From assembly GCF_024298965.1 (NCBI RefSeq), contig NZ_CP085193.1, positions 7,378,001 through 7,442,000 of the forward strand: a stretch of 64,000 nt of DNA. The letters are read 5' to 3'. Source of the DNA: Streptomyces rapamycinicus NRRL 5491 (GTDB taxonomy: Bacteria; Actinomycetota; Actinomycetes; Streptomycetales; Streptomycetaceae). The translations under genes and the position numbers were made by a program. Below are positions 1-64,000 of the stretch, piece after piece; the first letter of the stretch is position 1, and every line of letters starts with the position of its first letter. The notes under the pieces were generated by a model. The model saw only the letters and a list, made by a program, of their open reading frames with translations. It did not search any database and was not told the DNA's origin.

Positions 1-1556
1 TCTACAAGCCCAAGCGGCTGCGCGGCGACCAGGCCATGACCTGCGACCAGAACCACTCCTATGGGCCCGAGCAGTATGCCGCCAATGGCGGCAAGGCCGA
101 TAAGTTCGTGGAGAACACCGAGGTCAGCAAGTGCACCGGGCTGTTCGGCGAGCCCGGTCTGGTGATGGACTACTACGACGGAAACACCGTCACCGGCCTG
201 TGGAACTACGCCCAGCACTACGCGATGAGCGACCGCTCCTTCAGCTCGGCCTACGGTCCCTCCACCCCCGGAGCGCTGGAGCTGATCTCGGGCCAGACCC
301 ATGGCGTGATCTCCACCGACCCCAAGTCCTCCACCGAGGACCCGGTCCAGACCGACAAGCCGGACGCGTACGCGGTGGCCTCGCCGGACGCCAAGGGCGT
401 CGGCACGATGATCAACGACCCGGACCCGGCCTTCGACGACTGCTCCAACAAGGACCACACCAGCGGCAACGCCCTGGCCCGGATGAAGGGCCGGAACGTC
501 GGCGATCTGCTCAACGCCAAGGATGTGAGCTGGGGCTGGTTCCAGGGCGGCTTCCGCCCCAGCACCGCCTGGGACGGTGAGCAGGACCACTACGCCAAGT
601 GCTCCGGCACCACCCACAAGAACGTCGGCGGCGCCGCCTCGGTGGACTACAGCCCGCACCACGCGCCGTTCCAGTACTACAAGTCCACGGCCAACCCGCA
701 TCACCTCCCGCCGAAGAACGTCCAGGAGATCGGCCACAGCGGCCGGGCCAACCACAACTACGACCTCACCGACTTCGACGCGGCGCTCAAGACGGGCCAT
801 CTGCCGTCCGTCAGCTTCCTGAAGGCCGCCGAGTACCAGGACGGCCACGCCGGCTACTCCGACCCGGTCGACGAGCAGCACTTCCTGGTCAAGCAGATCA
901 ACGCGATCCAGAAGTCGCCGCAGTGGAAGGACACCGCGATCGTCGTCGCGTACGACGACAGCGACGGCTGGTACGACCACGCCTACGCCAAGCCCCTCAA
1001 CGGGTCGACCGACAAGACCACGGGGCCGGGCGGCAAGGCCACCGACAGCCCCGCCTGCCAGTCCGCTCCGAAGCCCGCGGGCGGCTACCAGGACCGTTGC
1101 GGCCCCGGCCCCCGGCAGCCGCTGCTGGTGATCTCGCCCTTCAGCAAGTCCAACAAGGTCGACCACACCCGGACCGAGCAGACCTCGATCACCCGCTTCA
1201 TCGAGGACAACTGGCACACCGGCCGGATCGGTGACGCCTCCTTCGACCGCCGGGCGAACACCCTCTCCGGGCTCTTCGACTTCCGGCACCCCAACAACAC
1301 CCAGGTGCTGCTGAAGTCCGACGGCTCGGTCGCGTCGGTCCACAAGTCCGGTCACTACACGACCTCCGCCCTGGCCGCCCACGCCCCGATCGTGAACGCC
1401 GCGGCCGCCGACGCCCCGACCACCCGGCGGCTCTCCGACGACAAGGGCATCTCCGCCGCCCTGCCCATCGGCCTCACGGCGGGTGTGCTGGTGCTCGGCG
1501 GAGCCGGTACGGCGCTGGCCCTCCACCGCCGGCGCACCGCGCGGACCGCGGGCTAG
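1..1556 (+). CDS. Secreted phosphoesterase / non-specific phospholipase C family protein, 5' end missing
   Basis: The reading frame is already open at base 3, so the start and signal peptide lie upstream of the window; about 518 residues are visible. The sequence fits the phosphoesterase family (PF04185: phospholipase C, acid phosphatase). It has conserved Asp/His-rich metal-site segments such as YDDSDGWYDHAY and a late VISPFSKSNKVDHT...SITRFIEDNW block. The C-terminus has a hydrophobic stretch (GLTAGVLVLGGAGTALAL) followed by HRRRTART, which suggests a membrane or wall anchor without an LPXTG signal. The substrate (phospholipid or phosphate ester outside the cell) is inferred from the family only. 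Confidence 0.85.
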   Translation, partial: YKPKRLRGDQAMTCDQNHSYGPEQYAANGGKADKFVENTEVSKCTGLFGEPGLVMDYYDGNTVTGLWNYAQHYAMSDRSFSSAYGPSTPGALELISGQTHGVISTDPKSSTEDPVQTDKPDAYAVASPDAKGVGTMINDPDPAFDDCSNKDHTSGNALARMKGRNVGDLLNAKDVSWGWFQGGFRPSTAWDGEQDHYAKCSGTTHKNVGGAASVDYSPHHAPFQYYKSTANPHHLPPKNVQEIGHSGRANHNYDLTDFDAALKTGHLPSVSFLKAAEYQDGHAGYSDPVDEQHFLVKQINAIQKSPQWKDTAIVVAYDDSDGWYDHAYAKPLNGSTDKTTGPGGKATDSPACQSAPKPAGGYQDRCGPGPRQPLLVISPFSKSNKVDHTRTEQTSITRFIEDNWHTGRIGDASFDRRANTLSGLFDFRHPNNTQVLLKSDGSVASVHKSGHYTTSALAAHAPIVNAAAADAPTTRRLSDDKGISAALPIGLTAGVLVLGGAGTALALHRRRTARTAG

Positions 1557-1788
1557 GCCCGTCCCGCGCGAGCGCGCGGCACACCGTCGTCGGGTCCGCC
1601 GCCACACCTCCTCCCCAGGTGACGGCGGGCCCGGCCGTTCACCGGGGGCCGGGGAGCAAGGGCCGGGAATAAAGCGGAGCCTTTCTCCGGTTGAATGTCG
1701 CCGGTAGACGTTGAGGCGTGGCGGCGCGGCGCCGCACACGCATACGACATACGCGCACCGTGCGGTGCGACCAGGGAGGCGGGCCACC

Positions 1789-2916
1789 GTGGCCGATGAG
1801 CAGGACCGGCGAGACGACCAGCGCGACCCCATCCGGGCCCGGCCCCTCGGCAGCGCACCGGTGCCCCTGTCGGTGCTGGACCTAGCGACCGTCGGCAGCG
1901 GGGTGACGGCCACCGAGGCGCTGCGGACCACCACCGAGCTCGCCCGGCTCGCCGAGCGCCGGGGCTTCCAGCGTTTCTGGGTCGCCGAGCACCACTCCAT
2001 GCCCGGGGTCGCCAGTTCCTCCCCGGCCGTGATCCTCGCCCATCTCGCCGCGCACACCGAGCGGATCCGGCTGGGCTCCGGCGGGGTGATGCTCCCCAAC
2101 CACGCCCCGCTGGTCATCGCCGAGCAGTTCGGCACCCTGGAGGCGCTCGCCCCCGGCCGGGTGGACCTCGGTCTCGGCCGCGCGCCCGGCACCGACGGGG
2201 CCACCGCCGCCGCGCTGCGCCGCACCGAGCGGCTGCGCGAGGGCGCCGACGACTTCCCCCAGCAGCTCGCCGAGCTGACCCGATTCCTCGACGACGACTT
2301 CCCCGACGGCCACCGCTACGCCCGTATCCACGCGGTGCCGGGGCCGGTGCAGGGCACCGTGCCCGGTGGGGTCCAGGCCGCCGGCCGGCCCTCGATCTGG
2401 CTGCTGGGCTCGAGCGGGTTCAGCGCCCGGCTCGCCGGGATGCTCGGCCTGCCGTTCTCCTTCGCCCACCACTTCTCCGCGGCCAACACCGTCCCCGCGC
2501 TCGACCTCTACCGCGAGACCTTCCGGCCGTCCGCCGTGCTGGCCGAGCCGTACGCCTCGATCGGCGTCTCGGCCTTCGCCGCCGAGGACGAGAAGGAGGC
2601 CCACCGCCAGGTGCTCACCGGCGCCCTGGCCATGATCCGGCTGCGCACCGGACGCCCCGGCCTGGTGCCGACGCCCGAGGAGGCCGAGGGGTACGAGTTC
2701 AACGAGATCGAGCGCGACTTCATCAACAGCTGGCTCGCCAATGTCGAGTACGGCAGCCCGGACCAGGTCCGCGAGGGGCTCGACGGGCTGATCAAGCGCA
2801 CCGGAGCGGACGAAGTCAAGATCACGGCCAATGCCCACGGCCGTGACGCCCGTCTGCGCTCGTACGAGCTGATCGCCGACGCCTACGATCTGCCGACGGC
2901 GCAGACGGGGGCGTAG
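1789..2916 (+). CDS. LLM-class (luciferase-like) flavin-dependent oxidoreductase
   Basis: This is a 375-aa protein of the bacterial luciferase-like monooxygenase fold. It has the early [18 protein letters not shown] segment, [23 protein letters not shown] and [10 protein letters not shown], which are typical of the MsnO8-type subfamily. Such proteins use reduced FMN or F420 on small substrates; the substrate here is unknown. I chose the GTG at 1789 because GGGAGG lies about 10 nt upstream. The TTG at 1711 would add 26 unconserved residues. The gene stands alone, between the phosphoesterase and a convergent c-di-GMP gene. Confidence 0.85.
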
Positions 2917-2924
2917 CGCTACGG

Positions 2925-3125
2925 AGTGTCCGCCGCGAGGGGCTTCGCCCCTGTACCCCGGACGCCCTTCGGGCGTGTCCTCAAACTCCCCCAGCTACCG
3001 CTGGGAGGTGCCCCCTGACGGGCTGAAATCAGCCCCTCCGGCACTTGAGGAGCGGGGTCTGGGGCGGAGCCCCAGTTGTGGGAAGGGGCGGGTAGGGGAG
3101 CAGCCCGCCGCAGGCGTACGCGTAC
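2925..3125. repeat. Hairpin-rich Streptomyces intergenic repeat between convergent genes
   Basis: The stretch between two convergent genes is a chain of short inverted repeats: GGGGCTTCGCCCC near 2939, GGACGCCC/GGGCGTGTCC near 2959-2979, CCAGCTACCGCTGG near 2991, and GGGGTCTGGGGCGGAGCCCC near 3054. It also has the phrase gaaatcagcccctccgg...cttgaggagcgggg. From memory, this layout matches the dispersed intergenic repeat common in Streptomyces genomes. It probably also acts as a bidirectional terminator. No coding potential was seen. Confidence 0.65.
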
Positions 3126-3139
3126 CGCCCGGACATGCC

Positions 3140-5110
3140 CTAACCCGGCGCCGGGCAGTTGATCATCGCCTGGATGCGGTCCGGCGGCACCGGACGGGAG
3201 TAGAACCACCCCTGTCCCGTGTCGCAGCCGATCCGCCTCAGCCGCTCCGCCTGCTCGGCGCTCTCCACACATTCGGCCGTCACCGTGAGGCCCAGCCGGT
3301 GCGCGAGCTGCACCAGCGCCTCGACGATGGTCTCGTCGGCCGGATTCGGATGCTCCTCCGCCCGGAACCCCTGGACGAACGAGCCGTCCAGCTTGAGCGT
3401 GGAGACCGGCAGCCGGCTGAGATAGGCGAGGTTGGAGTAGCCGGTCCCGAAGTCGTCGATCGCGATGGCCACCCCCATGTCGCTGAGCGCCTGCAGCGCC
3501 TGCAGCGGCCGCCCCGTGGACCCCATCACCGCCGACTCGGTCAGCTCCAGCTGGAGCAGATGCGGCGGCAGCCCGGTCTCCGCCAGGATCGCGCCGACAT
3601 CGGCCACCAGATCGGAGTCCCACACCTGGCGGACCGCCACATTCACGCTGACCACCAGCGGATGCGGCGGTTCGGCCAGCTGCCAGGCACGGGCCTGGCG
3701 GCAGGCGGTGCGCAGCACCCACCGGCCCAGCGGCACGATCGCGCCGTTCTCCTCGGCCAGCGGGATGAAGCGGTTCGGCGACAGCCGCCCGAACTGCGGA
3801 TGGTCCCAGCGCACCAGCGCCTCCACCCCCCGGACCACCCCGTCGCCCAGCCCCACCAGCGGCTGGTAGTCGAGCACGAACTCGTCCCGCTCGACCGCCG
3901 GGCGCAGGGTGCTGGACAGCGCCTGCCGGGTCATCCGATGGGCGTTGCGCTCCGGGTCGAAGAGGGTCCAGCGCGCCTTGCCGTCCTCCTTCGCCCAGTA
4001 CAGCGTGGTGTCCGCGGCCTGCATCAGCCACGTGGTGTGGGTGCCGGCCGCGGGCCGCTCCACCACGCCGATGCTGGCCGACACCGACAGCCGCTGTCCG
4101 CCCACGTCGAACGGTTCCTGAAGGGTGGCCAGCACCGTCCGGGCGAGGTCGCACAGCTGCTCGGTGCCGCTGGAGTTGCGGACCAGCAGGGCGAACTCGT
4201 CCCCGCCGAGCCGTGCCACCAGATGGCCGTCGGGCGCCGCGCAGTCGGTGAGCCGCTGGGCGACCGCGCCGAGCAGCCGGTCGCCGACCCGGTGGCCGAG
4301 GGTGTCGTTGACCGCCTTGAAGCCGTCCAGGTCGAGATAGCAGAGCCCGATCCGGCCGGTGCCCCCGTGGTCGTAGGTGGCCGCCTCCAGTGCCCTGGTC
4401 ATCCGCTCGAAGAAGAGGCTGCGGTTGGGCAGCCGGGTCACCGGGTCGTGCATCTGCAGATGGCGCAGCCGCCCCTGGAGGTCCCGCTGGTCACTGATGT
4501 CGGCCATCGACAGCAGCAGACTGCAGCTGTCCGGCGCGGGCTCGACGGTGATCTCGGCCCACAGGGCATGGCCGTCGGCGCGCCGCAGCCGCCGGGTGCG
4601 GCGCAGCCGCGCGGCACGGCCGCCGAGTACGTCCCGGTACTCCCGCCAGGTGCGCGGATCCTCGCGCAGATCGGCCAGGTCAGCCGCGCTGCGGGTGATC
4701 AGCAGGGCCGGATCGGTGCCGAGCAGGGCGCCGAGCGCGGGGTTGGCGTCGAGCACCCTGCCCTCGCGGTCGACGACGGCCATGGCGAGGCGCGCCACGT
4801 TGAAGGCGGCGCGGTAGTCGCCGGGCGCGGGGCCGGTCGCGTGCTCGGCCGTGTGTCCGGCGGTATGCCCGGTGGTGGGCCCGGCGGTATGCCCCGCCGC
4901 GAGCCCGGTGGTATGCCCCGTTGGGTGCCCCGCGCCCGGGGGCGCGCCGGGGCCCGGGGGCGTGCCCAGGGCCGACGGCGCGCCGGGGGCCGGTCGGGGT
5001 GCGCCGGGGTCCTCCGTGACCGGAAGGACGCTCGGCATAGCCTCACGCTCTGTGATCGTCGGCAGTGTCGCGCCCGGGGCGCGTCCCTGCCCGTCGGGGG
5101 TTCCGCTCAC
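3140..5110 (-). CDS. Soluble PAS-GGDEF-EAL cyclic-di-GMP turnover protein (RmdA-like)
   Basis: About 656 aa. After a low-complexity Pro/Gly/Thr/His N-terminus (roughly residues 30-100), a PAS/PAC domain (YRAAFNVARLAMAVVDREGRV) leads into a GGDEF domain with the intact signature RLGGDEFALLV. An EAL domain follows, with EALVRWDHP and the later ELTES and DDFGTGYS motifs. Both diguanylate cyclase and phosphodiesterase sites look intact, and no membrane segment is present. The architecture resembles Streptomyces RmdA, but orthology is unproven. I chose GTG at 5110 because GGGAG lies 6 nt upstream; an ATG at 5167 would read through AT-richer, promoter-like DNA. The N-terminus is expanded by a short GHT(A/T)G-type repeat. 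Confidence 0.9.
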   Translation of the reverse strand: MSGTPDGQGRAPGATLPTITEREAMPSVLPVTEDPGAPRPAPGAPSALGTPPGPGAPPGAGHPTGHTTGLAAGHTAGPTTGHTAGHTAEHATGPAPGDYRAAFNVARLAMAVVDREGRVLDANPALGALLGTDPALLITRSAADLADLREDPRTWREYRDVLGGRAARLRRTRRLRRADGHALWAEITVEPAPDSCSLLLSMADISDQRDLQGRLRHLQMHDPVTRLPNRSLFFERMTRALEAATYDHGGTGRIGLCYLDLDGFKAVNDTLGHRVGDRLLGAVAQRLTDCAAPDGHLVARLGGDEFALLVRNSSGTEQLCDLARTVLATLQEPFDVGGQRLSVSASIGVVERPAAGTHTTWLMQAADTTLYWAKEDGKARWTLFDPERNAHRMTRQALSSTLRPAVERDEFVLDYQPLVGLGDGVVRGVEALVRWDHPQFGRLSPNRFIPLAEENGAIVPLGRWVLRTACRQARAWQLAEPPHPLVVSVNVAVRQVWDSDLVADVGAILAETGLPPHLLQLELTESAVMGSTGRPLQALQALSDMGVAIAIDDFGTGYSNLAYLSRLPVSTLKLDGSFVQGFRAEEHPNPADETIVEALVQLAHRLGLTVTAECVESAEQAERLRRIGCDTGQGWFYSRPVPPDRIQAMINCPAPG

Positions 5111-5479
5111 CGCTCGCTCCCGCGTGGCGTTTGTTTTGTCCAGGTTGTTCGTACACATCTTGTGCATGTCTCACACCGGGTGCCGGGCCGACCGTAAGTG
5201 CCTGCCTGAGGGGGGATTCCCCGCTGGAAATGTGCCGATCATAGGGGCTCGTGCTCCGGGTGTTCCATCGATGTCATCGCGCTCACCGCCGCCTTGACAA
5301 TGTGTTTGGTCGTATCTGTTCGACTCTGCGCGGGTCAACGGCCGCTCTGACCGATTGTGACCGTCTGTTACGTACCCGGATCGCGGCCTCTTCACTCGAC
5401 CAGCCCAGCCCAACAGGGCGTACCCCGCCAATTCACCTCAGGGTGGAGTGGGTGTTCCGACTACGCCCGGGAGGTCGAC

Positions 5480-6745
5480 ATGGTGCGTCCTCAGGTACCC
5501 GAGGGGGTGCACCGGCAGCCTCGGCTGCGTCGGACCGGAGCCCTGCTCACCTCGCTGAGCGCGCTCATCGCGACCACCGTGGTGGCGGGTCCCGCCGTCG
5601 CGGCCGGCCCCGGCGGCCCCTGTGACCTGGAGCGCACCGACGCCCACCACTCGGAGGGCGTGGACAGCTGGAACTCCCGCTATCCGCGCCCGGCCCGCCG
5701 CCTGGACGCGGCGATGGTCTTCCTGTCCTTCCCGGACGCCCGGCCCCGGGTCACCCCCGCCCAACTGGCCGCCGACCACATCCCCGCGACCCCCAATTTC
5801 TTCAAACGGGCCTCCTACGGGAAGTTCGGTTTACGGGTGCATCCGCTGCGGCGCTGGATCACCATGCCCCAGCGCTCCACCGCGTACGCCATACAGCGCG
5901 ACTGGAACGCCCAGCGCCGCGCGGCCTATCTGAGCGACGCCATCGCGGCCGCCGATCCGCACCTCGACTTCGCCCGCTACGACCTCGTCTATCTGGTCGC
6001 CGACCCCGACGCCCCGGGTGTGGACGCCGACGCGACGAAAGTGGTCAACTTCGAAAAGCCACTGCGCGCGGACGGTGTCGAGCTGCGCCGCCTGGTCACC
6101 GTTTTCGAGCACCATCCGCCGGACCGCAATGTGCTGGCCCATGAAACCGGGCATGTCTTCGACCTGCCCGACCTCTACCACCGGCCGAAGGACACCGACG
6201 GCAACGCCGAATGGGACACCTACGTCGGCGACTGGGACCTGATGGGAAGCCAGTTCGGCATGGCACCCGATCCGTTCGGCTGGCACAAGTGGAAGCTCGG
6301 CTGGCTCGGCGCGCGCCAGGTGGCCTGCGACCGCGCCACCGGACCGCGCCGGTACACCCTCCGGCCCCTCGCCGCCCCCATGGCGCGCGGCCGGTCCGGC
6401 CCCGACACCCGCACCCGGCTGGTCGTGGTCCGCACCGGGCCCACCACCGCACTGGCCATCGAGGCGCGCGGCGGCAGCGGCAACGACGCGGGCACCTGCA
6501 CCGAGGGCGTGCTGGTCTACCGCGTCCGCAACGACAAGGCGTCGGGCGACGGCCCCGTCCAGGTGCTGGACGGCCACCCCGCCACCTCCGCCTGCTGGAA
6601 CGAGTCGGTCTACCCCGAACTCGCCGACGCCCCGCTCGGCGTCGGGGACACCATGTCGGTCAAGGACGACGCCGTACGGATCACGGTGGCGGGCCGCGCC
6701 GCCGACGGGGGCTGGACCGTCCGGGTCAACCGCAGGGCGCGCTGA
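5480..6745 (+). CDS. Secreted M6-family (immune inhibitor A-like) metalloprotease with a TTA codon
   Basis: 421 aa. An Arg-rich n-region, a hydrophobic core (LLTSLSALIATTVVAGPAVA) and an AAG cleavage region form a Sec signal peptide. The zinc motif HETGHVFDLPDLY carries HExxH followed by LPDLY, as in M6 peptidases. The flanking text (DWDLMGS, PFGWHKWKLGWL) is also typical. I chose ATG 5480 because GGGAGG sits just upstream; the longer frame from 5357 is promoter DNA. The leucine codon at 5831-5833 (in KFGLRV) is TTA, so translation probably depends on the bldA tRNA. The substrate is unknown. Confidence 0.85.
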   Translation: MVRPQVPEGVHRQPRLRRTGALLTSLSALIATTVVAGPAVAAGPGGPCDLERTDAHHSEGVDSWNSRYPRPARRLDAAMVFLSFPDARPRVTPAQLAADHIPATPNFFKRASYGKFGLRVHPLRRWITMPQRSTAYAIQRDWNAQRRAAYLSDAIAAADPHLDFARYDLVYLVADPDAPGVDADATKVVNFEKPLRADGVELRRLVTVFEHHPPDRNVLAHETGHVFDLPDLYHRPKDTDGNAEWDTYVGDWDLMGSQFGMAPDPFGWHKWKLGWLGARQVACDRATGPRRYTLRPLAAPMARGRSGPDTRTRLVVVRTGPTTALAIEARGGSGNDAGTCTEGVLVYRVRNDKASGDGPVQVLDGHPATSACWNESVYPELADAPLGVGDTMSVKDDAVRITVAGRAADGGWTVRVNRRAR

Positions 6746-6935
6746 TGACGGCCGATGACGGGGCCGCGACGGTCCGTCGGGCCGCTGCCGGACCCGTGCC
6801 GATGCCGCAGGTCGGGCCGGTGCCGGACCCCGGCCTAGGACCGGTGCTCGCTCCTCACCATTGATCAAGTCGGCTTCGAGGTGGCGCTTCGAGACTGTGG
6901 GCCCCTTTTCGACGTCGGGCGCCCGGGAGTTGAGA

Positions 6936-8578
6936 ATGCCGCGATACGCGAATCTGACCGAGGCCCTGAAGGAACGGGCCCTCTCGCGCCCCGACGGCAC
7001 GGCGCTCGCCCACCCCGCCGCCGATGGCACCGAACACCGCGTGTCCTACGCCGCCCTCGACGCCCGCGCCGACGCCGTGTCCGCCTGGCTGCGCGCCCGG
7101 GACGCCACCGGCCGCCGGGTGCTGCTCGCCATGGACCCCGGTCCGTGCGCGGCGGTGGCGCTGCTCGGCTGTCTGTACGCGGGGGCCGTCGCGGTGCCCG
7201 TGCCCGCGCCGTCCGCCTCCCGGACCGATGCCGAGCGCACCGCCTCGATCGTCCGGGACGCCGCCGTGGACCTCGTCCTCACCGAGACCGCCCACGCCAC
7301 CGAGACCTCGCGCGGCTCTCCCGAATCGGCCGCGCCGGTCTGACCTGCCTCGCCGTCGACGGACTCCGCCCCGACGCGTGCGCCGACACGCCCCGGCAAC
7401 CCCTCCGCACCCCCGCCGACAGCCTCGCGCTGCTCGCCTACGACTCCGGGCCCGCCACCGCCCCGCGCGGCGCCCTGCTGACGCATGGCAACCTTACGGC
7501 GGCCATGGCCGGGCTGCGGCGGACGCTCGGCACCGACCGCCGCTCCCGGATCGGCGGCTGGCTGCCCCGCCGCCACACCCCCGGGCTGATCGGGCAGGTG
7601 CTGCACCCCTTATGGCTCGGCGCCACCGCCGTGACACTTCCCGCGGAGCCGTACCGCACCGATCCGCTCGGCTGGCTGCGCGCCATCAGCCGCCACGGGA
7701 TCACCGAAACCCTCGCGCCCGACTTCCTCCACGCCCGCTGCGCCGCCCTCCTCGGCGACGAGCCACCGGCCGGGCTCGACCTCTCCCGCTGGCGGACCGC
7801 GCTGAACGCCGGGGAACCGGTCTCGGCCGGGACCATGGCCGCCTTCCCCCACCGCTGCGCCCCGCTGGGCCTGCGCCCGGGCACCCTGGTGGCCGGTTAC
7901 GTCCCGGCCGAGGGGACGCCGGTGCCGCTGGCCACGGGGCGCACACCGGTGCCGGGCGCGGACTTCGCCGTCGCGGACCCGCTGACCGGGCGCCGGCTGC
8001 CGGACGGGGCGCCCGGGGAGATCTGGGTGCGCGGCCCCGCCGTCGCCACCGGCCACTGGGGCGGTCCGCCGGACACCGCGCTGCTGTTCGCCGCCCGCGT
8101 CGCCGAGGGGCCCGGCGGCTTCCTGCGCACCGGCGATCTCGGCCTTACGGTCAACGGCCGGCTCCGGATGACCGGCCGGGTCCGTGACGCCCTCCTGGTG
8201 GACGGCCACACCCTGCACCCCCAGGACGTGGAGCGCGAACTGCTGGGCTGCGCGAAGGCGCTGGGATCGGCCCGGGTGTTCTGCGCCGGGCCCGGTGCGG
8301 GGGCGCTGGTGGTCGTGCAGGAGGTCGTCCGTACGGCTGGCGGGGCGCGCAGCGGGCTGCCCCGGCTGGCGGCCCGGATCCGCGCCCTGATCGCGGAGGA
8401 GTTCGGGGTCGAGACCGGCGCGCTGCTGCTGGTGCGCCCCGGCACCGTGCGCGGGGCGGGAACCGCCAAGGTACGGCGCGCCCTGCTGCGCGAGCGCTAT
8501 CTGCGGGGTGAAGTGCGCGCGCTGCACGCCGAGTTCGGGCCGGGGGCCGGTGAGCCCTGCCGGGGTGGTGCGGCGTGA
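6936..8578 (+). pseudogene. Frameshifted fatty-acyl-AMP ligase (FAAL)-like AMP-binding protein
   Basis: The N-terminal half (from ATG 6936, GGGAG upstream) runs in one frame to a stop at 7343. The C-terminal half continues in the -1 frame from about 7310 to 8578, with LARLSRIGRAGLTCLAVDGL joining naturally. Adding one base makes the span an exact multiple of three (547 aa), so a single-base deletion near 7300-7320 is likely. The order of motifs is that of FAALs, but several are worn: P-loop YDSGPATAPRG (usually YTSGSTSTPRG) and WLPRRHTPGLIG (usually WLPLYHDMGLIG). FLRTGDLG is intact. A TTA codon lies at 7610. No carrier-protein gene is adjacent. Loss of function is inferred. Confidence 0.75.
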
Positions 8579-8718
8579 ATAGGGGGCGCACGGTCGCGTG
8601 CGTGCTACGGGATGGGCGTTCGACGGGCGTATTTGCCCGCGAATCGATGGAATGGCCGAGAGGGCGGGGGAATAATCCCCATGCGGGGTGAGGCCGGGCG
8701 GGGAAAGCAGGGGGCGGC

Positions 8719-9324
8719 ATGGTCAGGGTGCTGATCGCGGAAGACATGCATATGTTGCGCAAGGCACTGGTCGCCCTGCTGGAACTCGAACCGGATATCG
8801 ACGTGGTCGCCGAATTCTCCGACGGCGCCGAAATCCTGCCGCGCGCCCGAGAGCTCCGCCCGGACGTCGCCGTCCTCGACATCGACCTGCCGGGCGTGGA
8901 CGGGCTCACCGCCGCCGCCGAATTGAGCACCGCCGTCCCCGAATGCCGCACCATGATGCTCACCAGCCTCGGCCGCCCCGGAAACCTGCGCCGGGCGCTG
9001 GCCGCCCATGTCTCCGGCTTTCTGCTGAAGGACAGCAGCCCGGAGAAGCTGAGCGACGCCATCCGCGCCGTCGCCAAGGGCGAGCGGGTGATCGATCCCC
9101 AGCTCGCGCTGGCCGCCCTGGACGACGGCCCACAGCCGCTGACCCCAAGGGAGCTCGAGGTCCTGCGGTTCGCCGCGAAGGGCGAGGACTCCGGGCAGAT
9201 CGCGGCCAAGCTGTTCCTGTCGGTGGGCACGGTGCGCAACTATCTGACGTCCGCCGTGACCAAGCTGGACGCCCGCAACCGGGTGGACGCCATCCGGATC
9301 GCCCGCGAGGCGGGCTGGCTCTAA
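8719..9324 (+). CDS. NarL/LuxR-family response regulator (DesR-like)
   Basis: 201 aa. An N-terminal receiver domain has the acidic pair ED (VLIAEDMHM), the phospho-acceptor Asp in VAVLDIDLPGVDG, and the conserved Lys in GFLLKDSS. The C-terminal LuxR helix-turn-helix reads LTPRELEVLRFAAKG...VGTVRNYLTSAVTKLDARNR. It is a transcriptional regulator activated by phosphorylation. The likely partner is the DesK-type kinase encoded convergently at 9435-10787. The intergenic gap is about 110 bp. Confidence 0.9.
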   Translation: MVRVLIAEDMHMLRKALVALLELEPDIDVVAEFSDGAEILPRARELRPDVAVLDIDLPGVDGLTAAAELSTAVPECRTMMLTSLGRPGNLRRALAAHVSGFLLKDSSPEKLSDAIRAVAKGERVIDPQLALAALDDGPQPLTPRELEVLRFAAKGEDSGQIAAKLFLSVGTVRNYLTSAVTKLDARNRVDAIRIAREAGWL

Positions 9325-9434
9325 GACGGCGTACGGCGTTCCCGCGTGCTGGGCAGGCCGTCAGGGGTTCCATTGCGCCGTCAGCGGCCAATACACCGGC
9401 AGGAGCGGTCGCGCCGTTGGGCCCCGTCACGCCG

Positions 9435-10787
9435 TCACGCCGTCACCGTCGGACCCGGGCCGTACTCCCGGCCGCTCCGCGGCGGCGCGTCCACGGACAC
9501 ATCCAGCTCCGCCCGTAACTCGAACCAGCCGTCCGACCGTACGCCCGCGCGTAGCCGCCCGTCGAGGTTCTCCACCCGCACCCGGAGGTTGCCGATGCCG
9601 CTGCCGCCGTCCGAGCTGTCGGCGCGCAGGATCGTGGACGGTCGGCCCACCCCGTCGTTGACGAGGGTCAGTGACACCCGGCGCCCGCTGCGCCGCGCCT
9701 CGACCGCGCAATGGTCGGCCTTGCTGTGGCGCAGCACATTGGTCAGCCCCTCGCGCAACACGCTCGCCAGCACCGTGTCCACCAGCTCCGGCAGCGGTCC
9801 GCAGTCGATCTCGGCCGTGGCGCTGATGCCCGCCGCGGCCAGCATCGAGCGGGCCGTGGCCGCCTCCGCCGACAGCGACATCTTGCGATAGCCGCTGGCC
9901 ACCGCCCGTACGTCGGCGAGGGCCTGACGGGAGGTCTGCAGGATCTCCGAGAGTTCCTGCTGGGCGCGGGAGTTCTGCCGTGGCACCAGCCGGTGCACCA
10001 GCTCGCATTTGAGGGTGATCGTGGACAGGCTGTAGCCCAGCAGATCGTGCACGTCCCGGGAGAACCGCAGCCGCTCCTGGGCGACCGCCAGCCGGGCCAG
10101 CTCGGCCCGGGACCGGGACACCTCGGCGACCAGCCCGGACAGCCGCGAGAGCCCGAAGACCACCAGCCCGGTCAGCGCGGTGGAGACCGAGGTGTACGCG
10201 ACCTGACCCCAGCCGAAGCCCACCTGGAACAGCAGCACGTCCGTGCACAGCAGGATGGCCGCGAACGCGGGCCACGCCAGCGCCGGGACCAGCACCAGCA
10301 GCGAGGAGCCGGCCAGGAAGCCCGGCATGCCCAGCCAGGCGTGCTTGAAGATGGCGAAGGGGGCGAAGGTCAGCACCGTCTGGAGCGCCAGCGTCCAGCG
10401 CCGCGCACCGCTGAGCCGGGGCGCGAGGCCGGGGAAGGAGTGCAGCATCTGGAGACAGAGCAGCACGGTCATCGGCAGCAGGGCAAGACCGAGCATCGCC
10501 GCGTCGACCGACCTGCCCGAACGATTGCCGTCGACCACGTAGGTGACGGCCACGGCGAAGTACCCCACCAGCACGAGGACCGTGATGACCACGGCCAGAC
10601 GCGGCGCCAGACCGTCCTGGTGGCGCGGTGGATGGTTCCCGGCATCGTCGGGCAAGAGGCTCCCCTGCACTCGTCCTCCGGATGGTCGGGCCGGATTGGG
10701 TGGCTTGCCCGAGAGTATCCGATCTTCACCTGGGGTGGAGAGAGCCTGTGGAAGGCTCATGGTGTACGCAGAGTTACCGGATATCAC
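9435..10787 (-). CDS. DesK-type membrane sensor histidine kinase
   Basis: About 450 aa. Five to six membrane segments occupy roughly residues 65-230 (e.g. AVVITVLVLVGYFAVAVTYVV). They are followed by a HisKA_3 dimerisation box with phospho-His in FSRDVHDLLGYSLS and a HATPase domain (REGLTNVLRHS, GSGIGNLRVRVENLDGRL). It probably phosphorylates the regulator at 8719-9324. The GTG at 10787 lies only 6 nt after the YcaO gene's stop, so it is probably the last gene of the precursor-YcaO-kinase operon; ATG 10760 is the alternative. Neither start has a clear ribosome binding site, which fits translational coupling. Confidence 0.85.
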   Translation of the reverse strand: MISGNSAYTMSLPQALSTPGEDRILSGKPPNPARPSGGRVQGSLLPDDAGNHPPRHQDGLAPRLAVVITVLVLVGYFAVAVTYVVDGNRSGRSVDAAMLGLALLPMTVLLCLQMLHSFPGLAPRLSGARRWTLALQTVLTFAPFAIFKHAWLGMPGFLAGSSLLVLVPALAWPAFAAILLCTDVLLFQVGFGWGQVAYTSVSTALTGLVVFGLSRLSGLVAEVSRSRAELARLAVAQERLRFSRDVHDLLGYSLSTITLKCELVHRLVPRQNSRAQQELSEILQTSRQALADVRAVASGYRKMSLSAEAATARSMLAAAGISATAEIDCGPLPELVDTVLASVLREGLTNVLRHSKADHCAVEARRSGRRVSLTLVNDGVGRPSTILRADSSDGGSGIGNLRVRVENLDGRLRAGVRSDGWFELRAELDVSVDAPPRSGREYGPGPTVTA

Positions 10788-10793
10788 GGGGGA

Positions 10794-13202
10794 TCACAGG
10801 AAAAACGGAATCGGGTTGAGATCCGCGTAGGGCGTGGGCCCCGGCAACCGGCCGAGTGCCACGGGGGCGTCGAAGAGCCGGCCGGGCGCGAACCGGGCCC
10901 AGTGCGGGCGCATTCCGGGCACCAGCACCTTGGCCACCGGCAGCCCCACATCCGGCCGGGTCTGGTCCAGTACCAGCAGTTCCATCCCGCGCCCGCGCAC
11001 CAACTCCCGCACGGCGGCCGGCGCACCGCCCTCCGCGGGCTCCGCGGCGCCGGATATCCCCGGGGGCGGTGGGGCGGCCGGATCAGGCGTCAGATACGGA
11101 TGGTCGGCGAGGGCCGCGGTACGGAACCAGCGCAGCGCCTCGGGCTCGGCGGCGCCGTAACCACCACCGTCGGCGCGGGCCTCGACCACCGCCGGAAGCA
11201 TCTGGTTCAGCTCGGCGAAGGCGTGGCACAGCGCGGTGTGCCGGTCGAAGTGGGCGCCGAAGCCGAAGGTGATGTCCTCGGCGGGCTTGTCGAGGCGCCG
11301 GGAGAGCGCGGCGACCACCGGGATGCCGAAGTCCGTGGTGAGGTCCAGGGCCCACACCTCGCGCCGCACGCCCCGGTGGGCGGCGCGCACTTCGGCCAGC
11401 CACGGGTCGTCGAAGGCCTCCAGGGCCACGGCGGGCTGCCGGGTGCGGTTGTACCACCACAGGGCGACCGCGTCCCGCTCCACGAGCTCCAGGAAGCCCC
11501 GTACGACGGCGTCGGCCAGGGTGGCGCCCGCCGCCGCGCCGTTGGAGCCGGCCCGGCAGCAGCGGTGGCCCGGGGGCTGCGGGGCGCCGTAGTACAGCAG
11601 CGCGGTGGGCAGCAGCCGGTGGCGCTCGGCGGTGAGCGACCACACCGGGGTCCAGTCCAGCTCCGCGCCCTCGTCGAACGGGTCCTGGACGCGGTGGCGC
11701 GCGGGGAGGGCGGGGTCCCGGAACTGGCGCGGGTCGAAGAGCTGGACGGTGTCCGGATGCACCGCGTCCTCCGGGCGCAGATCGCGGTAGCGGGCGCGCT
11801 GACGCGGCTCGTCCCCCTGGAAGTGGCCGCTGTAGTGCTCCAGGGCCTCGCACAGCGCGCTCGCCCGCGCCTGTTCGGCCGTGCGGCCCTTACCGTGGGC
11901 GGCGGCCCGCAGCCCGGCCCTTACGGCGTCCAGGCCGCTGTGGGGGCCCGCCCCGGCGTACGAAGGGTGGCGGGCGTGGAAGCAGTTGAGGACGGCGGGG
12001 CCGCGCGGATCGCGCCGGATCTCGGTGACCAGTCCGGTGACGGGGTCCACGAGATGTCCGTAGCGCTCCAAGATTCCGCGCGGGGAGGTGTCGGCCGCGG
12101 TCTCGGTCGGCGGCTCCTTTGGCGTCCTTGGCTCTCGTGGCTCCCGTGGTGAGGGCAGCGACAGGGGCGCCCGTATCCGGGCCGCGACCAGCGCCGGATC
12201 GCCGCAGCCGGCGCACTGCGGGCGTCGGGAGAGCGGATGGCGGTCCACGGTGGCGGTGAGACTGTCCAGGGTGCGCAGCTCCCGCTGGCCCGGGTGCCGG
12301 TACCCGGCCAGCCACTTGGCGGCCTCAAGGGCGGCGAGCTGGAGCGCGGCGGCGCGGCTCGCGGGCAGGGAGGCGGGCGGCCGCGGCACCGGTCCGCGGC
12401 GGCCGAGCCGGCGCTGGAGATACGCCTCGGCCTGCCGTCCGCGCCACAGCCGGTCGGCCAGACAGACCCAGCACGGATCGTCCGGGGCGCCGAGGAGCGG
12501 GCCCAGCCACGCCTGGGTGCCCACCGGTTTGACGGGCAGCCAGCGACGGCCGGCGGCCCGGTGCGCGGCGTCCACGGCGGCGAGCCGGGGATCGAGGTAG
12601 TCATCGCACACCACAAGGGTGAGTTCTGCGGCGTCATGTTGACGAATGGCGATTTGACATATCTCCCGCCGAGGACTATCGGCCCCCGAGGCCGTCGGAT
12701 CGCCTTCCGCCGCCTCCGCGTTCACGGACCCCGGGTCCGCGGTCCCGGCGTCCACCGTCCTCAGCCCTGCGACGCGCAGCGCCCGGACCACCTCGTCCGG
12801 GTCGGTCGAGCCGAGCACCAGCGGGGCCACGGCGGGGCGGGCGGACGCGGGCGTGGGGGCCGGGGCGGAGCCGCCCGTGCCCAGCCCGGCCAGCTCCCAG
12901 TACGCCTCCTCGGGGCTCCAGGCGTGCTCCCGCTCGGAGACCAGCCCGGCCGCGCGGAGACGGGCGATGACGCGCTCGGCCTGCCCGGCCGGGACCGCGC
13001 CGGGCGGGCCCGCGGCACGGCCGGGCGCGGCGGCCTCGGTGAGGATGTGGGCGAGGTCCCGCGACCCGTCGAGCAGTGGTGCCAGCGCGGCGATCGCCCG
13101 CCCGTGCAGCGCCGTGACCCCGTGCTCGGAGACGAGGTAGACGGCCTCGCCGGGCACCGGCTCGACCCGCAGATGTGGTGTGAAGCCCAGTTCGCCGGTC
13201 AT
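10794..13202 (-). CDS. Fused leader-binding / YcaO cyclodehydratase (TOMM-type RiPP enzyme)
   Basis: 802 aa. The N-terminal third is a peptide-clamp/E1-like domain (VYLVSEHGVTALHGRAIAAL...). A CWVC and a later CAGC motif form a likely zinc site, as in TOMM leader-binding proteins. The C-terminal half is a YcaO domain with ATP-binding motifs (EQARASALCEALEHYSG; VVRGFLELVERDAVALWWYNR). It ends NPIPFFL, a variant of the Pro-rich YcaO tail. Such fusions cyclodehydrate Cys/Ser/Thr to azolines on a precursor peptide; here the neighbouring peptide at 13210-13455 is the obvious substrate. I chose ATG 13202, 7 nt after the precursor stop; a longer frame from 13433 only overlaps the precursor. No SagB-type dehydrogenase is seen nearby. 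Confidence 0.9.
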   Translation of the reverse strand: MTGELGFTPHLRVEPVPGEAVYLVSEHGVTALHGRAIAALAPLLDGSRDLAHILTEAAAPGRAAGPPGAVPAGQAERVIARLRAAGLVSEREHAWSPEEAYWELAGLGTGGSAPAPTPASARPAVAPLVLGSTDPDEVVRALRVAGLRTVDAGTADPGSVNAEAAEGDPTASGADSPRREICQIAIRQHDAAELTLVVCDDYLDPRLAAVDAAHRAAGRRWLPVKPVGTQAWLGPLLGAPDDPCWVCLADRLWRGRQAEAYLQRRLGRRGPVPRPPASLPASRAAALQLAALEAAKWLAGYRHPGQRELRTLDSLTATVDRHPLSRRPQCAGCGDPALVAARIRAPLSLPSPREPREPRTPKEPPTETAADTSPRGILERYGHLVDPVTGLVTEIRRDPRGPAVLNCFHARHPSYAGAGPHSGLDAVRAGLRAAAHGKGRTAEQARASALCEALEHYSGHFQGDEPRQRARYRDLRPEDAVHPDTVQLFDPRQFRDPALPARHRVQDPFDEGAELDWTPVWSLTAERHRLLPTALLYYGAPQPPGHRCCRAGSNGAAAGATLADAVVRGFLELVERDAVALWWYNRTRQPAVALEAFDDPWLAEVRAAHRGVRREVWALDLTTDFGIPVVAALSRRLDKPAEDITFGFGAHFDRHTALCHAFAELNQMLPAVVEARADGGGYGAAEPEALRWFRTAALADHPYLTPDPAAPPPPGISGAAEPAEGGAPAAVRELVRGRGMELLVLDQTRPDVGLPVAKVLVPGMRPHWARFAPGRLFDAPVALGRLPGPTPYADLNPIPFFL

Positions 13203-13209
13203 TGCCCGG

Positions 13210-13455
13210 TCATTCGGCGCCGACGGTGCAGATGCAGATGCCGGGCGCGGGGATGGGCCAGGCGGCGTCGGAGAGGTCCTCGATGACCAGGTCGTCGTCC
13301 TCGGCGGGCGGACGAACGGCCTCGGCGGTCTTGGCGCGCTCGGTGATCTGGACGGCTCCGGCGACCCCGGCGACCCCGGCGACCTCGGTGTTCTTGGCGG
13401 GATGAGCCAGGGCGGCGGGGCTCGTGGACTCATGTGGGACGGGCGTATCGGTCAT
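13210..13455 (-). CDS. Candidate RiPP precursor peptide (81 aa)
   Basis: A small gene directly upstream of the YcaO gene and in the same direction, with GAGAG about 6 nt before its ATG. The peptide has a low-complexity region with VAG repeats (residues 25-33) and an acidic block (AEDDDLVIEDLSDA) of the kind bound by leader-recognition domains. It ends AWPIPAPGICICTVGAE, where C74, C76 and T77 are the cyclisable residues. The hydrophobic-acidic leader, the compact Cys-containing end and the coupling to YcaO support precursor status; the cleavage point is unknown. It resembles no precursor family I can name. The VAG repeats come from a GGCGACCCC-like DNA repeat at 13360-13390. Confidence 0.75.
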   Translation of the reverse strand: MTDTPVPHESTSPAALAHPAKNTEVAGVAGVAGAVQITERAKTAEAVRPPAEDDDLVIEDLSDAAWPIPAPGICICTVGAE

Positions 13456-13608
13456 CGCGGACTCTCTTGTCGCCAGGGGTGTGAATTTGTCATGGTGCGA
13501 GGCTCTGGAACTCATATCGAGCTCGGTACTCCGGCACTGGCCGCGCAGGCCGCCCACAAGCGAGGCTCTTAGATGCCTCGGTGGCAGGGCCGCGCGGCCA
13601 GGAGGCAC

Positions 13609-13626
13609 TTGACGGACCGTTGACGG
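13609..13626 (+). promoter_or_regulatory. Direct heptamer repeat TTGACGG with 11-bp period upstream of the SARP gene
   Basis: TTGACGG occurs at 13609-13615 and again at 13620-13626, exactly 11 bp apart, just upstream of the SARP start. Same-face heptamer repeats with 11-bp period are the known layout of SARP binding sites, although the sequence could instead be -35-like. A TCGAGCT heptamer lies once near 13518. The 13456-13638 region is the only divergent promoter space of the locus and must serve both the precursor operon and the SARP gene. The site call is inference. Confidence 0.35.
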
Positions 13627-13638
13627 AGGTACAGGACC

Positions 13639-14463
13639 ATGGACATCAAGGTGTTGGGGCCGCTGAGCGTCGAGGCGTGCGGTCAGTCGATCGTGCCCAG
13701 CGCGGGCAAGCCGCGCCAGATCCTTGCACTGCTTTCCGTCTACGCCAACCAGATGCTCCCGGTGCCCACTCTTATGGAGGAAATCTGGGGCACACAGATG
13801 CCGCGCAGCGCACTCACCACTTTGCAGACCTACATCCTGCAGCTGCGCCGCAGGCTGGCCGCTGCCTATGGCCCACAGGCCCCGCAGGCTTCCAAGGACG
13901 TGCTCGCCACGCGGTACGGCGGATATGTGCTGGAGGCCCAGCCGGGCGCGGTGGACATCCATGAGTACGACCGGCTGGTGGCCGCGGGGCGGGACGCGCT
14001 GGACGCCGGGGACGATGTCCAGGCGTCCCTGCTGCTGCGCGAGGCGCTGGCCGTCTGGCGCGGCCCCGCGCTGGTGGATGTGAAGGTCGGGCCGGTCCTG
14101 GAGATCGAGCTGGCCCGTCTGGAGGAGAGCCGGCTCGGCGTCCTGGAGCGCCGTATCGAGGCCGATCTGCGGCTGGGCCGCCATGCCGAGCTGCTCACGG
14201 AGCTCACCGAGCTGACCGCCCGTCATCCGCTGCACGAGGGGCTGCACGCCCAGTGCATGGCCGCGCTCTACCGGGCGGGCCGCCCCTGGCAGGCGCTGGA
14301 GGTCTACCAGGGGCTGCGCGCCAGACTGGTGGAGGACCTCGGGCTGGAGCCGTCGCCGCGGCTGCAGAAGCTCCAGCAGGCAGTGCTCGCCTCCGACCCG
14401 GCGCTCGATCTGGACCTGCACGGCCACTGGCGCCGCCCGGTGCTCGATCTGTTCGCCGCATAG
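13639..14463 (+). CDS. SARP-family transcriptional activator
   Basis: 274 aa. An N-terminal OmpR-like winged helix (MDIKVLGPLSVEACGQ...PRQILALLSVYANQMLPVPTLMEEIWG) is followed by a bacterial transcriptional activation domain with TPR-like helices. The late segments LHEGLHAQCMAALYRAGRPWQALEVYQGLR and LVEDLGLEPSPRLQKL are typical of SARPs. These are pathway-specific activators of natural-product clusters, so its position divergent from the precursor-YcaO operon points to control of this locus. It lacks the NB-ARC region of large AfsR-type proteins. Confidence 0.9.
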   Translation: MDIKVLGPLSVEACGQSIVPSAGKPRQILALLSVYANQMLPVPTLMEEIWGTQMPRSALTTLQTYILQLRRRLAAAYGPQAPQASKDVLATRYGGYVLEAQPGAVDIHEYDRLVAAGRDALDAGDDVQASLLLREALAVWRGPALVDVKVGPVLEIELARLEESRLGVLERRIEADLRLGRHAELLTELTELTARHPLHEGLHAQCMAALYRAGRPWQALEVYQGLRARLVEDLGLEPSPRLQKLQQAVLASDPALDLDLHGHWRRPVLDLFAA

Positions 14464-14519
14464 CCCCCGGCCCCCGGCCACCGGCCTCCCCAGCCGCGGC
14501 CTCGGCCCCCGCCCACAGT

Positions 14520-14606
14520 CGACAGCCCCCGCAGAGCAGAGCCCCGAGGTCCCCGAGGTCCCCGACATCCCCGAGGTCCTCGACATCCCCGACACCGCCC
14601 CGTCCT
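14520..14606. repeat. Short-period degenerate tandem repeat (CCCCGAGGT/CCCCGACAT) downstream of the SARP gene
   Basis: In the 368-bp gap between the SARP and monooxygenase genes, about nine-base units of the type ccccgaggt / ccccgacat follow one another several times, with decay at the edges. The reading frames across it are not gene-like. It resembles the in-frame repeats inside several neighbouring genes and looks like a slippage product. Confidence 0.6.
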
Positions 14607-14696
14607 CGTCCGGAGTCCCGTAGGTCCCGTACCAGCCGTCCCCGTCCGGCGAACCATCCCCCCAAATACGCCCGGCGCCGCCCTTCAGCCGGGCCT

Positions 14697-14746
14697 GCTA
14701 CGGCTCCGCTGCCCGATCCCCCCGCGCGGGCAAGCGGAGCCGTAGC
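14697..14746 (+). terminator. Strong hairpin, probable SARP terminator
   Basis: The arm GCTACGGCTCCGCT (14697-14710), extended by GCCCG, pairs with CGGGC-A-AGCGGAGCCGTAGC (14727-14746) with one bulged A. That makes a stem of about 19 bp. It stands 234 bp past the SARP stop and 85 bp before the next start, so the monooxygenase probably has its own promoter in the remaining gap. Confidence 0.7.
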
Positions 14747-14831
14747 GCGTCCAGGGGCTGTCACAGGCGCCCGATGCCCGATGCCCATGGCCTGAAGCCC
14801 TGGACCCTGAGCCCGACCAGCAGGAGGCGCG

Positions 14832-16067
14832 ATGATGCGCGAGATCGACACCGATGTGTGCGTGGTCGGGGGAGGCCCGGCCGGTCTGGTGCTGGCGCTG
14901 CTGATGCTGCGGTCAGGCGCTCGGGTGACCGTGGTGGAGTGCGCCCGCGCGCATCAGCGCGTGGTCCGCGGCGAAATACTCCAGCCCGGCGCGATGGAGT
15001 TGTTGGACGCGCTCGACGTGCTCGCCGGCGCCCGCGCCCGCGGCGCCCATGAGCACCACCGGTTTCTGGTGATCGAGGGCGAGCGGGTGCTGCTGGAGGC
15101 CGACTACCGGCTGCTTCCTGCCCCGTACGACCACCTGCTGAGCGTGGTGCGCCCCCATCTGCTGGACGAGCTCCTCGCCCACTGCCGCCGCTCGCCCGGC
15201 TTCCGCTATCTGCCCGGACGGCGGGCCGGGGCGCTGCTGCGGCGGGAGGGCCGGATCGCCGGGGTCATCGCCGAAGGCTCGCCGGGCCGCTGTGCCGTAC
15301 GGGCCCGGGTCGTGGTCGGCGCGGACGGCCGGTTCTCGAGGGTCCGGCGGCTGGCGGGCATCGGGGCGGGCCGCGCCGACGCGTTCGCCCAGGATGTGCT
15401 GTGGTGCACCCTCATCACGCCCCCGGAAGAGCCGCCGGTCCGCGATGTGCGGGTGTACCGCACCGGCGGCGGCCCGGTGCTGGTCTACGGCTCCTGGCCG
15501 AACCGGATCCAGATCGGCTGGACCCTGCCGCACCGGCGCTACGGCCATATCGCCGCCCTCGGCCTCGACCACGTCAAGGAGCGGCTGGCGCGTGCCGTGC
15601 CGCGGTACGCCACGCTGATCCGCGATCAGATCCGCACCCCCGCCGACCTCGGTGTGCTCGATGTCTTCTCCGCACGCGCCGAGAACTGGGTGGCCGACGG
15701 GCTGGTGCTGATCGGCGACGCCGCCCACACCCACAGCCCGATCGGCGCCCAGGGCATCAACCTCGCGGTGCAGGACGCGGTGGTGCTGCATCCCCTGCTG
15801 GCCCGTGCCCTGGCCGAGGGCGACACCAGCGCCGAGCGGCTGGCGGAGTTCGAGCGGCGGCGTGGGCCCGATATCGCGGCGGTGATGCGGATGCAGACCC
15901 TGCAGAGCCGGGCGATCCTCTCGCAGGGCGCGTTCACCACCCGGGTGCGCCCCCGTCTCGCGCGGGCGCTGCGTCGTACGCCGCTCTATCGCAAGATCCT
16001 CCAGCGCATGGCCTACGGCAACCCCTCGATCCGTATCGCCGACGCGGGGGTGTGCGGCCGCATATGA
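14832..16067 (+). CDS. FAD-dependent monooxygenase (class A flavoprotein hydroxylase)
   Basis: 411 aa. The N-terminal GGGPAGLVLALLML dinucleotide-binding motif, the central GADGRFSRVRR (DG motif) and GDAAHTHSPIGAQGINLAVQDA (GD motif) are all intact, which defines a PHBH-type hydroxylase using FAD and NAD(P)H. The start at 14832 follows CAGGAGG; ATG 14835 is equivalent. Family members hydroxylate aromatic or polyketide-like substrates, so its target in a RiPP-like locus is open. It opens the plus-strand run leading to the SDR and glycosyltransferase. Confidence 0.9.
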   Translation: MMREIDTDVCVVGGGPAGLVLALLMLRSGARVTVVECARAHQRVVRGEILQPGAMELLDALDVLAGARARGAHEHHRFLVIEGERVLLEADYRLLPAPYDHLLSVVRPHLLDELLAHCRRSPGFRYLPGRRAGALLRREGRIAGVIAEGSPGRCAVRARVVVGADGRFSRVRRLAGIGAGRADAFAQDVLWCTLITPPEEPPVRDVRVYRTGGGPVLVYGSWPNRIQIGWTLPHRRYGHIAALGLDHVKERLARAVPRYATLIRDQIRTPADLGVLDVFSARAENWVADGLVLIGDAAHTHSPIGAQGINLAVQDAVVLHPLLARALAEGDTSAERLAEFERRRGPDIAAVMRMQTLQSRAILSQGAFTTRVRPRLARALRRTPLYRKILQRMAYGNPSIRIADAGVCGRI

Positions 16068-16160
16068 CACCCTCGAGCGCGATGGCTGGAAATCAGCTGT
16101 GCACCGGCTTCTCGCCACTCCGGCGTTGGTGCGATGCCCCCTACGGCCTAGGTTGAGGCC

Positions 16161-17111
16161 ATGCACACTGTCGTGATCCTGGCGCTGGACCAGGTCATCG
16201 CCTTCGATCTGGCCACCCCGATCGAGGTGTTCACCCGCACCCGGCTGCCCGACGGCCGTGAGCCCTATCGGGTCCGGGTCTGCGCCCCCGCCCCCGCCGT
16301 CGACGCCGGGGTGTTCGCCCTCCAGGCTCCGTACGGGATCGAGGCGCTCGCCGAGGCCGACACCATCGTGGTGCCCGGCCGCGGCGACCCCCTGCTCCCG
16401 ATCCCCGACGAGGTGGTCGAGGCGCTGCGGGACGCGGCCGGGCGGGGCACCCGTATCGCCTCGATCTGCTCCGGGGCCTTCATCCTCGCCGCCACCGGGC
16501 TGCTCGACGGACTCCGCGCCACCACGCACTGGCTCGGCGGCGCGCTGCTCGCCGAGCTCCATCCGAAGATCCAGGTCGACCCGGATGTGCTCTATGTGGA
16601 CAACGGCCAGTTCCTCACCTCGGCGGGCGCCGCGGCCGGGCTCGACCTGTGTCTGCACCTCATCCGGCGCGACCATGGCTCCGCCGTGGCCGCCGACGCC
16701 GCCCGGCTGTCCGTGATGCCCCTGGAACGGGAGGGCGGACAGGCCCAGTTCATCGTCCACGACCAGCCGCCCGTGCCGCGCGGCTCGCTGTTCGAACCCC
16801 TGCTGCGGTGGATGGAGGACAACGCCGGACGGGACCTCACCCTCAACGAGATCGCCGCCCACGTCGGCATGAGCACCCGCACCCTCAACCGCCGCTTCCG
16901 TGAGCACACCGGGACCACCCCGCTGCAGTGGCTGCACCGCGCCCGGATCCGCCAGGCGCAGTATCTGCTGGAGGCCACCACCCACCCCGTCGAACGCATC
17001 GCCTCCCAGGTGGGGTTCGGCTCGCCGACCTCCTTCCGGGACCGTTTCAAGCGCGTCGTCGGCACCAGCCCGCACAGCTATCGCTCCGCCTTCCGGCGAA
17101 ACGCCGGATAG
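16161..17111 (+). CDS. GlxA-type transcriptional regulator (DJ-1/PfpI domain plus AraC HTH)
   Basis: 316 aa. The first ~170 residues form a class I glutamine amidotransferase-like domain with the nucleophile-elbow sequence ICSGAFILAATGLLDG. The C-terminus is an AraC DNA-binding domain with two HTH motifs (LNEIAAHVGMSTRTLNRRFREHTG and ERIASQVGFGSPTSFRDRFKRVVG). AdpA has the same layout, but this is a separate paralogue. It sits between the monooxygenase and SDR genes and may be a local regulator. Its ligand is unknown. Confidence 0.88.
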   Translation: MHTVVILALDQVIAFDLATPIEVFTRTRLPDGREPYRVRVCAPAPAVDAGVFALQAPYGIEALAEADTIVVPGRGDPLLPIPDEVVEALRDAAGRGTRIASICSGAFILAATGLLDGLRATTHWLGGALLAELHPKIQVDPDVLYVDNGQFLTSAGAAAGLDLCLHLIRRDHGSAVAADAARLSVMPLEREGGQAQFIVHDQPPVPRGSLFEPLLRWMEDNAGRDLTLNEIAAHVGMSTRTLNRRFREHTGTTPLQWLHRARIRQAQYLLEATTHPVERIASQVGFGSPTSFRDRFKRVVGTSPHSYRSAFRRNAG

Positions 17112-17214
17112 CCGCCGAGCGAGCCCCCGCACAGGGTCGGGCGCGGGTCGAGGCAGGCTCGAGTCACGGCGGCGACCATGGCCTTCTCAGTGGGAACGAC
17201 CGCGAGGAGCGCCC

Positions 17215-18042
17215 ATGTTGGACCTCGGTCTGGAGGGACGCACGGTCCTGGTCACCGGGGCCACCGGGGCCATCGGCAGCGCCGCCGCGCGCGCCTTCGC
17301 GGAGCAGGGTGCCCGGGTCGCGCTCGCCTTCCGGCACCGCCACGAGATCGCCGAGGCGCTGGCCGTCGAGCTGTCAGGACCGGACCGGGGCAGGGCCTTC
17401 GCCGTGCCGTACGCCCTGGACGACGCCGCGTCGCCGCGCTGGGTCGTGGCCGCCGTGGAGGAGCACTGGGGCGGGCTGGACGTGCTGGTGGCGGCCGCCC
17501 GGCGAAGGGGCGCGCGACGTGAGCCGCACGCCCGGTTCGAGGACGTCCCGGAGGAGCACTGGCGGCCGCTCGTCGCCGACGCGTTCGCGCCCGCGATCCG
17601 CACCGTCCAGTGGGCCGTCGCAGGGATGCGCAAGCGCGGCTGGGGCCGGATCGCGCTGGTGGCCCCGCCGCACGCGCCGGAGGGCGCCCCGGGTGGGGAG
17701 TTCCACGAGGTGGCGCGGGCCGGGCTGCGAGGTCTGGTCCGCGGACTGGCGGGCGAGGTGGGCGGGGAGGGAGTGCTGATCAACGCCGTGTGCCCCGGGC
17801 CCACCCCGCCCGACCGGCCACCGACCACGCCGGTCCGGCCACCGACCCCGCCCGACTGGCCACCGACCAGGCTCGACCGGCCGCCCACCGCTACCGCGGG
17901 TCCCACCGCGTCCGAGGGCCCCACGACCCCCGAGGGCCCCACGACCACCCCTCAGGACGTCGCCCGCGCTCTCGTCTTCCTGTGCTCGGCGGCGAACGGC
18001 GCGATCACCGGCGAGACGCTGACGCTCGCGGGGCGCCGCTGA
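17215..18042 (+). CDS. SDR-fold protein with a replaced catalytic triad and a Pro-rich insertion
   Basis: 275 aa. The cofactor motif TGATGAIGSAAARAF is intact and the fold runs to the typical end (DVARALVFLCSAANGAITGETLTLAG). The catalytic residues are not. The usual Ser position reads LVAPP, and the YxxxK pair appears as H-E-V-A-R in GGEFHEVARAGL. The NNAG motif is also lost. A ~45-residue Pro/Thr repeat (about 17805-17950) fills the loop after CPGPT, where substrate usually binds. It may be inactive as an oxidoreductase, or use the fold differently. GAGGAG precedes ATG 17215. Confidence 0.8.
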   Translation: MLDLGLEGRTVLVTGATGAIGSAAARAFAEQGARVALAFRHRHEIAEALAVELSGPDRGRAFAVPYALDDAASPRWVVAAVEEHWGGLDVLVAAARRRGARREPHARFEDVPEEHWRPLVADAFAPAIRTVQWAVAGMRKRGWGRIALVAPPHAPEGAPGGEFHEVARAGLRGLVRGLAGEVGGEGVLINAVCPGPTPPDRPPTTPVRPPTPPDWPPTRLDRPPTATAGPTASEGPTTPEGPTTTPQDVARALVFLCSAANGAITGETLTLAGRR

Positions 18043-18133
18043 ACCCGCCGGGGGTCGCGCGGAGTCGGCCCGGTGTCATGTCCATCGGCCGGACGGGTCG
18101 GTCCGGTCGGCTCGACCTCTGCGGGAGGTGACC

Positions 18134-19438
18134 GTGCGCGTCCTGTTCACGACCTGGGCCTCGGGTGCCCATCTCGTCCCCATGGTGCCGTTGGCCCGCG
18201 CCCTGCTCGGGGCCGGGCATCAAGTGCGGGTCGCGGTGCCGTCCGAATGCGCGGCGGCTGTCGCCCGCACCGGCCTGGTGCCGGTGCAGATCGGCGCCCT
18301 GCCCCTGGCGGTGGTCAGAGGGCCGGACGTGGCGCGCCGCCCGCGCGGCATCTGGCCCACGGAGTGGCCGGTGCGGCCCGCCGCGCTCACCCCGGAGCAG
18401 CACGGCGTGCTGCGCGCGTGCGGCGACCGGCAGGTGCGGATCGCCGAGGCGATGGCCCAGGGCCTGGTGGCCTTCGCCCGCTGCTGGCAGCCGGAGCTGG
18501 TGGTGCACGACGCGGGCGCGTACGCGGGCACGGTGGCCGCGGGAGCGCTGGGGGTGCCCGCGGTCGGCCAGCTGTGGGGGAGCGCGGCCGTCCTGCGGCT
18601 GGACCGGCAGCGGCTCGAAGGCCCGCCGCTGCCCGGCTACGCCCGGCTGATGAGGCGTTACGGCGCCGACCCGGCGCGCGAGCCCGACCTGTGGCTCGAC
18701 CCCTGCCCGCCGAGTCTCGCGCTGCCCTCGCGGGCGCGGCGGCTGCCGGTGCGCTTCGTGCCGTACGACGGGACGTCGCCGTACGAGGCCCGCCGCGCCG
18801 GGGCGCACCCCGCGCGCCATGAACACCCCGGGCGCCCCGGGCGCCATGAACACCTCGGGCACTCCGGGCACTCCGGGCGCCACACCGCCGCGTCGAACGG
18901 GCGGCGTGGGCCGGGCGGCGGCCCCAGGCGCTCCGGGCCGGTGCGGGTGTGCGCGGCATGGGATGACGCCGGTGGCCCGCCGGACGCCGTACGGGCCGCG
19001 CTGTGGGCCGCCGAGGCGCGGGGTGTGGAGGTCGTCCGGGTCGGAAGCGCCGCCGAGGGGCGGCCGCCCGCCGGGCCGCTGCACCGGGTGCTGCCGGGCT
19101 GCCGGGTGCTGGTCCACCAGGGCGGGGGCACGGCGGTGCTGGCCGCCGCCATGGCCGGGGTGCCGCAGCTGGTCGTCGCGCCCCGTCTGGAGCACCAGCT
19201 GAACGGGGCGCGGCTGGCCCGGGCGGGCGCCGGGATGTATCTGCCCGCCGATGCCCTCGACGCGGCCCGGCCCGGGGCGCGGGCGGCGGGCGCCCGGCTG
19301 GCCCTGGATCTGTTCGCGTTGCTGGAGCAGCCCTCGTACGCCGCGGCGGCGCATGCCCTGCGCCGGGAGGCGCTCGCGATGCCCGGCCCGGACAAGGCGG
19401 TGCGGGCGGTCACCCGGCTCGCGGGCCCGGCGGTGTGA
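18134..19438 (+). CDS. GT-B glycosyltransferase of the GT1/MGT (natural-product) type
   Basis: 434 aa. The start VRVLFTTWASGAHLVPMVPLARALLGAGHQV is the acceptor-domain signature of antibiotic and macrolide glycosyltransferases. The C-terminal donor site reads VLVHQGGGTAVLAAAMAGVPQLVVAPRLEHQLNGARL (HxGxGT region). I chose GTG 18134 because GGAGG ends 5 nt before it; GTG 18128 overlaps that site. Between the domains is a His/Gly/Arg-rich repeat (about 18810-18900) built from 'ggcgccatgaacac/ctcgggcac' units. It probably adds a sugar to a small molecule. No sugar-biosynthesis genes are nearby, so the donor may be a common NDP-sugar. Confidence 0.88.
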   Translation: MRVLFTTWASGAHLVPMVPLARALLGAGHQVRVAVPSECAAAVARTGLVPVQIGALPLAVVRGPDVARRPRGIWPTEWPVRPAALTPEQHGVLRACGDRQVRIAEAMAQGLVAFARCWQPELVVHDAGAYAGTVAAGALGVPAVGQLWGSAAVLRLDRQRLEGPPLPGYARLMRRYGADPAREPDLWLDPCPPSLALPSRARRLPVRFVPYDGTSPYEARRAGAHPARHEHPGRPGRHEHLGHSGHSGRHTAASNGRRGPGGGPRRSGPVRVCAAWDDAGGPPDAVRAALWAAEARGVEVVRVGSAAEGRPPAGPLHRVLPGCRVLVHQGGGTAVLAAAMAGVPQLVVAPRLEHQLNGARLARAGAGMYLPADALDAARPGARAAGARLALDLFALLEQPSYAAAAHALRREALAMPGPDKAVRAVTRLAGPAV

Positions 19439-19476
19439 GTCCGCCGGTCAGACGCGACCCATGCCGTCGGCCACGC

Positions 19477-19508
19477 GAAAGGCCCCTCACCGAAGTGAGG
19501 GGCCTTTC
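19477..19508. terminator. Perfect 14-bp bidirectional terminator
   Basis: GAAAGGCCCCTCAC (19477-19490) pairs fully with GTGAGGGGCCTTTC (19495-19508) around a CGAA tetraloop. A-rich and T-rich ends on both strands fit intrinsic termination of the glycosyltransferase gene from the left and of tRNA-Lys from the right. Confidence 0.85.
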
Positions 19509-19516
19509 ACTGTCTG

Positions 19517-19590
19517 TGCGCCGCCAGGGACTCGAACCCCGGACCCGCTGATTAAGAGTCAGCTGCTCTAACCAACTGAGCTAGCGGCGC
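19517..19590 (-). tRNA. tRNA-Lys (anticodon CUU)
   Basis: Reading the minus strand gives acceptor GCGCCGC pairing with GCGGCGC, D-arm GCTCAGTTGGTTAGAGC and anticodon stem-loop CTGA-CTCTTAA-TCAG with anticodon CTT. The T-arm is GGGTTCGAGTCCC and the discriminator is A. All four arms pair. CCA is not encoded. A terminator follows immediately. Confidence 0.95.
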
Positions 19591-19646
19591 CTGCCGACGT
19601 AGGAGACCTTAGCACCCGGACGCCATGGAGTGAAAATCGATAAGTT

Positions 19647-20318
19647 TCAGCCCGGAAAGGCGGCAGGTGCGCTGGTCACAGCCGTGCTGACAAGATCACC
19701 ACCGGTGCTGCGGGCCGCTCTGACGCAGGCCCACAGCAACACCTCGGGGCCGGGCAGCCAGGGGTTGCGGACATCGGGCGCGACCAGCCAGCGCGGTGAC
19801 GGCATCGGGGCGGACTCCCGGGCTCCGGACTCCCGGGCCCGGGGCTCCCGGGCACTGGGCCTCCCGGCGTCGGCCTCTTGGGGATCGCCCTCCAGGGGCG
19901 CCGCCTCCGGTGGTCCGGGGTCGGGCGGGAACAGCGGCGGCACGGTCACCGCGTCGCCCCGGCCGTAGCAGAGCAGTGGGGGAGCGGCCGCGCCCCACTC
20001 CTCCCAGCCGAGCAGCGCGGGCAGCCGCTGGGCGGTACCCGGGGTGGCGAAGAGCATGACCCGGCCGCCCTGGGCCGCGACCGGTCCGGTGCCGGGGCCG
20101 TCGGTCCATAACCGGCCCACCACCCGGCGGCCGAAGAGCGCGTCCATGCTGATGACGTCGAACGCCGTACCGCACGGCAGCGTCACCGGGGCGGTCGGGG
20201 CAGCGGCCCACAGGGCCTGCACACCGCGCGGGGAGGCGCTGGCCGAGGCGAGCCAGTCCGCGCCTGCCGGGGTGACGAAGGCGGCGGTGTGAAGCGAGTC
20301 CTGCGGCGATCTGCTCAT
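19647..20318 (-). CDS. Small prim-pol-like (bifunctional DNA primase/polymerase N-terminal type) actinobacterial protein
   Basis: 223 aa. The order ADWLASASASPRG...APVTLPCGTAFDVISMDALFGRRVVGRLWTDGPGTGPVA...MLFATPGTAQRLPALLGWEEWG...RWLVAPDVRNPWLPGPEVLLWACVRAAR matches, from memory, a Streptomyces family often labelled bifunctional DNA primase/polymerase. The catalytic acidic residues of a true prim-pol are not evident, so activity is doubtful. A Pro/Glu/Arg-rich repeat (REPRARESGARES) interrupts the C-terminal part. It faces tRNA-Lys and stands alone. Confidence 0.6.
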   Translation of the reverse strand: MSRSPQDSLHTAAFVTPAGADWLASASASPRGVQALWAAAPTAPVTLPCGTAFDVISMDALFGRRVVGRLWTDGPGTGPVAAQGGRVMLFATPGTAQRLPALLGWEEWGAAAPPLLCYGRGDAVTVPPLFPPDPGPPEAAPLEGDPQEADAGRPSAREPRARESGARESAPMPSPRWLVAPDVRNPWLPGPEVLLWACVRAARSTGGDLVSTAVTSAPAAFPG

Positions 20319-20432
20319 GTTTCCACCTTTACCGTCAGCGATGACGGTGTAGAGAGATGAGACGAAACCGGGACATCGGACGGCGGTATCGGGTACCTTC
20401 CGCCCGCATATGCCCCGGGCTCACGCCTGCCG

Positions 20433-20798
20433 TCAGTCCAGCACCTCGCCGCCCCGCATCAGCTCACGACCGAATTCGACCATCTTCTTGGCGTAGTCCT
20501 CGGTCCACTCGGCACGCTCGGCGATCACGGCGGGGGTCAGCCGATCGAACCGCCTCGGGTCGGCGAGCTGCGCGGCCGCCATCGCCTGGAACTCCATGGC
20601 CCGGTCCGTCGCCGCGCGGAACGCCAGCACCAGCTCCGTCGAGCGGGACAGCAGCTCACGCGGGTCTTCGATCGACTCCAGGTCGAAGAAGTGCGCCTCG
20701 TCCGACGCGGCGGCGGCCGGTTCGAAGAGCAGGGGCGCGGGCTTCAGCCGCCGGGGCGCGGAGCCGTGCCGGCCGTGAGCCGAATCCGGCTCGGGCAT
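20433..20798 (-). CDS. Conserved hypothetical protein, 121 aa
   Basis: A small soluble protein with a disordered N-terminus (residues 1-45) and a helical C-terminus (EDPRELLSRSTELVLAFRAATDRAMEFQAMAAAQLADPRRFDRLT...DYAKKMVEFGRELMRG). The start at 20798 has a near-perfect AGGAGGAG ribosome binding site; the longer open frame to 20975 is upstream DNA. I do not recognise a domain. It is orphan between the prim-pol-like gene and the helicase operon. The 279-bp gap on its upstream side (20799-21077) holds two imperfect 30-bp copies of a gccgcccgagccacgc phrase and no gene. Confidence 0.75.
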   Translation of the reverse strand: MPEPDSAHGRHGSAPRRLKPAPLLFEPAAAASDEAHFFDLESIEDPRELLSRSTELVLAFRAATDRAMEFQAMAAAQLADPRRFDRLTPAVIAERAEWTEDYAKKMVEFGRELMRGGEVLD

Positions 20799-21077
20799 GT
20801 GATCTCTCCTCCTGGCTCGTGAGACACGTACGGTTCGCGGGTCTTGTCGTCTCCATTGTCGCGCGTAGGGCAAGGGCACCCCCGCCGTACGCCGCCGACC
20901 TGGGGTCTCTCCCCACCCCACCGTCCCCTGAACCCTGGCCGCACCTCTCACCCCGGTGACGCACCGTACGGCCACCGGGAACGCGCCGCCCTTACGGCCC
21001 TCGGCGACAGGCTCCTACGGCCGCCCGAGCCACGCCCGCACGCCCATACAGCCGCCCGAGCCACGCTCATCACGCCC

Positions 21078-22463
21078 TTACGGCCGCCATGCCACCCGGT
21101 GCTCCGACAGGTGCGCCAGCACCGCGTGATTGGCCTCCCAGCCGTCCGGGAACTTCACCGTGACGCCCAGCTGCACCGGCTCCGTGGAGGGATGCTCGTC
21201 CAGCAGTTCGGCCACCCCCGCCCGGCACACCACCACACACGCCTGCCGGTGCCGCGACGCCAGCACGCACAGCCGCCCCGTCTCCAGGTGGAAGGCCGTG
21301 GCGTCCGGCCGCCCCGACAGCGGGTGGAGCACGACCGTGACGTCGAACTCACGCCCTTGGAGGCGATTGGCGGTGTCGACGGTGACGCCGGAGACCCCGA
21401 GCCCCGCCAGCGCCGCCCGGACCGCCGCCGCCTGGTCCCGGTGCGCCGTGCCCACCGCGATCCGGTCCGCGGCGACCGGTTGCGGCTCGTCGGACCGCTC
21501 GCTGACCGCCACCGCGCCCCGGTCCAGCAGCCGCCGCACCACCTGGGCCACGGCCGCCACCGCCTCCGGGTCGGTGCGCGGGGTGCGCCGGGCGGGCAGC
21601 TCCAGCAGCCCCCAGCCGGACTCGGCGGCCTCGTCCAGCACCCGGTCGGGCCCCGAGCCGTCGGAGGCCACCCCGAAGCTCAGCCGCCGCTCGCCGTGGC
21701 CGGTGCCGCTGCGGAAGGGCGTGTACGGGTAGAACGCGTGCGAGACCAGCGGCGCGGCCGTGGCCGGGAGCCGCCAGGAGACCGGCAGCCGGTGCTGCGG
21801 AAGCCGCGGATTGTGGGCGAGCAGGGTGGTGACCGCGCTCGCCGACGGGTCGTACGAAAGCCCCGCCCACTGGTCGGCGCCCACCACGCTGAACGGGTCC
21901 AGCTGCCCGGGGTCGCCCACGAACAGCGCCCGCTCGAACAGCCCGGCGACCGCAAGCAGCGCGTCGGAGCGCATCTGGTACGCCTCGTCCACGATCGCGT
22001 GCCGCCACGGCTCGACGTTTTTGACGTGCGCCCACTTCGCGGCCGTGGAGACCACGATGTCGAGCCCGGCGAGGTCGGCGATCTTCGCGGAGGCGCGGAC
22101 CGACTCATGACCGTCGAGCACCGGGTCGTACGGATGCGGATCGCTGCTGTGCAGCCGCCCCACCGGGAGGTCGGGGTCCGCCGTGGCCAGCCGGTCCACC
22201 AGGTCGTCCACCTGGGCGTTGGTCTGCGCGACCACCATCAGCGGCCGTCCGGCGGCGGCCAGCTCCCGCGCCGCCCGCACCACCAGCGTCGACTTGCCCG
22301 CACCGGGCGGGGAGTCCACGACGACGCCGCGGTCCGCTCCGTGCAGCGTGTCGTGCAGGATCGCCTCGGTGGCGCGCGCCGCGGCGGCCGACGGGTCGAA
22401 CGGCTCGTCCGCGCGGGCACGGCCCGGGTGGGCAGCGGCGGCGGCCGGGTCCGCGCCGATCAC
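21078..22463 (-). CDS. SF1 (DNA2/NAM7-like) helicase/ATPase, third gene of a nuclease-helicase operon
   Basis: 461 aa. Walker A is VVDSPPGAGKSTLVVRAA and Walker B is AIVDEAYQM (DExx form). Later superfamily 1 motifs are FVGDPGQLDP, VSWRLPAT, TANRLQGREFDVTVVLHPLSG and ASRHRQACVVV. It should translocate on or unwind nucleic acid using ATP. GTG 22463 overlaps the stop of the upstream gene as GTGA, so the two are translationally coupled. With the upstream nuclease it forms a compact DNA-processing operon. The length is short for a replicative helicase and leaves little room for accessory domains. Confidence 0.85.
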   Translation of the reverse strand: MIGADPAAAAAHPGRARADEPFDPSAAAARATEAILHDTLHGADRGVVVDSPPGAGKSTLVVRAARELAAAGRPLMVVAQTNAQVDDLVDRLATADPDLPVGRLHSSDPHPYDPVLDGHESVRASAKIADLAGLDIVVSTAAKWAHVKNVEPWRHAIVDEAYQMRSDALLAVAGLFERALFVGDPGQLDPFSVVGADQWAGLSYDPSASAVTTLLAHNPRLPQHRLPVSWRLPATAAPLVSHAFYPYTPFRSGTGHGERRLSFGVASDGSGPDRVLDEAAESGWGLLELPARRTPRTDPEAVAAVAQVVRRLLDRGAVAVSERSDEPQPVAADRIAVGTAHRDQAAAVRAALAGLGVSGVTVDTANRLQGREFDVTVVLHPLSGRPDATAFHLETGRLCVLASRHRQACVVVCRAGVAELLDEHPSTEPVQLGVTVKFPDGWEANHAVLAHLSEHRVAWRP

Positions 22464-24175
22464 AGATAGTCCTCCTCGGTCATCGGGTCGGGCTGGGGGC
22501 CCTGGACCGGGGCGGCGGCGTCCGGCGGGCCGCCGTGGGTCCATGGGGTGCTATCTGCGTCGGGCAGCTCGGGGCCGCCGCGCGGGGCGTGCTCGAACAG
22601 CGTCCAGCACACCCGGTCGCCCTTCTCGGGCACCGTGCCCGGCTCGGGCTGCTTGCCCCGGCCCATTCCGCCGGTCAGCCGCACCACCAGCGCGCGGCCC
22701 TGGCCGTCCGCGTCGTCCGGGGCGTCCGCGTCGCCTGGGCCGTCCGCGTCGCCCTGGCCCTTCGCGTCGCCCTGGCCCTCCACGGCAGCGGCTCCGTCGG
22801 CCCCGTCGGCCCCGTCGGCACCATCCACGTTCGCGAGACCCGCGAACTCCCCGCTCTGTGCCCTGCCGTCGGCCGTGACCCGGTGCAGCTTGACCCGCTC
22901 GGCCAGGTGCGGACGGTCCTCGGTGCGGATCGTGACCAGCGGGCGCGGGCGCGGCACCTTCGCGTCCGACCAGGCCATCTCCACATCGATCACCTCGCCC
23001 GCGAACGCCTCACCGGCCAGCCGCCGCCCCGCCATGACCAGCGGATCGTCCAGTGCCTCATGGGCGTCCAGCTGGGCCTGCGCGGTCTCGCGCGCGGCGA
23101 GCTTCTGCGCCGCCGTCACCGCGTCGTCCAGCTTGGGCTGCGGCGGCTCCCCGGCCCGGACCCGGTCCCGGTGGCCGGTGTAGGACCAGCGGTCCCGCTT
23201 CCAGCGGTCGGCCACCCGCGCGCCCTCCGGGAGGGCGCGCAGCAGATCCACTCCGCGCCACAGCGCGTCCCAGGTGGGCCGCAGCTGTGACTCGATCAGC
23301 CCGCGCAGCTCCGCCTCGGCGAGCCGCAGCCGCGCCGCGCCCCCGGCCACGCCCTGTGACGCCTCGGCACGGGCCGCGTCGTAGCGGGACATCGCCGGGG
23401 CCAGCAGCTTGTTGTCGAAGGCGGGGTCGGTGGCCGGGCCCGCGGGCGGGCAGCGCAGCCGACTGTCCCCGTCCCGCTCCGACTCCGCCCGCAGCGCCGC
23501 TTCCGCGCCCGGTACGCCCTCCGGCGGGTCGATCCAGGCCAGCAGCGAGCCCAGGTGCTGATCCTCCAGGTTGCTCTGCCCGGTCGCCCAGTGACGGCTC
23601 AGCAGCTCGGTGAGCGACAGCAGCAGACAGGAGCCGGGCACTCGCGCCCGCTCCCCGTAGTGGGTCAGCCACCGCCCCAGCAGCGGTACCCGCGCGGGTG
23701 CCGGGAAGGGCGTCTCCGGGTCCTGCTCGGCGGTCCGCCGGAACCGCATAGACCGGCCCAGCAGCCGGACGAACGCCACGCCCGCGGCGCTGGGCACCAG
23801 CAGCTGCGGCGCGTCCGCGCAGAGCTCGACCTGGACCGGCACCTTCTTACCGGTCTCCGGATCGGTCTCCTTGCGCTCCTCCAGCTCGACCTCGTCCCCG
23901 TACGAGTCCAGATACGGCTGGATCTCCTCGGCGAGCTCGGCGAGGAACGCGAACCTCAGGTCGCGGTCGCGTGGCTGGGCCACGATCAGCAGCCGCGGCG
24001 CGTCCCGGTCGGTGCCCACCAGTGCCCCGAGCGGCGCCCCCGCCTCACCCGCGGTGGTGAGCGGGACGAACGCCAGCGGGCGCTCCGACAGATGGCGGTG
24101 GCGCACGGTGGTCAGGGGCTGGGCCCGCCCCTCCCGGACCGCCTCCATCCGGGCCAGGGTGGTGATCAGCGACAT
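22460..24175 (-). CDS. Uncharacterised 571-aa protein, middle gene of the nuclease-helicase operon
   Basis: No domain was recognised. The first ~330 residues look globular and mixed alpha/beta. The middle holds a helical region (AAQKLAARETAQAQLDAHEALDDPLVMAGRRLAGEAF), then a beta-rich segment (VIDVEMAWSDAKVPRPRPLVTIRTEDRP). A low-complexity acidic insert of DGA and GQGDADGPGDAD repeats (about 22700-22830) follows before VRLTGGMGRG. Its start overlaps the nuclease 3' end (10 nt) and its stop overlaps the helicase start (GTGA). That coupling suggests a three-subunit complex or shared task. Function unknown. Confidence 0.8.
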   Translation of the reverse strand: MSLITTLARMEAVREGRAQPLTTVRHRHLSERPLAFVPLTTAGEAGAPLGALVGTDRDAPRLLIVAQPRDRDLRFAFLAELAEEIQPYLDSYGDEVELEERKETDPETGKKVPVQVELCADAPQLLVPSAAGVAFVRLLGRSMRFRRTAEQDPETPFPAPARVPLLGRWLTHYGERARVPGSCLLLSLTELLSRHWATGQSNLEDQHLGSLLAWIDPPEGVPGAEAALRAESERDGDSRLRCPPAGPATDPAFDNKLLAPAMSRYDAARAEASQGVAGGAARLRLAEAELRGLIESQLRPTWDALWRGVDLLRALPEGARVADRWKRDRWSYTGHRDRVRAGEPPQPKLDDAVTAAQKLAARETAQAQLDAHEALDDPLVMAGRRLAGEAFAGEVIDVEMAWSDAKVPRPRPLVTIRTEDRPHLAERVKLHRVTADGRAQSGEFAGLANVDGADGADGADGAAAVEGQGDAKGQGDADGPGDADAPDDADGQGRALVVRLTGGMGRGKQPEPGTVPEKGDRVCWTLFEHAPRGGPELPDADSTPWTHGGPPDAAAPVQGPQPDPMTEEDYL

Positions 24176-25563
24176 GCCACCGCCTCGGGGCGGGACGCGA
24201 GCGCCTCGGCGCGCAGGGCCGCCGCGCGGCGCAGGGCGTCCACGGCGGGGTCGCCGGTGGGCGTTTCGTCGGCGGCAGCGTTCATGGCGGCCGTAAGGAC
24301 GGCGTCCACGGTGGTGAGCCCGCCCAGCTCGCCCCGGACGCCACGGCCCAGCGCCTCGACCTGTCCCGCCGCGCGGGACCGCGTCCGGCAGTGGGCGGCC
24401 AGCTCACAGGTGGACAGGCACTCCGGCGCGTACGCCGCGTCGACCGCGTCCACGGCGGCCGTGAGCTCCCCGACCGGCCGGGTCGGGATCCGGCCGTCGT
24501 CGGTGAGCCGGAGGTCGAAGGTGGTGCCCTCGGGGAGGGCGGCGGCGATCTCCTCGATCCGGATCAGCCGGTCCAGCTGCCGCCGGGTGACCGCCAGCTG
24601 CTTGCGCACATCGACCAGTTCGGCGGTCGGCAGGTTGGAGAAGTCCTTGGGGCACACGAGCAGCACCTGATGCCGCACCCGGGCCCGTACGGGAGCGCGG
24701 TCCGCCCTGTTCGCCGCCTCCACCGCCTCCGCCGCGTCGCCGCCCTCCGCCGGCTCGCGGATCATCGACGCCACCCGCTCCAGCGCCAGCGTGTAGACCG
24801 CCGACTGCCGGGCGGCCGCGCCCACCTTGGCCGGGTCGGCGGAGCCGTCCACCATGGGGAAGGACTTGATCTCGATGACCGTCCACGACCCGTCGGGGTG
24901 GACCACGACCGCGTCCGGCTCCAGGAAGGCGGGCGAGCCCGCGACGTCCAGGCTCACCATCGGATGGTCCAGCAGCGCCCAGCGCCCCGCCTCCGTGGCC
25001 TCCCGCAGCGCGAGCGCCGTACGGGCGGTGCGGCCCTGCGGTCCGGGCGCGGTCAGATCGGGGGTCGCGACGGCGCCGGGGCCGGGCGGCTCCGAGCCGT
25101 CGCGCAGCCGCTCGTGCAGCAGCCGGACCAGGTCCGCGCCGCCGTCGGCCTTTACCCGGGCCTCGAAGGAGTTACCGCGCTGATGCGCGAACTGCGACTG
25201 ACCGAAGTTCGCGGGAGCCCCCAGGGCCTGCGCCAGCGCGCCCTTGTCGACCCCGGCCCCGTCCAGCAGCGCGCGGCGGCGGCAGCCCGGGTTGGCGGCC
25301 AGCGCCGCCAGCGCTCGGGCGTCCATCGGACGGGGAGCGGTGGCCGGGCCGCGCAGCTCAGCGAGCCGCTGCCGGAGCCCCGTCGCCTGCCGTGGAGGCC
25401 GCGCCGTCCGTGGCCGGGCCGCCCCGGCCGCCGGCACCGGCACCGGCTCCCCGGCCGCCGTCGTCCGCGGCACCCTCGGTGCGTTGCCTGTCCGCGCCCC
25501 TGCCCTGCTGTCGGGGGATCCGTTCCCGTTCACGCGCCGAAGTCTCGCACTTGTCACCGACAT
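24166..25563 (-). CDS. PD-(D/E)XK (RecB/Cas4-like) nuclease with a Cys cluster, first gene of the operon
   Basis: Up to 465 aa. The nuclease core reads EPDAVVVHPDGSWTVIEIKSF: a catalytic Asp, then E-x-K, as in RecB-family exonucleases. One Cys near the N-terminal end of the fold (NPGCRRRALLDG) and three near the C-terminus (ECLSTCELAAHC, C-x3-C-x5-C) could hold an iron-sulphur cluster as in Cas4 and AddB; this is inference. The start is uncertain. The maximal ORF overlaps the PAP2 gene by 206 nt, GTGs near 25440 have a GGGGAG site, and M80 at 25326 would clear the overlap. Confidence 0.75.
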   Translation of the reverse strand: MSVTSARLRRVNGNGSPDSRAGARTGNAPRVPRTTAAGEPVPVPAAGAARPRTARPPRQATGLRQRLAELRGPATAPRPMDARALAALAANPGCRRRALLDGAGVDKGALAQALGAPANFGQSQFAHQRGNSFEARVKADGGADLVRLLHERLRDGSEPPGPGAVATPDLTAPGPQGRTARTALALREATEAGRWALLDHPMVSLDVAGSPAFLEPDAVVVHPDGSWTVIEIKSFPMVDGSADPAKVGAAARQSAVYTLALERVASMIREPAEGGDAAEAVEAANRADRAPVRARVRHQVLLVCPKDFSNLPTAELVDVRKQLAVTRRQLDRLIRIEEIAAALPEGTTFDLRLTDDGRIPTRPVGELTAAVDAVDAAYAPECLSTCELAAHCRTRSRAAGQVEALGRGVRGELGGLTTVDAVLTAAMNAAADETPTGDPAVDALRRAAALRAEALASRPEAVACR

Positions 25564-26383
25564 TCGCGGGCACAGCCGCGTTTCGGGAGGCGACGGGGGC
25601 CTCCTGGGCGGGGCGCAGGCGGCTGCGCAGGGCCTCCGTGAGCCGCAGCGCCGGGCCCGCCAGCAGCGCCCCGAGCCCCATGGTGACGACGCCGGCGGCC
25701 GCGTCCAGGAAGTAGTGGTTGGCGGTGCCCATCACCACGAGTGCGATCACCAGCGGATAGCCGACCGCGCCGACCTTGGCCCACACCGAGCGCCCGTGCC
25801 GCCACAGGGCGACGCCGCACCACAGCGCCCATCCCACATGGAGGCTGGGCATCGCCGCGTACTGGTTGGTCAGCCCGCCGAGCCCGCGCGGTGCGCTGGC
25901 GTCGCCGCCCCACCAGCCGTACGAGCCGTACTGCGCCATGGTGTCCACGAAGCCGTGGCTCGCGTCCAGGAGCCGTGGCGGGCACGTCGGCAGCAGCGTG
26001 AAGCCGATGAGCCCGATGACGGTGGAGACCAGCAGCCAGGTGCGCAGAAAGCGGTAGTCCGACGCCTTACGGCGCTTCCACAGCCACATCAGGATGGCCG
26101 GGGTGAGGACGTAGTGCAGCGAGGCGTAGGCGAAGTCCGCAGGTATGCCTATGACCGCGTGGGTCGTGAAGAGGTCGTTCAGCGGCGACTCGAAGTCGAT
26201 GTTCAGACGCTGTTCGAAATGGAGGATCGCCAGACCGTGATCGACGGCGGTGGACACATCGCCGCGGGCCAGGAGCCGACCGGCCGAGTACGCGGCGTAC
26301 ACCACCGCTATGAGCGGCAGTTCGGTCCACCAACGGGGCCGACTGCCCTGTGCTGCTCCGGCACGGGGCACGGTATAGGGCAT
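25358..26383 (-). CDS. PAP2-family membrane phosphatase/transferase (inositol phosphorylceramide synthase-like)
   Basis: About 341 aa with five to six membrane helices. The catalytic blocks are CPPRLLDASHG, YAAMPSLHVGWAL (SxxxH) and NHYFLDAAAG (HxxxD), the PAP2/Aur1-type arrangement acting on lipid phosphates at the outer face of the membrane. I chose ATG 26383 because GGAGAG lies 8 nt upstream; TTG 26398 is the first codon of the longer frame. The last ~70 residues are Gly/Ala/Arg-rich low complexity and overlap the next gene. The exact lipid substrate is unknown. Confidence 0.85.
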   Translation of the reverse strand: MPYTVPRAGAAQGSRPRWWTELPLIAVVYAAYSAGRLLARGDVSTAVDHGLAILHFEQRLNIDFESPLNDLFTTHAVIGIPADFAYASLHYVLTPAILMWLWKRRKASDYRFLRTWLLVSTVIGLIGFTLLPTCPPRLLDASHGFVDTMAQYGSYGWWGGDASAPRGLGGLTNQYAAMPSLHVGWALWCGVALWRHGRSVWAKVGAVGYPLVIALVVMGTANHYFLDAAAGVVTMGLGALLAGPALRLTEALRSRLRPAQEAPVASRNAAVPANVGDKCETSARERERIPRQQGRGADRQRTEGAADDGGRGAGAGAGGRGGPATDGAASTAGDGAPAAAR

Positions 26384-26692
26384 TCGGACGCTCTCCAAAG
26401 TTCAGCCGGCCAGGAAAAGGCGCGCGGTCAACCGTACGGTGTAGGCGAAGCGACCTACGCACCGCCCCCATCCGCGAGCGCGTCCACTGTCGGGACCCCC
26501 TGGCGGACTCGCGCGCAGCCTGGAAGACGCCAGGAGTGACCCGGAGGTTGCCTGCCGATCATGTGCGCGATGATGGAGGGATGGTGATCGGCCATGTGCC
26601 GGTCCTGTGATGTGCACGAAACCGCAGGCAGCGACGTGTAACGGCGCACGGCGGCGCGGCGGTGCGGATCCGGTGAAAGAAGGCACTGCCCC
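26384..26692. other. Divergent intergenic region, no gene seen
   Basis: About 309 bp between the divergent PAP2 and histidine phosphatase genes. I see no ORF with a credible ribosome binding site, no long palindrome and no RNA fold. It presumably holds both promoters. Confidence 0.5.
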
Positions 26693-27286
26693 ATGGCCCC
26701 ACGCATCCTCCTGGCCCGGCACGGACAGACGCGGTGGTCGCTGACCGGGAAGCACACCGGCCGTACGGACATCCCGCTGCTGGACGAGGGGCGGCGCGGC
26801 GCCGAACTGCTCGGCGAGCGGCTGCGCCACGGCCCCTGGGCGGGCCTCCCGGACGTCGAGGTGCGCACCAGCCCGCTGGCGCGGGCGAAGGAGACCTGCG
26901 CGCTGGCGGGCTTCGGCGACCGGGCGCGGGAGTGGGACGCGCTCCTGGAGTGGGACTACGGCGCGTACGAGGGGATGACCCCCGCCGAGATCAAGGCCAT
27001 CCGGCCGGACTGGCTCATCTGGCGCGACGGGGTGCCCGAGGGCGAGTCGATCGCCTCGATCGAGGCGCGGGCCGACGAGGTCGTGGAGTGGGCGCGCTCG
27101 GCCGACCGCGATGTGCTGGTCTTCGCGCACGGCCACATCCTGCGGACGCTGGGCGCCCGTTGGCTCGGTCATGACGCCTCCTTCGCCGCCCGTATCCGGC
27201 TCGATCCCACGTCCCTGTCGGTGCTCGGCTGGGCGTACGGCGAGCCCGCCATCGAGCGCTGGAACGACACCGGTCATCTCGACTGA
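26693..27286 (+). CDS. Histidine phosphatase superfamily (phosphoglycerate mutase-like) enzyme
   Basis: 197 aa, full length. The catalytic RHG motif is [25 protein letters not shown]. The second part of the pocket is present as [16 protein letters not shown], and the second catalytic His lies in [18 protein letters not shown]. This is a cytoplasmic broad-specificity phosphatase type often annotated as acid phosphatase; the substrate is not predictable. The start at ATG 26693 is supported by AAAGAAGG upstream. Confidence 0.88.
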
Positions 27287-27324
27287 ACCGGCCATTCGAC
27301 TGAACCGGCCATTGAACCGGCCAT
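27285..27324. repeat. Three copies of GAACCGGCCAT at the end of the phosphatase gene
   Basis: GAACCGGCCAT(T) occurs at 27285, 27302 and 27314, beginning at the stop codon of the phosphatase gene. The unit contains the CCGG palindrome. It looks like local duplication rather than a regulatory array. Confidence 0.6.
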
Positions 27325-27348
27325 CCCGATCGAGTGGCCGAACCGGCG

Positions 27349-28803
27349 TCAGACCGGGCTGGTGAGGCCGGCCGGTTCGGGACGCGCGCCCTGCTCGGGA
27401 CGGGCGGCGGCCTCGGGACGGGCGGCGGCCGTCTCATAGCGGGCGAGGAAGTCCGCGACCGCCGCATCGCGACCGTAAGGACGAAGTATCCGGGCCGTGT
27501 CGTCGAGCATCCGGCGGATCCGCGACGACTTCACCTGGTCCAGCAGGCCGAGCGCCCGGCCGGCCGAGGCGGCGGCCGCGTCCGGCGCGCCGCCCGCCAC
27601 CAGATCGCTCGCCAGCTCCGTGGTGAAGAGCGCGATGTTGCGGGTGAAGTGGGGGTTCTGGAGGGCGACCGCGCGCCGCGCGTGCTCCACGGCGCGCTTC
27701 CAGTCGCCGAGCGCCGACCAGCACTGTGCCTCCAGCCCCTCCAGTTCGGCCTCCCCGAAGAAGCTCATCCACTCGGGGTCGGCGTCGCAGGGGCCGCGCT
27801 CGAACAGGGTCCGGGCGCGCAGCAGCGCCCGCTCACAGCCACCCCGGTCGGTCAGCCAGGCGAGCCCCCCGGCCTCGCGCAGCGCGAGCAGCGACAGCAG
27901 CCGTGGCGAGGCGAGCCGCTCGGCGACCCGCTGGGCCGCCTGCGCCGCCCTCACGGCCTCGCGGGGGTGTCCGGCGTCGCGGGCGAGGAAGGCGGTGTTG
28001 CAGAACGCGTGCGCCTCCAGGGCGGCGTCGCCGGAGACCCGCGCGGTGGCCAGGGCCTCGGCGTAGTGGGACCGCGCGTCGGACAGCCGCCCGGAGTCAT
28101 GGGCCAGCCAGCCCACCGAGATGGCCAGTTCGCCCGCGCCCGCGAAGAGCCGCTCGGCGATGGAGCGGCTGTAGCCGCCCGCGTCGAGCAGCGCGTAGGC
28201 GGCGCTCAGCGGTTTGGCGGTGTGCGCGTAGAGGGGGTCGGCGCCGTGCCGGTCGTCCAGCACCCGGATCCGCCGTACCGCCTCCTCCACGGCGGCGGCC
28301 TCGGCCTCGCCCACCCGCCGTTCCGTCCGCCGGGGCGGCGTCCCGGCCCGGGGCGCGGCGGCCACGGCGGCGGCCGCCGCCCCACCGGCCATGAACGAGC
28401 GGCGCAGCAGTTCGCTCTCCTCGAAGACGTCGACGGGCCCCTTGCCCTGGGGTGCGCAGGGCCCGGGGCGCGGGCCGGGTAAGGGGACGGGCACGGGGAC
28501 GGGAGGGCCCATGGGGCCGCGCGCCTGGTGGCCGCGCACCGACTCACGGGAGGCGAAGCCGAGATCCGTAAGGGTGCGGCCGGGGAACATATGGCGGAAG
28601 ACCCGCTCGTACGCGTAGTTGGGGCAGCGGATCGCCCCCGATTCGACACGGCCGATATAGCGGGCGTCGCAGGAGACCTGCTCGCCGATCTCACGGGCGG
28701 CGCGGCGCACGGACGCCGCGAACTCGGAGGGCGAGAGCTGTCCGCGCAGTCGGCGGAACGCGGTGTTCGGCCGGGGTGGCGGGGGCTCTGGAAGCGGCGT
28801 CAT
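27349..28803 (-). CDS. XRE-like regulator with TPR C-terminal domain (NsdA/NsdB-like architecture)
   Basis: 484 aa. The N-terminus carries a divergent HTH (SPSEFAASVRRAAREIGEQVSCDARYIGRVESGAIRCPNYAYERV). A Pro-rich linker and a twin-Arg-like hydrophobic patch (RRSFMAGGAAAAAVAAAP) precede about 280 residues of TPR-like helices. Streptomyces proteins of this layout, such as NsdA and NsdB, modulate development and antibiotic production; orthology is not claimed. The start 28803 is set by GGGAGAGG upstream. The tail is a repeat of ARPEAAARPEQGARPEPAG. It is divergent from the gene at 29008. Confidence 0.78.
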   Translation of the reverse strand: MTPLPEPPPPRPNTAFRRLRGQLSPSEFAASVRRAAREIGEQVSCDARYIGRVESGAIRCPNYAYERVFRHMFPGRTLTDLGFASRESVRGHQARGPMGPPVPVPVPLPGPRPGPCAPQGKGPVDVFEESELLRRSFMAGGAAAAAVAAAPRAGTPPRRTERRVGEAEAAAVEEAVRRIRVLDDRHGADPLYAHTAKPLSAAYALLDAGGYSRSIAERLFAGAGELAISVGWLAHDSGRLSDARSHYAEALATARVSGDAALEAHAFCNTAFLARDAGHPREAVRAAQAAQRVAERLASPRLLSLLALREAGGLAWLTDRGGCERALLRARTLFERGPCDADPEWMSFFGEAELEGLEAQCWSALGDWKRAVEHARRAVALQNPHFTRNIALFTTELASDLVAGGAPDAAAASAGRALGLLDQVKSSRIRRMLDDTARILRPYGRDAAVADFLARYETAAARPEAAARPEQGARPEPAGLTSPV

Positions 28804-29007
28804 CTGAGCCTCTCCCTTGGTGATGCCAGGTGGGCGGGGGAGAACCGTACCGGCTGTGAGATCCACGACACTCGGAGATTTCCGGCAAATGTGGCGTCTC
28901 GTCCACGATCTGCCATGAACTGCCATCCTTTACGGCGGCATTCGGCCGTAGCCGTTGACACCGCCGCGCGTTGAACCAGGTGCTACCCGATGAAGAGGGA
29001 GGCCGGA

Positions 29008-29607
29008 GTGGATACCAGCCGCTCACGGACGACTGCCCAGCACCCCCAGCGCCAGGACTGCGATCTCGTCACCGTGCCCGCCCGCCAGGGGCTGGAGGCG
29101 GTGGACATCATGCGTCGTGCGTGCGACGGCCTCGGTCCCGTCCTGCACGACAACGCCTGCGACACCCTCGGCTTCCTGGTCCCGCCCGGCACGGCGGACG
29201 GCTGGGACCTGCCGGGCTCGGCGTGCACCCAGACATCCGGACGTGGGATCCGGATAAATATCGACTCTGGCACCGGCACCGGCACCGGCACCTCCGCCGA
29301 GGCCGGAGACACCCGAACCGGAGACTCCGCGTTCGGGGACCCCCCGTCCGGAGACACCGCGTCCGGAGACTCCGCGTCCGGAGACTCCGCGTCCGGAGAC
29401 TCCGCGTCCGGAGACAGTGAATCCGGGGGCAGTGAATCCGGAGACAGCGCGTCCGGTGCGGCCGGGAACGAGGCCCCGCCGGGCATCGGCACCGGCTGGC
29501 TGGTGCCGCCCGACGCGGCGTACACGGTCGCCACCGACCCCGCCGAGCTCCGGGCGGCGCTCGGTGAGGCGGCCCGCACGATCGAGGCCGTCGACCGCTG
29601 CCAGTGA
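29008..29607 (+). CDS. Conserved actinobacterial hypothetical protein with a SGDSA repeat insertion
   Basis: 199 aa. The ends look conserved (CDLVTVPARQGLEAVDIMRRAC...LGFLVPPGTADGWDLPGSACTQT and GWLVPPDAAYTVATDPAELRAALGEAARTIEAVDRC). The two LVPP segments repeat a motif and also resemble the small prim-pol-like proteins. Between them lies a ~60-residue Gly/Ser/Asp tandem repeat (29270-29460) built on a tccggagactccgcg 15-mer. GTG 29008 with GAGGGAGG 6 nt upstream is preferred over ATG 28990. Function unknown. Confidence 0.7.
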   Translation: MDTSRSRTTAQHPQRQDCDLVTVPARQGLEAVDIMRRACDGLGPVLHDNACDTLGFLVPPGTADGWDLPGSACTQTSGRGIRINIDSGTGTGTGTSAEAGDTRTGDSAFGDPPSGDTASGDSASGDSASGDSASGDSESGGSESGDSASGAAGNEAPPGIGTGWLVPPDAAYTVATDPAELRAALGEAARTIEAVDRCQ

Positions 29608-29647
29608 GTCCCGGGGGCTGTCAGTGGTCGGCCCCATACTGGGACAC

Positions 29648-30538
29648 ATGGCGAAAGGCACGAACAAGCGAGCCGCGCGCGGGCGCGGAGCGGCGCGGGG
29701 ACGCAGCCCCGAGCCGGTCACCGCATCCGTCGACGGGGGGCTCGCCGAGCTCGTGCCGGACCGGGACCGGCCGCGCGGCTGGACGCTGCTGCTCGACGGC
29801 AAGCCGCAGTCGCATGTGGACCTCGACGACCCCGCGTATCTCGACTTCGAGTACCAGCGCAGATTCGGCCATGTCGCCGATCTCGCCGCCCCTCCCGGCC
29901 GCCCGCTGCGCGCGGTCCATCTGGGCGGCGGCGCCTTCACCCTCGCCCGCTATATAGCGGCCGCCCGCCCCCGCTCCACCCAGCAGATCATCGAGATCGA
30001 CGCCCCGCTCATCCAGTTCGTCCGGCGTGAGCTGCCGCTGGACCCCGGTGACCGGATACGGGTGCGCGGCGCCGATGCCCGGGCCGGGCTCGCCAAGGTG
30101 CCCGACGGCTGGGCGGATCTGATCATCGCGGATGTCTTCAGCGGGGCCCGTACGCCCGCCCATCTCACCAGCGCGGAGTTCCTCGCCGAGGTGCGCCGCG
30201 CCCTGCGCCCCGACGGGTGCTACGTCGCGAACCTCGCCGACGGCCCGCCGCTGGCCCATCTGAAGGCCCAGATCGCCACCGCCCGCACCGTGTTCGCCGA
30301 GGTGTGTCTGACCGCCGACCCCGCCCTGCTGCGCGGCCGCCGCTTCGGGAACGCCGTGCTGCTGGCCGCGGACCGCGAGTTGCCGCTGGCCGAGCTCACC
30401 CGCCGCGCCGCGGGCGATCCGCACCCCGCCCGGGTCGAACACGGCCGCGCGCTAGCGGACTTCACCGGTGGCGCGGCCCCGGTCACCGACGCGACCGCCG
30501 CCCCCTCCCCGGCCCCGCCGCCCGCCGTCTTCGCCTGA
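29648..30538 (+). CDS. Spermidine synthase-like class I methyltransferase-fold protein
   Basis: 296 aa. The basic N-terminus (MAKGTNKRAARGRGAARGR) is followed by the spermidine-synthase fold: LDFEYQRRFGHVADL, the nucleotide motif AVHLGGGAFTLARYIAAARP, the acidic IIEIDAPLIQFVRREL and ADLIIADVFSGARTPAHLTS. Whether it transfers aminopropyl or methyl groups cannot be read from sequence. Many actinobacteria carry such stand-alone proteins with no polyamine context. The start at ATG 29648 removes a 77-codon upstream extension that overlaps the previous gene. Confidence 0.82.
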   Translation: MAKGTNKRAARGRGAARGRSPEPVTASVDGGLAELVPDRDRPRGWTLLLDGKPQSHVDLDDPAYLDFEYQRRFGHVADLAAPPGRPLRAVHLGGGAFTLARYIAAARPRSTQQIIEIDAPLIQFVRRELPLDPGDRIRVRGADARAGLAKVPDGWADLIIADVFSGARTPAHLTSAEFLAEVRRALRPDGCYVANLADGPPLAHLKAQIATARTVFAEVCLTADPALLRGRRFGNAVLLAADRELPLAELTRRAAGDPHPARVEHGRALADFTGGAAPVTDATAAPSPAPPPAVFA

Positions 30539-30603
30539 CCGGAGGTCAGCACCGGAGGTCGGCACCGGAGGTCGGCACCGGAGGTCGGCACCGGAGGTCA
30601 GCA
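30539..30603. repeat. Five tandem copies of a 13-bp unit CCGGAGGTCGGCA
   Basis: Five head-to-tail 13-mers start at 30539, 30552, 30565, 30578 and 30591. Copies 1 and 5 read CCGGAGGTCAGCA and the inner three read CCGGAGGTCGGCA. The array begins right after the TGA of the spermidine-synthase-like gene and lies between convergent genes. It is a minisatellite, not a CRISPR. Confidence 0.85.
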
Positions 30604-30623
30604 AGGGACCTCCCGCGAAGCGC

Positions 30624-31217
30624 TCAGTGCTCGTCGATGCGGACCTGGGGCGGGCCGTCGTGCCAGGTGCAGAAGATGGTGGTGGTGTCGGCCCCGGAGA
30701 CGAAGTCCACCCGGATCCACTCGCTCTGCTTCCACACCTGCATCTGCCATCCGCCGTCCGGGGTCGCCGAGACCAGATCCGCCGACGCCGCCCGGATGTC
30801 GAAGACTGCCCGGCCGCCCTTGGCCGGATAGCTGCGCACCTCCCCGCTCTCCTCCGGCCGCGCAGGCTCCCGTCGGGACGGCGTCTGCGTCGGCTTCCGG
30901 GTGCGCCCGGCCGAACCGGACTCCTTGTCCTTGTCCCCCGCGGACCCCGCGGACCCCGCGTCCGTCCCGGGAGGCGAGGGCGAGGACGGCGAGGACGGTG
31001 AAGTGGCCGACGGCGAGGGTGGTTTGGGCCGATGCGTGGAGGAGGACCAGGCCCCGTTCGCCGACCCGGAGCCGTCCGTGATCGGCAGCGCGCGCGGCGG
31101 GTCGTAGGCCGTACCGGTCAGCACCGTCCGCACGCCGTACCACGACAGCGTGACCGCGGCGCCGGTCGCCAGCACCCAGGCCAGACATTGGACCAGACCT
31201 CTTTGCATCTTCCTCAT
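30624..31217 (-). CDS. Secreted or membrane-anchored hypothetical protein
   Basis: 197 aa. An N-terminal membrane segment (LVQCLAWVLATGAAVTLSWYGV) is followed by a long Ser/Pro/Thr-rich linker (residues ~55-110). A compact C-terminal domain (VRSYPAKGGRAVFDIRAASADLVSATPDGGWQMQVWKQSEWIRVDFVSG...IFCTWHDGPPQVRI) looks beta-rich. The layout suggests an extracytoplasmic domain on a flexible stalk. It diverges from a two-component system 33 bp away and may be linked to it. ATG 31208 is an alternative start. Confidence 0.75.
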   Translation of the reverse strand: MRKMQRGLVQCLAWVLATGAAVTLSWYGVRTVLTGTAYDPPRALPITDGSGSANGAWSSSTHRPKPPSPSATSPSSPSSPSPPGTDAGSAGSAGDKDKESGSAGRTRKPTQTPSRREPARPEESGEVRSYPAKGGRAVFDIRAASADLVSATPDGGWQMQVWKQSEWIRVDFVSGADTTTIFCTWHDGPPQVRIDEH

Positions 31218-31250
31218 CTTGCCTCACCCGAATGGCGTACGGTGCCGCTC

Positions 31251-31964
31251 ATGGCAAGTGTGCTTGTGGTCGAGGACGACCAGTTCGTGCGCTCAGCCCT
31301 CATACGGCAGTTGACCGAGGCGTCCCATACCGTGCGCAGCGTCGGCACCGCCCTGGAGGCGTTGCGTGAGGTGGCGCAGATCGGGTTCGACGTCGTCATC
31401 CTGGACCTCGGCCTGCCCGACCTGGACGGGGCGGAGGCGCTCAAGATGCTGCGCGGCATCACCGATGTGCCGGTCATCGTGGCCACCGCCCGTGACGACG
31501 AGGGTGAGATCGTCCGGCTGCTCAACGACGGCGCCGACGACTACCTGGTCAAACCGTTCTCCGTGGCCCATCTCTCCGCCCGGATGACCGCCGTCCTGCG
31601 CCGTACGCGCGGGGGCGGGGCGGGCGAGCCGGGCGGCGCGGCGGCGCCCCCCGCGGTGCTCCGGGTCGGCGGGCTGGCCGTCGATCCGCTGCGCCGTCAG
31701 GCCCAGTTGGACGGGATGACGCTCGATCTGACCCGGCGGGAATTCGACCTGCTGGCCTATCTCGCCGGGCGGCCCGGCGTCGTGGTGCCGCGCCGGGAGC
31801 TCCTCGCCGAGGTCTGGCGGCAGGCGTACGGAGACGATCAGACCATAGACGTCCATCTGTCCTGGCTGCGCCGCAAGCTGGGCGAGACGGCCGCCCGGCC
31901 GCGCTATCTCCACACGCTGCGCGGGGTCGGGGTCAAACTGGAGCCCCCGGCGGAGCCCACGTGA
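31251..31964 (+). CDS. OmpR-family response regulator
   Basis: 237 aa. The receiver domain has acidic VVEDDQF, the phosphorylation Asp in VVILDLGLPDLDG and Lys in YLVKPF. The C-terminal winged helix is MTLDLTRREFDLLAYLAGRPG...RRELLAEVWRQ...QTIDVHLSWLRRKLGE...YLHTLRGVGVKL. Its stop overlaps the start of the kinase gene (GTGA), so the pair is translationally coupled. Confidence 0.92.
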   Translation: MASVLVVEDDQFVRSALIRQLTEASHTVRSVGTALEALREVAQIGFDVVILDLGLPDLDGAEALKMLRGITDVPVIVATARDDEGEIVRLLNDGADDYLVKPFSVAHLSARMTAVLRRTRGGGAGEPGGAAAPPAVLRVGGLAVDPLRRQAQLDGMTLDLTRREFDLLAYLAGRPGVVVPRRELLAEVWRQAYGDDQTIDVHLSWLRRKLGETAARPRYLHTLRGVGVKLEPPAEPT

Positions 31965-33355
31965 GATGGGCTCTGGTCAAGGTCTGTCTGGCGGTCACGG
32001 CGATGGTCGTGGTCGCCTTCGCCGTACCGCTCGGACTCGTCGTCAAGGAGCTGGCCCGGGACCGGGCGTTCGCCGACGCCGAGCGGCAGGCCTCCACCAT
32101 CGGCCCGGCGCTCGCCATCACCACCGAGCGGGCGCGGCTGCAGCGCGCGGTCGCCAGCACCCAGGCGGGCGGGGACGGCCGGATGGCGGTGCACGTCCCC
32201 GATGAGCCGGGGGAGCGGGGGAGCGGCTACGACCTGGGCAAGAGCCGTGCGCCCAAGGGTGAGCTGGCCACCGCGCGGCGGCTCGGCCGCGCCTCGGTGT
32301 CCGGCGCCCCCGGGGGCTATGCGCTGCTCCAGCCGACCGCGCTGAGCGGCGGTCAGGTCGCGGTCGTGGAGGTGTACGTCCCGCGGGGCGTGGTCACCAG
32401 CGGGGTCACCACGTCGTGGCTGGTGCTCGCGGGTGTCGGCCTCGCGCTGATCGTCGGCGCGGTGGCCATCGCCGACCGGCTCGGCACCCGGCTGGTGCGC
32501 CCCGCCGGGCGGCTCGCCGAGGCCGCCCACGACCTGGGCCGGGGCGAGCTCGGGGTGCGTGTCCCGGAGGACGGCCCGGCCGAACTCCGGGCGGCGGCCG
32601 CCGCGTTCAACTCCATGGCCGACCAAGTGGTCCAGCTCCTGGCCGGCGAGCGCGAGCTGGCCGCCGACCTCTCCCACCGGCTCCGCACCCCGCTCACCGT
32701 GCTGCGCCTCAACGCCGCCTCGCTGGGCGAGGGACCGGCGGCCGACCACACCCGCGCCGCCGTGGCCCAGTTGGAGGGCGAGGTCGACCAGATCATCCGC
32801 ACCGCGCGCCAGCAGAAGACGCACACCCCATCCGGCTGTGACGCCTCCGAGGTGATCCGGGAGCGGATGGAGTTCTGGTCCGCGCTCGCCGAGGACGAAG
32901 ACCGTACGGTGCGGCTGGCCGGGGTCGACCGCACCGTGCGGGTGCCGGTCGCCCGCCCCGAACTGGGCGCCGCGCTGGACGCCCTGCTCGGCAATGTCTT
33001 CCGGCACACGCCCGAGGGCACGGCGCTCGCGGTGGACGTCCACAACGGCGAGGACAGCGTGATCATCCTGGTCTCGGACGCGGGCCCCGGCATCGCCGAC
33101 CCCGACGCGGCGCTCCGCCGGGGCCACGGCGACGGCGGCCCCGGCTCGACCGGGCTCGGCCTGGACATCGTGCGCCGGGTCGCGGAGTCCACGGGCGGCG
33201 ATCTGCGGATCGGGCGGTCCGTGCTGGGCGGCACCGAGGTACGGGTGTGGCTCTCGCTGAACGGCGCCGGGTCCGCCGACCCGGGGCAGCGGCGGCGCGG
33301 CCGTAAGAAGAGGACCCGGGGCCGCGGCAGGGCCAAGGAGCCCGCGGAGCATTAA
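31961..33355 (+). CDS. HAMP-containing membrane sensor histidine kinase, partner of the OmpR regulator
   Basis: 464 aa. Two membrane segments (residues ~4-28 and ~147-170) flank a ~115-residue extracytoplasmic region. A HAMP linker follows (RLGTRLVRPAGRLAEAAHDLGRGELGVRV). The HisKA motif is LAADLSHRLRTPLTVLRLNAASLG and the HATPase motifs are NVFRHTPEG, DAGPGIAD and GSTGLGLDIVRR. It ends in a basic tail (RRRGRKKRTRGRGRAKE). The GTG start overlaps the regulator's stop. The signal is unknown. Confidence 0.92.
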   Translation: MRWALVKVCLAVTAMVVVAFAVPLGLVVKELARDRAFADAERQASTIGPALAITTERARLQRAVASTQAGGDGRMAVHVPDEPGERGSGYDLGKSRAPKGELATARRLGRASVSGAPGGYALLQPTALSGGQVAVVEVYVPRGVVTSGVTTSWLVLAGVGLALIVGAVAIADRLGTRLVRPAGRLAEAAHDLGRGELGVRVPEDGPAELRAAAAAFNSMADQVVQLLAGERELAADLSHRLRTPLTVLRLNAASLGEGPAADHTRAAVAQLEGEVDQIIRTARQQKTHTPSGCDASEVIRERMEFWSALAEDEDRTVRLAGVDRTVRVPVARPELGAALDALLGNVFRHTPEGTALAVDVHNGEDSVIILVSDAGPGIADPDAALRRGHGDGGPGSTGLGLDIVRRVAESTGGDLRIGRSVLGGTEVRVWLSLNGAGSADPGQRRRGRKKRTRGRGRAKEPAEH

Positions 33356-33494
33356 TCGCCGCCGATGGGTTCCTTAAGGCAGCCATAAGATCCGTGGCCC
33401 GTGCACGGATCCTGCCGTTTGTCCGACTTCCCCTCGCTAGCGTGTCGCCCGCACCACCAACCCCCCACATCCGTACAGCGAAGGCAGGCACCTG

Positions 33495-34547
33495 ATGAGC
33501 AGTACGCACCGTCGCAAGGCGAGCCGGACCACCAAGGTGATCGGCGCGACCGCCGCCGCCGTCGTGGCCGGTGGCACGGCGTTCGCGCTCAGCGGGGCGG
33601 CGAACGCGGGAACCGTCTCCGAGAAGCCCGCCGCCTCCGAGAAGCCCGCCGCGGCGGCGGGCGGCTTCGCCCCGTACATCGACACCTCGCTCTACCCCGC
33701 CTACGACATGGTGGGCACCGCCGACAAGACCGGCGTCAAGGAGTTCAACCTCGCCTTCATCACCTCCGGTGGCGGCTGTGCCCCCAAGTGGGGCGGCGGC
33801 ACCGAGGTCGGTGACAACGAGGTGGCCAAGCAGACCGAAGCGCTGCGCGCGAAGGGCGGCGACGTCCGGGTCTCCTTCGGCGGCGCCTCCGGCTCCGAGC
33901 TGGGCCTGGTCTGCACCTCGGCGGACGAGCTCGCCGCGGCCTACGGCAAGGTCGTGGACGCCCTCAAGCTCACCAAGGTCGACTTCGACATCGAGGGCAG
34001 CGCGCTCCCGAACAAGGAGGCCAACACCCGCCGCGCCCAGGCGATAGCCAAGCTCCAGGAGCAGCACGCGGACCTGGATGTCTCCTTCACCCTGCCGGTG
34101 CTGCCGACCGGCCTCACCCAGGACGGTGTCGACCTCGTCGCCGACGCCAAGAAGAACGGCGTGAAGGTCTCCGCCGTCAACATCATGGCGATGGACTACG
34201 GCGCGTCCTTCGACGACGACATGGGCCAGTACGCGATCGACGCCGCCACCGCGACCCAGGGCCAGATCAAGGAGGCGCTCGGGCTGAGCGACGACGAGGC
34301 GTGGAAGGCCGTCGCGGTCACCCCGATGATCGGCGTCAATGACGTCAAGAACGAGATATTCAAGGTCGACGACGCCTCCCAGCTGGTGGAGTTCGCCAAG
34401 TCCAAGGGCCTGGCCTGGCTGTCGATGTGGTCCGCGACCCGCGACAAGCAGTGCCCCAGCCCGCAGGACACCGCGTCGCCGACCTGCAGCTCGATCGACC
34501 AGGAAGAGCTCGCGTTCACCAAGGCCTTCGGCGCCTTCAACGGCTGA
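33495..34547 (+). CDS. Secreted GH18-family chitinase
   Basis: 350 aa. A basic signal peptide with hydrophobic core (VIGATAAAVVAGGTAFALSGAANA) precedes the catalytic domain. The GH18 signature is seen as KVDFDIEG with its terminal catalytic Glu, followed by VSFTLPVLPTGLT and VNIMAMDYGASFDDDMG. It should hydrolyse chitin outside the cell. There is no binding module, only a short Glu/Lys/Pro/Ala linker after the signal peptide. It is monocistronic, downstream of the kinase and convergent with the cytochrome b gene. Confidence 0.88.
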   Translation: MSSTHRRKASRTTKVIGATAAAVVAGGTAFALSGAANAGTVSEKPAASEKPAAAAGGFAPYIDTSLYPAYDMVGTADKTGVKEFNLAFITSGGGCAPKWGGGTEVGDNEVAKQTEALRAKGGDVRVSFGGASGSELGLVCTSADELAAAYGKVVDALKLTKVDFDIEGSALPNKEANTRRAQAIAKLQEQHADLDVSFTLPVLPTGLTQDGVDLVADAKKNGVKVSAVNIMAMDYGASFDDDMGQYAIDAATATQGQIKEALGLSDDEAWKAVAVTPMIGVNDVKNEIFKVDDASQLVEFAKSKGLAWLSMWSATRDKQCPSPQDTASPTCSSIDQEELAFTKAFGAFNG

Positions 34548-34620
34548 CGCCCACGGCAGCTGAGACGGCGTAGCCGTCGCACCGGCCCCACATCACCACC
34601 CCCCACGGAAACCCCCCACA

Positions 34621-34663
34621 CGGCGGGGCGCGGACGGAATCCCCCACCCACCGCGCCCCGCCG
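34621..34663. terminator. Terminator between chitinase and cytochrome b genes
   Basis: CGGCGGGGCGCGG (34621-34633) pairs perfectly with CCGCGCCCCGCCG (34651-34663) around a 17-nt loop. The arms lie between two converging genes and should stop both transcripts; a short T-tract follows on the plus strand. Confidence 0.7.
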
Positions 34664-34731
34664 TTTCCGTCGTCCCGGCGTCCTACGGGATGTCCGGCGG
34701 GGCCAGGCGTACGCGTACCGTCGGAGAACCC

Positions 34732-36423
34732 CTAGGGCCGCTGTGGTTCCTCCGCCCGCACCTCCTCCTCGCGCTCCCCGTGCTCCTCGTGCTCCGCCAC
34801 CTGCTCCTTCGTGACCTTGGCGACCTGGCCGTCGCGACCGAAGTAGCTCCGGGACAGCGAGACCCGCAGCCGTTCCTTGAAGGAGAGCTTCCGGGCGACC
34901 CCGGCCTCGTCGACCGACGGCGGCAGCTCCAGCGGCAGATACTGCTCATACGCGGTCAGCGTGTACTTCTCCCCGGGTGAGAGCGGCTCGTGCACCTCGG
35001 CGTACTCGCCGTGCGGCAGCCGCTGGATGGTGCCGGTCTCGCGGCCGTGCAGCAGCTTCTGCCGGTCCCTGTGCTGGAGGCCGAGACAGATCCGCTTGGT
35101 GATCACGAAGACCACGACCGGTACCACGAAGAAGCCGATCCGGCAGGTCCAGGTGATCGCGTTGATCGACAGCTGGAAGTGGGTGGCGATGAGGTCATTG
35201 CCGCCGCCCGCCAGCAGCACCGCGTAGAGGGCGGCCCAGGCGGCGCCGAAGGCGGTGCGGGTCGGGGCGTTGCGCGGGCGCTCATTGAAATGGTGTTCGC
35301 GCCGGTCCCCGGTGATCCACGCCTCCAGGAACGGATAGAGCCAGATGACCAGCAGCACCGTGGGGAAGACCAGGAACGGGATCAGCACCCCGAGTACCAG
35401 GGTGTGGCCCCAGAGATTGATCTCCCAGCCCGGCATCAGCCGGATCAGCCCTTCGGAATAGCCCATGTACCAGTCGGGCTGGGCGTCGGTGGACACCTGG
35501 TCGGGCCGGTAGGGGCCGTAGGACCACACCGGATTGATCTGGGCGATGGCCGACATCAGGGTGGTGACGCCGAAGACCAGGAAGAAGAATCCGCCGGACT
35601 TGGCCACGTAGACCGGCCAAAAGGGCGGCCCCACGATATTCATGTTCTTCTTTCCGGGCCCCGGTTGATGGGTGTGCTTGTGGTACACGAGCAGGATCAT
35701 ATGGAGCGCCAGCAGCCCGAGCATGATGCCCGGAATGAGCAGCACATGCACGGTGAACAGCCGTGGCACGACCGCCGTTCCGGGGAATTGGCCGTCGAAG
35801 AAGAAGAACGACAGATAGGTGCCGACGATCGGGACGGACAGGATCGCGCCCTCCACGAAGCGCAGACCGGTGCCCGACAGCAGATCGTCGGGCAGCGAAT
35901 AGCCCATGAAGCCGTCGAACATTCCGAGGATCAGCAGACCGGCGCCGGACAGCCAGTTGATCTCGCGCGGTTTGCGGAAGACGCCGTTGAAGAACGTCCG
36001 CATCATATGGACGATCATGCTGGCGATGAAGACGATCGCCGCCCAGTGGTGGACCTGCCGCATCAGCAGTCCGCCGCGCACATCGAAGCTGATGTCCAGC
36101 GTGGACGCGTACGCCTGCGACATGCGGATGCCGTTCAGGGGCGTCCACCGGCCGTCGTAGATCACCTCGTTCATCGCCGGTTTGAAGAACAGGGTCAGAT
36201 AGACACCGGTCAGAATGATGATGACGAACGTATAGAGGGCGATCTCACCGATCAGAAAGGACCAGTGGTCGGGGAAGACCTTGCGCAAATTGGCCTTGGC
36301 CATCGTGAACAGGCCCACCCGGCCGTCGAACCAGCCGGCGAGGGCCTCGCCTTTTCCGGCGGGCGCGCGCCGACCGGATGGCTCATCGCGGAACCTCTGC
36401 CGGCGCTCCGGAAATGCTCTCAT
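34732..36423 (-). CDS. Stand-alone cytochrome b subunit of the bc1 complex (QcrB paralogue)
   Basis: 563 aa, actinobacterial QcrB size. The N-terminal four-helix cytochrome b has the paired haem ligands in LLMRQVHHWAAIVFIASMIVHMMRTFF and LFTVHVLLIPGIMLGLLALHMILLVYH. The Qo-site segment is present as GWEINLWGHT plus PFLV. A long acidic C-terminal tail (KVTKEQVAEHEEHGEREEEVRAEEPQ) follows. No qcrC or qcrA lies next to it, so it is probably a second, condition-specific cytochrome b rather than the canonical qcrCAB copy. It belongs to the electron-transfer chain in the plasma membrane. Confidence 0.88.
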   Translation of the reverse strand: MRAFPERRQRFRDEPSGRRAPAGKGEALAGWFDGRVGLFTMAKANLRKVFPDHWSFLIGEIALYTFVIIILTGVYLTLFFKPAMNEVIYDGRWTPLNGIRMSQAYASTLDISFDVRGGLLMRQVHHWAAIVFIASMIVHMMRTFFNGVFRKPREINWLSGAGLLILGMFDGFMGYSLPDDLLSGTGLRFVEGAILSVPIVGTYLSFFFFDGQFPGTAVVPRLFTVHVLLIPGIMLGLLALHMILLVYHKHTHQPGPGKKNMNIVGPPFWPVYVAKSGGFFFLVFGVTTLMSAIAQINPVWSYGPYRPDQVSTDAQPDWYMGYSEGLIRLMPGWEINLWGHTLVLGVLIPFLVFPTVLLVIWLYPFLEAWITGDRREHHFNERPRNAPTRTAFGAAWAALYAVLLAGGGNDLIATHFQLSINAITWTCRIGFFVVPVVVFVITKRICLGLQHRDRQKLLHGRETGTIQRLPHGEYAEVHEPLSPGEKYTLTAYEQYLPLELPPSVDEAGVARKLSFKERLRVSLSRSYFGRDGQVAKVTKEQVAEHEEHGEREEEVRAEEPQRP

Positions 36424-36552
36424 GTCTCAATGGGTTTACCAGGCATTCTCCACGGATGACGGCGCCCTTCCGCCGGGTGGATCAGGGCGTAACCCCTTTG
36501 AAGGAAGAACGCTCCGGCCGGCTTGCGCACCGGCGCCCGCCGCCATCGCCAT

Positions 36553-36590
36553 CCGCGGCGCCGCCCGCCCCCCAGCGGGCGGCGCCGCGG
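36553..36590 (-). terminator. Perfect 16-bp hairpin downstream of bglC
   Basis: CCGCGGCGCCGCCCGC (36553-36568) pairs with GCGGGCGGCGCCGCGG (36575-36590) around a 6-nt loop, 13 bp past the bglC stop. It should end the ceb-bglC transcription unit. Confidence 0.7.
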
Positions 36591-36603
36591 ACGCGGGCCC
36601 CGG

Positions 36604-38010
36604 TCAGGCCGCCGGAAGCTCTCCGGTGCGGGCCACCCGGGCGTACCAGCGGGCGCTCGACTTCGGTACCCGGGCCTGCGTCGGATAGTCGACGTAGACC
36701 GCGCCGAAGCGCTTGCTGTAGCCGTACGCCCATTCGAAGTTGTCCATCAGCGACCACAGGAAATAGCCGCGCAGATCGGCGCCGTCCGCGATGGCCTGGT
36801 GGGCCACGGCCAGATGGGCCTGGAGGTAGTCGATCCGCCGCGGGTCGTGGACCGCGCCCTCCGCGTCCGGCTTGTCGTCGAACGCGGCGCCGTTCTCGGT
36901 GATGTACAGCGGTACGCCCGGCGCCTCACGGCTGTAGCGCATCAGCAGGTCGTGCAGCCCGGTCGGGTCGATCGTCCAGCCCATCTCGGTGCGCTCGCCC
37001 GGGGTCTGGTGGAACGCCACCCCCTCCGAGCCCGGCCACGGGGAGTGGGCACTGGCGCCGTGGCCGTCGTGGCGGGCGGGCGAGCCGTCCTTGTCGGTGG
37101 CGGCTGATACCAATGACGGTGTGTAGTAATTGATGCCCAGCGCGTCCAGGGGGTGCTTGATGACGGCCAGATCGCCATCGCGGACGAACGACCAGTCGGT
37201 GATCGAGGCGGTGTCCTTGATCAGGTCGCTGGGGTACGCGCCGCGCAGCAGCGGCCCGGTGAAGACGCGATTGGCCAGCGCGTCGATACGGCGCGACGCG
37301 TCCAGATCCTCGGGCTTGTCGCTGAGCGGCCGGACCACGGCCGGATTGAGGCTGATGGCGAGCTGAGCGCGGGCGGGGAGCGCGGCGCGCAGCGCCTGGG
37401 CGCCGAGGCCATGGGCGAGGTTCAGATGGTGGGCGGCGCGCAGCGGCGCCAGCCGCTCGGTGCGGCCCGGGGCGTGCACCCCCGAGCCGTAGCCCAGGAA
37501 GGCGCTGCACCACGGCTCGTTGAGGGTGGTCCAGAACTCGACGCGGTCGCCCAGCGCCTCCGCCACGATGCCCGCGTACTCGGCGAACCGCTCGGCGGTC
37601 TCGCGCTCCGGCCACCCGCCCGCGTTCTCCAGCTCCTGGGGCAGGTCCCAGTGGTAGAGGGTGACCACCGGCTGGATGCCCGCGCCCAGCAGCTCGTCCA
37701 CCAGCGAGCGGTAGAAGTCGAGCCCGCGCTGCACGGCCGGCCCCCGGCCGGTCGGCTGCACCCGTGACCAGGACACCGAGAAGCGGTACGCCCCCAGGTT
37801 CAGCTCCGCCATCAGCCGGACGTCCTCGCGGAAGCGGTGGTAGTGGTCGACCGCCACATCACCGGTGTCACCGGCGAGCACCCGGCCCGGGGTGTGGCTG
37901 AAGGTGTCCCAGATGGAGGGGGTGCGGCCGTCCTCCTGGGCGGCGCCCTCGACCTGATAGGCGGCCGAGGCCGCGCCCCACAGGAATCCGGGCGGAAAGG
38001 TAAGAGTCAT
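36604..38010 (-). CDS. bglC: GH1 beta-glucosidase (BglC type) of the cellobiose cluster
   Basis: 468 aa, normal for GH1. The general acid is in [16 protein letters not shown] (TLNEP) and the nucleophile in [13 protein letters not shown] (TENG). The N-terminal [15 protein letters not shown] is also diagnostic. There is no signal peptide, so it cleaves imported cellobiose or cello-oligomers to glucose in the cytoplasm. It follows cebG by 69 nt, and a CebR-type box (38010-38023) abuts its start codon. That gives it direct control in addition to the upstream operon. The cebR-cebEFG-bglC order is that of Streptomyces. Confidence 0.93.
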
Positions 38011-38023
38011 GGAAGCGCTCCCA
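38010..38023. promoter_or_regulatory. CebR-type operator at the bglC start
   Basis: TGGAAGCGCTCCCA differs from the palindrome TGGGAGCGCTCCCA at one position. It touches the first base of the bglC start codon, so a bound repressor would block the gene directly. Confidence 0.85.
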
Positions 38024-38079
38024 TTCGAGGTCGTGGGGAGGGGGAAACGGGGAGGGAGGACGTAGTGGCGGCGGGCCGC

Positions 38080-38994
38080 TCAGCCCTTGACCGCGCCCTG
38101 CATGATGCCCCCCACAATCTGCTTGCCGAAGAGGACGAAGGCGATCAGCAGCGGCAGGGTGCCCAGCAGCGCCCCCGCCATGATCAGTGATTGATCCGGG
38201 GTGTACCCCCGGCTCAGACCGGTCAACGCCACCTGCATGGTCGGGTTGCCGTTCTGCGTGAGCGCGATGAACGGCCAGAAGAAGTCGTTCCACGATTGGA
38301 CGAAGGTGAGCATTCCCAGTACCGCCATCGCCGGACGCGCCGCCGGGAAGACGACGTGCCAGATGATCCGCAGGCTGCTCGCGCCGTCCATCCGCGCCGC
38401 CTCGATCAGCTCGCTCGGCAGCGCCTGGGAGAGGTACTGCCGCATGAAGAAGACCCCGAAGGCGCTGACGAGTGTCGGCACGATGACCGCCTGGAGCTGG
38501 TCGGTCCACTCCAGCTTGGCCACCATCATGTACAGCGGCACGACGCTGAGCTGGGGCGGCACCATCATCGTCCCGATGGTGAGCATCAGCAGGATGTTCT
38601 TGAAGCGGAAGCGCAGCTTGGCGAAGGCGAAGCCCGCGACGGTCGAGAACAGCACGGTCGACGCCGCGACCGTGCCCGCCACCACCGTCGTGTTGAGCAG
38701 CGCGGTGCCCATGTTGGCGCCGTTCCACGCCTTGTCCAGGTTGTTGAAGAGGTTGCCGCCGAACCACAGGGGAGGGGGCGTCTGGGCCAGCCGGGTGTTG
38801 GTGCGGGAGGCGGCGACGGCGGTCCACACCAGCGGGAAGAGCGAGCCGATGGTGAACAGGATCAGCACGGCGTAGGTGATCTTGCCCCCGTGCAGCTGCC
38901 TGCCCGCTCGGCCGCGGCCCCTTCCGCCCCGCGGGGCGGTGGGCGGGGGAGCTGCCGGATCGAGTGTCCGCCGGGAAGAGACAGTGGCGCTCAT
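38080..38994 (-). CDS. cebG: Cellobiose/cello-oligosaccharide ABC transporter permease
   Basis: 304 aa with six membrane helices and the EAA loop ELIEAARMDGASSLRIIWHVVFPAARPAM, typical of carbohydrate-uptake (CUT1) permeases. It should pair with CebF. The start at ATG 38994 has GAGGAG 6 nt upstream; the longer frame to 39015 overlaps cebF. The N-terminus has a Pro/Gly/Arg-rich extension. No ATPase gene is in the cluster; in Streptomyces such systems share the MsiK ATPase encoded elsewhere (established knowledge). Confidence 0.92.
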   Translation of the reverse strand: MSATVSSRRTLDPAAPPPTAPRGGRGRGRAGRQLHGGKITYAVLILFTIGSLFPLVWTAVAASRTNTRLAQTPPPLWFGGNLFNNLDKAWNGANMGTALLNTTVVAGTVAASTVLFSTVAGFAFAKLRFRFKNILLMLTIGTMMVPPQLSVVPLYMMVAKLEWTDQLQAVIVPTLVSAFGVFFMRQYLSQALPSELIEAARMDGASSLRIIWHVVFPAARPAMAVLGMLTFVQSWNDFFWPFIALTQNGNPTMQVALTGLSRGYTPDQSLIMAGALLGTLPLLIAFVLFGKQIVGGIMQGAVKG

Positions 38995-39011
38995 GGTTCT
39001 CCTCGTCTCCC

Positions 39012-40037
39012 TCACTGGCTCTTTCGCAGCCGTCGCGCGAACAGCGCGTTGGCCGCGGCGATCAGCAGCAGGATCAGGAACATCGTCCAGGCGATGGCGG
39101 AGGCCCGGCCGAGGTGCAGGTTCACCCAGCCCTGCTCGTACATGTAGAGGCCGAGCGTCTGGTACTGGTGATCGGCGCCGCCGGTGGCCGTCCCCGCGGT
39201 GTTGAACAGCAGCGGCTCACCGAAGAGCTGGGTGGCCCCGATCGTGGAGACGACGACCGTGAAGAGGATGGTGGGCCGCAGCGACGGGACGGTGACATGC
39301 AGGAACTGCTTCCAGCGCGAGGCCCCGTCCAGCGCCGCCGACTCGTACAGATCGTTCGGCACGGCCTGCATGGCGGCCAGGTAGATCAGCGCGTTGTAAC
39401 CGGTCCACCGCCAGATGACGATCGTGGAGACCGCGATCTGCGAGGTCCAGGTGCCGTTCTGCCAGTCGACGCCGTCCAGTCCGACCAGCCCCAGGGACCA
39501 GTTGACCATGCCGTAGTCATGCCCGAAGAGCAGCGCGAACACCAGCGTGGCGGCGGCGACGGAGGTGGCGTACGGGGTGAGGATCGCCACCCGGAAGAAC
39601 ATCGAGGCGCGCAGTCGGTAGTTGAGCAGATGCGCGATCCCGAGGGCCATCATCAGCTGGGGAACGGTGGAGATCACCCCGATGGTGAAGGTGTTCCGCA
39701 GCGCCTTCCAGAAGAACTCGTCCTCCCACAGCCGGGAGTAGTTGTGCCACCCGGCCCACTCCATATGGGTGGGGTTGGTGAGCTCCACTTGGTGCAGCGA
39801 GGCCCACCCCGTGTAGAGCAGGGGGAAGAGGCCGAAGGCGGCGAAGAAGACGAAGAAGGGGGCGACGAAGGCGTACGGGCTCCATCGCACGTCCAAGCGG
39901 TAGCGGCGGCTGCGCCGGTCGCGACGCCGCTGCTCGGCCGGGTCGGGCGCCGGCGCGGTCGCGGCGCGCGGGGCCGCGCCCCCCTGCCCTGCGGGGGGCG
40001 CGGCCGTATCAGGGGTAAAGCCGGAAGGTGCGGTCAT
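39012..40037 (-). CDS. cebF: Cellobiose/cello-oligosaccharide ABC transporter permease
   Basis: 341 aa, six membrane helices after a ~50-residue Ala/Pro/Arg cytoplasmic extension. The EAA loop DLYESAALDGASRWKQFLHVTVPSLRPTI contacts the ATPase. The start at ATG 40037 lies 7 nt after cebE, which fits tight operon coupling. It forms the membrane channel with CebG. Confidence 0.92.
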   Translation of the reverse strand: MTAPSGFTPDTAAPPAGQGGAAPRAATAPAPDPAEQRRRDRRSRRYRLDVRWSPYAFVAPFFVFFAAFGLFPLLYTGWASLHQVELTNPTHMEWAGWHNYSRLWEDEFFWKALRNTFTIGVISTVPQLMMALGIAHLLNYRLRASMFFRVAILTPYATSVAAATLVFALLFGHDYGMVNWSLGLVGLDGVDWQNGTWTSQIAVSTIVIWRWTGYNALIYLAAMQAVPNDLYESAALDGASRWKQFLHVTVPSLRPTILFTVVVSTIGATQLFGEPLLFNTAGTATGGADHQYQTLGLYMYEQGWVNLHLGRASAIAWTMFLILLLIAAANALFARRLRKSQ

Positions 40038-40044
40038 GTCCGGG

Positions 40045-41379
40045 TCACTGGTCCAGCGCGTTGTCGTTCGTCTTGATCGCGGCCTTCCAGCCTTCGTCGG
40101 CGGACTTGCCCTGCTGCTCGACTTGGAGCAGGCCGACATCGGTGAAGTTCTGCTTGATGACGGCGTCCTTCGGGCCCAGGATCTGCGTCGGACTGTCCTT
40201 CGCGGCCTGGGAGAAGATCTTGCCGATGGGCGCGTTGTTGAAGTAGGGGAGCTTGGCGTCGGCCACCTGGGGAAGGCTGTACGCGGCCTGGGCGCTGGGG
40301 AAGCTCGCCTGCTTCTCGAAGAGCTTGGCCTGCTGCTCGGGCGCGGTCAGCCAGGTGGCGAGCTTGACCGCCTCGTCCTTGTTCTTCGCCGCCTGCGGCA
40401 CGGAGAGGAAGGAGCCGCCCCAGTTGGCGGGCTGGGGGGCGGCCGCGACGTCCCACTTGCCCTTGTACTTGTCCCCGGCGTACTCCTTGATCTGGCCGAG
40501 CATCCAGGCCGGGCAGGAGACGGTGGCGAACTTTCCGTTGGCGAGCGCCTGCTGCCAGGGCTTGGTGAACTCCTGGAGCTTGGCGGAGAGTTTGGACGCG
40601 GACGCGTCGGTCGCCAGCTTCCACGCCTTCTTGACGGCCGGGCCGTCCTTGTAGATGGGCTTCCCGCTCTTGTCGTAGTAGACCTCCGAGCTGCCGGAGA
40701 CCGCCGCGTTGAACAGTCCGCCGGCCGAGTCCAGGAACGCGGCTCCGCCCGGCGCCTTCTTCGCGTAGTCCTTGCCGGCGTCGAGGTACTTCTGCCAGTC
40801 GCCCGCCCAGAGCTCGGAGACCGCGTCACGGTCGGCCGGGAGCCCGGCCTGCTGGAAGAGGTCCTTGCGGTAGCAGATCGCCATCGGGCCCACGTCCGTG
40901 CCGAGGCCGATCGTCTTTCCGTCCTTGGCGGTGGCCTGCGCCCACTTCCAGTCGAGGAAGTTTTCTTTTTTGACGCCGTCCGCCTTCGAAAGATCAACGA
41001 ACTTGTCGGCCTGGGTGGTGGTGACCTCATTGATGTTGCCCACCTCGACCGCCTGGATGTCGGCGAGCCCGCTGCCCGAGCCGAGATGGGTGAGCAGCTG
41101 CGGGTAGTAGTTCGAGGCCGGGTCGATCACATTCTCTTCGATCTTGATATCCGGGTGCAGCTTTGTGTACTCGTCATAGAGCCCGGCCTGTTTGAAACCC
41201 ATGACGCCGTACGTGCCGACGGTCACGACCGTCTTGCCCTTGCTGTCGCCGCCGCCGGACGAGCCGGCGGATCCGTCGTCGCCGTCATCGGCGCAACCGC
41301 TGAGCAGCCCGGCTCCTAAAGCGGCGACGGCCGCGAGGACCACGGCTCTGCTGCGGTGACTACCAGTGTTCCTGCGCAT
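40045..41379 (-). CDS. cebE: Cellobiose/cello-oligosaccharide-binding lipoprotein
   Basis: 444 aa. The lipoprotein signal peptide ends in the lipobox LLSGC, followed by a Gly/Ser/Asp linker. The rest is an extracellular solute-binding protein family 1 fold (VVTVGTYGVMGFKQAGLYDEY...HPDIKIEENVIDP; late LATWLTAPEQQAKLFE). It captures cello-oligosaccharides for CebFG. First gene of the operon, preceded by a perfect CebR box 117 nt upstream. Assignment to cellobiose rather than another sugar rests on cluster order, the operators and the neighbouring cellulases. Confidence 0.92.
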   Translation of the reverse strand: MRRNTGSHRSRAVVLAAVAALGAGLLSGCADDGDDGSAGSSGGGDSKGKTVVTVGTYGVMGFKQAGLYDEYTKLHPDIKIEENVIDPASNYYPQLLTHLGSGSGLADIQAVEVGNINEVTTTQADKFVDLSKADGVKKENFLDWKWAQATAKDGKTIGLGTDVGPMAICYRKDLFQQAGLPADRDAVSELWAGDWQKYLDAGKDYAKKAPGGAAFLDSAGGLFNAAVSGSSEVYYDKSGKPIYKDGPAVKKAWKLATDASASKLSAKLQEFTKPWQQALANGKFATVSCPAWMLGQIKEYAGDKYKGKWDVAAAPQPANWGGSFLSVPQAAKNKDEAVKLATWLTAPEQQAKLFEKQASFPSAQAAYSLPQVADAKLPYFNNAPIGKIFSQAAKDSPTQILGPKDAVIKQNFTDVGLLQVEQQGKSADEGWKAAIKTNDNALDQ

Positions 41380-41495
41380 TCCGTCCTCCTAGCGCCCGGC
41401 CCAACGGCTTCCGGCCAAAAAGTAGTGATACATGGCTCTTTGAGATGCATCGAGTCGGGTGGGCATCGTGCGGGTTGTGTATGGCTCAGGTACGG

Positions 41496-41509
41496 TGGGA
41501 GCGCTCCCA
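41496..41509. promoter_or_regulatory. Perfect CebR operator between cebE and cebR
   Basis: TGGGAGCGCTCCCA is a perfect 14-bp palindrome in the 280-bp divergent gap between cebE (start 41379) and cebR (start 41660). It matches the known CebR site of Streptomyces; cellobiose releases the repressor. It probably controls both directions. Confidence 0.93.
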
Positions 41510-41659
41510 GCTGTGATGTGTTGAAGGGTCGCGGCTCCCCGCTGGGGTGTCAAGGGAGTGCGCGAAACAACTTCCCGAAACCACACTGCTGTTGAATGTC
41601 CACGCAGCCGCCCATTTGGGGGGTTGGAGCTGCTGGGCATGGACGGCTGGAGGCGCGAT

Positions 41660-42706
41660 ATGGCAGGAACGCGGCGGCATGGTGCGGGGCGGGGACGGCC
41701 GACCCTCGAGGAGGTGGCGGCCCGCGCCGGAGTCGGCCGCGGCACCGTCTCCCGGGTGATCAACGGTTCGCCCCGGGTCAGCGACCGCACCCGCACGGCC
41801 GTGGAGCAGGCCGTCGCCGAACTCGGCTATGTGCCGAACCGAGTGGCCCGCGCCCTCGCCGCCAACCGTGCCGACGCCGTCGCCCTGGTCATCCCCGAGC
41901 CCGAGACCCGGCTCTTCGCCGAACCGTACTTCTCCGACATCATCCGCGGCGTCGGCGCCGAGCTCGCCGACACCGATCTCCAGCTGCTGCTCACCCTCAT
42001 CCGCACCCCCAAGGAACGGCAGCGGCTCGCGGACTACCTCTCCGCACACCGGGTCGACGGGGTGCTGCTGGTCTCCGTCCACGCGGACGATCCGCTTCCG
42101 GATCTGCTGGAGCGGATCGAGATGCCCGCGGTGCTCAGCGGCCGCCGCTCGGCGCATGAGACGGTTCCGTACGTCGACTCGGACAACACCGGCGGCGCCC
42201 AGTCCGCCGTCGAGCACCTCATCGGCCGCGGCCGCGAAACGGTCGCCACCATCACCGGCCCGCTGGACATGTACGTCGCGCAGTGCCGCCTGGAGGGCTA
42301 CGGCGCCGCGGTCCGGGCGGCGGGCCGGGAGGTGGAGGCGGAGCTGGTGGCCTCCGCGGACTTCACCGAGGAGGGCGGCCGCCGGGCGATGCGGCAACTG
42401 CTCAGCCAGTGCCCGGACTTGGACGGGGTCTTCGCCGCCTCGGACGTGATGGCCGCGGGCGCCCGTCAGGTGCTGCGCGAGAACGGGCGCGGCGTCCCGG
42501 ACGACGTGGCGCTGGTCGGCTTCGAGGACTCGGCCGTCGCCCGCCATATGGACCCTCCGCTCACGAGCGTCCGGCAGGCCACGGAGGAGATGGGCCGGGC
42601 GATGGTGCGGGTGCTGCTCGAGGAGATCGCGGGGCGCTCGGACCGCACGGCCAAGCGGCCGCAGATGGTGCTGCCGACGCAGCTGGTGCGGCGGGAGTCC
42701 TCCTGA
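41660..42706 (+). CDS. cebR: CebR, LacI-family cellobiose-responsive repressor
   Basis: 348 aa. The N-terminal LacI HTH is PTLEEVAARAGVGRGTVSRVINGSPRVSDRTRTAVEQAVAELGY, with the hinge helix after it (VPNRVARALAANRADAVALVI). The C-terminal periplasmic-binding-like domain ends in the typical PPLTSVRQATEEMGRAMVRVLLEEI. GGAGGCGCGAT before ATG 41660 fixes the start; earlier ATGs lack such a site. It is divergent from cebEFG and should bind the boxes at 38010, 41496 and 51136. Confidence 0.93.
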   Translation: MAGTRRHGAGRGRPTLEEVAARAGVGRGTVSRVINGSPRVSDRTRTAVEQAVAELGYVPNRVARALAANRADAVALVIPEPETRLFAEPYFSDIIRGVGAELADTDLQLLLTLIRTPKERQRLADYLSAHRVDGVLLVSVHADDPLPDLLERIEMPAVLSGRRSAHETVPYVDSDNTGGAQSAVEHLIGRGRETVATITGPLDMYVAQCRLEGYGAAVRAAGREVEAELVASADFTEEGGRRAMRQLLSQCPDLDGVFAASDVMAAGARQVLRENGRGVPDDVALVGFEDSAVARHMDPPLTSVRQATEEMGRAMVRVLLEEIAGRSDRTAKRPQMVLPTQLVRRESS

Positions 42707-42805
42707 GGCTGCCCGGCTCCAGGCGGGCCGTCGTCATTTACGGACGCCACTCCGACGGCTTGAGCCGCTTCAATATCACCGCGAGGTGGCGGCGCCGGAC
42801 GGCCA

Positions 42806-42832
42806 CCCCTGCGCGCGTCGGGGGCGCAGGGG
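42806..42832. terminator. Hairpin between convergent cebR and NUDIX genes
   Basis: CCCCTGCGC (42806-42814) pairs with GCGCAGGGG (42824-42832). It stands 100 nt past cebR and 21 nt before the end of the convergent NUDIX gene, and marks the left border of the accessory cassette. Confidence 0.55.
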
Positions 42833-42853
42833 CATAGGCGGCCTGACCGTAGG

Positions 42854-43405
42854 TCAGCGAATGGCCTGGGCGATGTGCTGCCGCAGGGCGTCGTCGCTGA
42901 TGGTGTCGGCGTCGCGCCAGGCGGCGTCGATGACCTCTTCGGTCTGCAACTGGCCGATCTCGGCGGTGGTGCGGAAGAGGAATCGGAAGTCGAAGTGCTG
43001 GTGGTCAGGCTCGCCCTTGGCGTCGTTCGCGTCGATCGAGTGAACATCGATGTGGATCGGTTTGTTGCTCATCGGGGTGACAGTGCCGATGGGGATGCCG
43101 GTCTCCTCCGCGAGCTCGCGGAGGGCGGCCTCCAGGAGGGTGCTGTCGGCGGATTCCAGGTGGCCTCCGGGGAGCAGCCACTTGCCGGTGGCGAGGTGGT
43201 GGATGTGCAGGATGCGCCCGTCCGGGCCGGTGAGGATCGCGCCGGCGGTCGCGTGGCCGCGGAACTCCTTGCGGGTGGTGAGGTCGGCTCCGGTGTTCAG
43301 GAGGTCGAGGACGGGGGCGAGGTCGGTCTTCTCTTCGGGGTGCTGGTCGAGGTAGGCGGTGAGAGTAGCGCGGATGTGGTCTGCCGTAATGGGCAAGTCG
43401 ATCAC
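42854..43405 (-). CDS. NUDIX hydrolase
   Basis: 183 aa. The Nudix box is complete: GGHLESADSTLLEAALRELAEETGI (GX5EX7REUXEEXGU). An N-terminal helical extension (ADHIRATLTAYLDQHPEEKTDLAPVLDLL) precedes it. It hydrolyses a nucleoside-diphosphate-linked compound; the substrate is unknown. The GTG start overlaps the stop of the upstream AdoHcyase-like gene (GTGA), so the two are co-translated and may act on one metabolite. Confidence 0.9.
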   Translation of the reverse strand: MIDLPITADHIRATLTAYLDQHPEEKTDLAPVLDLLNTGADLTTRKEFRGHATAGAILTGPDGRILHIHHLATGKWLLPGGHLESADSTLLEAALRELAEETGIPIGTVTPMSNKPIHIDVHSIDANDAKGEPDHQHFDFRFLFRTTAEIGQLQTEEVIDAAWRDADTISDDALRQHIAQAIR

Positions 43406-44523
43406 CTGTTGAAGTAGGAGAGCCAGGTCGCCGCGATAGCGGCTCGGTCGGCCGCGCTGACCTCGTGCATGCCGGGGCTGAGGTCACCGCGGGTGAGCAT
43501 CCTGATCGCGGCCAGTATTTCGGCCTGGATCAGGAAGATGAATGGCCCAACGCTGGCGCCATGCAGGAAGTTCACGGCGTTTCCACCGTTTGCCAGATAG
43601 AAGTAGTGGCCGGTGGTCTGATAGCGCGTGACGTGATCCCCGACCATCGTGCGGGTGTAGACGTCTGGTAGTCCGCCCAGCTCCAGCTCGTCCTCGCTTG
43701 AGGTGACGGTGGCGACGTAGGCACCGTTGCGGAGATGCGGGAAGTCCTCGCCGTGCAGGGAGACCTTGCCGGTCGCACAGAGCACCAGCCCGGCGCCGGT
43801 CAACGCGCTCGCGCAGTCGCGGGCGACGGCGAAGCCCTGGGACAGGGCCTGCGTGCGGCGGATGGGGTCGATGTCGAAGACGGTGACCTGGACGCCCTTG
43901 GCGTGCAGCAGGCGGGCGATGCTGGAGCCGAGCTTGCCGAAGCCGATCACCAGGGCGGGGCGGCCGTGCAGGATATCGCCGCGCCCGCGCATGACGGCCT
44001 CGGCCGAGAAGACCACGGACTGGCCGACGAGGAAGTCCTCGGGGTCCTTCAGCGGTGAACGGGCGACGGAGATGACCGGGCAGGGCAGCTTGTCGAGGTT
44101 CTCGTAGCGACGGTGTCCGTTCTCGGTGTCCTCAATCACTCCGGTGAGCTGACCGGAGAATCGTCCGTGCAGGTCGGCCAAGGTCGGCGCGAAGTAGCCG
44201 CCGACGTCCAGTAGGGTGATCGGCTCGCCGCCGGCCCTGGACTCGAAGTAGTCCAGGGCGGTATCAGCGTCGGCGAACAGCTCGCGGGACAGGGCGTCCA
44301 CGGGGATGGTTTGCTCGATCTCGTGCTGGGCTGCCGGGCTGATGGACTTGGGCTTGGGCAGTACCGCCCGTAGCCGGGACAGCGAGGCGACCGCGCGGAC
44401 GAAGCCGGGCCGTTCGGGAAGCAGGTGGGTGACCAGAAAAGACGCGGCCTGCTCAGCTGGGGCGAACTGGGCGGCGATCCTTGCGAAGTAGGCGTCCAAC
44501 CGGGCGCGTTCAAAGGATTCCAT
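43402..44523 (-). CDS. S-adenosylhomocysteine hydrolase-like NAD-binding protein
   Basis: 373 aa. The NAD-binding fold reads LHGRPALVIGFGKLGSSIARLLHAKGVQVTVFDIDPIRRTQALSQGF, then LVLCATGKVSLHGEDFPHLRNGAYVATVTSSEDEL, as in SAH hydrolases. The N-terminal substrate domain (LLDVGGYFAPTLADL...GVIEDTENGHRRYE) is divergent from true AhcY, and the protein is shorter than the usual ~480 aa. It is unlikely to be the housekeeping enzyme. Start 44523 has GAGAGGG 6 nt upstream. It is coupled to the NUDIX gene. Confidence 0.75.
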   Translation of the reverse strand: MESFERARLDAYFARIAAQFAPAEQAASFLVTHLLPERPGFVRAVASLSRLRAVLPKPKSISPAAQHEIEQTIPVDALSRELFADADTALDYFESRAGGEPITLLDVGGYFAPTLADLHGRFSGQLTGVIEDTENGHRRYENLDKLPCPVISVARSPLKDPEDFLVGQSVVFSAEAVMRGRGDILHGRPALVIGFGKLGSSIARLLHAKGVQVTVFDIDPIRRTQALSQGFAVARDCASALTGAGLVLCATGKVSLHGEDFPHLRNGAYVATVTSSEDELELGGLPDVYTRTMVGDHVTRYQTTGHYFYLANGGNAVNFLHGASVGPFIFLIQAEILAAIRMLTRGDLSPGMHEVSAADRAAIAATWLSYFNR

Positions 44524-44698
44524 CGCGTTCCCTCTCATCCGTCAGTGCGGGCTGTGCGTGGGGCGGCTGGTGTATCAGTCGGTGCGGGCGAGGCCGAACA
44601 GGAGCCTGTCGGCGGCAAGGGTGGCGTTAGGGGCGTCGACGCCGACAGCAGCCCGGGACCGGGGCCGGACGGAGTGGAGACCGGTGCCGCAGGGCGGT

Positions 44699-45097
44699 TC
44701 AGCATGGCGTCCCGCCCGCCTTGAAACGCGACCAGACGACCTTGCCGAACGGCTGGCGGTCCTCGACGCCCCAGCCGTCGGAGAACTCCTCGACGATCAG
44801 TAGCCCCCGCCCAGAGGTGTCCGTCTCGTCCGGGTGGCGAACTTCGGGGCGGCGGCCCCGGCTGTCGTGCACTTCCAGACGTACGAAGTCGTCGTCAGCG
44901 GCGATCTTGACCAGGAAGCCATGACCGGGGGCGGTTCCGTGGGTGAGGGCATTGGAAGCCAGCTCGGAGATGCAGAGCCGGATGTCCTCGGCCCGTTCGG
45001 ACAGTCCCCAGGAAGCCAGGGTCGTCAGGGCGAAGTCGCGTGCCCGTCTGATCGATTCGGGCTCTGCGGCGAAGAACTGCTGAGTGGGGTCGGGCAT
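44699..45097 (-). CDS. RsbW-like ATP-binding (HATPase_c_2) protein
   Basis: 132 aa. The anti-sigma/serine-kinase-type GHKL fold is shown by DIRLCISELASNALTHG (N box) and DTSGRGLLIVEEFSDGWGV (G box). Streptomyces has dozens of these small proteins, many of unknown partner. It lies 8 nt after the resolvase-like gene and is separated from the AdoHcyase-like gene by 175 bp without features. Confidence 0.85.
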   Translation of the reverse strand: MPDPTQQFFAAEPESIRRARDFALTTLASWGLSERAEDIRLCISELASNALTHGTAPGHGFLVKIAADDDFVRLEVHDSRGRRPEVRHPDETDTSGRGLLIVEEFSDGWGVEDRQPFGKVVWSRFKAGGTPC

Positions 45098-45105
45098 GGT
45101 GAGCC

Positions 45106-45552
45106 TCACGTCTCGGCCTCCAGGGCGAAGGCGGGTCCCGGGCTTTGGCGGTACGAGCGACCCGTGCTGGAAAGGCTGGAGTGCCCGTGGCCTGCCGGGT
45201 GGGGCTTGCTGGTCCCGCGGACCAGCAGCAGCCGGGCCACGGCAGTGTCGATCCGCCTCTCCCGCTCGGTCGCTATCGCTTTGGGACCCAGGTGGGAGAC
45301 AGCGGGCAGTACGACGCCGTAGGTGCCGGGCAGCGCGAGCACGTCCAGCAGCCCGGTGAACGCCGTCGTGATGGGCCCTGCTGTGGCCTTGCGGTCGGTG
45401 AAGACGCCGGACAACAGCAACTCGTGCCGTCGGCAATACTCGACCAGAGATGCGGTCAGGGCGATCTGCCGGGCTTCGGGGACGTTCACCAGTCGCAGGA
45501 AGCCGTAGACAACCGGGCCATTGACGCGGCGCTGCTCAGTGAGTGGTTCCAT
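45106..45552 (-). CDS. Resolvase-like domain protein lacking the catalytic serine
   Basis: 148 aa. VVYGFLRLVNVPEARQIALTASLVEYCRRHELLLSGVFTDRKATAGPITTAFTGLLDVLALPGTYGVVLPAVSHLGP follows the N-terminal fold of serine recombinases. The place where the nucleophile (YxRVS) should be reads FLRLVN, and no DNA-binding domain follows. It is probably not a recombinase. It is the first gene of the minus arm, divergent from the XRE-TPR gene over 191 bp. ATG 45552 is chosen because conserved sequence begins there. Confidence 0.6.
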   Translation of the reverse strand: MEPLTEQRRVNGPVVYGFLRLVNVPEARQIALTASLVEYCRRHELLLSGVFTDRKATAGPITTAFTGLLDVLALPGTYGVVLPAVSHLGPKAIATERERRIDTAVARLLLVRGTSKPHPAGHGHSSLSSTGRSYRQSPGPAFALEAET

Positions 45553-45743
45553 GCTCGTGACCGTCCAAGAAGAGTTGGGGAGGGCGGGGTGTTCGGGCCT
45601 GAGGCCTGCGGCTTCGGGCCCTGGGATCGAGCGTGGAGCAAACCGGACAGCCACGAAATGACCGGGTGTTGTACTTCCGTTGCACTTCCGTCCCCCGCCT
45701 TGCACGCTCCGTGCTTCCATGAGGTCCAGGAAGGGAGCGACGC

Positions 45744-46847
45744 GTGGCGACGGTGCACCATTGGAGCGGCTTGGAGGCCCATGTTCTGCGTCGCGCGCTG
45801 CGGATGAGCGTCCGCGCGTTCGCCGAGCATCTTGGGGTCGCTGTCCGCACCGTCTCCAAGTGGGACAAGCTCCAGGCCGCCACCGAGCCCCGACCGGACA
45901 CGCAGGCCATCCTCGACACCGCGCTCGCCCGCGCGGATGCCGCCGTTCACCTGCGGTTTGAGACGCTCCTATCCGAGACTGGCAGGTTTTCCCCGGCAGG
46001 CACCGGGCGGCGGGTGACCGCCGGTGGCCCGCGGATGTGGGAATACGAGTCTTGGACCGAGGACCTGGACCGGACCGTGGTCGCGCTTTCCCGCCAGAAC
46101 TTTGACTTTGCCGCCAGTCTGCTGACCCGGTGGATCAATCGGTGGAGACCGCTGGAACTGGACGACAAGGGCCTGTATCTGTTCGCCCGGTCCACTGCCC
46201 TGCTCGGTGACCTCCAACGCGACCAGGGTGCCGTGCTGGGACCGCTGTCGGCCCAGCACTCCTATGCCGGGGCCCGCTCGGTCTTCACCCAACTCGACAT
46301 CCCCCGCCGAGTCGCCCAGCTCGACCTGTCACTGGCGGTGGTCGCGGAGATGTCCGGCAAGCTGGAGATCGCCGCCCGCCGATATGAATCCCTGGCCGTC
46401 GATGACCGCCTCTCCCGCCGAGACCGGGCCCGTGCCCGGTTATGGGTGGGGACCGCGCTGAGCAAGGATGGCAATCACAACTATGCCGCCCGCGTCATGC
46501 TGGCCGCGACCCGCGAGTTCGAGAACCTGTCCGAGCCCGACGACTGGTCGGTCGCCCACCAGAAACTCGCCCTCGCCCACCGTGGCGTCGGCAACCTGGG
46601 TGCCGCCCTGCACTGCATCGACATATCTCGTAGCACCGGCGTGACCGACTCGCCGATGCAGCGGGTGCGTCTGGACACCGCTCATGGTCACATCCTGCTG
46701 TCCGACCCGTCCACCCGGGATGATGGGCTGCGTGTGCTCGACGATGCCGCGAAGCTGGCCGCCAGGTTCGGCCTGAGCCACCAGCTCCGCAGCATCGAGG
46801 GCATCCGGATGACAACCGAGGGGGCGTCCGGCCCCCGGCGACGGTGA
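45744..46847 (+). CDS. XRE-family regulator with TPR-like C-terminal domain
   Basis: 367 aa. The HTH (LEAHVLRRALRMSVRAFAEHLGVAVRTVSKWDKLQAATEPRPDTQAILDTAL) is followed by a ~250-residue helical TPR region (e.g. ARLWVGTALSKDGNHNYAARVMLAATREFENL). GGAAGGGAG precedes the GTG start. It heads the plus arm of the accessory cassette, sits 16 nt before the YdcF gene, and probably controls both arms. Confidence 0.88.
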   Translation: MATVHHWSGLEAHVLRRALRMSVRAFAEHLGVAVRTVSKWDKLQAATEPRPDTQAILDTALARADAAVHLRFETLLSETGRFSPAGTGRRVTAGGPRMWEYESWTEDLDRTVVALSRQNFDFAASLLTRWINRWRPLELDDKGLYLFARSTALLGDLQRDQGAVLGPLSAQHSYAGARSVFTQLDIPRRVAQLDLSLAVVAEMSGKLEIAARRYESLAVDDRLSRRDRARARLWVGTALSKDGNHNYAARVMLAATREFENLSEPDDWSVAHQKLALAHRGVGNLGAALHCIDISRSTGVTDSPMQRVRLDTAHGHILLSDPSTRDDGLRVLDDAAKLAARFGLSHQLRSIEGIRMTTEGASGPRRR

Positions 46848-46863
46848 CCAGGGAGACAGGCGA

Positions 46864-47532
46864 GTGACGGACAACCAGCGGGCCATCACCGAAGTCCAGC
46901 GCCAGCAGGCCAAGCTGATTTGGGACTTCCACCAGATGCATCACCAGGCACGGCCGTGCGACGTCGCGATCGGCCTGGGCAGCCACGACCTTGGAGTGCC
47001 TGCCTTCTGTGCCGAGCTGTATCGCGCCGGGCTCTTCGAGACCCTGGTCTTCACCGGCGGCCCCAACCCCACCGCGCCGGAGCGATTCCCCTGCGGCGAG
47101 GCGGTCCACTTCCGCGAGCACGCCATTGCGCTGGGCGTCCCCGCGGAAGCGATCCTGCTGGAGCCCGAGGCGCGCAACACGGGCCAGAACATCACCTTGT
47201 CCCGCGAGGTTCTGGCCGCTGCGGGGATCACTCCAGAGACGGTGCTGCTGGTCTCCATGCCCTATATGGAGCGACGCTCCTTCGCCACCGCCCGCAAGAT
47301 GTGGCCCGAAGCCGAGGTGATCTGTGCCTCGGAGCCACTGGAGTTCGACGACTATCTCAAGAGTATTGGTGACGAGAAGCTCGTCACCGACCAGCTCGTC
47401 GGCGACCTCCAGCGGGTGATCGAGTATCCGAAGCTCGGGTTCGCCATCGAGCAGGACGTCCCGGAGGACGTGCATGCCGCGTACGAATCTCTCCTCGCCG
47501 CTGGCTTCGACAGCCGTCTCCTCAAGCTCTGA
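46864..47532 (+). CDS. YdcF family (DUF218) protein
   Basis: 222 aa, no signal peptide and no membrane segment, unlike many DUF218 proteins. The core is CDVAIGLGSHDLGVPAFCAELYRAGLFETLVFTGGPNPTAPERF...EAILLEPEARNTGQNITLSREVLAAAG, with the conserved GxGS, TGG and E-x3-NT blocks. The family may bind SAM or nucleotides, but activity is unproven. GGGAGACAG precedes GTG 46864. It overlaps the WbqC gene by 59 nt. Confidence 0.85.
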   Translation: MTDNQRAITEVQRQQAKLIWDFHQMHHQARPCDVAIGLGSHDLGVPAFCAELYRAGLFETLVFTGGPNPTAPERFPCGEAVHFREHAIALGVPAEAILLEPEARNTGQNITLSREVLAAAGITPETVLLVSMPYMERRSFATARKMWPEAEVICASEPLEFDDYLKSIGDEKLVTDQLVGDLQRVIEYPKLGFAIEQDVPEDVHAAYESLLAAGFDSRLLKL

Positions 47533-48277
47533 CCTTCCCCCACCGGGCGGGCTGTGCGCGATTCACCAGCCCAACCTCTTCCCGCGGCTTTCGACGCTGG
47601 CCAAGCTGTTCGCGGCGGACTACTGGATCGTCTTGGACGACGTCCAGTTCACCCGCCGCGACTACCAGCACCGGGCCCTCCTGGCGGCCCTTGGCGACCG
47701 GCGGCGGCAGTGGCTCTCCATCCCCACCCACCTGCCCCAAGGCCAACCGACACGCATCAAGGACGCCCTGATCGTCGATCTCGTCCGGTCCCGGCGGCGC
47801 ACCGAGTCGATGCTCCGGCAGTACTACGCCTCCAGCCCTCACTGGCCCGCCTTCGACCAGGCCCTGGCCCCGGTGCTCGAACGGTTCAGCACCGGCAAGA
47901 CCGCAGCGGTCGCTGAGGCGTCCACCCGCATCCTGCTGGACCTGCTCGGCTGGAATGGCCAGATCCTCCGCAGCAGCCAGCTGGCTGCCCGACCCGGACG
48001 CTCGCAGCGGCTCGCCGACTTGGCCGCCGTCACCGGGGCACGGTCGTATCTGTGTGGGACCGGCGGCATGACCTATCTGGACACCTGCCTGTTCAGCGCT
48101 TGCGGCGTTACCGTCATGCCGTTCCGCATTCCGACGGCGGGGGTGTGGGTCTCCGGCCGCCAGGTCAGCGCCGTTCTAGCCTTGATGAGCATCGGCCCAC
48201 AATCCTTGGCCGATGCACTGCGGACCGCTGCCGCCCAGACCTTCGCGCAACCCGTCGCATGCAGGCCCACGGCTTGA
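47474..48277 (+). CDS. WbqC family protein
   Basis: 267 aa. The family signature is CAIHQPNLFPRLSTLAKLFAADYWIVLDDVQFTRRDYQHRALL, followed by WLSIPT and YLCGTGGMTYLD. WbqC-like proteins occur in polysaccharide and other biosynthetic loci, with activity not settled. ATG 47474 has GGAGGA 6 nt upstream and gives a 59-nt overlap with the YdcF gene; no later ATG or GTG fits before the signature. It closes the plus arm of the cassette. Confidence 0.85.
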   Translation: MPRTNLSSPLASTAVSSSSDLPPPGGLCAIHQPNLFPRLSTLAKLFAADYWIVLDDVQFTRRDYQHRALLAALGDRRRQWLSIPTHLPQGQPTRIKDALIVDLVRSRRRTESMLRQYYASSPHWPAFDQALAPVLERFSTGKTAAVAEASTRILLDLLGWNGQILRSSQLAARPGRSQRLADLAAVTGARSYLCGTGGMTYLDTCLFSACGVTVMPFRIPTAGVWVSGRQVSAVLALMSIGPQSLADALRTAAAQTFAQPVACRPTA

Positions 48278-48287
48278 TACGCAGACA

Positions 48288-48320
48288 GGGTCGGTGGTCG
48301 CGGTTCGCGACCACCGACCC
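48288..48320. terminator. Perfect 15-bp hairpin between WbqC and GH6 genes
   Basis: GGGTCGGTGGTCGCG (48288-48302) pairs with CGCGACCACCGACCC (48306-48320) around GTT. It lies between convergent genes, marks the right border of the accessory cassette and probably works in both directions. Confidence 0.8.
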
Positions 48321-48368
48321 CACCGCATCAGGGGACGGGTTGTGCGATCATGGCGCCGGTCAGGCGGA

Positions 48369-49736
48369 TTACAGCGCCGGATAGGCGTTCTTCAGCAGCT
48401 CCTGGAACTGGGCCGAGAACCAGTGGCCCGACAGCGGAGCGTTCGGCAGCGCACCCGACATGTTGTTGTTGTTGCGCGGGTTGCCGGTGTACGTCGGGTC
48501 GCACATCCGGTCGAAGCCCTTGCCCTCGTCGTTCGGGATCTCGGAGCTCGCGCCGTCCGACTCGCCCGGGGGCTTCATCCACACGTACGCGTCGATCCCG
48601 GCCGCGGGTGCCGCCTTGGGCCGCTCACCGAGCCCGGCGCCCTTCTGGTTGCACCAGTTGCCGACGTGGATCCGGCGGTCGTAGCGCCCGCCGTTGACGT
48701 ACGTGTCCACGTCCGTCTTCGCGCCGGGGCCGCTGGGCCGGGCCGAGCCGCCCCAGCCGTTGCGGGAGGTGTCGATCAGCGCGCCGATGTTGCTCGGGAA
48801 GCCGACGTTGACCAGCTCCTGGCGGAACGCCTGGGCGTAGGAGAGCTCGTCCACGTACCGGTTCCAGTCCACCCACTTCGACTGGCGCACGGTGGTGCCG
48901 TTGACCGAGTCGTTGACGGTGAAGTTGTCCTCCTTCAGCGCGCTGAAGTTGGCCGTGTTGGTGATGATGCCGGCCACCTTGTCGACCGTGCTGCCCTCGG
49001 CCGTCGCCGCCTGCTTGATCACCTGTGCGGTGGGGTTGAAGTTGTCGTCCCAGCCGATCCAGCCGTGGTGCCCGGCGTCGATGTAGTTGTAGACGTTGCC
49101 GATCGAGCCCAGCTTGTTCAGGGCGTAGCCGACGCCCTTCACATAGTTGCCGTTCGCCTTCATCGTGTCGCACTCGGGGGTCGCGGTGGGCTTGCCGCCG
49201 GTGTTGGTGACCAGATTGGGCAGCGAGTCGACCTCGATCGTGTTGACGATCCGCAGACTCGAGTTGGCGTACTTGGACTCGGAGAGGATCGCCGCTATCG
49301 GGTCGATGAACTCCGTCTTGTACTTGTCGATCTCGGTCGGGCCCAGCTCCCCGTTGGACGCCAGCGCGGAGCAGTCACGGCCGGGCAGGTCGTAGACCAC
49401 TAACTGGACGACGGTCGGGCTGCCGCTCGACTGCTGCAGCGCCCGGTCGAGGTGGGCGCGCAGCCCCATCGCGCCGCCCGTGCCGTTGATCGCGGCGATC
49501 CGGTCCAGCCAGATGCCGGTCGGCTGGTTGGAGATCTTGCTGCCGCCGGGTTCGGCGGCGGCCTTCGCCGACCAGTCGGGGTTCACATACACCTTGGCGC
49601 CCGAGTACGGGTTGTCGACCTTCGCGGCGGCCGCCCTGCCGCTGTCCCCCTGGGCGGACGCCACACCGGTCAGCGCCCCCATGGTCAGCGCGGAGGCGGC
49701 GAGCAGAGTGCCCGCCCTTCGGATTCTGCGGCTCAT
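48369..49736 (-). CDS. Secreted GH6 cellulase (cellobiohydrolase/endoglucanase)
   Basis: 455 aa. The signal peptide is RRAGTLLAASALTMGALTGVASAQG. The GH6 catalytic Asp lies in VVYDLPGRDCSALASNGE; other landmarks are YIDAGHHGWIGWDDNF, IDTSRNGWGG and VWMKPPGESDG. It has no carbohydrate-binding module, unlike many secreted GH6 enzymes. Its ATG overlaps the GH5 stop (ATGA) and AAAGGA precedes it, so it is the second gene of a GH5-GH6 operon. It releases cellobiose from cellulose outside the cell. Confidence 0.92.
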   Translation of the reverse strand: MSRRIRRAGTLLAASALTMGALTGVASAQGDSGRAAAAKVDNPYSGAKVYVNPDWSAKAAAEPGGSKISNQPTGIWLDRIAAINGTGGAMGLRAHLDRALQQSSGSPTVVQLVVYDLPGRDCSALASNGELGPTEIDKYKTEFIDPIAAILSESKYANSSLRIVNTIEVDSLPNLVTNTGGKPTATPECDTMKANGNYVKGVGYALNKLGSIGNVYNYIDAGHHGWIGWDDNFNPTAQVIKQAATAEGSTVDKVAGIITNTANFSALKEDNFTVNDSVNGTTVRQSKWVDWNRYVDELSYAQAFRQELVNVGFPSNIGALIDTSRNGWGGSARPSGPGAKTDVDTYVNGGRYDRRIHVGNWCNQKGAGLGERPKAAPAAGIDAYVWMKPPGESDGASSEIPNDEGKGFDRMCDPTYTGNPRNNNNMSGALPNAPLSGHWFSAQFQELLKNAYPAL

Positions 49737-50944
49737 TGCATTCCTTTCAGGTGATCACGGAGTCCCACGCCGTAGTTGGTCGGCGTGCCGTTGTAATCGC
49801 TGATCAGGGACGGTCCCGAGGAACAGTCCCAGGTGTTCCAGGTCCACCCCAGATACGAGGCGCCCTTGGTATCCAGCCAGGCCATGACCCGGTCGACATA
49901 GCCGTGGGAGCAGGTGTTCTCGCCGATCTCGCCCGCCACGAACGGGACCTGGGCGATGACCGGGGCCAGCTGTTCGTCGAAACAGCTCTCGCTGGAGCAG
50001 GTGTTGAAGTTGTAGGTGTGCCAGGCGGCGGCGAGATTGCCCGCCGGGTCTTTCGGCTTGTACGTCAGCCACTGGCGCAGATCGTTGGAGTAGGCGATCC
50101 CGGGGATCAGCACCAGGTTCCTGGCGCCGGTGGCCCGTACGGCGTTCAGCAGGGTCTGCGTCCCGGCGACCTGGAAGTCGATCCCGGGGCAGCTCCCGCC
50201 GTCGCGCCAGCACTTCCACGCCGCCGTGAGGTCGGAGGTGGCGCGGTCCGGGAACGGCTCGTTGAACAGGTCGAAGACCACGGCCTGGTCGCCTTTGAAG
50301 GTCTGGGCGACCGAGGTCCAGAAGGCCGGGGTGTACTGCGCGTCCGGCATCGGCTTCTGGCAGGTGGCGTACTCGGTGTCGGCGCAGTGGCTGTCCCCGC
50401 CCGTGTATCTGCCGTGGGACCAGTGGAGTTCGACGACGGGCGTGATGCCATGGGCCTCCAGCCGGGCGACGAATGCCTTGACGGCCGCGATGTAGTTGGC
50501 CCCTCCGTAGGCCGCGTCGATATGGGAAAGGCCCAGCCAGCACTCCTCGTTGAGCGGGATCCGGACCGCGTTGGCCTTCCAGTCGGCGATGGCCTTGACG
50601 GCCGCGTCGTCCACGGGGCCGTCGAAGATGCCACGGCCCTGGACACACATGAACTCACCGCCGGAGCGGTTGACGCCCAGCAGCCGCCGGGTGGCGCCGT
50701 TCTCGTCGACGAGCTTGTTGCCGGAGGCGCGGAGCTTCGGTGGTGCCGCGTTGGGTACGGTCACCGCTGGGGCGCTCGCGGCCGAAGCGTTCGTGCCCGA
50801 AGCGTTCGTGCCCGAAGCGCTCGCGGTCGAAGGGTTCGTGGCCGGGCCGCTCGCCGCCGAGGCGGTGGCGGGCACCAAGGCGGTGCCCGCCACGGATAAC
50901 ACCGCGGTGGCCACCAAGGCATAAAGGCGCGGGGGTGCTCGCAT
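49733..50944 (-). CDS. Secreted GH5 endo-beta-1,4-glucanase
   Basis: 403 aa. The signal peptide is LYALVATAVLSVAGTALVPATASAAS, then an Ala/Ser/Thr/Asn linker with ASGTNASGTNASAAS repeats. The acid/base Glu is in VVFDLFNEPFPD and the nucleophile Glu in PFVAGEIGENTC. Multiple Cys suggest extracellular disulphides. No CBM. The start 50944 has GAGGAG 7 nt upstream; a 500-aa frame to 51235 runs through the promoter region. It is divergent from the GH48 gene, with CebR-type boxes between. Confidence 0.92.
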   Translation of the reverse strand: MRAPPRLYALVATAVLSVAGTALVPATASAASGPATNPSTASASGTNASGTNASAASAPAVTVPNAAPPKLRASGNKLVDENGATRRLLGVNRSGGEFMCVQGRGIFDGPVDDAAVKAIADWKANAVRIPLNEECWLGLSHIDAAYGGANYIAAVKAFVARLEAHGITPVVELHWSHGRYTGGDSHCADTEYATCQKPMPDAQYTPAFWTSVAQTFKGDQAVVFDLFNEPFPDRATSDLTAAWKCWRDGGSCPGIDFQVAGTQTLLNAVRATGARNLVLIPGIAYSNDLRQWLTYKPKDPAGNLAAAWHTYNFNTCSSESCFDEQLAPVIAQVPFVAGEIGENTCSHGYVDRVMAWLDTKGASYLGWTWNTWDCSSGPSLISDYNGTPTNYGVGLRDHLKGMQ

Positions 50945-50992
50945 GGAGCGACTCCTCGAGGTCCAAGCGCCGTTCGATGCGGCGCTGACTGC

Positions 50993-51006
50993 TGGAACCG
51001 CTCCCA
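50993..51006. promoter_or_regulatory. Imperfect CebR-type operator upstream of the GH5-GH6 operon
   Basis: TGGAACCGCTCCCA matches the CebR palindrome at 12 of 14 positions. It lies 49 nt upstream of the GH5 start, in a position to cover its promoter. The weaker match suggests lower affinity. Confidence 0.6.
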
Positions 51007-51135
51007 CTGGTTGAAGTGAAGGTAGCGCTCGACGGGCGCATGTCAACAGACCCCGTTCACGAATTATCGGTTGAAGGTGTTCGACGACCCGCTGTTGTTC
51101 AAAGACTTGACACTCCTTCAGGCTGACACGAACCT

Positions 51136-51149
51136 TGGGAGCGCTCCCA
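51136..51149. promoter_or_regulatory. Perfect CebR operator upstream of the GH48 gene
   Basis: TGGGAGCGCTCCCA, identical to the box at 41496, lies 50 nt before the GH48 start. TTGACA at 51107 lies about 24 nt before it, so it could sit over the promoter. It ties the cellulases to the ceb regulon. Confidence 0.92.
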
Positions 51150-51198
51150 CTGGTTCGCACATCCCCCACCACCGCACGAACCGCGAGGAGGTCCCCCG

Positions 51199-54135
51199 AT
51201 GCGCGTACAGCGTGGCTCGCCCTTATCCGGGGCACGACGACGAATGAGACGGCTGGTGACCACCCTGGTCGCCGCCCTCTCGCTCCCCGTGGCCATGACC
51301 GCGGCGGGCGGCGCCGCCCCCGCGCACGCCGCGGCGGTCCAGTGCGGGGTCGACTACAAGACCAATGACTGGGGCTCCGGCTTCACCGCCGATCTCACCA
51401 TCACCAACCCCGGCAGCGACGCCATCGACGGCTGGACCCTCACCTACGCTTACGCGGGCAACCAGAAGCTCGCCAACGGCTGGAACGGCGGCTGGTCGCA
51501 GTCCGGCAAGACCGTCACCGTCACCAACGCCGGGCACAACGGGAAGATCGCGGCCGGAGGCAATGTCACCACCGGCGCCCAGTTCACCTACAGCGGCACC
51601 AACGCCGCCCCCACCTCCTTCGCCGTCAACGGCGTGGCCTGCCGGGGCGCCCATCAGCCGCCCATCGCGGTGCTGAGCAGCCCGTCACCCGGCGCCGTCT
51701 TCACCTCCGGCGGCACCGTCCCGATGACGGCCACGGCCGCGGCGGCCGACGGGGCGACGATCAGCAAGGTGGAGTTCTACAGCGACACCGAGCTCCTCGG
51801 CACCGACACCACCTCCCCGTACTCCTTCGACTACCAGGACGTCCCGGCCGGCGACTACTCGCTCTACGCCAAGGCGTACGACAGTCAGGGTGCCGCCGCC
51901 GAGTCCACCCCCGTCGGCATCCATGTGGCGGCCGGGCCCGCGCTGGTGGCCAGTCCCGGGCAGCTCGGGGTGCAGCAGGGCAAGTCCGGGACGTTCGGCG
52001 TGAAGCTGTCCACCAAGCCGTCCGGAGACGTCACGGTCTCCGTCGCCCGCACCTCGGGCAACACCGGGCTGACGGTCTCCTCGGGCGCCGCCCTCACCTT
52101 CACCCCCGCCAACTGGGACACCGCCCAGCAGGTGACCGTCGCCGCCGCGAACTCCGGCACCGGCGCCGCGACCTTCACCGCGACCGCCGCCGGTCACACC
52201 AAGGCCGAGGTCACCGTCACCCAGCTGGCCTCCGCGAAGGACTACGACGCCCGCTTCCTGGACCTCTACAACAAGATCACCGCACCTTCGGCGGGCTACT
52301 TCTCGCCCGAGGGCGTTCCGTACCACTCGGTGGAGACCCTGATCGTCGAGGCCCCCGACCACGGCCATGAGACGACCTCCGAGGCCTACAGCTATCTGAT
52401 CTGGCTCCAGGCGATGTACGGCAAGGTCACCGGCGACTGGGCGAAGTTCAACAACGCGTGGGACCTCATGGAGAAGTACATGATCCCCACCCACGCCGAC
52501 CAGCCCACCAACAGCTTCTACAACGCCTCCAAGCCGGCCACCTACGCGCCCGAGTGGGACCAGCCCTCCCAGTACCCCTCGCAGCTCAACGGCAATGTCC
52601 CGGTCGGCAACGACCCCATCGCCGCCGAGCTGAAGAGCGCGTACGGCACCGATGACATCTACGGCATGCACTGGATCCAGGACGTCGACAACGTCTACGG
52701 CTACGGCAACTCGCCCGGCAAGTGCGAGGCGGGACCGTCCGACACCGGCCCGTCCTACGTCAACACCTTCCAGCGCGGCCCGCAGGAGTCGGTCTGGGAG
52801 ACCGTGACCCAGCCCACCTGCGACAGCTTCAAGTACGGCGGCAAGAACGGCTATCTGGACCTGTTCACCGGCGACGCCTCCTACTCCAAGCAGTGGAAGT
52901 TCACCAACGCCCCCGACGCCGACGCCCGCGTCGTCCAGGCCGCCTACTGGGCCTCGGAGTGGGCCAAGGCGCAGGGCAAGGGCGGCCAGATCTCCGGCAA
53001 CATCGCCAAGGCCGCCAAGATGGGCGACTATCTGCGCTACGCGATGTACGACAAGTACTTCAAGAAGATCGGCAACTGTGCCGGTGAGACCACCTGCCCG
53101 GCCGGGAGCGGGAAGAACAGCTCCCACTACCTGCTGTCCTGGTACTACGCCTGGGGCGGCGCCACCGACACCTCCGCCGGCTGGTCCTGGCGCATCGGCT
53201 CCAGCCACGCCCACGGCGGCTACCAGAACCCCATGGCGGCCTGGGCCTTGAGCTCGTACGCCGACCTCAAGCCCAAGTCCGCTACGGGCGCGAGCGACTG
53301 GTCCACCAGCCTCAAGCGCCAGCTGGAGTTCTACCGCTGGCTGCAGTCCAGCGAGGGCGCCATCGCGGGCGGCGCCACCAACAGCTGGCAGGGCCGCTAC
53401 GCCACGCCGCCGTCGGGCAGCTCCACCTTCTACGGGATGTACTACGACGAGAAGCCCGTCTACCACGACCCGCCGTCCAACCAGTGGTTCGGCTTCCAGG
53501 CGTGGTCCATGGAGCGCGTCGCGGAGTACTACAACCGCACCGGTGACGCCTCCGCGAAGACGGTCCTGGACAAGTGGGTGAAGTGGGCGCTGTCCAAGAC
53601 CACCGTCAACGCCAATGGCACCTACCAGATCCCGTCCACCCTCCAGTGGTCCGGCCAGCCCGACACCTGGAACGCCTCCAGCCCCGGCGCCAACGCGAAC
53701 CTGCACGTCACCGTCGCCGACTACACCAATGACGTCGGCGTGGCGGCCGCGTACGCCAAGACCCTGTCCTACTACGCCGCCAAGTCCGGCGACACCAAGG
53801 CCAGGGACACCGCCAAGGCACTGCTGGACGGCATGTGGAACAACTACCAGGACGCCCTCGGCATCGCGGTCCCCGAGACCCGCGCCGACTACAACCGCTT
53901 CGACGACCCGGTCTACGTCCCCAGCGGCTGGACCGGGACCATGCCGAACGGTGACAAGATCGACGCCGGCTCCACCTTCATGTCGATCCGCTCCTTCTAC
54001 CAGGACGACCCGGCCTGGTCCAAGGTCGAGGCGTATCTGAAGGGCGGCGCGGTGCCCAGCTTCACGTACCACCGGTTCTGGGCCCAGGCGGACATCGCGC
54101 TGGCGATGGGGTCGTACGCGGACCTCTTCGAATAG
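51199..54135 (+). CDS. Secreted GH48 exocellulase with CBM2 and Ig-like modules
   Basis: 978 aa. In order: signal peptide ([26 protein letters not shown]); CBM2 (about residues 48-150, [24 protein letters not shown]...WTLTYAYAG); an Ig-like domain (about 154-245, [22 protein letters not shown]); a second beta domain (about 250-340); and a GH48 catalytic domain (about 347-978) with the acid Glu in [24 protein letters not shown]48 enzymes are processive exocellulases acting from chain ends and are the key enzyme of full bacterial cellulase systems. AGGAGG precedes the start. Confidence 0.95.
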
Positions 54136-54154
54136 CCGGTTTCCGCGCGTGACA

Positions 54155-54184
54155 GGCGGGGCTCCCGGGCGCGGGAGCCCCGCC
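54155..54184 (+). terminator. Terminator of the GH48 gene
   Basis: GGCGGGGCTCCCG (54155-54167) pairs perfectly with CGGGAGCCCCGCC (54172-54184) around a GGCG tetraloop, 20 nt past the stop. This is the right end of the cellulose module. Confidence 0.8.
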
Positions 54185-54426
54185 GCTCACGCGAATTCGG
54201 CGCGCGCCCCGGCTCCGTACACCTCGCGCACATTGTCCTTCGGCCGCGGCTTGTCCCTGCCACAGGGCCCCGCCGCGAATGCGCGCAGCCGGACCATCGT
54301 GGGGCGTGGGGCGGGGGCGGACGAGCCGGGAAGGCCCGAACGAGTATCCGGCCGGGCGGTCCGGCGCCTCCGAGGTGTGGCGCCTCCGAGGTGCGGCGGG
54401 AGGGCGCCGGGCGCAGCCTGGGACAT

Positions 54427-54699
54427 ATGACCGAATCCCAGGCGCCGCGCATCCACCGGCCTCCGATCGTGGTGCTCGGCGTCCAGCAGAACGATCCCCC
54501 GTACCGTCTGGTCGAGATCGCCGGTGAGCTCGCGGGCAAGGCGCACTCGGTCCTGGACGTCATCGAGATCGCGCGGGAGGTCGGCCTGGACGATGTCGAT
54601 CTGGACGATCCGGACGTGGTCCGGTGGGTGGGCGGCGACAAGTTCACCTGGACGTCGTTCTGGCCTCCGAACCGTCCGCACCGCGAACGCCGGGACTAG
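54427..54699 (+). CDS. Conserved hypothetical protein, 90 aa
   Basis: A small acidic protein (RPPIVVLGVQQNDPPYRLVEIAGELAGKAHSVLDVIEIAREVGLDDVDLDDPDVVRWVGGDKFTWTSFWPP). The conserved-looking core and consistent codon bias suggest a real gene, though the ribosome binding site is weak (GGGAC). No domain recognised. Its stop lies in the first copy of a 24-bp tandem duplication, 80 nt before the Clp_N gene. Confidence 0.6.
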   Translation: MTESQAPRIHRPPIVVLGVQQNDPPYRLVEIAGELAGKAHSVLDVIEIAREVGLDDVDLDDPDVVRWVGGDKFTWTSFWPPNRPHRERRD

Positions 54700-54729
54700 G
54701 TTCACGGCGAACGCCGGGACTAGGTTCAC
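54683..54729. repeat. Tandem duplication with 24-bp period over the end of the 90-aa gene
   Basis: A 23-base phrase starting gcgaacgccgggactagg is present at 54683-54705 and again at 54707-54729. Each copy contains the in-frame-looking GAC-TAG stop. Recent duplication is likely since the copies are identical. Confidence 0.85.
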
Positions 54730-54730
54730 T

Positions 54731-54776
54731 GTCAACTCGACGTTGACACCCTGGGGAGTGTCAACCTATGGTTGAC
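54731..54776 (+). promoter_or_regulatory. Alternating GTCAAC/GTTGAC palindromic operator and promoter of the Clp_N gene
   Basis: Four hexamers alternate in orientation: GTCAAC 54731, GTTGAC 54742, GTCAAC 54760 and GTTGAC 54771. They form nested palindromes (GTTGACAC-N8-GTGTCAAC; TCAACC-TAT-GGTTGA). TTGACA at 54743 and TATGGT at 54767 (18-nt spacing) look like -35/-10 elements, placing the transcript start at or next to the ATG at 54779. The pattern fits a repressor binding over its own promoter, with a leaderless mRNA. Confidence 0.7.
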
Positions 54777-54778
54777 GC

Positions 54779-55528
54779 ATGACGAAACCAGTCGGACTCA
54801 CCCATCCCGTGCGCCTCGACGAACTGATCGAGACCATCAAGAAGGTCCACCCCGACGCCCTCGACCAGCTCACCGACGCGGTGATCGCCGCCGAGCACCT
54901 CGGCGAGGTGGCCGACCACCTCATCGGCCACTTCGTGGACCAGGCCCGCCGCTCCGGCGCCTCCTGGACCGACATCGGCAAGAGTATGGGGGTGACGCGG
55001 CAGGCGGCCCAGAAGCGCTTCGTCCCCAAGGCGTCCGGCGAGCCGTCGGACCTCGATCCGAGCCAGGGTTTCGGCCGCTACACGACGCGCGCCCGGAGCG
55101 TCGTGGTCGCCTCCCAGAACGAGGCCCGAGCCGCCGACAACGCCGAGATCCGCCCCGAGCACCTCATCCTCGGCCTCCTGGCCGAGCCCGAGGGGCTGGC
55201 CGCCAAGGCGATCGTCGCCCAGGGTGTCCTCCTGGACGCCGTCCGCCAGGAGGCCGCCGCCGCCCTCCCGCCCGCGGCCGACTCCATGCCAGCCCTGGTC
55301 CCCTTCGACGCCGACGCGCGCAAGGTCCTCGAGCTCACCTTCCGCGAGGCGCTTCGGTTGGGCCACAACTACATCGGCACCGAGCACATCCTCCTCGCCC
55401 TCCTCGAACACGAGGATGGCGCGGGCCTGTTGACCGGCCTGGGGATCGACAAGGCCACCACGGTGGACATCATCACCAAGACGCTGACCCGGATCGCCGA
55501 GGCCATCAAGGACGAGATGGAGGGGTGA
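54779..55528 (+). CDS. HTH plus Clp N-terminal (Clp_N) domain protein, probable autoregulator
   Basis: 249 aa. The N-terminal region has an HTH-like segment (GASWTDIGKSMGVTRQAAQKRFVPK). The C-terminal ~150 residues are a Clp_N double repeat as in ClpC/ClpA: YTTRARSVVVASQNEARAADNAEIRPEHLILGLLAEPEGLAAK and VLELTFREALRLGHNYIGTEHILLALLEHEDGAG. No AAA+ ATPase follows, so it is not a protease chaperone. It may sense substrates or ligands with the Clp_N part and act on DNA. No ribosome binding site is visible, consistent with leaderless translation. Confidence 0.85.
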   Translation: MTKPVGLTHPVRLDELIETIKKVHPDALDQLTDAVIAAEHLGEVADHLIGHFVDQARRSGASWTDIGKSMGVTRQAAQKRFVPKASGEPSDLDPSQGFGRYTTRARSVVVASQNEARAADNAEIRPEHLILGLLAEPEGLAAKAIVAQGVLLDAVRQEAAAALPPAADSMPALVPFDADARKVLELTFREALRLGHNYIGTEHILLALLEHEDGAGLLTGLGIDKATTVDIITKTLTRIAEAIKDEMEG

Positions 55529-55964
55529 CCGCCCGGCCCTCGAAGACCGGCGGCCGGAACAGCCGTGAGGTGCCGGTCAGGCCGAGAACCCGCCTGACCG
55601 TGCGGCTCGGGGAGTGGACGATGACCGTCTTGCCATGTGCGAGCGCCTCCCGGCGGAGCCTGAGCAGCGCGTTGAGCGCCGAGCAGTCCCAGAACCTCAC
55701 CGCGCTCAGGTCCACGTCAACGCCCTCGGCGGAATCGCGGAGGGCGTCGCGCAGGACGGCGGACATGACGGGGGCGGTCTCGTAGTCCACCTCTCCCTTG
55801 ACCACGACGACCTTCCGGGGGCCCTCCGGGTAGCCGTCGGTGAGGAGGATGGTCGAGGGGCCCGGCGGCGTCGAGCCGGCCGATGTCCCCGGCGCCGTGC
55901 GGATCACGGGCCCGGACGGCGGGCGATGCCCAGGGTCGGGTACGGAGACGTCTCGTGCGTGCAC
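55506..55964 (-). CDS. STAS-domain (anti-sigma factor antagonist-like) protein
   Basis: 152 aa. After a ~45-residue Pro/Gly/Thr-rich N-terminus, the STAS fold reads KVVVVKGEVDYETAPVMSAVLRDAL...GVDVDLSAVRFWDCSALNALLRLRREALAHGKTVIVHSPS. The serine of WDCSAL sits where SpoIIAA/RsbV/BldG-type proteins are phosphorylated. It may antagonise an RsbW-like kinase. Its 3' end overlaps the convergent Clp_N gene by 23 nt. Confidence 0.82.
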   Translation of the reverse strand: MHARDVSVPDPGHRPPSGPVIRTAPGTSAGSTPPGPSTILLTDGYPEGPRKVVVVKGEVDYETAPVMSAVLRDALRDSAEGVDVDLSAVRFWDCSALNALLRLRREALAHGKTVIVHSPSRTVRRVLGLTGTSRLFRPPVFEGRAVTPPSRP

Positions 55965-56074
55965 CTGCCTGTCTCCCCTCGAGGTATCGCCTCGCCGGCG
56001 TCACACGGTTTGCTATACACGAAGCCGGATTCATGTTTCCAGATGCGCTATTGTTTCGGCAATATCATGAGGCC

Positions 56075-56476
56075 ATGGGAGGAGTGCCTGAATCGCACAC
56101 TGGATGGACGTTCTTGACCAACCACGCCCGCGTGCTGGCCGCGATCGCCGACGATCCGAACGTACGGATCCGCGATATCGCCGCGCACTGCAGGCTGACC
56201 GAGCGTGCCGTCCAAAAGATCATCGGCGACCTGGAGCAGGACGGATATCTGTCCCACACCCGTGAGGGGCGTACGAACACGTACCGCATCGAGCCGGGGA
56301 AGGTCCTGCGCCACCCGGCCGAGGCCGGACTCCCCGTGGCCTCGCTCCTCTCGCTGCTCCTCGAGGACGAGGCGAGGCGCAAACACCCCGACCGGCCCCT
56401 CGACGACGAGAGGCCGACGGCGGACGAGGCTCCTGCCCAACCGACCTCCGACTCCCACGCGCCTCGACTACTCTGA
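56075..56476 (+). CDS. Winged-helix transcriptional regulator (MarR/ArsR-like)
   Basis: 133 aa. The DNA-binding part is WTFLTNHARVLAAIADDPNVRIRDIAAHCRLTERAVQKIIGDLEQDGYLSHTREGRTNTYRI, a classic winged helix with a wing ending in RTNTY. The C-terminal tail is charged and probably disordered. ATG 56075 is only 2 nt after GAGG; TATCAT at 56063 is a possible -10, so the mRNA may be leaderless. The target is unknown; it diverges from the STAS gene. Confidence 0.8.
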   Translation: MGGVPESHTGWTFLTNHARVLAAIADDPNVRIRDIAAHCRLTERAVQKIIGDLEQDGYLSHTREGRTNTYRIEPGKVLRHPAEAGLPVASLLSLLLEDEARRKHPDRPLDDERPTADEAPAQPTSDSHAPRLL

Positions 56477-56512
56477 GGCCGATCCCTGACGTCGGAGCCA
56501 GGAGGAGTCACG

Positions 56513-56890
56513 GTGCGCATCGGCGAACTCGCCGCCAGAACCGGCGTCAGCGTACGAGCGCTGCGCTACTACGAGGAGCAGGGCCTGCTCACCTCGGAAC
56601 GCAGCCCCAGCGGCCAGCGCCAGTACGCGGACACCGCGGTCGACCGCGTCCTGTGGATCCAGTGCCTCTACGCCGCGGGCCTGTCGAGCAAGATCCTCCG
56701 CGAATTCCTCCCCTGCACGTACACCGGCGTCGCCACCCCCGACACCATCGACCGCCTGACCGTCGAACGCGACCGCATCAACGCCCAGATGGCCGACCTG
56801 GCCACCACCCGCGACCGCCTCGATGCCGTCATCGCGGCAGCCAGTGGCACGGTCGGCTGCGAAGTGAACTGCATCCCGCAAAGCGCTTGA
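56513..56890 (+). CDS. MerR-family transcriptional regulator
   Basis: 125 aa. The MerR HTH and wing are MRIGELAARTGVSVRALRYYEEQGLLTSERSPSGQRQYADTAVDRVLWIQCLYAAGL, followed by the coiled-coil dimerisation helix (IDRLTVERDRINAQMADLATTRDRLDAVIAAA). A strong AGGAGGAG precedes GTG 56513. It converges on the hydrolase remnant at 56912, a pairing often seen with intact alpha/beta hydrolases, so it has probably lost its original target. Confidence 0.88.
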   Translation: MRIGELAARTGVSVRALRYYEEQGLLTSERSPSGQRQYADTAVDRVLWIQCLYAAGLSSKILREFLPCTYTGVATPDTIDRLTVERDRINAQMADLATTRDRLDAVIAAASGTVGCEVNCIPQSA

Positions 56891-56911
56891 TCCGACGCGG
56901 TCCGTGCGGGG

Positions 56912-57303
56912 TCAGTCTCCGCTCGATGCCAGATGCTCACGGAAGAAGGCGATGGCCGCTGCCGAGGCCCGAGCGAACTCGGTGGTGTACGGGGCGAAGT
57001 GCCCGCCCGGGATCGTCACCAGCCGCTTCGGCTCCAGCGCCCGGTTGTAGGCGGCGAGCCCGGTGTCGGTGAGGGTGACGGTGTCCTCCAGACCGACGAT
57101 CATCAGCAGCGGCGTGGGCGAGACGCGGTCGATGAGGACGCCTGGTTCGTACGTACGGGCCTTGCGGTGCGTGATGGCACGCCGCCAGTCCTCGATCTGC
57201 CTCCAGGGGTCGATGTCCCGGCGCGGTGTGCCGTCGCTGGCGCCGAAGGTGCGGTGGTCATGGACCAGCGCGGCAAAGCCGGCCTCGGGGGTACCGCGAA
57301 AGC
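56912..57303 (-). pseudogene. Alpha/beta hydrolase remnant with a large internal deletion
   Basis: The open frame reads GFAALVHDHRTFGASDGTPRRDIDPWRQIEDWRRAITHRK, then jumps straight to ARTYEPGVLIDRVSPTPLLMIVGLEDTVTLTDTG...LVTIPGGHFAPY. In this family about 100-130 residues with the nucleophile elbow (GxSxG) lie between these two blocks; they are missing in frame. The N-terminus is also lost, replaced by a hairpin (57307-57331). The His-containing C-terminus remains. It cannot be an active hydrolase. Confidence 0.75.
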
Positions 57304-57306
57304 AGA

Positions 57307-57331
57307 GGAGCCCGGCGCCTGGCCGGGCTCC
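57307..57331. terminator. Hairpin at the broken 5' end of the hydrolase remnant
   Basis: GGAGCCCGGC (57307-57316) pairs with GCCGGGCTCC (57322-57331). On the plus strand it is followed by ttcg and reads like an intrinsic terminator. Its position inside what should be hydrolase coding DNA marks a rearrangement border. Confidence 0.55.
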
Positions 57332-57410
57332 TTCGTGCTGTGCGTTCGCCGCCCTCCGCGTCAGGGATCTTGGGGCGCCGGGGTGTCCAGGATCGACCGA
57401 CTGCGGTCAT

Positions 57411-58455
57411 TCACGACGAAGTTGGGCTGTTTGACGAGTTCCGTTCGGCGACGGTTTGCGGGGTGATGGCGACACCGTTGGGCTCGTCACCGACGGGGAT
57501 CGTGGTGGTGACGGTGTTGGTCTTGGTGTCGATCACCGACACGGTGTTGTCCAGCTGGTTGGCGACGTAGGCTCGCTCACCGTTCAGAGTGAAGGCCACT
57601 CCCCGGGGCCAGGTGCCGACGGGGATCGTGGTGGTGACGGTGTTGGTCTTGGTATCGATCACCGACACGGTGCCGCTGTTGAGGTTGGTGACGTAGGCGC
57701 GCTGACCGCTCGGGGTGATGGCCACGCCGTTGGGAAGGTCGCCGGCGGGGATGGTGGTGATGACGGCGTTGGTCCCGGTGCTGATCACCGACACGTTGTC
57801 GCTGCTGGCGTTGGTGACGTAGATACGCTGACCGTTCGGGGTGATGGCCAGGTGGCCGGGCCCGTTGCCGCCGGTGGGGACGGTGGTGGTGACGGTGTTG
57901 GTCTTGGTGTCGATCACCGACATGGTGTCGTCGAGGTCGTTGGCGACGTAGGCGCGGTCGCCTTTCGGGGTGATGGCCACGCCGATGGGATAGTCGCCGA
58001 CGGGGATGGTGGTGGTGACGGCGTTGGTTTTGGTGTCGATCACCGACACCGTATCGTCGTCGATGTTGGTGACGTAGGCGTGGGCAGGGTCGTCATACGC
58101 GGCGGCGGGCGATGCCACGGCGAGTGGGGACCGTCAGGCCCACGAGCACCGCCAATCCCACCCAGGCCCGCACGATCCTCCCCCGCGAGCGCGGCCCGTT
58201 CAACGCCGGCGTGACGCCGGGTCCCGGGGGCCCTCGTGCCGGCGGGCCTGATCCGCGGTGCTGCGGTACCTCCAGCGGGGGCACGTCGCTCGCCATGAAG
58301 GCGGGGCTGGCCGCCGCGATCTGCTTCCGCTCCTGGGCCGAGATGTCCTGCACGACGAGGTACGGCGGCCGTCGGGCAGACTCGTCGTCGTACGTGCGGC
58401 GCTCTCCGGTCCAGCGGTAGCAGTGCCAGTGAGCGGGCGGGGGCGGAGCGTTCAT
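57411..58455 (-). pseudogene. Membrane-anchored YVTN beta-propeller protein split by a +1 frameshift
   Basis: The 3' part (57411-58118) encodes about five 42-residue YVTN repeats (VSVIDTKTNTVTTTIPVG...GVAITPxGxRAYVTN). The 5' part (58093-58455) encodes a soluble 85-residue N-terminus and a membrane segment (RAWVGLAVLVGLTVP) in another frame. The two join at GGGG 58126-58129 (CCCC on the coding strand). Removing one C gives LTVPLAVASPAAAYDDPAHAYVTN, a sensible signal/anchor end, and an exact 347-codon gene. This is a real single-base insertion, slippage or a sequencing error. Confidence 0.78.
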
Positions 58456-58552
58456 CCGGGGGTACCTCCTAGGTGGTAGGGGGAGCGGCCCACCCCGGTC
58501 GGGGGCGAATCGACCGAGGGGGCCGCCGCTTACCTATGGCGCCGCGCGCCGG

Positions 58553-58681
58553 CTACCTCGCGTACTGGCGGCCGTCGTCCGAGTCACCGGGCGTCCCACC
58601 ACTCGGTGACGGGGCGTCCGTGTCCGGCATCGTGGCGCCGTCCTCCGGGTCCTGACGGGCAACGACATGCTGTAATCGCAT
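58553..58681 (-). CDS. Small ORF, 42 aa, with a strong ribosome binding site
   Basis: MRLQHVVARQDPEDGATMPD and an Asp/Pro/Ser/Gly-rich end (DDGRQYAR). AGGAGG lies 5 nt before the ATG, which is the main support. It lies between the YVTN gene and the operon of small genes. No family recognised. A secreted or regulatory peptide is possible, but nothing proves it. Confidence 0.45.
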   Translation of the reverse strand: MRLQHVVARQDPEDGATMPDTDAPSPSGGTPGDSDDGRQYAR

Positions 58682-58786
58682 GGGGCCTCCTGAGTTCACG
58701 TGCGCAGGGGTGTCCCCGCGCGTTCGCGCGGTGCTCGTCCAGGCCACTGGCCTGCAAGCGGGAGGCCGGGGCGAGCCTTACTGGAC

Positions 58787-58819
58787 GGGACTCCGGCCAG
58801 CGGTCTCGGCCGGAGTCCC
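58787..58819 (-). terminator. Terminator at the end of the small-gene operon
   Basis: GGGACTCCGGCC (58787-58798) pairs with GGCCGGAGTCCC (58808-58819), a 12-bp perfect stem with a 9-nt loop. It lies downstream of the last gene of the 61.6-58.9 kb minus-strand operon. Confidence 0.65.
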
Positions 58820-58941
58820 TTCCCCCCTGCCTTGTCGGCGGCCGTGCCTGGCTGTATCGACCGGCAGGGGGTCTTGGAGGGTGGACCGCCGACCCGGTGA
58901 GTCCGGCACGGGGGCACCGGACTGCCGACGGCCCATCCGGT

Positions 58942-59085
58942 CTATGGGTCCGGGGTGCTGGCGAAGCAGAGCCAGACCGCGAGTACCAGCAGGATGGGGA
59001 CCAGGGCGAGCAGCAGACCCATCCGGGCGGCGCGGAAGGCGAGCAGCCCGGCCCTTACGGCGGTGGAGTGTCGACGGTGCCCCAT
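58942..59085 (-). CDS. Small single-pass membrane protein, 47 aa
   Basis: A basic N-terminus (MGHRRHSTAVRAGLLAFRAAR) followed by one strong membrane helix (MGLLLALVPILLVLAVWLCF) and a short ASTPDP tail. GGGAGG lies 6 nt before the ATG. It is the last gene of the small-gene operon and overlaps the preceding ORF by 31 nt. Function unknown. Confidence 0.6.
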   Translation of the reverse strand: MGHRRHSTAVRAGLLAFRAARMGLLLALVPILLVLAVWLCFASTPDP

Positions 59086-59345
59086 CCGGGGCCTCCCGGG
59101 CTCTTCCGGCGGGGTGGGGGTGGCTGCTCGCGCCTGACGTGCTTGCACTGGTCCTGCCGCACGCCCGTCACCGTGGGGTAGCGGATCGTGCTGCATGTGG
59201 CGCACGCAGCCCGCCAGGGCAGGTGTGCGCGGCCCGGGTAAGGGACCAGTGGCACATAGCCCGCTGCGCGGATACGCGCTCGGCCCACGCAGCCCGCTGT
59301 CGAGGAGACGACGCCTTCGTCCAGGCGCTCACCCGTGACCACCAC
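59055..59345 (-). CDS. Possible small Cys-containing protein (low confidence)
   Basis: About 96 aa. The middle (AAGYVPLVPYPGRAHLPWRAACATCSTIRYPTVTGVRQDQCKHVR) has a CxxC...CxH pattern that could hold zinc. The start is uncertain; GTGs at 59345 and 59342 overlap the upstream stop. A competing frame (59168-59332, GTGA overlap with the upstream stop) exists. Its place in a run of overlapping small genes is the main argument that something is coded here. Confidence 0.35.
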   Translation of the reverse strand: MVVTGERLDEGVVSSTAGCVGRARIRAAGYVPLVPYPGRAHLPWRAACATCSTIRYPTVTGVRQDQCKHVRREQPPPPRRKSPGGPGWGTVDTPPP

Positions 59346-59568
59346 CCTGCTGAGCCGCACCAGCGCAGAGAGGCCGGCACACGTACAGCTCGACTTCCTC
59401 TTTGGTGACGCCCCCGCAGGTCCACACGACCGTGCCGAGCAGCTGGTCCGCGAGCAGTCGCTGCCCGCACAGGACGCAGTTCCAGCCCTGTAGTTGGGGT
59501 CCGGTCAGGGTTTCGGGGTCCGGCAGCTCGATGCCCGGGAGCAGGGAGGGCTGTGGGCAGGTCGTCAT
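59329..59568 (-). CDS. Small Cys-rich (zinc-ribbon-like) protein, 79 aa
   Basis: LTGPQLQGWNCVLCGQRLLADQLLGTVVWTCGGVTKEEVELYVCRPLC carries CVLC and a later C...C pair, a likely zinc ribbon. Its ATG overlaps the stop of the upstream 200-aa gene (ATGA), so the two are coupled. I believe similar short proteins follow XRE regulators elsewhere in Streptomyces, but no function is known to me. Confidence 0.65.
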   Translation of the reverse strand: MTTCPQPSLLPGIELPDPETLTGPQLQGWNCVLCGQRLLADQLLGTVVWTCGGVTKEEVELYVCRPLCAGAAQQGGGHG

Positions 59569-60167
59569 CGGGACCGCCGCCCCTCGTGCTCGGCCGCGGC
59601 CGCGCTGAGACTCCGCGGGCGGCGTCTGGTGTAGAGCGGCGCGTGTGGCGGGCAGGCGTACGTGACCTTGCCGACGTCGCTGCGCCCGTCTTCCACGTCG
59701 ACCGGGATGGGCTCGTCGGTGGGCAGCTGACAGCGGTAGCAGAGTTGACGGCCTTCCGGCCTGCGGCCGTACTCGGCGCGGTCGGCCTCGGCCAGCGCCC
59801 CCCATAGCCTCCCTGCGTCCGTCAGGTAGTGGTCGGCCGAGAGCGGCACGCGCCAATGGGTGCGCGGGCCCTCCGTCCAGGAGACGGGGGGTACGCCGAG
59901 GTAGGTGCTCTCGTCGGCCAGCTCGGTGAGGACGCGGACCTGCCGCAGGTGCCAACTCGTCTCGGTGCCCACTTCGACGAACCAGTACAGGGTGCCGTAC
60001 TTGTCCTGGACTACGGCGCCCGTCTCGTCGCCGAGCAGTTCCAGGGCGCGCTCGCCGACGAGGGGTGCGGCGCGCACGGCGTCCCACCATTTGCCCGCGG
60101 GTAACGCTTCGACGTCCACGGCGGGCGGTGGTGTCCATGATGGGGGCTTGAGGAAGTCAACTGACAT
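59565..60167 (-). CDS. Hypothetical protein, 200 aa, in the XRE-led operon
   Basis: The conserved-looking core is ALPAGKWWDAVRAAPLVGERALELLGDETGAVVQDKYGTLYWFVEVGTETSWHLRQVRVLTELADESTYLGVPP, followed by WRVPLSADHYLTDAGRLWGALAE. A C-terminal CYRC...CPPH set may bind metal. ATG 60167 overlaps the end of the preceding gene by 11 nt. Not recognised. Overlaps on both sides place it firmly in the operon. Confidence 0.65.
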   Translation of the reverse strand: MSVDFLKPPSWTPPPAVDVEALPAGKWWDAVRAAPLVGERALELLGDETGAVVQDKYGTLYWFVEVGTETSWHLRQVRVLTELADESTYLGVPPVSWTEGPRTHWRVPLSADHYLTDAGRLWGALAEADRAEYGRRPEGRQLCYRCQLPTDEPIPVDVEDGRSDVGKVTYACPPHAPLYTRRRPRSLSAAAAEHEGRRSR

Positions 60168-60354
60168 TCGGCTCGCCTTGGTCGCGGTGGTCTTCACAGA
60201 CGACGACAGGCCACACGCGGGCACGGCCGGGAAGGGTGATGTGCCCGGCGGCGTACAGCGTCCGGGCGACGGCTCCGCAGCGAAAGCACGCCTCACCGTG
60301 GAGCCGTGCGATGCTGATGTGCTCGCTGACGGGCACCCGCAAGGGTTCGGCCAT
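60157..60354 (-). CDS. Small Cys/His protein, 65 aa
   Basis: MAEPLRVPVSEHISIARLHG leads to EACFRCGAVARTLYAAGHITLPGRARVWPVVVCEDHRDQG. The CxxC and later CEDH could bind one zinc. It sits between the XRE regulator and the 200-aa gene, with an 11-nt overlap downstream. The start at 60354 is the ATG that removes an unconserved extension. Function unknown. Confidence 0.55.
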   Translation of the reverse strand: MAEPLRVPVSEHISIARLHGEACFRCGAVARTLYAAGHITLPGRARVWPVVVCEDHRDQGEPNVS

Positions 60355-60447
60355 GGCTGGTGCTGTCCCATCTGCCTGGTCGGTGTGGACAGGTAGATGG
60401 TTCTCCGCTGGAAGGGCCACAAGTGACCCAGCGAGGGTCAGTCAGGG

Positions 60448-61621
60448 TCACTCGCCCGCATGGCACCACTCAGCGAAGTTGCTGAGGCTCTCCGCGTCGG
60501 CGCGCCGCAGGCGGCGGAGCGTGGCGGCGTCCTCCCGCACCCATGGGTGATCACGCGTGTGCTGAGGCGCGATATGACGGGCGACCTTCAACGACTCGAA
60601 CGCATCCCGCGGGAGCCCCGACCACAGCTGGGCACGAGCTACCTCGATGTAGAACCCGCTCCGGCGCTCTGCAGGCAGATCATGCGGCGGCGCCCACTCG
60701 TTGGCGACATCGAGCGCTCGGTGAACCTGATCGCGGCCGAGGCTGACCGCGACAGACACCTCATGGATGCGGACGTTGTCTGGACCGAACGCCGTTCCGT
60801 GGTAGACGTCCTCTGGCACAGCGTCTCCTAGGCGCAGGGCCTCCGCGAGGTGGTGACTTGCAGCCTCCACAAGACCGGCGCGGCCAGCGATCACCGCTGC
60901 CCGCATGTGCAAGGCACCCCGAGCGGCGATCTTCGCGTCATCTCGACCGGTAGGCGCCTTGTCGATCGCGGTCTGCAGCGCCCGCAGTCCAGCGGCGTGC
61001 GCACGGGCGGCGAAGAAGGTCTCGGTGCGCACGTAGGCGACGGTGGCGTCCAACAGTGGATTGTCCGCGTACGGTGCTGCCCAGCGCATCAGATCTACCA
61101 GGCGAGCAGACAGATCTCGGGCGCCGTACTTGTACGCCACGGCGTCAGCCGTTCGCAGCCCGGCAACTAGCAGGCTGGCCACCTCGGATTGCGCTTCGAC
61201 CGGAGCAAGGTGGAAGGCGCGGATTAGCTCGCTGATGAGTGGGGGGGAGCTGGCGTGCGATCCGGGCGTATTGCGAGGCCAGGCGCCAGGTCACTGACTC
61301 ATCCACTGCTGCGCGGAGTTCACCGAGTTGCCGTACCGGCCCGTCGTCTGGCCCCTCGTACGCAGCGATGACGGCGGACAGGGACGGCATAGCGGCGTGG
61401 ACGCGGGCGTCCGCCCGGTCTCGACTGCCCAGCAAGACGGATGGCTCGACACCTAGAGCAGCCGCGAGGGACTCCATCACGTTGTCGCCAGCACCCCGCG
61501 CTCCGCGTTCGATCTTCCGCAAGGTGCCAACGTGTACCCCGGCGGCGTCTGCGAGTTCTTGCTGCGTCATGCGGGCGATGCGGCGCTGATAGGCCACACG
61601 CTTGCCGAGATCCTTGGGCAT
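60448..61621 (-). pseudogene. XRE regulator with TPR domain, split by a frameshift in a G7 tract
   Basis: The 5' part (from ATG 61621) encodes an XRE HTH (GKRVAYQRRIARMTQQELADAAGVHVGTLRKIERGARG) and the start of a helical domain. The 3' part (to 60448) continues it in another frame (VASLLVAGLRTADAVAYKYGARDLSARLVDLMRWAAPYADNPLL...). The break is GGGGGGG at 61241-61247. With six Gs the text becomes RQLPPLISELIRAFHLAP and the gene is exactly 391 codons. So it is a one-base expansion of a homopolymer: inactivation, slippage control or sequencing error. It heads the small-gene operon. Confidence 0.8.
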
Positions 61622-61691
61622 AATTGTGCTCCGTTCGGTGCGTCCACCCCGAACGGTAGCGAGCGGCCACATTACGGTGGGGCCGCTCGGC

Positions 61692-62330
61692 TTATGGCGT
61701 GGCGAGTGGTACGAGATCGTGCAGCGAATCGAGGTGCCAGTCAGCGACGGCCGTCTCGGCCGTGTGCGCCCACAGGTGGCCCCACGGTCCACGGCGTAGA
61801 TGCGCAGCGCGCAGCCCCGCTGCTTTTGCTGGCTGGGTGTCGTTCGCAGGATGGTCGCCTACGTACACGATCTCATCGGGCGCGGTTCCTGCCAGGTCCA
61901 GGACGCGGGTGAAGAAGCGGGGGTCCGGCTTCGCGATGCCCCACTCTCCCGAGGTCGCGATCTCATCGACCGGGAGGTCCAGGGCTCGCAGCAGCTTTCC
62001 CGCGCGCGCCGTCTGGTTGCCTGCGATCACGACTCGCGCCCCCGATTGACGGAGAGCGGCGAGGGCTGGGCGTACGTCCGGGTAAAGATCTTCTTCCGTT
62101 ATCTGCTCACCCAGCCCAGCAGCCTCCATGGCGGCCCTCTCTGCGGCAATGTCGATGTCCGGTCGAATGAGCCGGAGGGCATCCGCGTTGTCGCGTCCTT
62201 GAGCGACGACCGCGCCGACGAGGGCCGAGAGCGTGTGTCGGGGAATGTCCAGCCAGTCGGCCCAGGTAGCCCACACGCGGTCATCCCGGATCAGGGTCTC
62301 GCCAACATCGAGGGCCACAGCGCGGATCAT
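61692..62330 (-). CDS. HAD-superfamily hydrolase
   Basis: 212 aa. Motif I is AVALDVGETLIRDD (Asp nucleophile; the second Asp is replaced by Gly, as in a common Streptomyces subgroup). Motif II is VVIAGNQTA, motif III has the Lys in GIAKPDPRFF, and motif IV is IVYVGDHPANDTQPAKAAG. It is probably a small-molecule phosphatase. It sits between the XRE gene and an integrase remnant; both suggest it lies in the variable zone beside tRNA-His. Confidence 0.85.
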   Translation of the reverse strand: MIRAVALDVGETLIRDDRVWATWADWLDIPRHTLSALVGAVVAQGRDNADALRLIRPDIDIAAERAAMEAAGLGEQITEEDLYPDVRPALAALRQSGARVVIAGNQTARAGKLLRALDLPVDEIATSGEWGIAKPDPRFFTRVLDLAGTAPDEIVYVGDHPANDTQPAKAAGLRAAHLRRGPWGHLWAHTAETAVADWHLDSLHDLVPLATP

Positions 62331-62339
62331 GCAGGCAGC

Positions 62340-62456
62340 CTAGGACACTGATCCGGAGTCGCCGAATCGCTCGGTCTGCCACTCGCCGTCTTGGCGCCAC
62401 TTCACCTGAAGGGTGCTGCTGCCGTCCTTCTTGGGACGTTCCACGATGCTCGCCAT
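62340..62456 (-). pseudogene. N-terminal remnant (38 aa) of a tyrosine-type phage/ICE integrase
   Basis: The ORF MASIVERPKKDG...LQVKWRQDGEWQTERFGDSGSVS then stop matches, from memory, the opening of pSAM2-type site-specific integrases (SAM-like core-binding start). These normally continue for about 350 more residues. All catalytic parts are missing. It lies 110 bp from the 3' end of tRNA-His, a standard attachment site, so it is a footprint of an integrated element. Confidence 0.7.
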
Positions 62457-62524
62457 GCCCTGAATGTGGGACTGGCCGGGAGGGTTTGTGTTCCCGTCGT
62501 GTTCCCATAATCTTCGAGACGACG

Positions 62525-62556
62525 AAGGGCCGACCCGTTTTCGCAGGTCGGCCCTT
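62525..62556 (-). terminator. Terminator of tRNA-His
   Basis: AAGGGCCGACC (62525-62535) pairs with GGTCGGCCCTT (62546-62556) around a 10-nt loop. It begins 10 nt past the 3' end of the tRNA on the minus strand and is followed there by a T-containing stretch. Confidence 0.75.
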
Positions 62557-62566
62557 GATCATTAAG

Positions 62567-62640
62567 GGTGAGTAACGGGACTCGAACCCGCGACATCCTG
62601 GACCACAACCAGGTGCTCTACCAGCTGAGCTATACCCACC
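62567..62640 (-). tRNA. tRNA-His (anticodon GUG)
   Basis: On the minus strand: extra G-1, acceptor GTGGGTA pairing with TACTCAC, D-arm GCTCAGCTGGTAGAGC and anticodon stem-loop CCTGG-TTGTGGT-CCAGG with GTG. The T-arm is CGGGTTCGAGTCCCG and C73 sits opposite G-1. The G-1:C73 pair is the histidine identity element. It precedes ornA as in other Streptomyces. Confidence 0.95.
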
Positions 62641-62747
62641 ATGACCGGTGCTTTTCGCACCGGCCGAGAAAAAGTGTACAGGGTCCGGAGGGGTGCTCGC
62701 TCCCGGCTTTCGGGGAGTCGGGAGCGAGCACCGGGATGGCGGCGGGG

Positions 62748-63356
62748 TCAGGCCTGCCGGGCGGGCAGGACGTGCTTGGTCGCGATGGCCTTCGCCGTGT
62801 CCGAGTCCGGGCCGGGAGCGGGTACGAAGATCGATTCCCGGTAGTAGCGCAGTTCGGCGATGGACTCGTGGATGTCCGCGAGCGCGCGGTGGTTGCCGTT
62901 CTTCTTGGGGCTGTTGAAGTAGGCCCGCGGATACCAGCGGCGGGCCAGCTCCTTGATCGAGGAGACGTCGACGATCCGGTAGTGGAGGTAGCTCTCGAGC
63001 GTCGGCATGTCCCGGAGGAGGAAGCCCCGGTCGGTGCCGACCGAGTTTCCGCACAGCGGGGCCTTGCCGGGCTCGGGGACGTGCTCGCGGATGTAGGCCA
63101 GGACCTGGTCCTGGGCATCCTCGAGCGTGGTCCCGCCCTCGAGCTCGGCGAGCAGGCCGGAGGTGGTGTGCATTTCGCGCACCACCTCGGGCATGGTGAC
63201 CAGCGCTTCCGCGGGGGGCCGGACAACGATGTCCACTCCGTCGCCCTGGATGTTCAGCTCGGAGTCCGTGACCAGCGCGGCCACCTCGATAAGCGCGTCG
63301 TTCGCCAGCGAGAGCCCGGTCATCTCGCAGTCGATCCACACCATGCGATCGTTCAT
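62748..63356 (-). CDS. orn: Oligoribonuclease (OrnA)
   Basis: 202 aa. DEDDh exonuclease motifs: [20 protein letters not shown] (DxE), [18 protein letters not shown] (ExoII) and [18 protein letters not shown] (ExoIII, HxxxxxD). It degrades 2-5-nt RNAs, including pGpG from c-di-GMP breakdown, linking it functionally to EAL proteins. ATG 63356 lies 5 nt after the adpA stop. In Streptomyces ornA follows adpA and affects growth and development. Confidence 0.96.
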
Positions 63357-63361
63357 ACGTC

Positions 63362-64000
63362 TCACCCTACGGGGCGTTCCCGCTGGCCGGGCAGGGACGG
63401 ACGGCCCGGGACCCGGCCCGCGGCCTGTTCGGGCAGGCGTGGGGCGTAGGCGTCCGACTCCGGTTTGCCAGGTTCCGGATGCGGAGCGTGATGGTGGTGC
63501 GGAGGGTGCCCCGAGTGGCCGGTGGAGGCGCCGGGCGCGCCCGGCCGCCGCAGCGGCAGGGAGTGGTCGCCGACACGGGGTTCGATCACCTCGGCGCGGT
63601 CGGGCCGGTCGGCCCGCTCCAGCCGCTCCAGCCGCTCCAGCCGCTCCAGGCGGTCGGGGCGGTCCGGACGCTCCGCGGGCCCGCCCTGGGGCCTGCGGGC
63701 GCGGTACGCGGCCCGGTAGGCGGCCGGGGAGGACCCCAGCTGCCGCCGGAAGTGCCCGCGCAGCGCGACCGGCGAGCGGAAGCCACAGCGCCCCGCGACC
63801 TCGTCGACCGAGTAGTCGGAGGTCTCCAGGAGCCGCTGCGCCTGCAGCACCCGCTGGGTGATCAGCCACTGGAGTGGAGCGCTCCCAGTGAGCGAGCGGA
63901 ACCTGCGGTCGAAGGTCCTGCGGCTCATATAGGCGCGGGCCGCCAGGGCCTCGACGTCGAACTGCTCGTGCAGATGCTCGAGCGCCCACGCCACCACCTC
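63362..64000 (-). CDS. adpA: AdpA, AraC/XylS-family developmental master regulator, 5' part outside the window
   Basis: Only the C-terminal ~212 residues are inside the window. The AraC DNA-binding domain is [100 protein letters not shown], essentially the known AdpA sequence. The tail holds an unusual LER tetrarepeat (63605-63650), a His run (PPHHHH) and a conserved-looking end ([13 protein letters not shown]). AdpA activates hundreds of genes for sporulation and secondary metabolism. The bldA-dependent TTA codon described for adpA would lie outside this window. Adjacent ornA confirms identity. Confidence 0.95.

Follow-up and report, generated by a model that had tools for sequence, protein, structure and literature searches.

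The locus described here carries a unit of four genes, encoding a peptide precursor, a fused TruD/LynD-like cyclodehydratase, a histidine kinase and a response regulator, that travels together through Streptomyces and other actinobacteria, usually with a divergently transcribed gene for a SARP activator. We give a probability of about one half to the reading that we see here one copy of a peptide-signal circuit conserved among actinobacteria, in which a matured peptide would act through the kinase and the response regulator on the SARP. The window referred to throughout is the 64,000-nucleotide stretch of Streptomyces rapamycinicus NRRL 5491 DNA that was analysed.

The gene for the 81-residue precursor (13210..13455, minus strand) has its stop 7 nt ahead of the start, at 13202, of the gene for the 802-residue cyclodehydratase (10794..13202, minus strand). 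This enzyme fuses leader-binding, E1-like and YcaO parts and matches the profiles TIGR03882 (E 1e-35) and TIGR03604 (239.8 bits), both above cut-off, and PF02624 (312 bits). The open reading frame listed for it begins at 13433 and overlaps the precursor, with homology starting only at 13202. After a gap of 6 nt follows a membrane histidine kinase of the HisKA_3 family (450 aa; 9435..10787, minus strand) with a hydrophobic N-terminal sensor part. The original prediction of a coupled precursor-YcaO-kinase operon within a RiPP locus therefore stands, and profile matches bear out three of the divergent genes that it named: the SARP (274 aa; 13639..14463), a FAD-dependent monooxygenase (FMO; FAD_binding_3, 14832..16067) and an EryCIII-like glycosyltransferase (GT; 18128..19438), all on the plus strand. 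The supposed SDR at 16161..17111 (plus strand) is instead a DJ-1/PfpI-AraC-type regulator, with PF12833 and PF01965 both above cut-off; its score against the FtrA model, 332.9 bits, is under the cut-off of 425. Two further genes had gone undescribed. One encodes a NarL/LuxR response regulator (201 aa; 8719..9324, plus strand), whose start is the first coordinate that the prediction gave. The other is a broken AMP-ligase gene (6861..8563, plus strand), split over two frames that meet near 7313, for which five relatives give one uninterrupted match. A candidate tRNA-Pro (7856-7942) sits inside this remnant with no Rfam report and was discarded.

The nearest solved structures to the cyclodehydratase are TruD, LynD and MusD, the matches to TruD (4bs9, E 2.6e-181) and LynD (4v1t, E 8.3e-181) being near full-length, and it is the one YcaO protein in the whole genome. 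A single SagB-like match in the genome lies under cut-off and far from the locus. SagB is common in kin of the locus, and the SagB proteins of two of these match the ThcOx model; since so many kin have it, the missing SagB is a feature of the window's clade. Some relatives carry a 220-aa gene between those for the YcaO enzyme and the kinase; the notion that it was unrelated to anything known was dropped after direct comparison with SagB, of which it matches the N-terminal part only. The YcaO enzyme would be expected to form azolines on the precursor core and, with no dehydrogenase at the locus, these would remain unoxidised. No transporter or exporter was found among the locus ORFs or the scanned representatives of conserved neighbours, and the scanned window ORFs and conserved neighbours included no recognisable leader protease.

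Matches to the window's precursor number 42 proteins, itself included, and the motif ICICT is invariant in their alignment. Its residues Cys74, Cys76 and Thr77, unchanged in all 42 sequences, are the candidate azoline positions in the predicted core, WPIPAPGICICTVGAE (residues 66-81; 13213..13260, minus strand). The alignment also reveals a conserved leader motif, DDLVIEDL (residues 54-61; 13273..13296, minus strand), which may be what the cyclodehydratase recognises. A LVIEDL-type motif followed by a Cys was present upstream of the YcaO gene in 55 of 76 dereplicated loci, compared with a mean of 0.1 and a maximum of 1 for shuffled sequence and none for the reverse complement. The cores so found are poor in Cys, Ser and Thr, 20 of the 55 having a single Cys only. 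A median dN/dS of 2.1 for the precursor was rejected as a sign of positive selection, given an exceptionally low dS and length variation in mid-gene.

Linkage was assessed in two samples. The YcaO-centred sample held 80 loci out of at least 507 YcaO relatives, a gene being counted as matched above a bit score of 60, and the kinase-centred sample held 55 loci, with 20 loci of paralogous kinases as controls. Around the YcaO gene the kinase was matched in all 80 loci, the response regulator in 77 and the SARP in 63, in 57 of which the SARP was divergent and within 1.3 kb. Around the kinase, the response regulator was found in 53 of 55 loci, YcaO in 39 (and was thus missing in 16), the SARP in 37 and a type II polyketide synthase (PKS) ketosynthase (KS) in 13; the paralogous-kinase controls gave 0 of 20 each for YcaO, SARP and KS, and 16 of 20 for the response regulator. 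The predicted association with the SARP thus holds for part of the loci. With kin of this SARP (E <= 1e-60) in 120 of 199 genomes, the group to which it belongs extends beyond the module.

This comparison speaks against the remaining part of the original prediction, that the FMO, supposed SDR and GT genes belong with the peptide in one tailoring pathway. FMO, GT and AraC genes were matched in 15, 18 and 9 of the 80 YcaO-centred loci, mostly in the window's clade, and in 5, 2 and 2 of the 55 kinase-centred loci, where all matches were weak. Precursor-YcaO pairs consequently occur without these genes, an outcome that the prediction had itself named as grounds for refutation. Within the clade, FMO and GT are each matched in 10 of 11 loci (the GT copy of L028 being cut by a contig end and that of L034 partial), with median dN/dS values of 0.22 and 0.25; in L035, a member of the clade, neither FMO nor AraC accompanies the module, and the sole GT-like match (27%) overlaps the adjoining helicase gene.

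Type II PKS genes lie near 25 of the 80 related loci; clustering of the ORFs gave KS in 25 loci, AMP-ligase in 31 and thioesterase in 17, and the distances for SARP and for KS are correlated (0.86, n = 21). Searching the window with KS, ACP, cyclase and thioesterase queries drawn from relatives gave nothing at E 1e-3, and the combination of KS, chain-length factor and ACP that marks a type II PKS cluster is lacking there. The PKS core is for the most part missing from the window's clade, and the AMP-ligase gene of the window is broken, while the SARP is still 92-99.6% identical across 11 loci; the PKS core has been lost and the regulatory circuit retained. The Pfam families of the GT and FMO also occur in some relatives that carry KS, so the copies in the window may be leftovers of that pathway.

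Pairwise distances among 52 loci, for which permutation p-values leave shared ancestry in, relate the precursor core to the sensor part of the kinase (Spearman 0.35) and to the YcaO catalytic domain (0.27), but hardly to the kinase domain (0.04) or the response regulator (0.08). The Pearson partial correlation of core and sensor given the kinase domain was 0.52 (0 of 2000 permutations), and that of core and kinase domain given the sensor was -0.004. A six-way regression singled out two terms only, the sensor (0 of 2000) and the catalytic domain of YcaO (20 of 2000); of 500 random halves, 439 had the sensor as the strongest predictor of the core. With the sensor controlled for, YcaO still followed the core (0.21; 0 of 2000), and so did the response regulator with the kinase domain controlled for (0.14; p 0.0005). 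The core/sensor correlations are modest in size. In one kinase cluster (n = 24) the value for the sensor, 0.49, was barely above those for YcaO, 0.46 and 0.45, and without a three-row cluster the sensor stood at 0.31 against 0.29 for the YcaO catalytic domain. From these sequence distances, the precursor core and the membrane sensor part of the kinase seem to have evolved together, and the kinase domain not. Kinases without YcaO nearby show more sensor drift (sensor minus kinase identity -0.21 versus -0.10, p 7e-4), a comparison confounded by the greater overall divergence of these kinases; matched on kinase identity, it comes to 6 versus 12 loci, with 0.45 versus 0.36.

Between the SARP and precursor genes a DNA element, CAGTGCC-N4-TC, turns up repeatedly, frequently in two inverted copies with a spacing of 77 bp. 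It was found at 50 sites in 35 of 76 loci (shuffled sequence: mean 0.73 loci, maximum 3), with 13 occurrences per 398 kb in control loci; even the 7-mer CAGTGCC is missing in 29 of the 76. The 16 inverted CAGTGCC pairs that lie within 200 bp all have a spacing of 75-78 bp, which is 77 in 12 of them. The window has kept the SARP-side site alone, with its second half changed: CAGTGCCGGAGTACC (13533..13539, minus strand), 99 bp from the SARP start, has TA where most sites have TC. SARP-side sites occur in 24 of 50 loci with an adjacent SARP and 2 of 26 without (p 3e-4), whereas precursor-side sites, in 26 of 50 and 10 of 26, show no such association. As only the SARP-side site tracks the adjacent SARP, the response regulator is likelier than the SARP to bind these putative sites. 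A direct repeat before the SARP, TTGACGG-N4-TTGACGG, was rejected as a candidate element; it is clade-conserved and overlaps the ribosome-binding site, and among 55 dereplicated SARP upstream regions a TTGAC pair at this spacing occurs in that of the window only.

In the proposed circuit the precursor would be bound through its LVIEDL leader motif by the TruD/LynD-type fused cyclodehydratase, which would turn Cys, and possibly Thr, residues of the core into azolines. The matured peptide would serve, alone or as one component, as ligand of the membrane histidine kinase whose gene follows, and the kinase would phosphorylate the NarL-type response regulator. This regulator may in turn act through CAGTGCC-N4-TC sites on two mirrored promoters, that of the precursor operon, giving feedback, and that of the SARP, which would activate biosynthetic genes, in many relatives those of a nearby type II PKS cluster.

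A peptide signal is favoured over a decorated end product by the recurrence of the DNA element, the co-divergence of core and sensor, and the drift of the sensor without YcaO. An end product in which the FMO adds a hydroxyl and the GT a sugar to an azoline peptide, with SARP, kinase and response regulator merely regulating it, would suit the contiguity of the genes and the retention and dN/dS values of FMO and GT in the clade, but the module travels without these genes and the AraC gene, L035 lacks FMO and AraC, the GT and FMO may derive from the KS pathway, and the co-divergence would be left unexplained; we regard it as distinctly unlikely. The co-divergence would be accounted for equally well if the peptide were an antimicrobial or other end product that the kinase senses for self-protection or dosage control only, as in a LAP system with a product-sensing two-component system, and product-sensing kinases are known for RiPPs. 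We consider this unlikely, since the genes scanned yielded no immunity or export gene, the module mostly lies beside a SARP and often beside PKS genes, and the cores are Cys/Ser/Thr-poor, 20 of the 55 with a single Cys.

The co-divergence might otherwise be a by-product of recombination that transfers one block with the precursor gene, the YcaO gene and the beginning of the kinase gene, the peptide being unconnected with the kinase. In favour are the adjacency of the genes and the fact that the YcaO catalytic domain, which lies beside the sensor in loci without SagB, also tracks the core. Yet the YcaO leader-binding region (0.16, despite a variability close to that of the sensor, with a mean distance of 0.57 versus 0.63) and the E1-like part (0.19) are nearer the precursor and track the core less, and the leader, although encoded in one gene with the core, is tied no more closely to the sensor (0.25) than to the other parts (0.21-0.34), all of which makes such an origin very unlikely. 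Joining of the peptide to a type II polyketide as a hybrid, through the AMP-ligase and thioesterase, would draw on the frequency of KS, AMP-ligase and thioesterase genes near the module and on the SARP/KS correlation. It is highly improbable, given that 42 of the 55 kinase-centred loci have no KS match within the fetched stretch, that L166 is a PKS locus without YcaO, and that most of the window's clade has kept the peptide and lost KS.

The proposed circuit resembles several known systems in part. The TruD/LynD/MusD-type heterocyclase recalls the cyanobactins, for which subtilisin-type proteases of the PatA/PatG kind are defining; the window precursor is of another type, and a scan of nine ORFs between 5357 and 19438 found no such protease, the M6-type protease at 5357-6745 being of a different family. 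Agr-like peptide-pheromone two-component systems link the gene for a modified peptide to a membrane histidine kinase and a response regulator. Here too precursor, maturase, kinase and response regulator are linked across genomes and core and sensor co-vary beyond the rest of the locus, but the modification enzyme is another, the regulator is NarL-type, the output is a SARP and the setting is actinobacterial biosynthetic clusters. With TOMMs (linear azol(in)e peptides) the locus shares a fused C-D (E1-like and YcaO) cyclodehydratase with leader-binding region beside a short precursor with cyclisable C-terminal residues, and in many kin a SagB-type dehydrogenase. It differs in its link to kinase, response regulator and SARP, and in its core, where Gly, Cys, Ser and Thr make up only 5 of the last 18 residues; 45-65% is described as typical of TOMMs, without being obligatory (PMC4603692). 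The words 'two-component', 'kinase' and 'polyketide' do not occur in the main text of that article, which describes goadsporin, a Streptomyces TOMM that at low concentration is reported to promote secondary metabolism and morphogenesis and whose clusters encode a fused cyclodehydratase, a B protein and dehydratases (PMC4603692); neither dehydratase nor B protein was found among the locus ORFs scanned here. Two distant members of the precursor family, L081 and L099, score 52 bits against the NHLP-type leader model TIGR04351, under its cut-off of 65, and the window precursor gives no match to it. No paper on this circuit was found in the open subset of PubMed Central, outside which subscription papers lie; PMC12402327, whose accessible text mentions YcaO, kinase and regulator in unrelated connections, was set aside, as were PMC4210621 and PMC11648730, unrelated in the portions available. 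No characterised product turned up for the layout, in agreement with the original prediction.

Many antibiotic clusters of Streptomyces are silent in the laboratory, and their best known natural inducers are small butyrolactone-type molecules. More tentatively than for the single locus, we suggest that azoline-type RiPPs may be specific pheromones of actinobacteria, each core read by its own membrane kinase and, by way of a NarL-type regulator and mirrored CAGTGCC promoters, driving its own synthesis and a SARP that would turn on genes for aromatic polyketides and other antibiotics, so that silent clusters might be opened with the matching peptide. If this is true, a modified peptide with its kinase and SARP would be another kind of inducer of antibiotic clusters, peptide/kinase partners and DNA sites would be predicted in dozens of strains, and a group of YcaO loci for which no known product turned up would have found a use.

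The coupling of precursor, YcaO and kinase genes in the original prediction was borne out: the precursor (13210-13455), the fused cyclodehydratase (10794-13202) and the histidine kinase (9435-10787) all lie on the minus strand, separated by 7 and 6 nt. The plus strand carries the response regulator (8719-9324), SARP (13639-14463), FAD monooxygenase (FMO, 14832-16067), EryCIII-like glycosyltransferase (GT, 18128-19438) and the gene at 16161-17111, which had been called an SDR and proved to encode an AraC-type regulator (DJ-1/AraC). YcaO has a single match in the whole genome, and the one SagB-like match (70.2 bits, under the cut-off of 78.4) lies 6.9 Mb from the locus on the 12.47 Mb chromosome. 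Named relatives of the precursor are from Streptomyces, several of them from the S. violaceusniger group. Elsewhere in the window, an NsdA-family TPR-like regulator (27349-28926, minus strand) scored above the model cut-off, and a tightly packed minus-strand trio (21078-25563), near a tRNA-Lys gene (19516-19590), encodes an SF1-helicase-like ATPase and two proteins without a Pfam match; of the three products the ATPase alone drew PADLOC matches, weak ones to MkoC, MkoA and GajB, and the first two genes are also present in relatives from the window's clade. Right of 34 kb (34000-64000) G+C drops from about 70-77% to 67-72%, and a GH48 protein with a CBM2 is encoded at 51199-54135.

A seven-member family profile matched TruD and LynD over almost their full length, and the window's enzyme therefore has the layout of the cyanobactin heterocyclases; against MusD, the best stretch of the same profile spans its second two thirds. 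The CxxC...CxxC pairs do not vary across the seven aligned cyclodehydratases, and azolines are predicted from the enzyme family at Cys74, Cys76 and perhaps Thr77. DDLVIE.L and ICICT are common to 42 precursor sequences, the middle part varying in length. An LVIEDL-type leader motif followed by Cys was found upstream of the YcaO gene in 55 of 76 dereplicated loci, the pattern failing in 21 (shuffled controls, mean 0.1 and maximum 1; reverse complement, 0). The 55 cores comprise 14 of CICW type, 3 CICT, 8 other CxC, 5 CW, 5 with at least two Cys and 20 with one Cys. Synonymous divergence in the precursor gene (0.03-0.08) is below that of most neighbours in the same pairs, perhaps owing to an overlapping regulatory sequence or second frame. 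Cyclodehydratase and precursor place the module among the TOMM loci, although its core composition is atypical; on the features tested it belongs with neither the cyanobactins nor NHLP.

Gene linkage was assessed in 80 YcaO-centred loci, sampled from at least 507 relatives in a scan of genome contigs, with presence scored above 60 bits and several loci cut by contig ends. The suggested co-occurrence check held for the kinase (80/80) and SARP (63/80) but not for FMO (15/80) or GT (18/80); the response regulator was present in 77 loci and AraC in 9. SARP was divergent and within 1.3 kb in 57 of the 63 loci carrying it. Among ORF clusters, whose families were assigned from representatives, KS occurred in 25 loci, PF04199 cyclase in 21, ACP in 20, thioesterase in 17 and AMP-ligase in 31; tblastn placed KS in 29/80, two matches being weak (30 and 33%). 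A SagB-type cluster was found in 27/80 loci (three members checked as TIGR03605) and a SagB match of some kind in 45/80, with only the first ~180-220 of 518 residues covered, without the oxidase part, in ten further loci. In one relative, L061, a separate ~220-aa gene (12284-12946) matches the SagB N-terminal part only, without the oxidase part, and such a gene also sits between YcaO and kinase in L054, L056, L059, L064 and L065. It matches SagB at 35-43% in the five loci compared, has no match of its own in Pfam or NCBIfam, and may be a SagB remnant retaining a non-catalytic role.

A second sample was selected by kinase rather than YcaO. Matches of at least 197 bits from 199 Streptomyces genomes fell at 59 positions outside the window's clade, each tandem counted once; 55 were fetched, and of the other four one was already in the first sample and three sat at an edge or on a short contig. 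These 55 loci contained YcaO in 39, response regulator in 53, SARP in 37, SagB in 15 (six weak), KS in 13, AMP-ligase in 18, FMO in 5, and GT and AraC in 2 each, while 20 control loci around paralogous kinases had a response regulator in 16 and no YcaO, SARP or KS. YcaO distances correlated with those of the kinase (0.73, n = 73), response regulator (0.71, n = 72), SARP (0.62, n = 52) and KS (0.70, n = 26), and SARP with KS distances (0.86, n = 21; 0/2000 permutations in each case). A rapidly built tree of 105 kinase rows required at least 9 changes in YcaO presence and 12 in KS presence, so both have been gained or lost over time; SARP kin at E <= 1e-60 occur in 120/199 genomes, so the SARP group extends beyond the module. 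That peptide, cyclodehydratase, kinase and regulator form a linked module is well supported, to the point of near certainty. Head-to-tail kinases are seen in some module loci (tandem hits in L119, L125 and L163), and two adjoining ORFs in L061 (13024-17917) each contain either a pair of HisKA_3 stretches or part of a second kinase.

In the best reading of these sequences the peptide would address the kinase; in the main rival a LAP end product would be sensed by its own kinase. Across the 52 of 55 precursor-bearing loci that have YcaO, kinase and response regulator, core distance tracked the sensor part of the kinase best of all parts compared (Pearson 0.56, against 0.49 for YcaO, 0.28 for the regulator and 0.26 for the kinase domain). 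The core-sensor partial correlation was 0.52 given the kinase domain and 0.38 given YcaO (0/2000 permutations each, ignoring the tree and so uncorrected for kinship), while core with kinase domain given sensor fell to -0.004; YcaO given sensor retained 0.21 (0/2000) and the regulator given kinase domain 0.14 (p = 0.0005). Spearman values with core were 0.35 for the sensor, 0.04 for the kinase domain, 0.08 for the regulator, and 0.16, 0.19 and 0.27 for the leader-binding, E1 and catalytic parts of YcaO; among 1168 distant pairs (regulator distance >0.25) sensor gave 0.30, kinase domain -0.07 and YcaO catalytic part 0.19. The leader correlated near-equally with all five parts (0.21-0.34), the sensor not being top. 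The sensor stayed the best correlate under two alternative ways of defining the core (0.39 and 0.34), inside single kinase clusters (0.60, n = 23; 0.49, n = 24, where YcaO parts reached 0.46 and 0.45) and for 439 of 500 random halves; removal of a three-row cluster left a small margin (sensor 0.31, YcaO 0.29). Sensor divergence was greater in the 16 YcaO-less kinases than in the 39 with YcaO (p = 7e-4), although the former are also more diverged overall.

A 7-mer count over the 700 bp before YcaO found CAGTGCC in 47/76 loci against 11.1 expected; several 7-mers outranked it, some of which may stem from SARP coding sequence within the 700 bp. CAGTGCC-N4-TC occurred in 35/76 loci (50 sites; mean 0.73 loci and maximum 3 in 200 shuffles), at 118 times the density in the remainder of the same loci (12 sites per 1.51 Mb), or about 29-fold over the higher background of 20 control loci (13 sites in 398 kb). 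Inverted pairs of CAGTGCC no more than 200 bp apart number 16, and every one has a spacing of 75-78 bp (77 bp in 12). The SARP-side site, 61-125 bp from the SARP start (14/24 at 93-100), is present in 24/50 loci with an adjacent SARP and 2/26 without (p = 3e-4), the precursor-side site in 26/50 and 10/26 (p = 0.33). Because the latter is also present without SARP, the response regulator is favoured over SARP as the candidate binder. The CAGTGCC remaining in the window (13533-13539) lies 99 bp away from the start of SARP and has TA in place of TC. For the whole scheme, in which the matured peptide would act through kinase and response regulator on these sites to control the precursor operon and SARP, we put the probability at about 0.5, site ownership and SARP output included. 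The module would work like a peptide-pheromone circuit.

In the window's clade, KS genes are retained in L049 and L053 and cyclase C-terminal fragments in L034 and L036, with a partial, weak KS match in L035 (34.5% across 220 residues); the window has no match to KS, ACP, cyclase, thioesterase or SagB queries. Its AMP-ligase gene (6861-8563, plus strand) lies in two frames, split near 7313. The match is single and uninterrupted in L026, L029, L031 and L033 (93-100%) and L035 (57%), in two frames or with a big gap in L027, L034 and L036, and missing from L030 and L032. A tRNA-Pro call inside the gene (7856-7942, minus strand) is probably false. SARP identity is 92-99.6% across the 11 clade loci, and its median dN/dS to the window (0.05) is the lowest of 11 genes measured, with 0.12 for the response regulator, 0.22 for both kinase and FMO, 0.25 for GT and 0.30 for YcaO. 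Since FMO and GT are also under constraint, a small residual pathway is possible. Pathway genes have been lost and the circuit retained, which argues for a role of the circuit beyond those genes.
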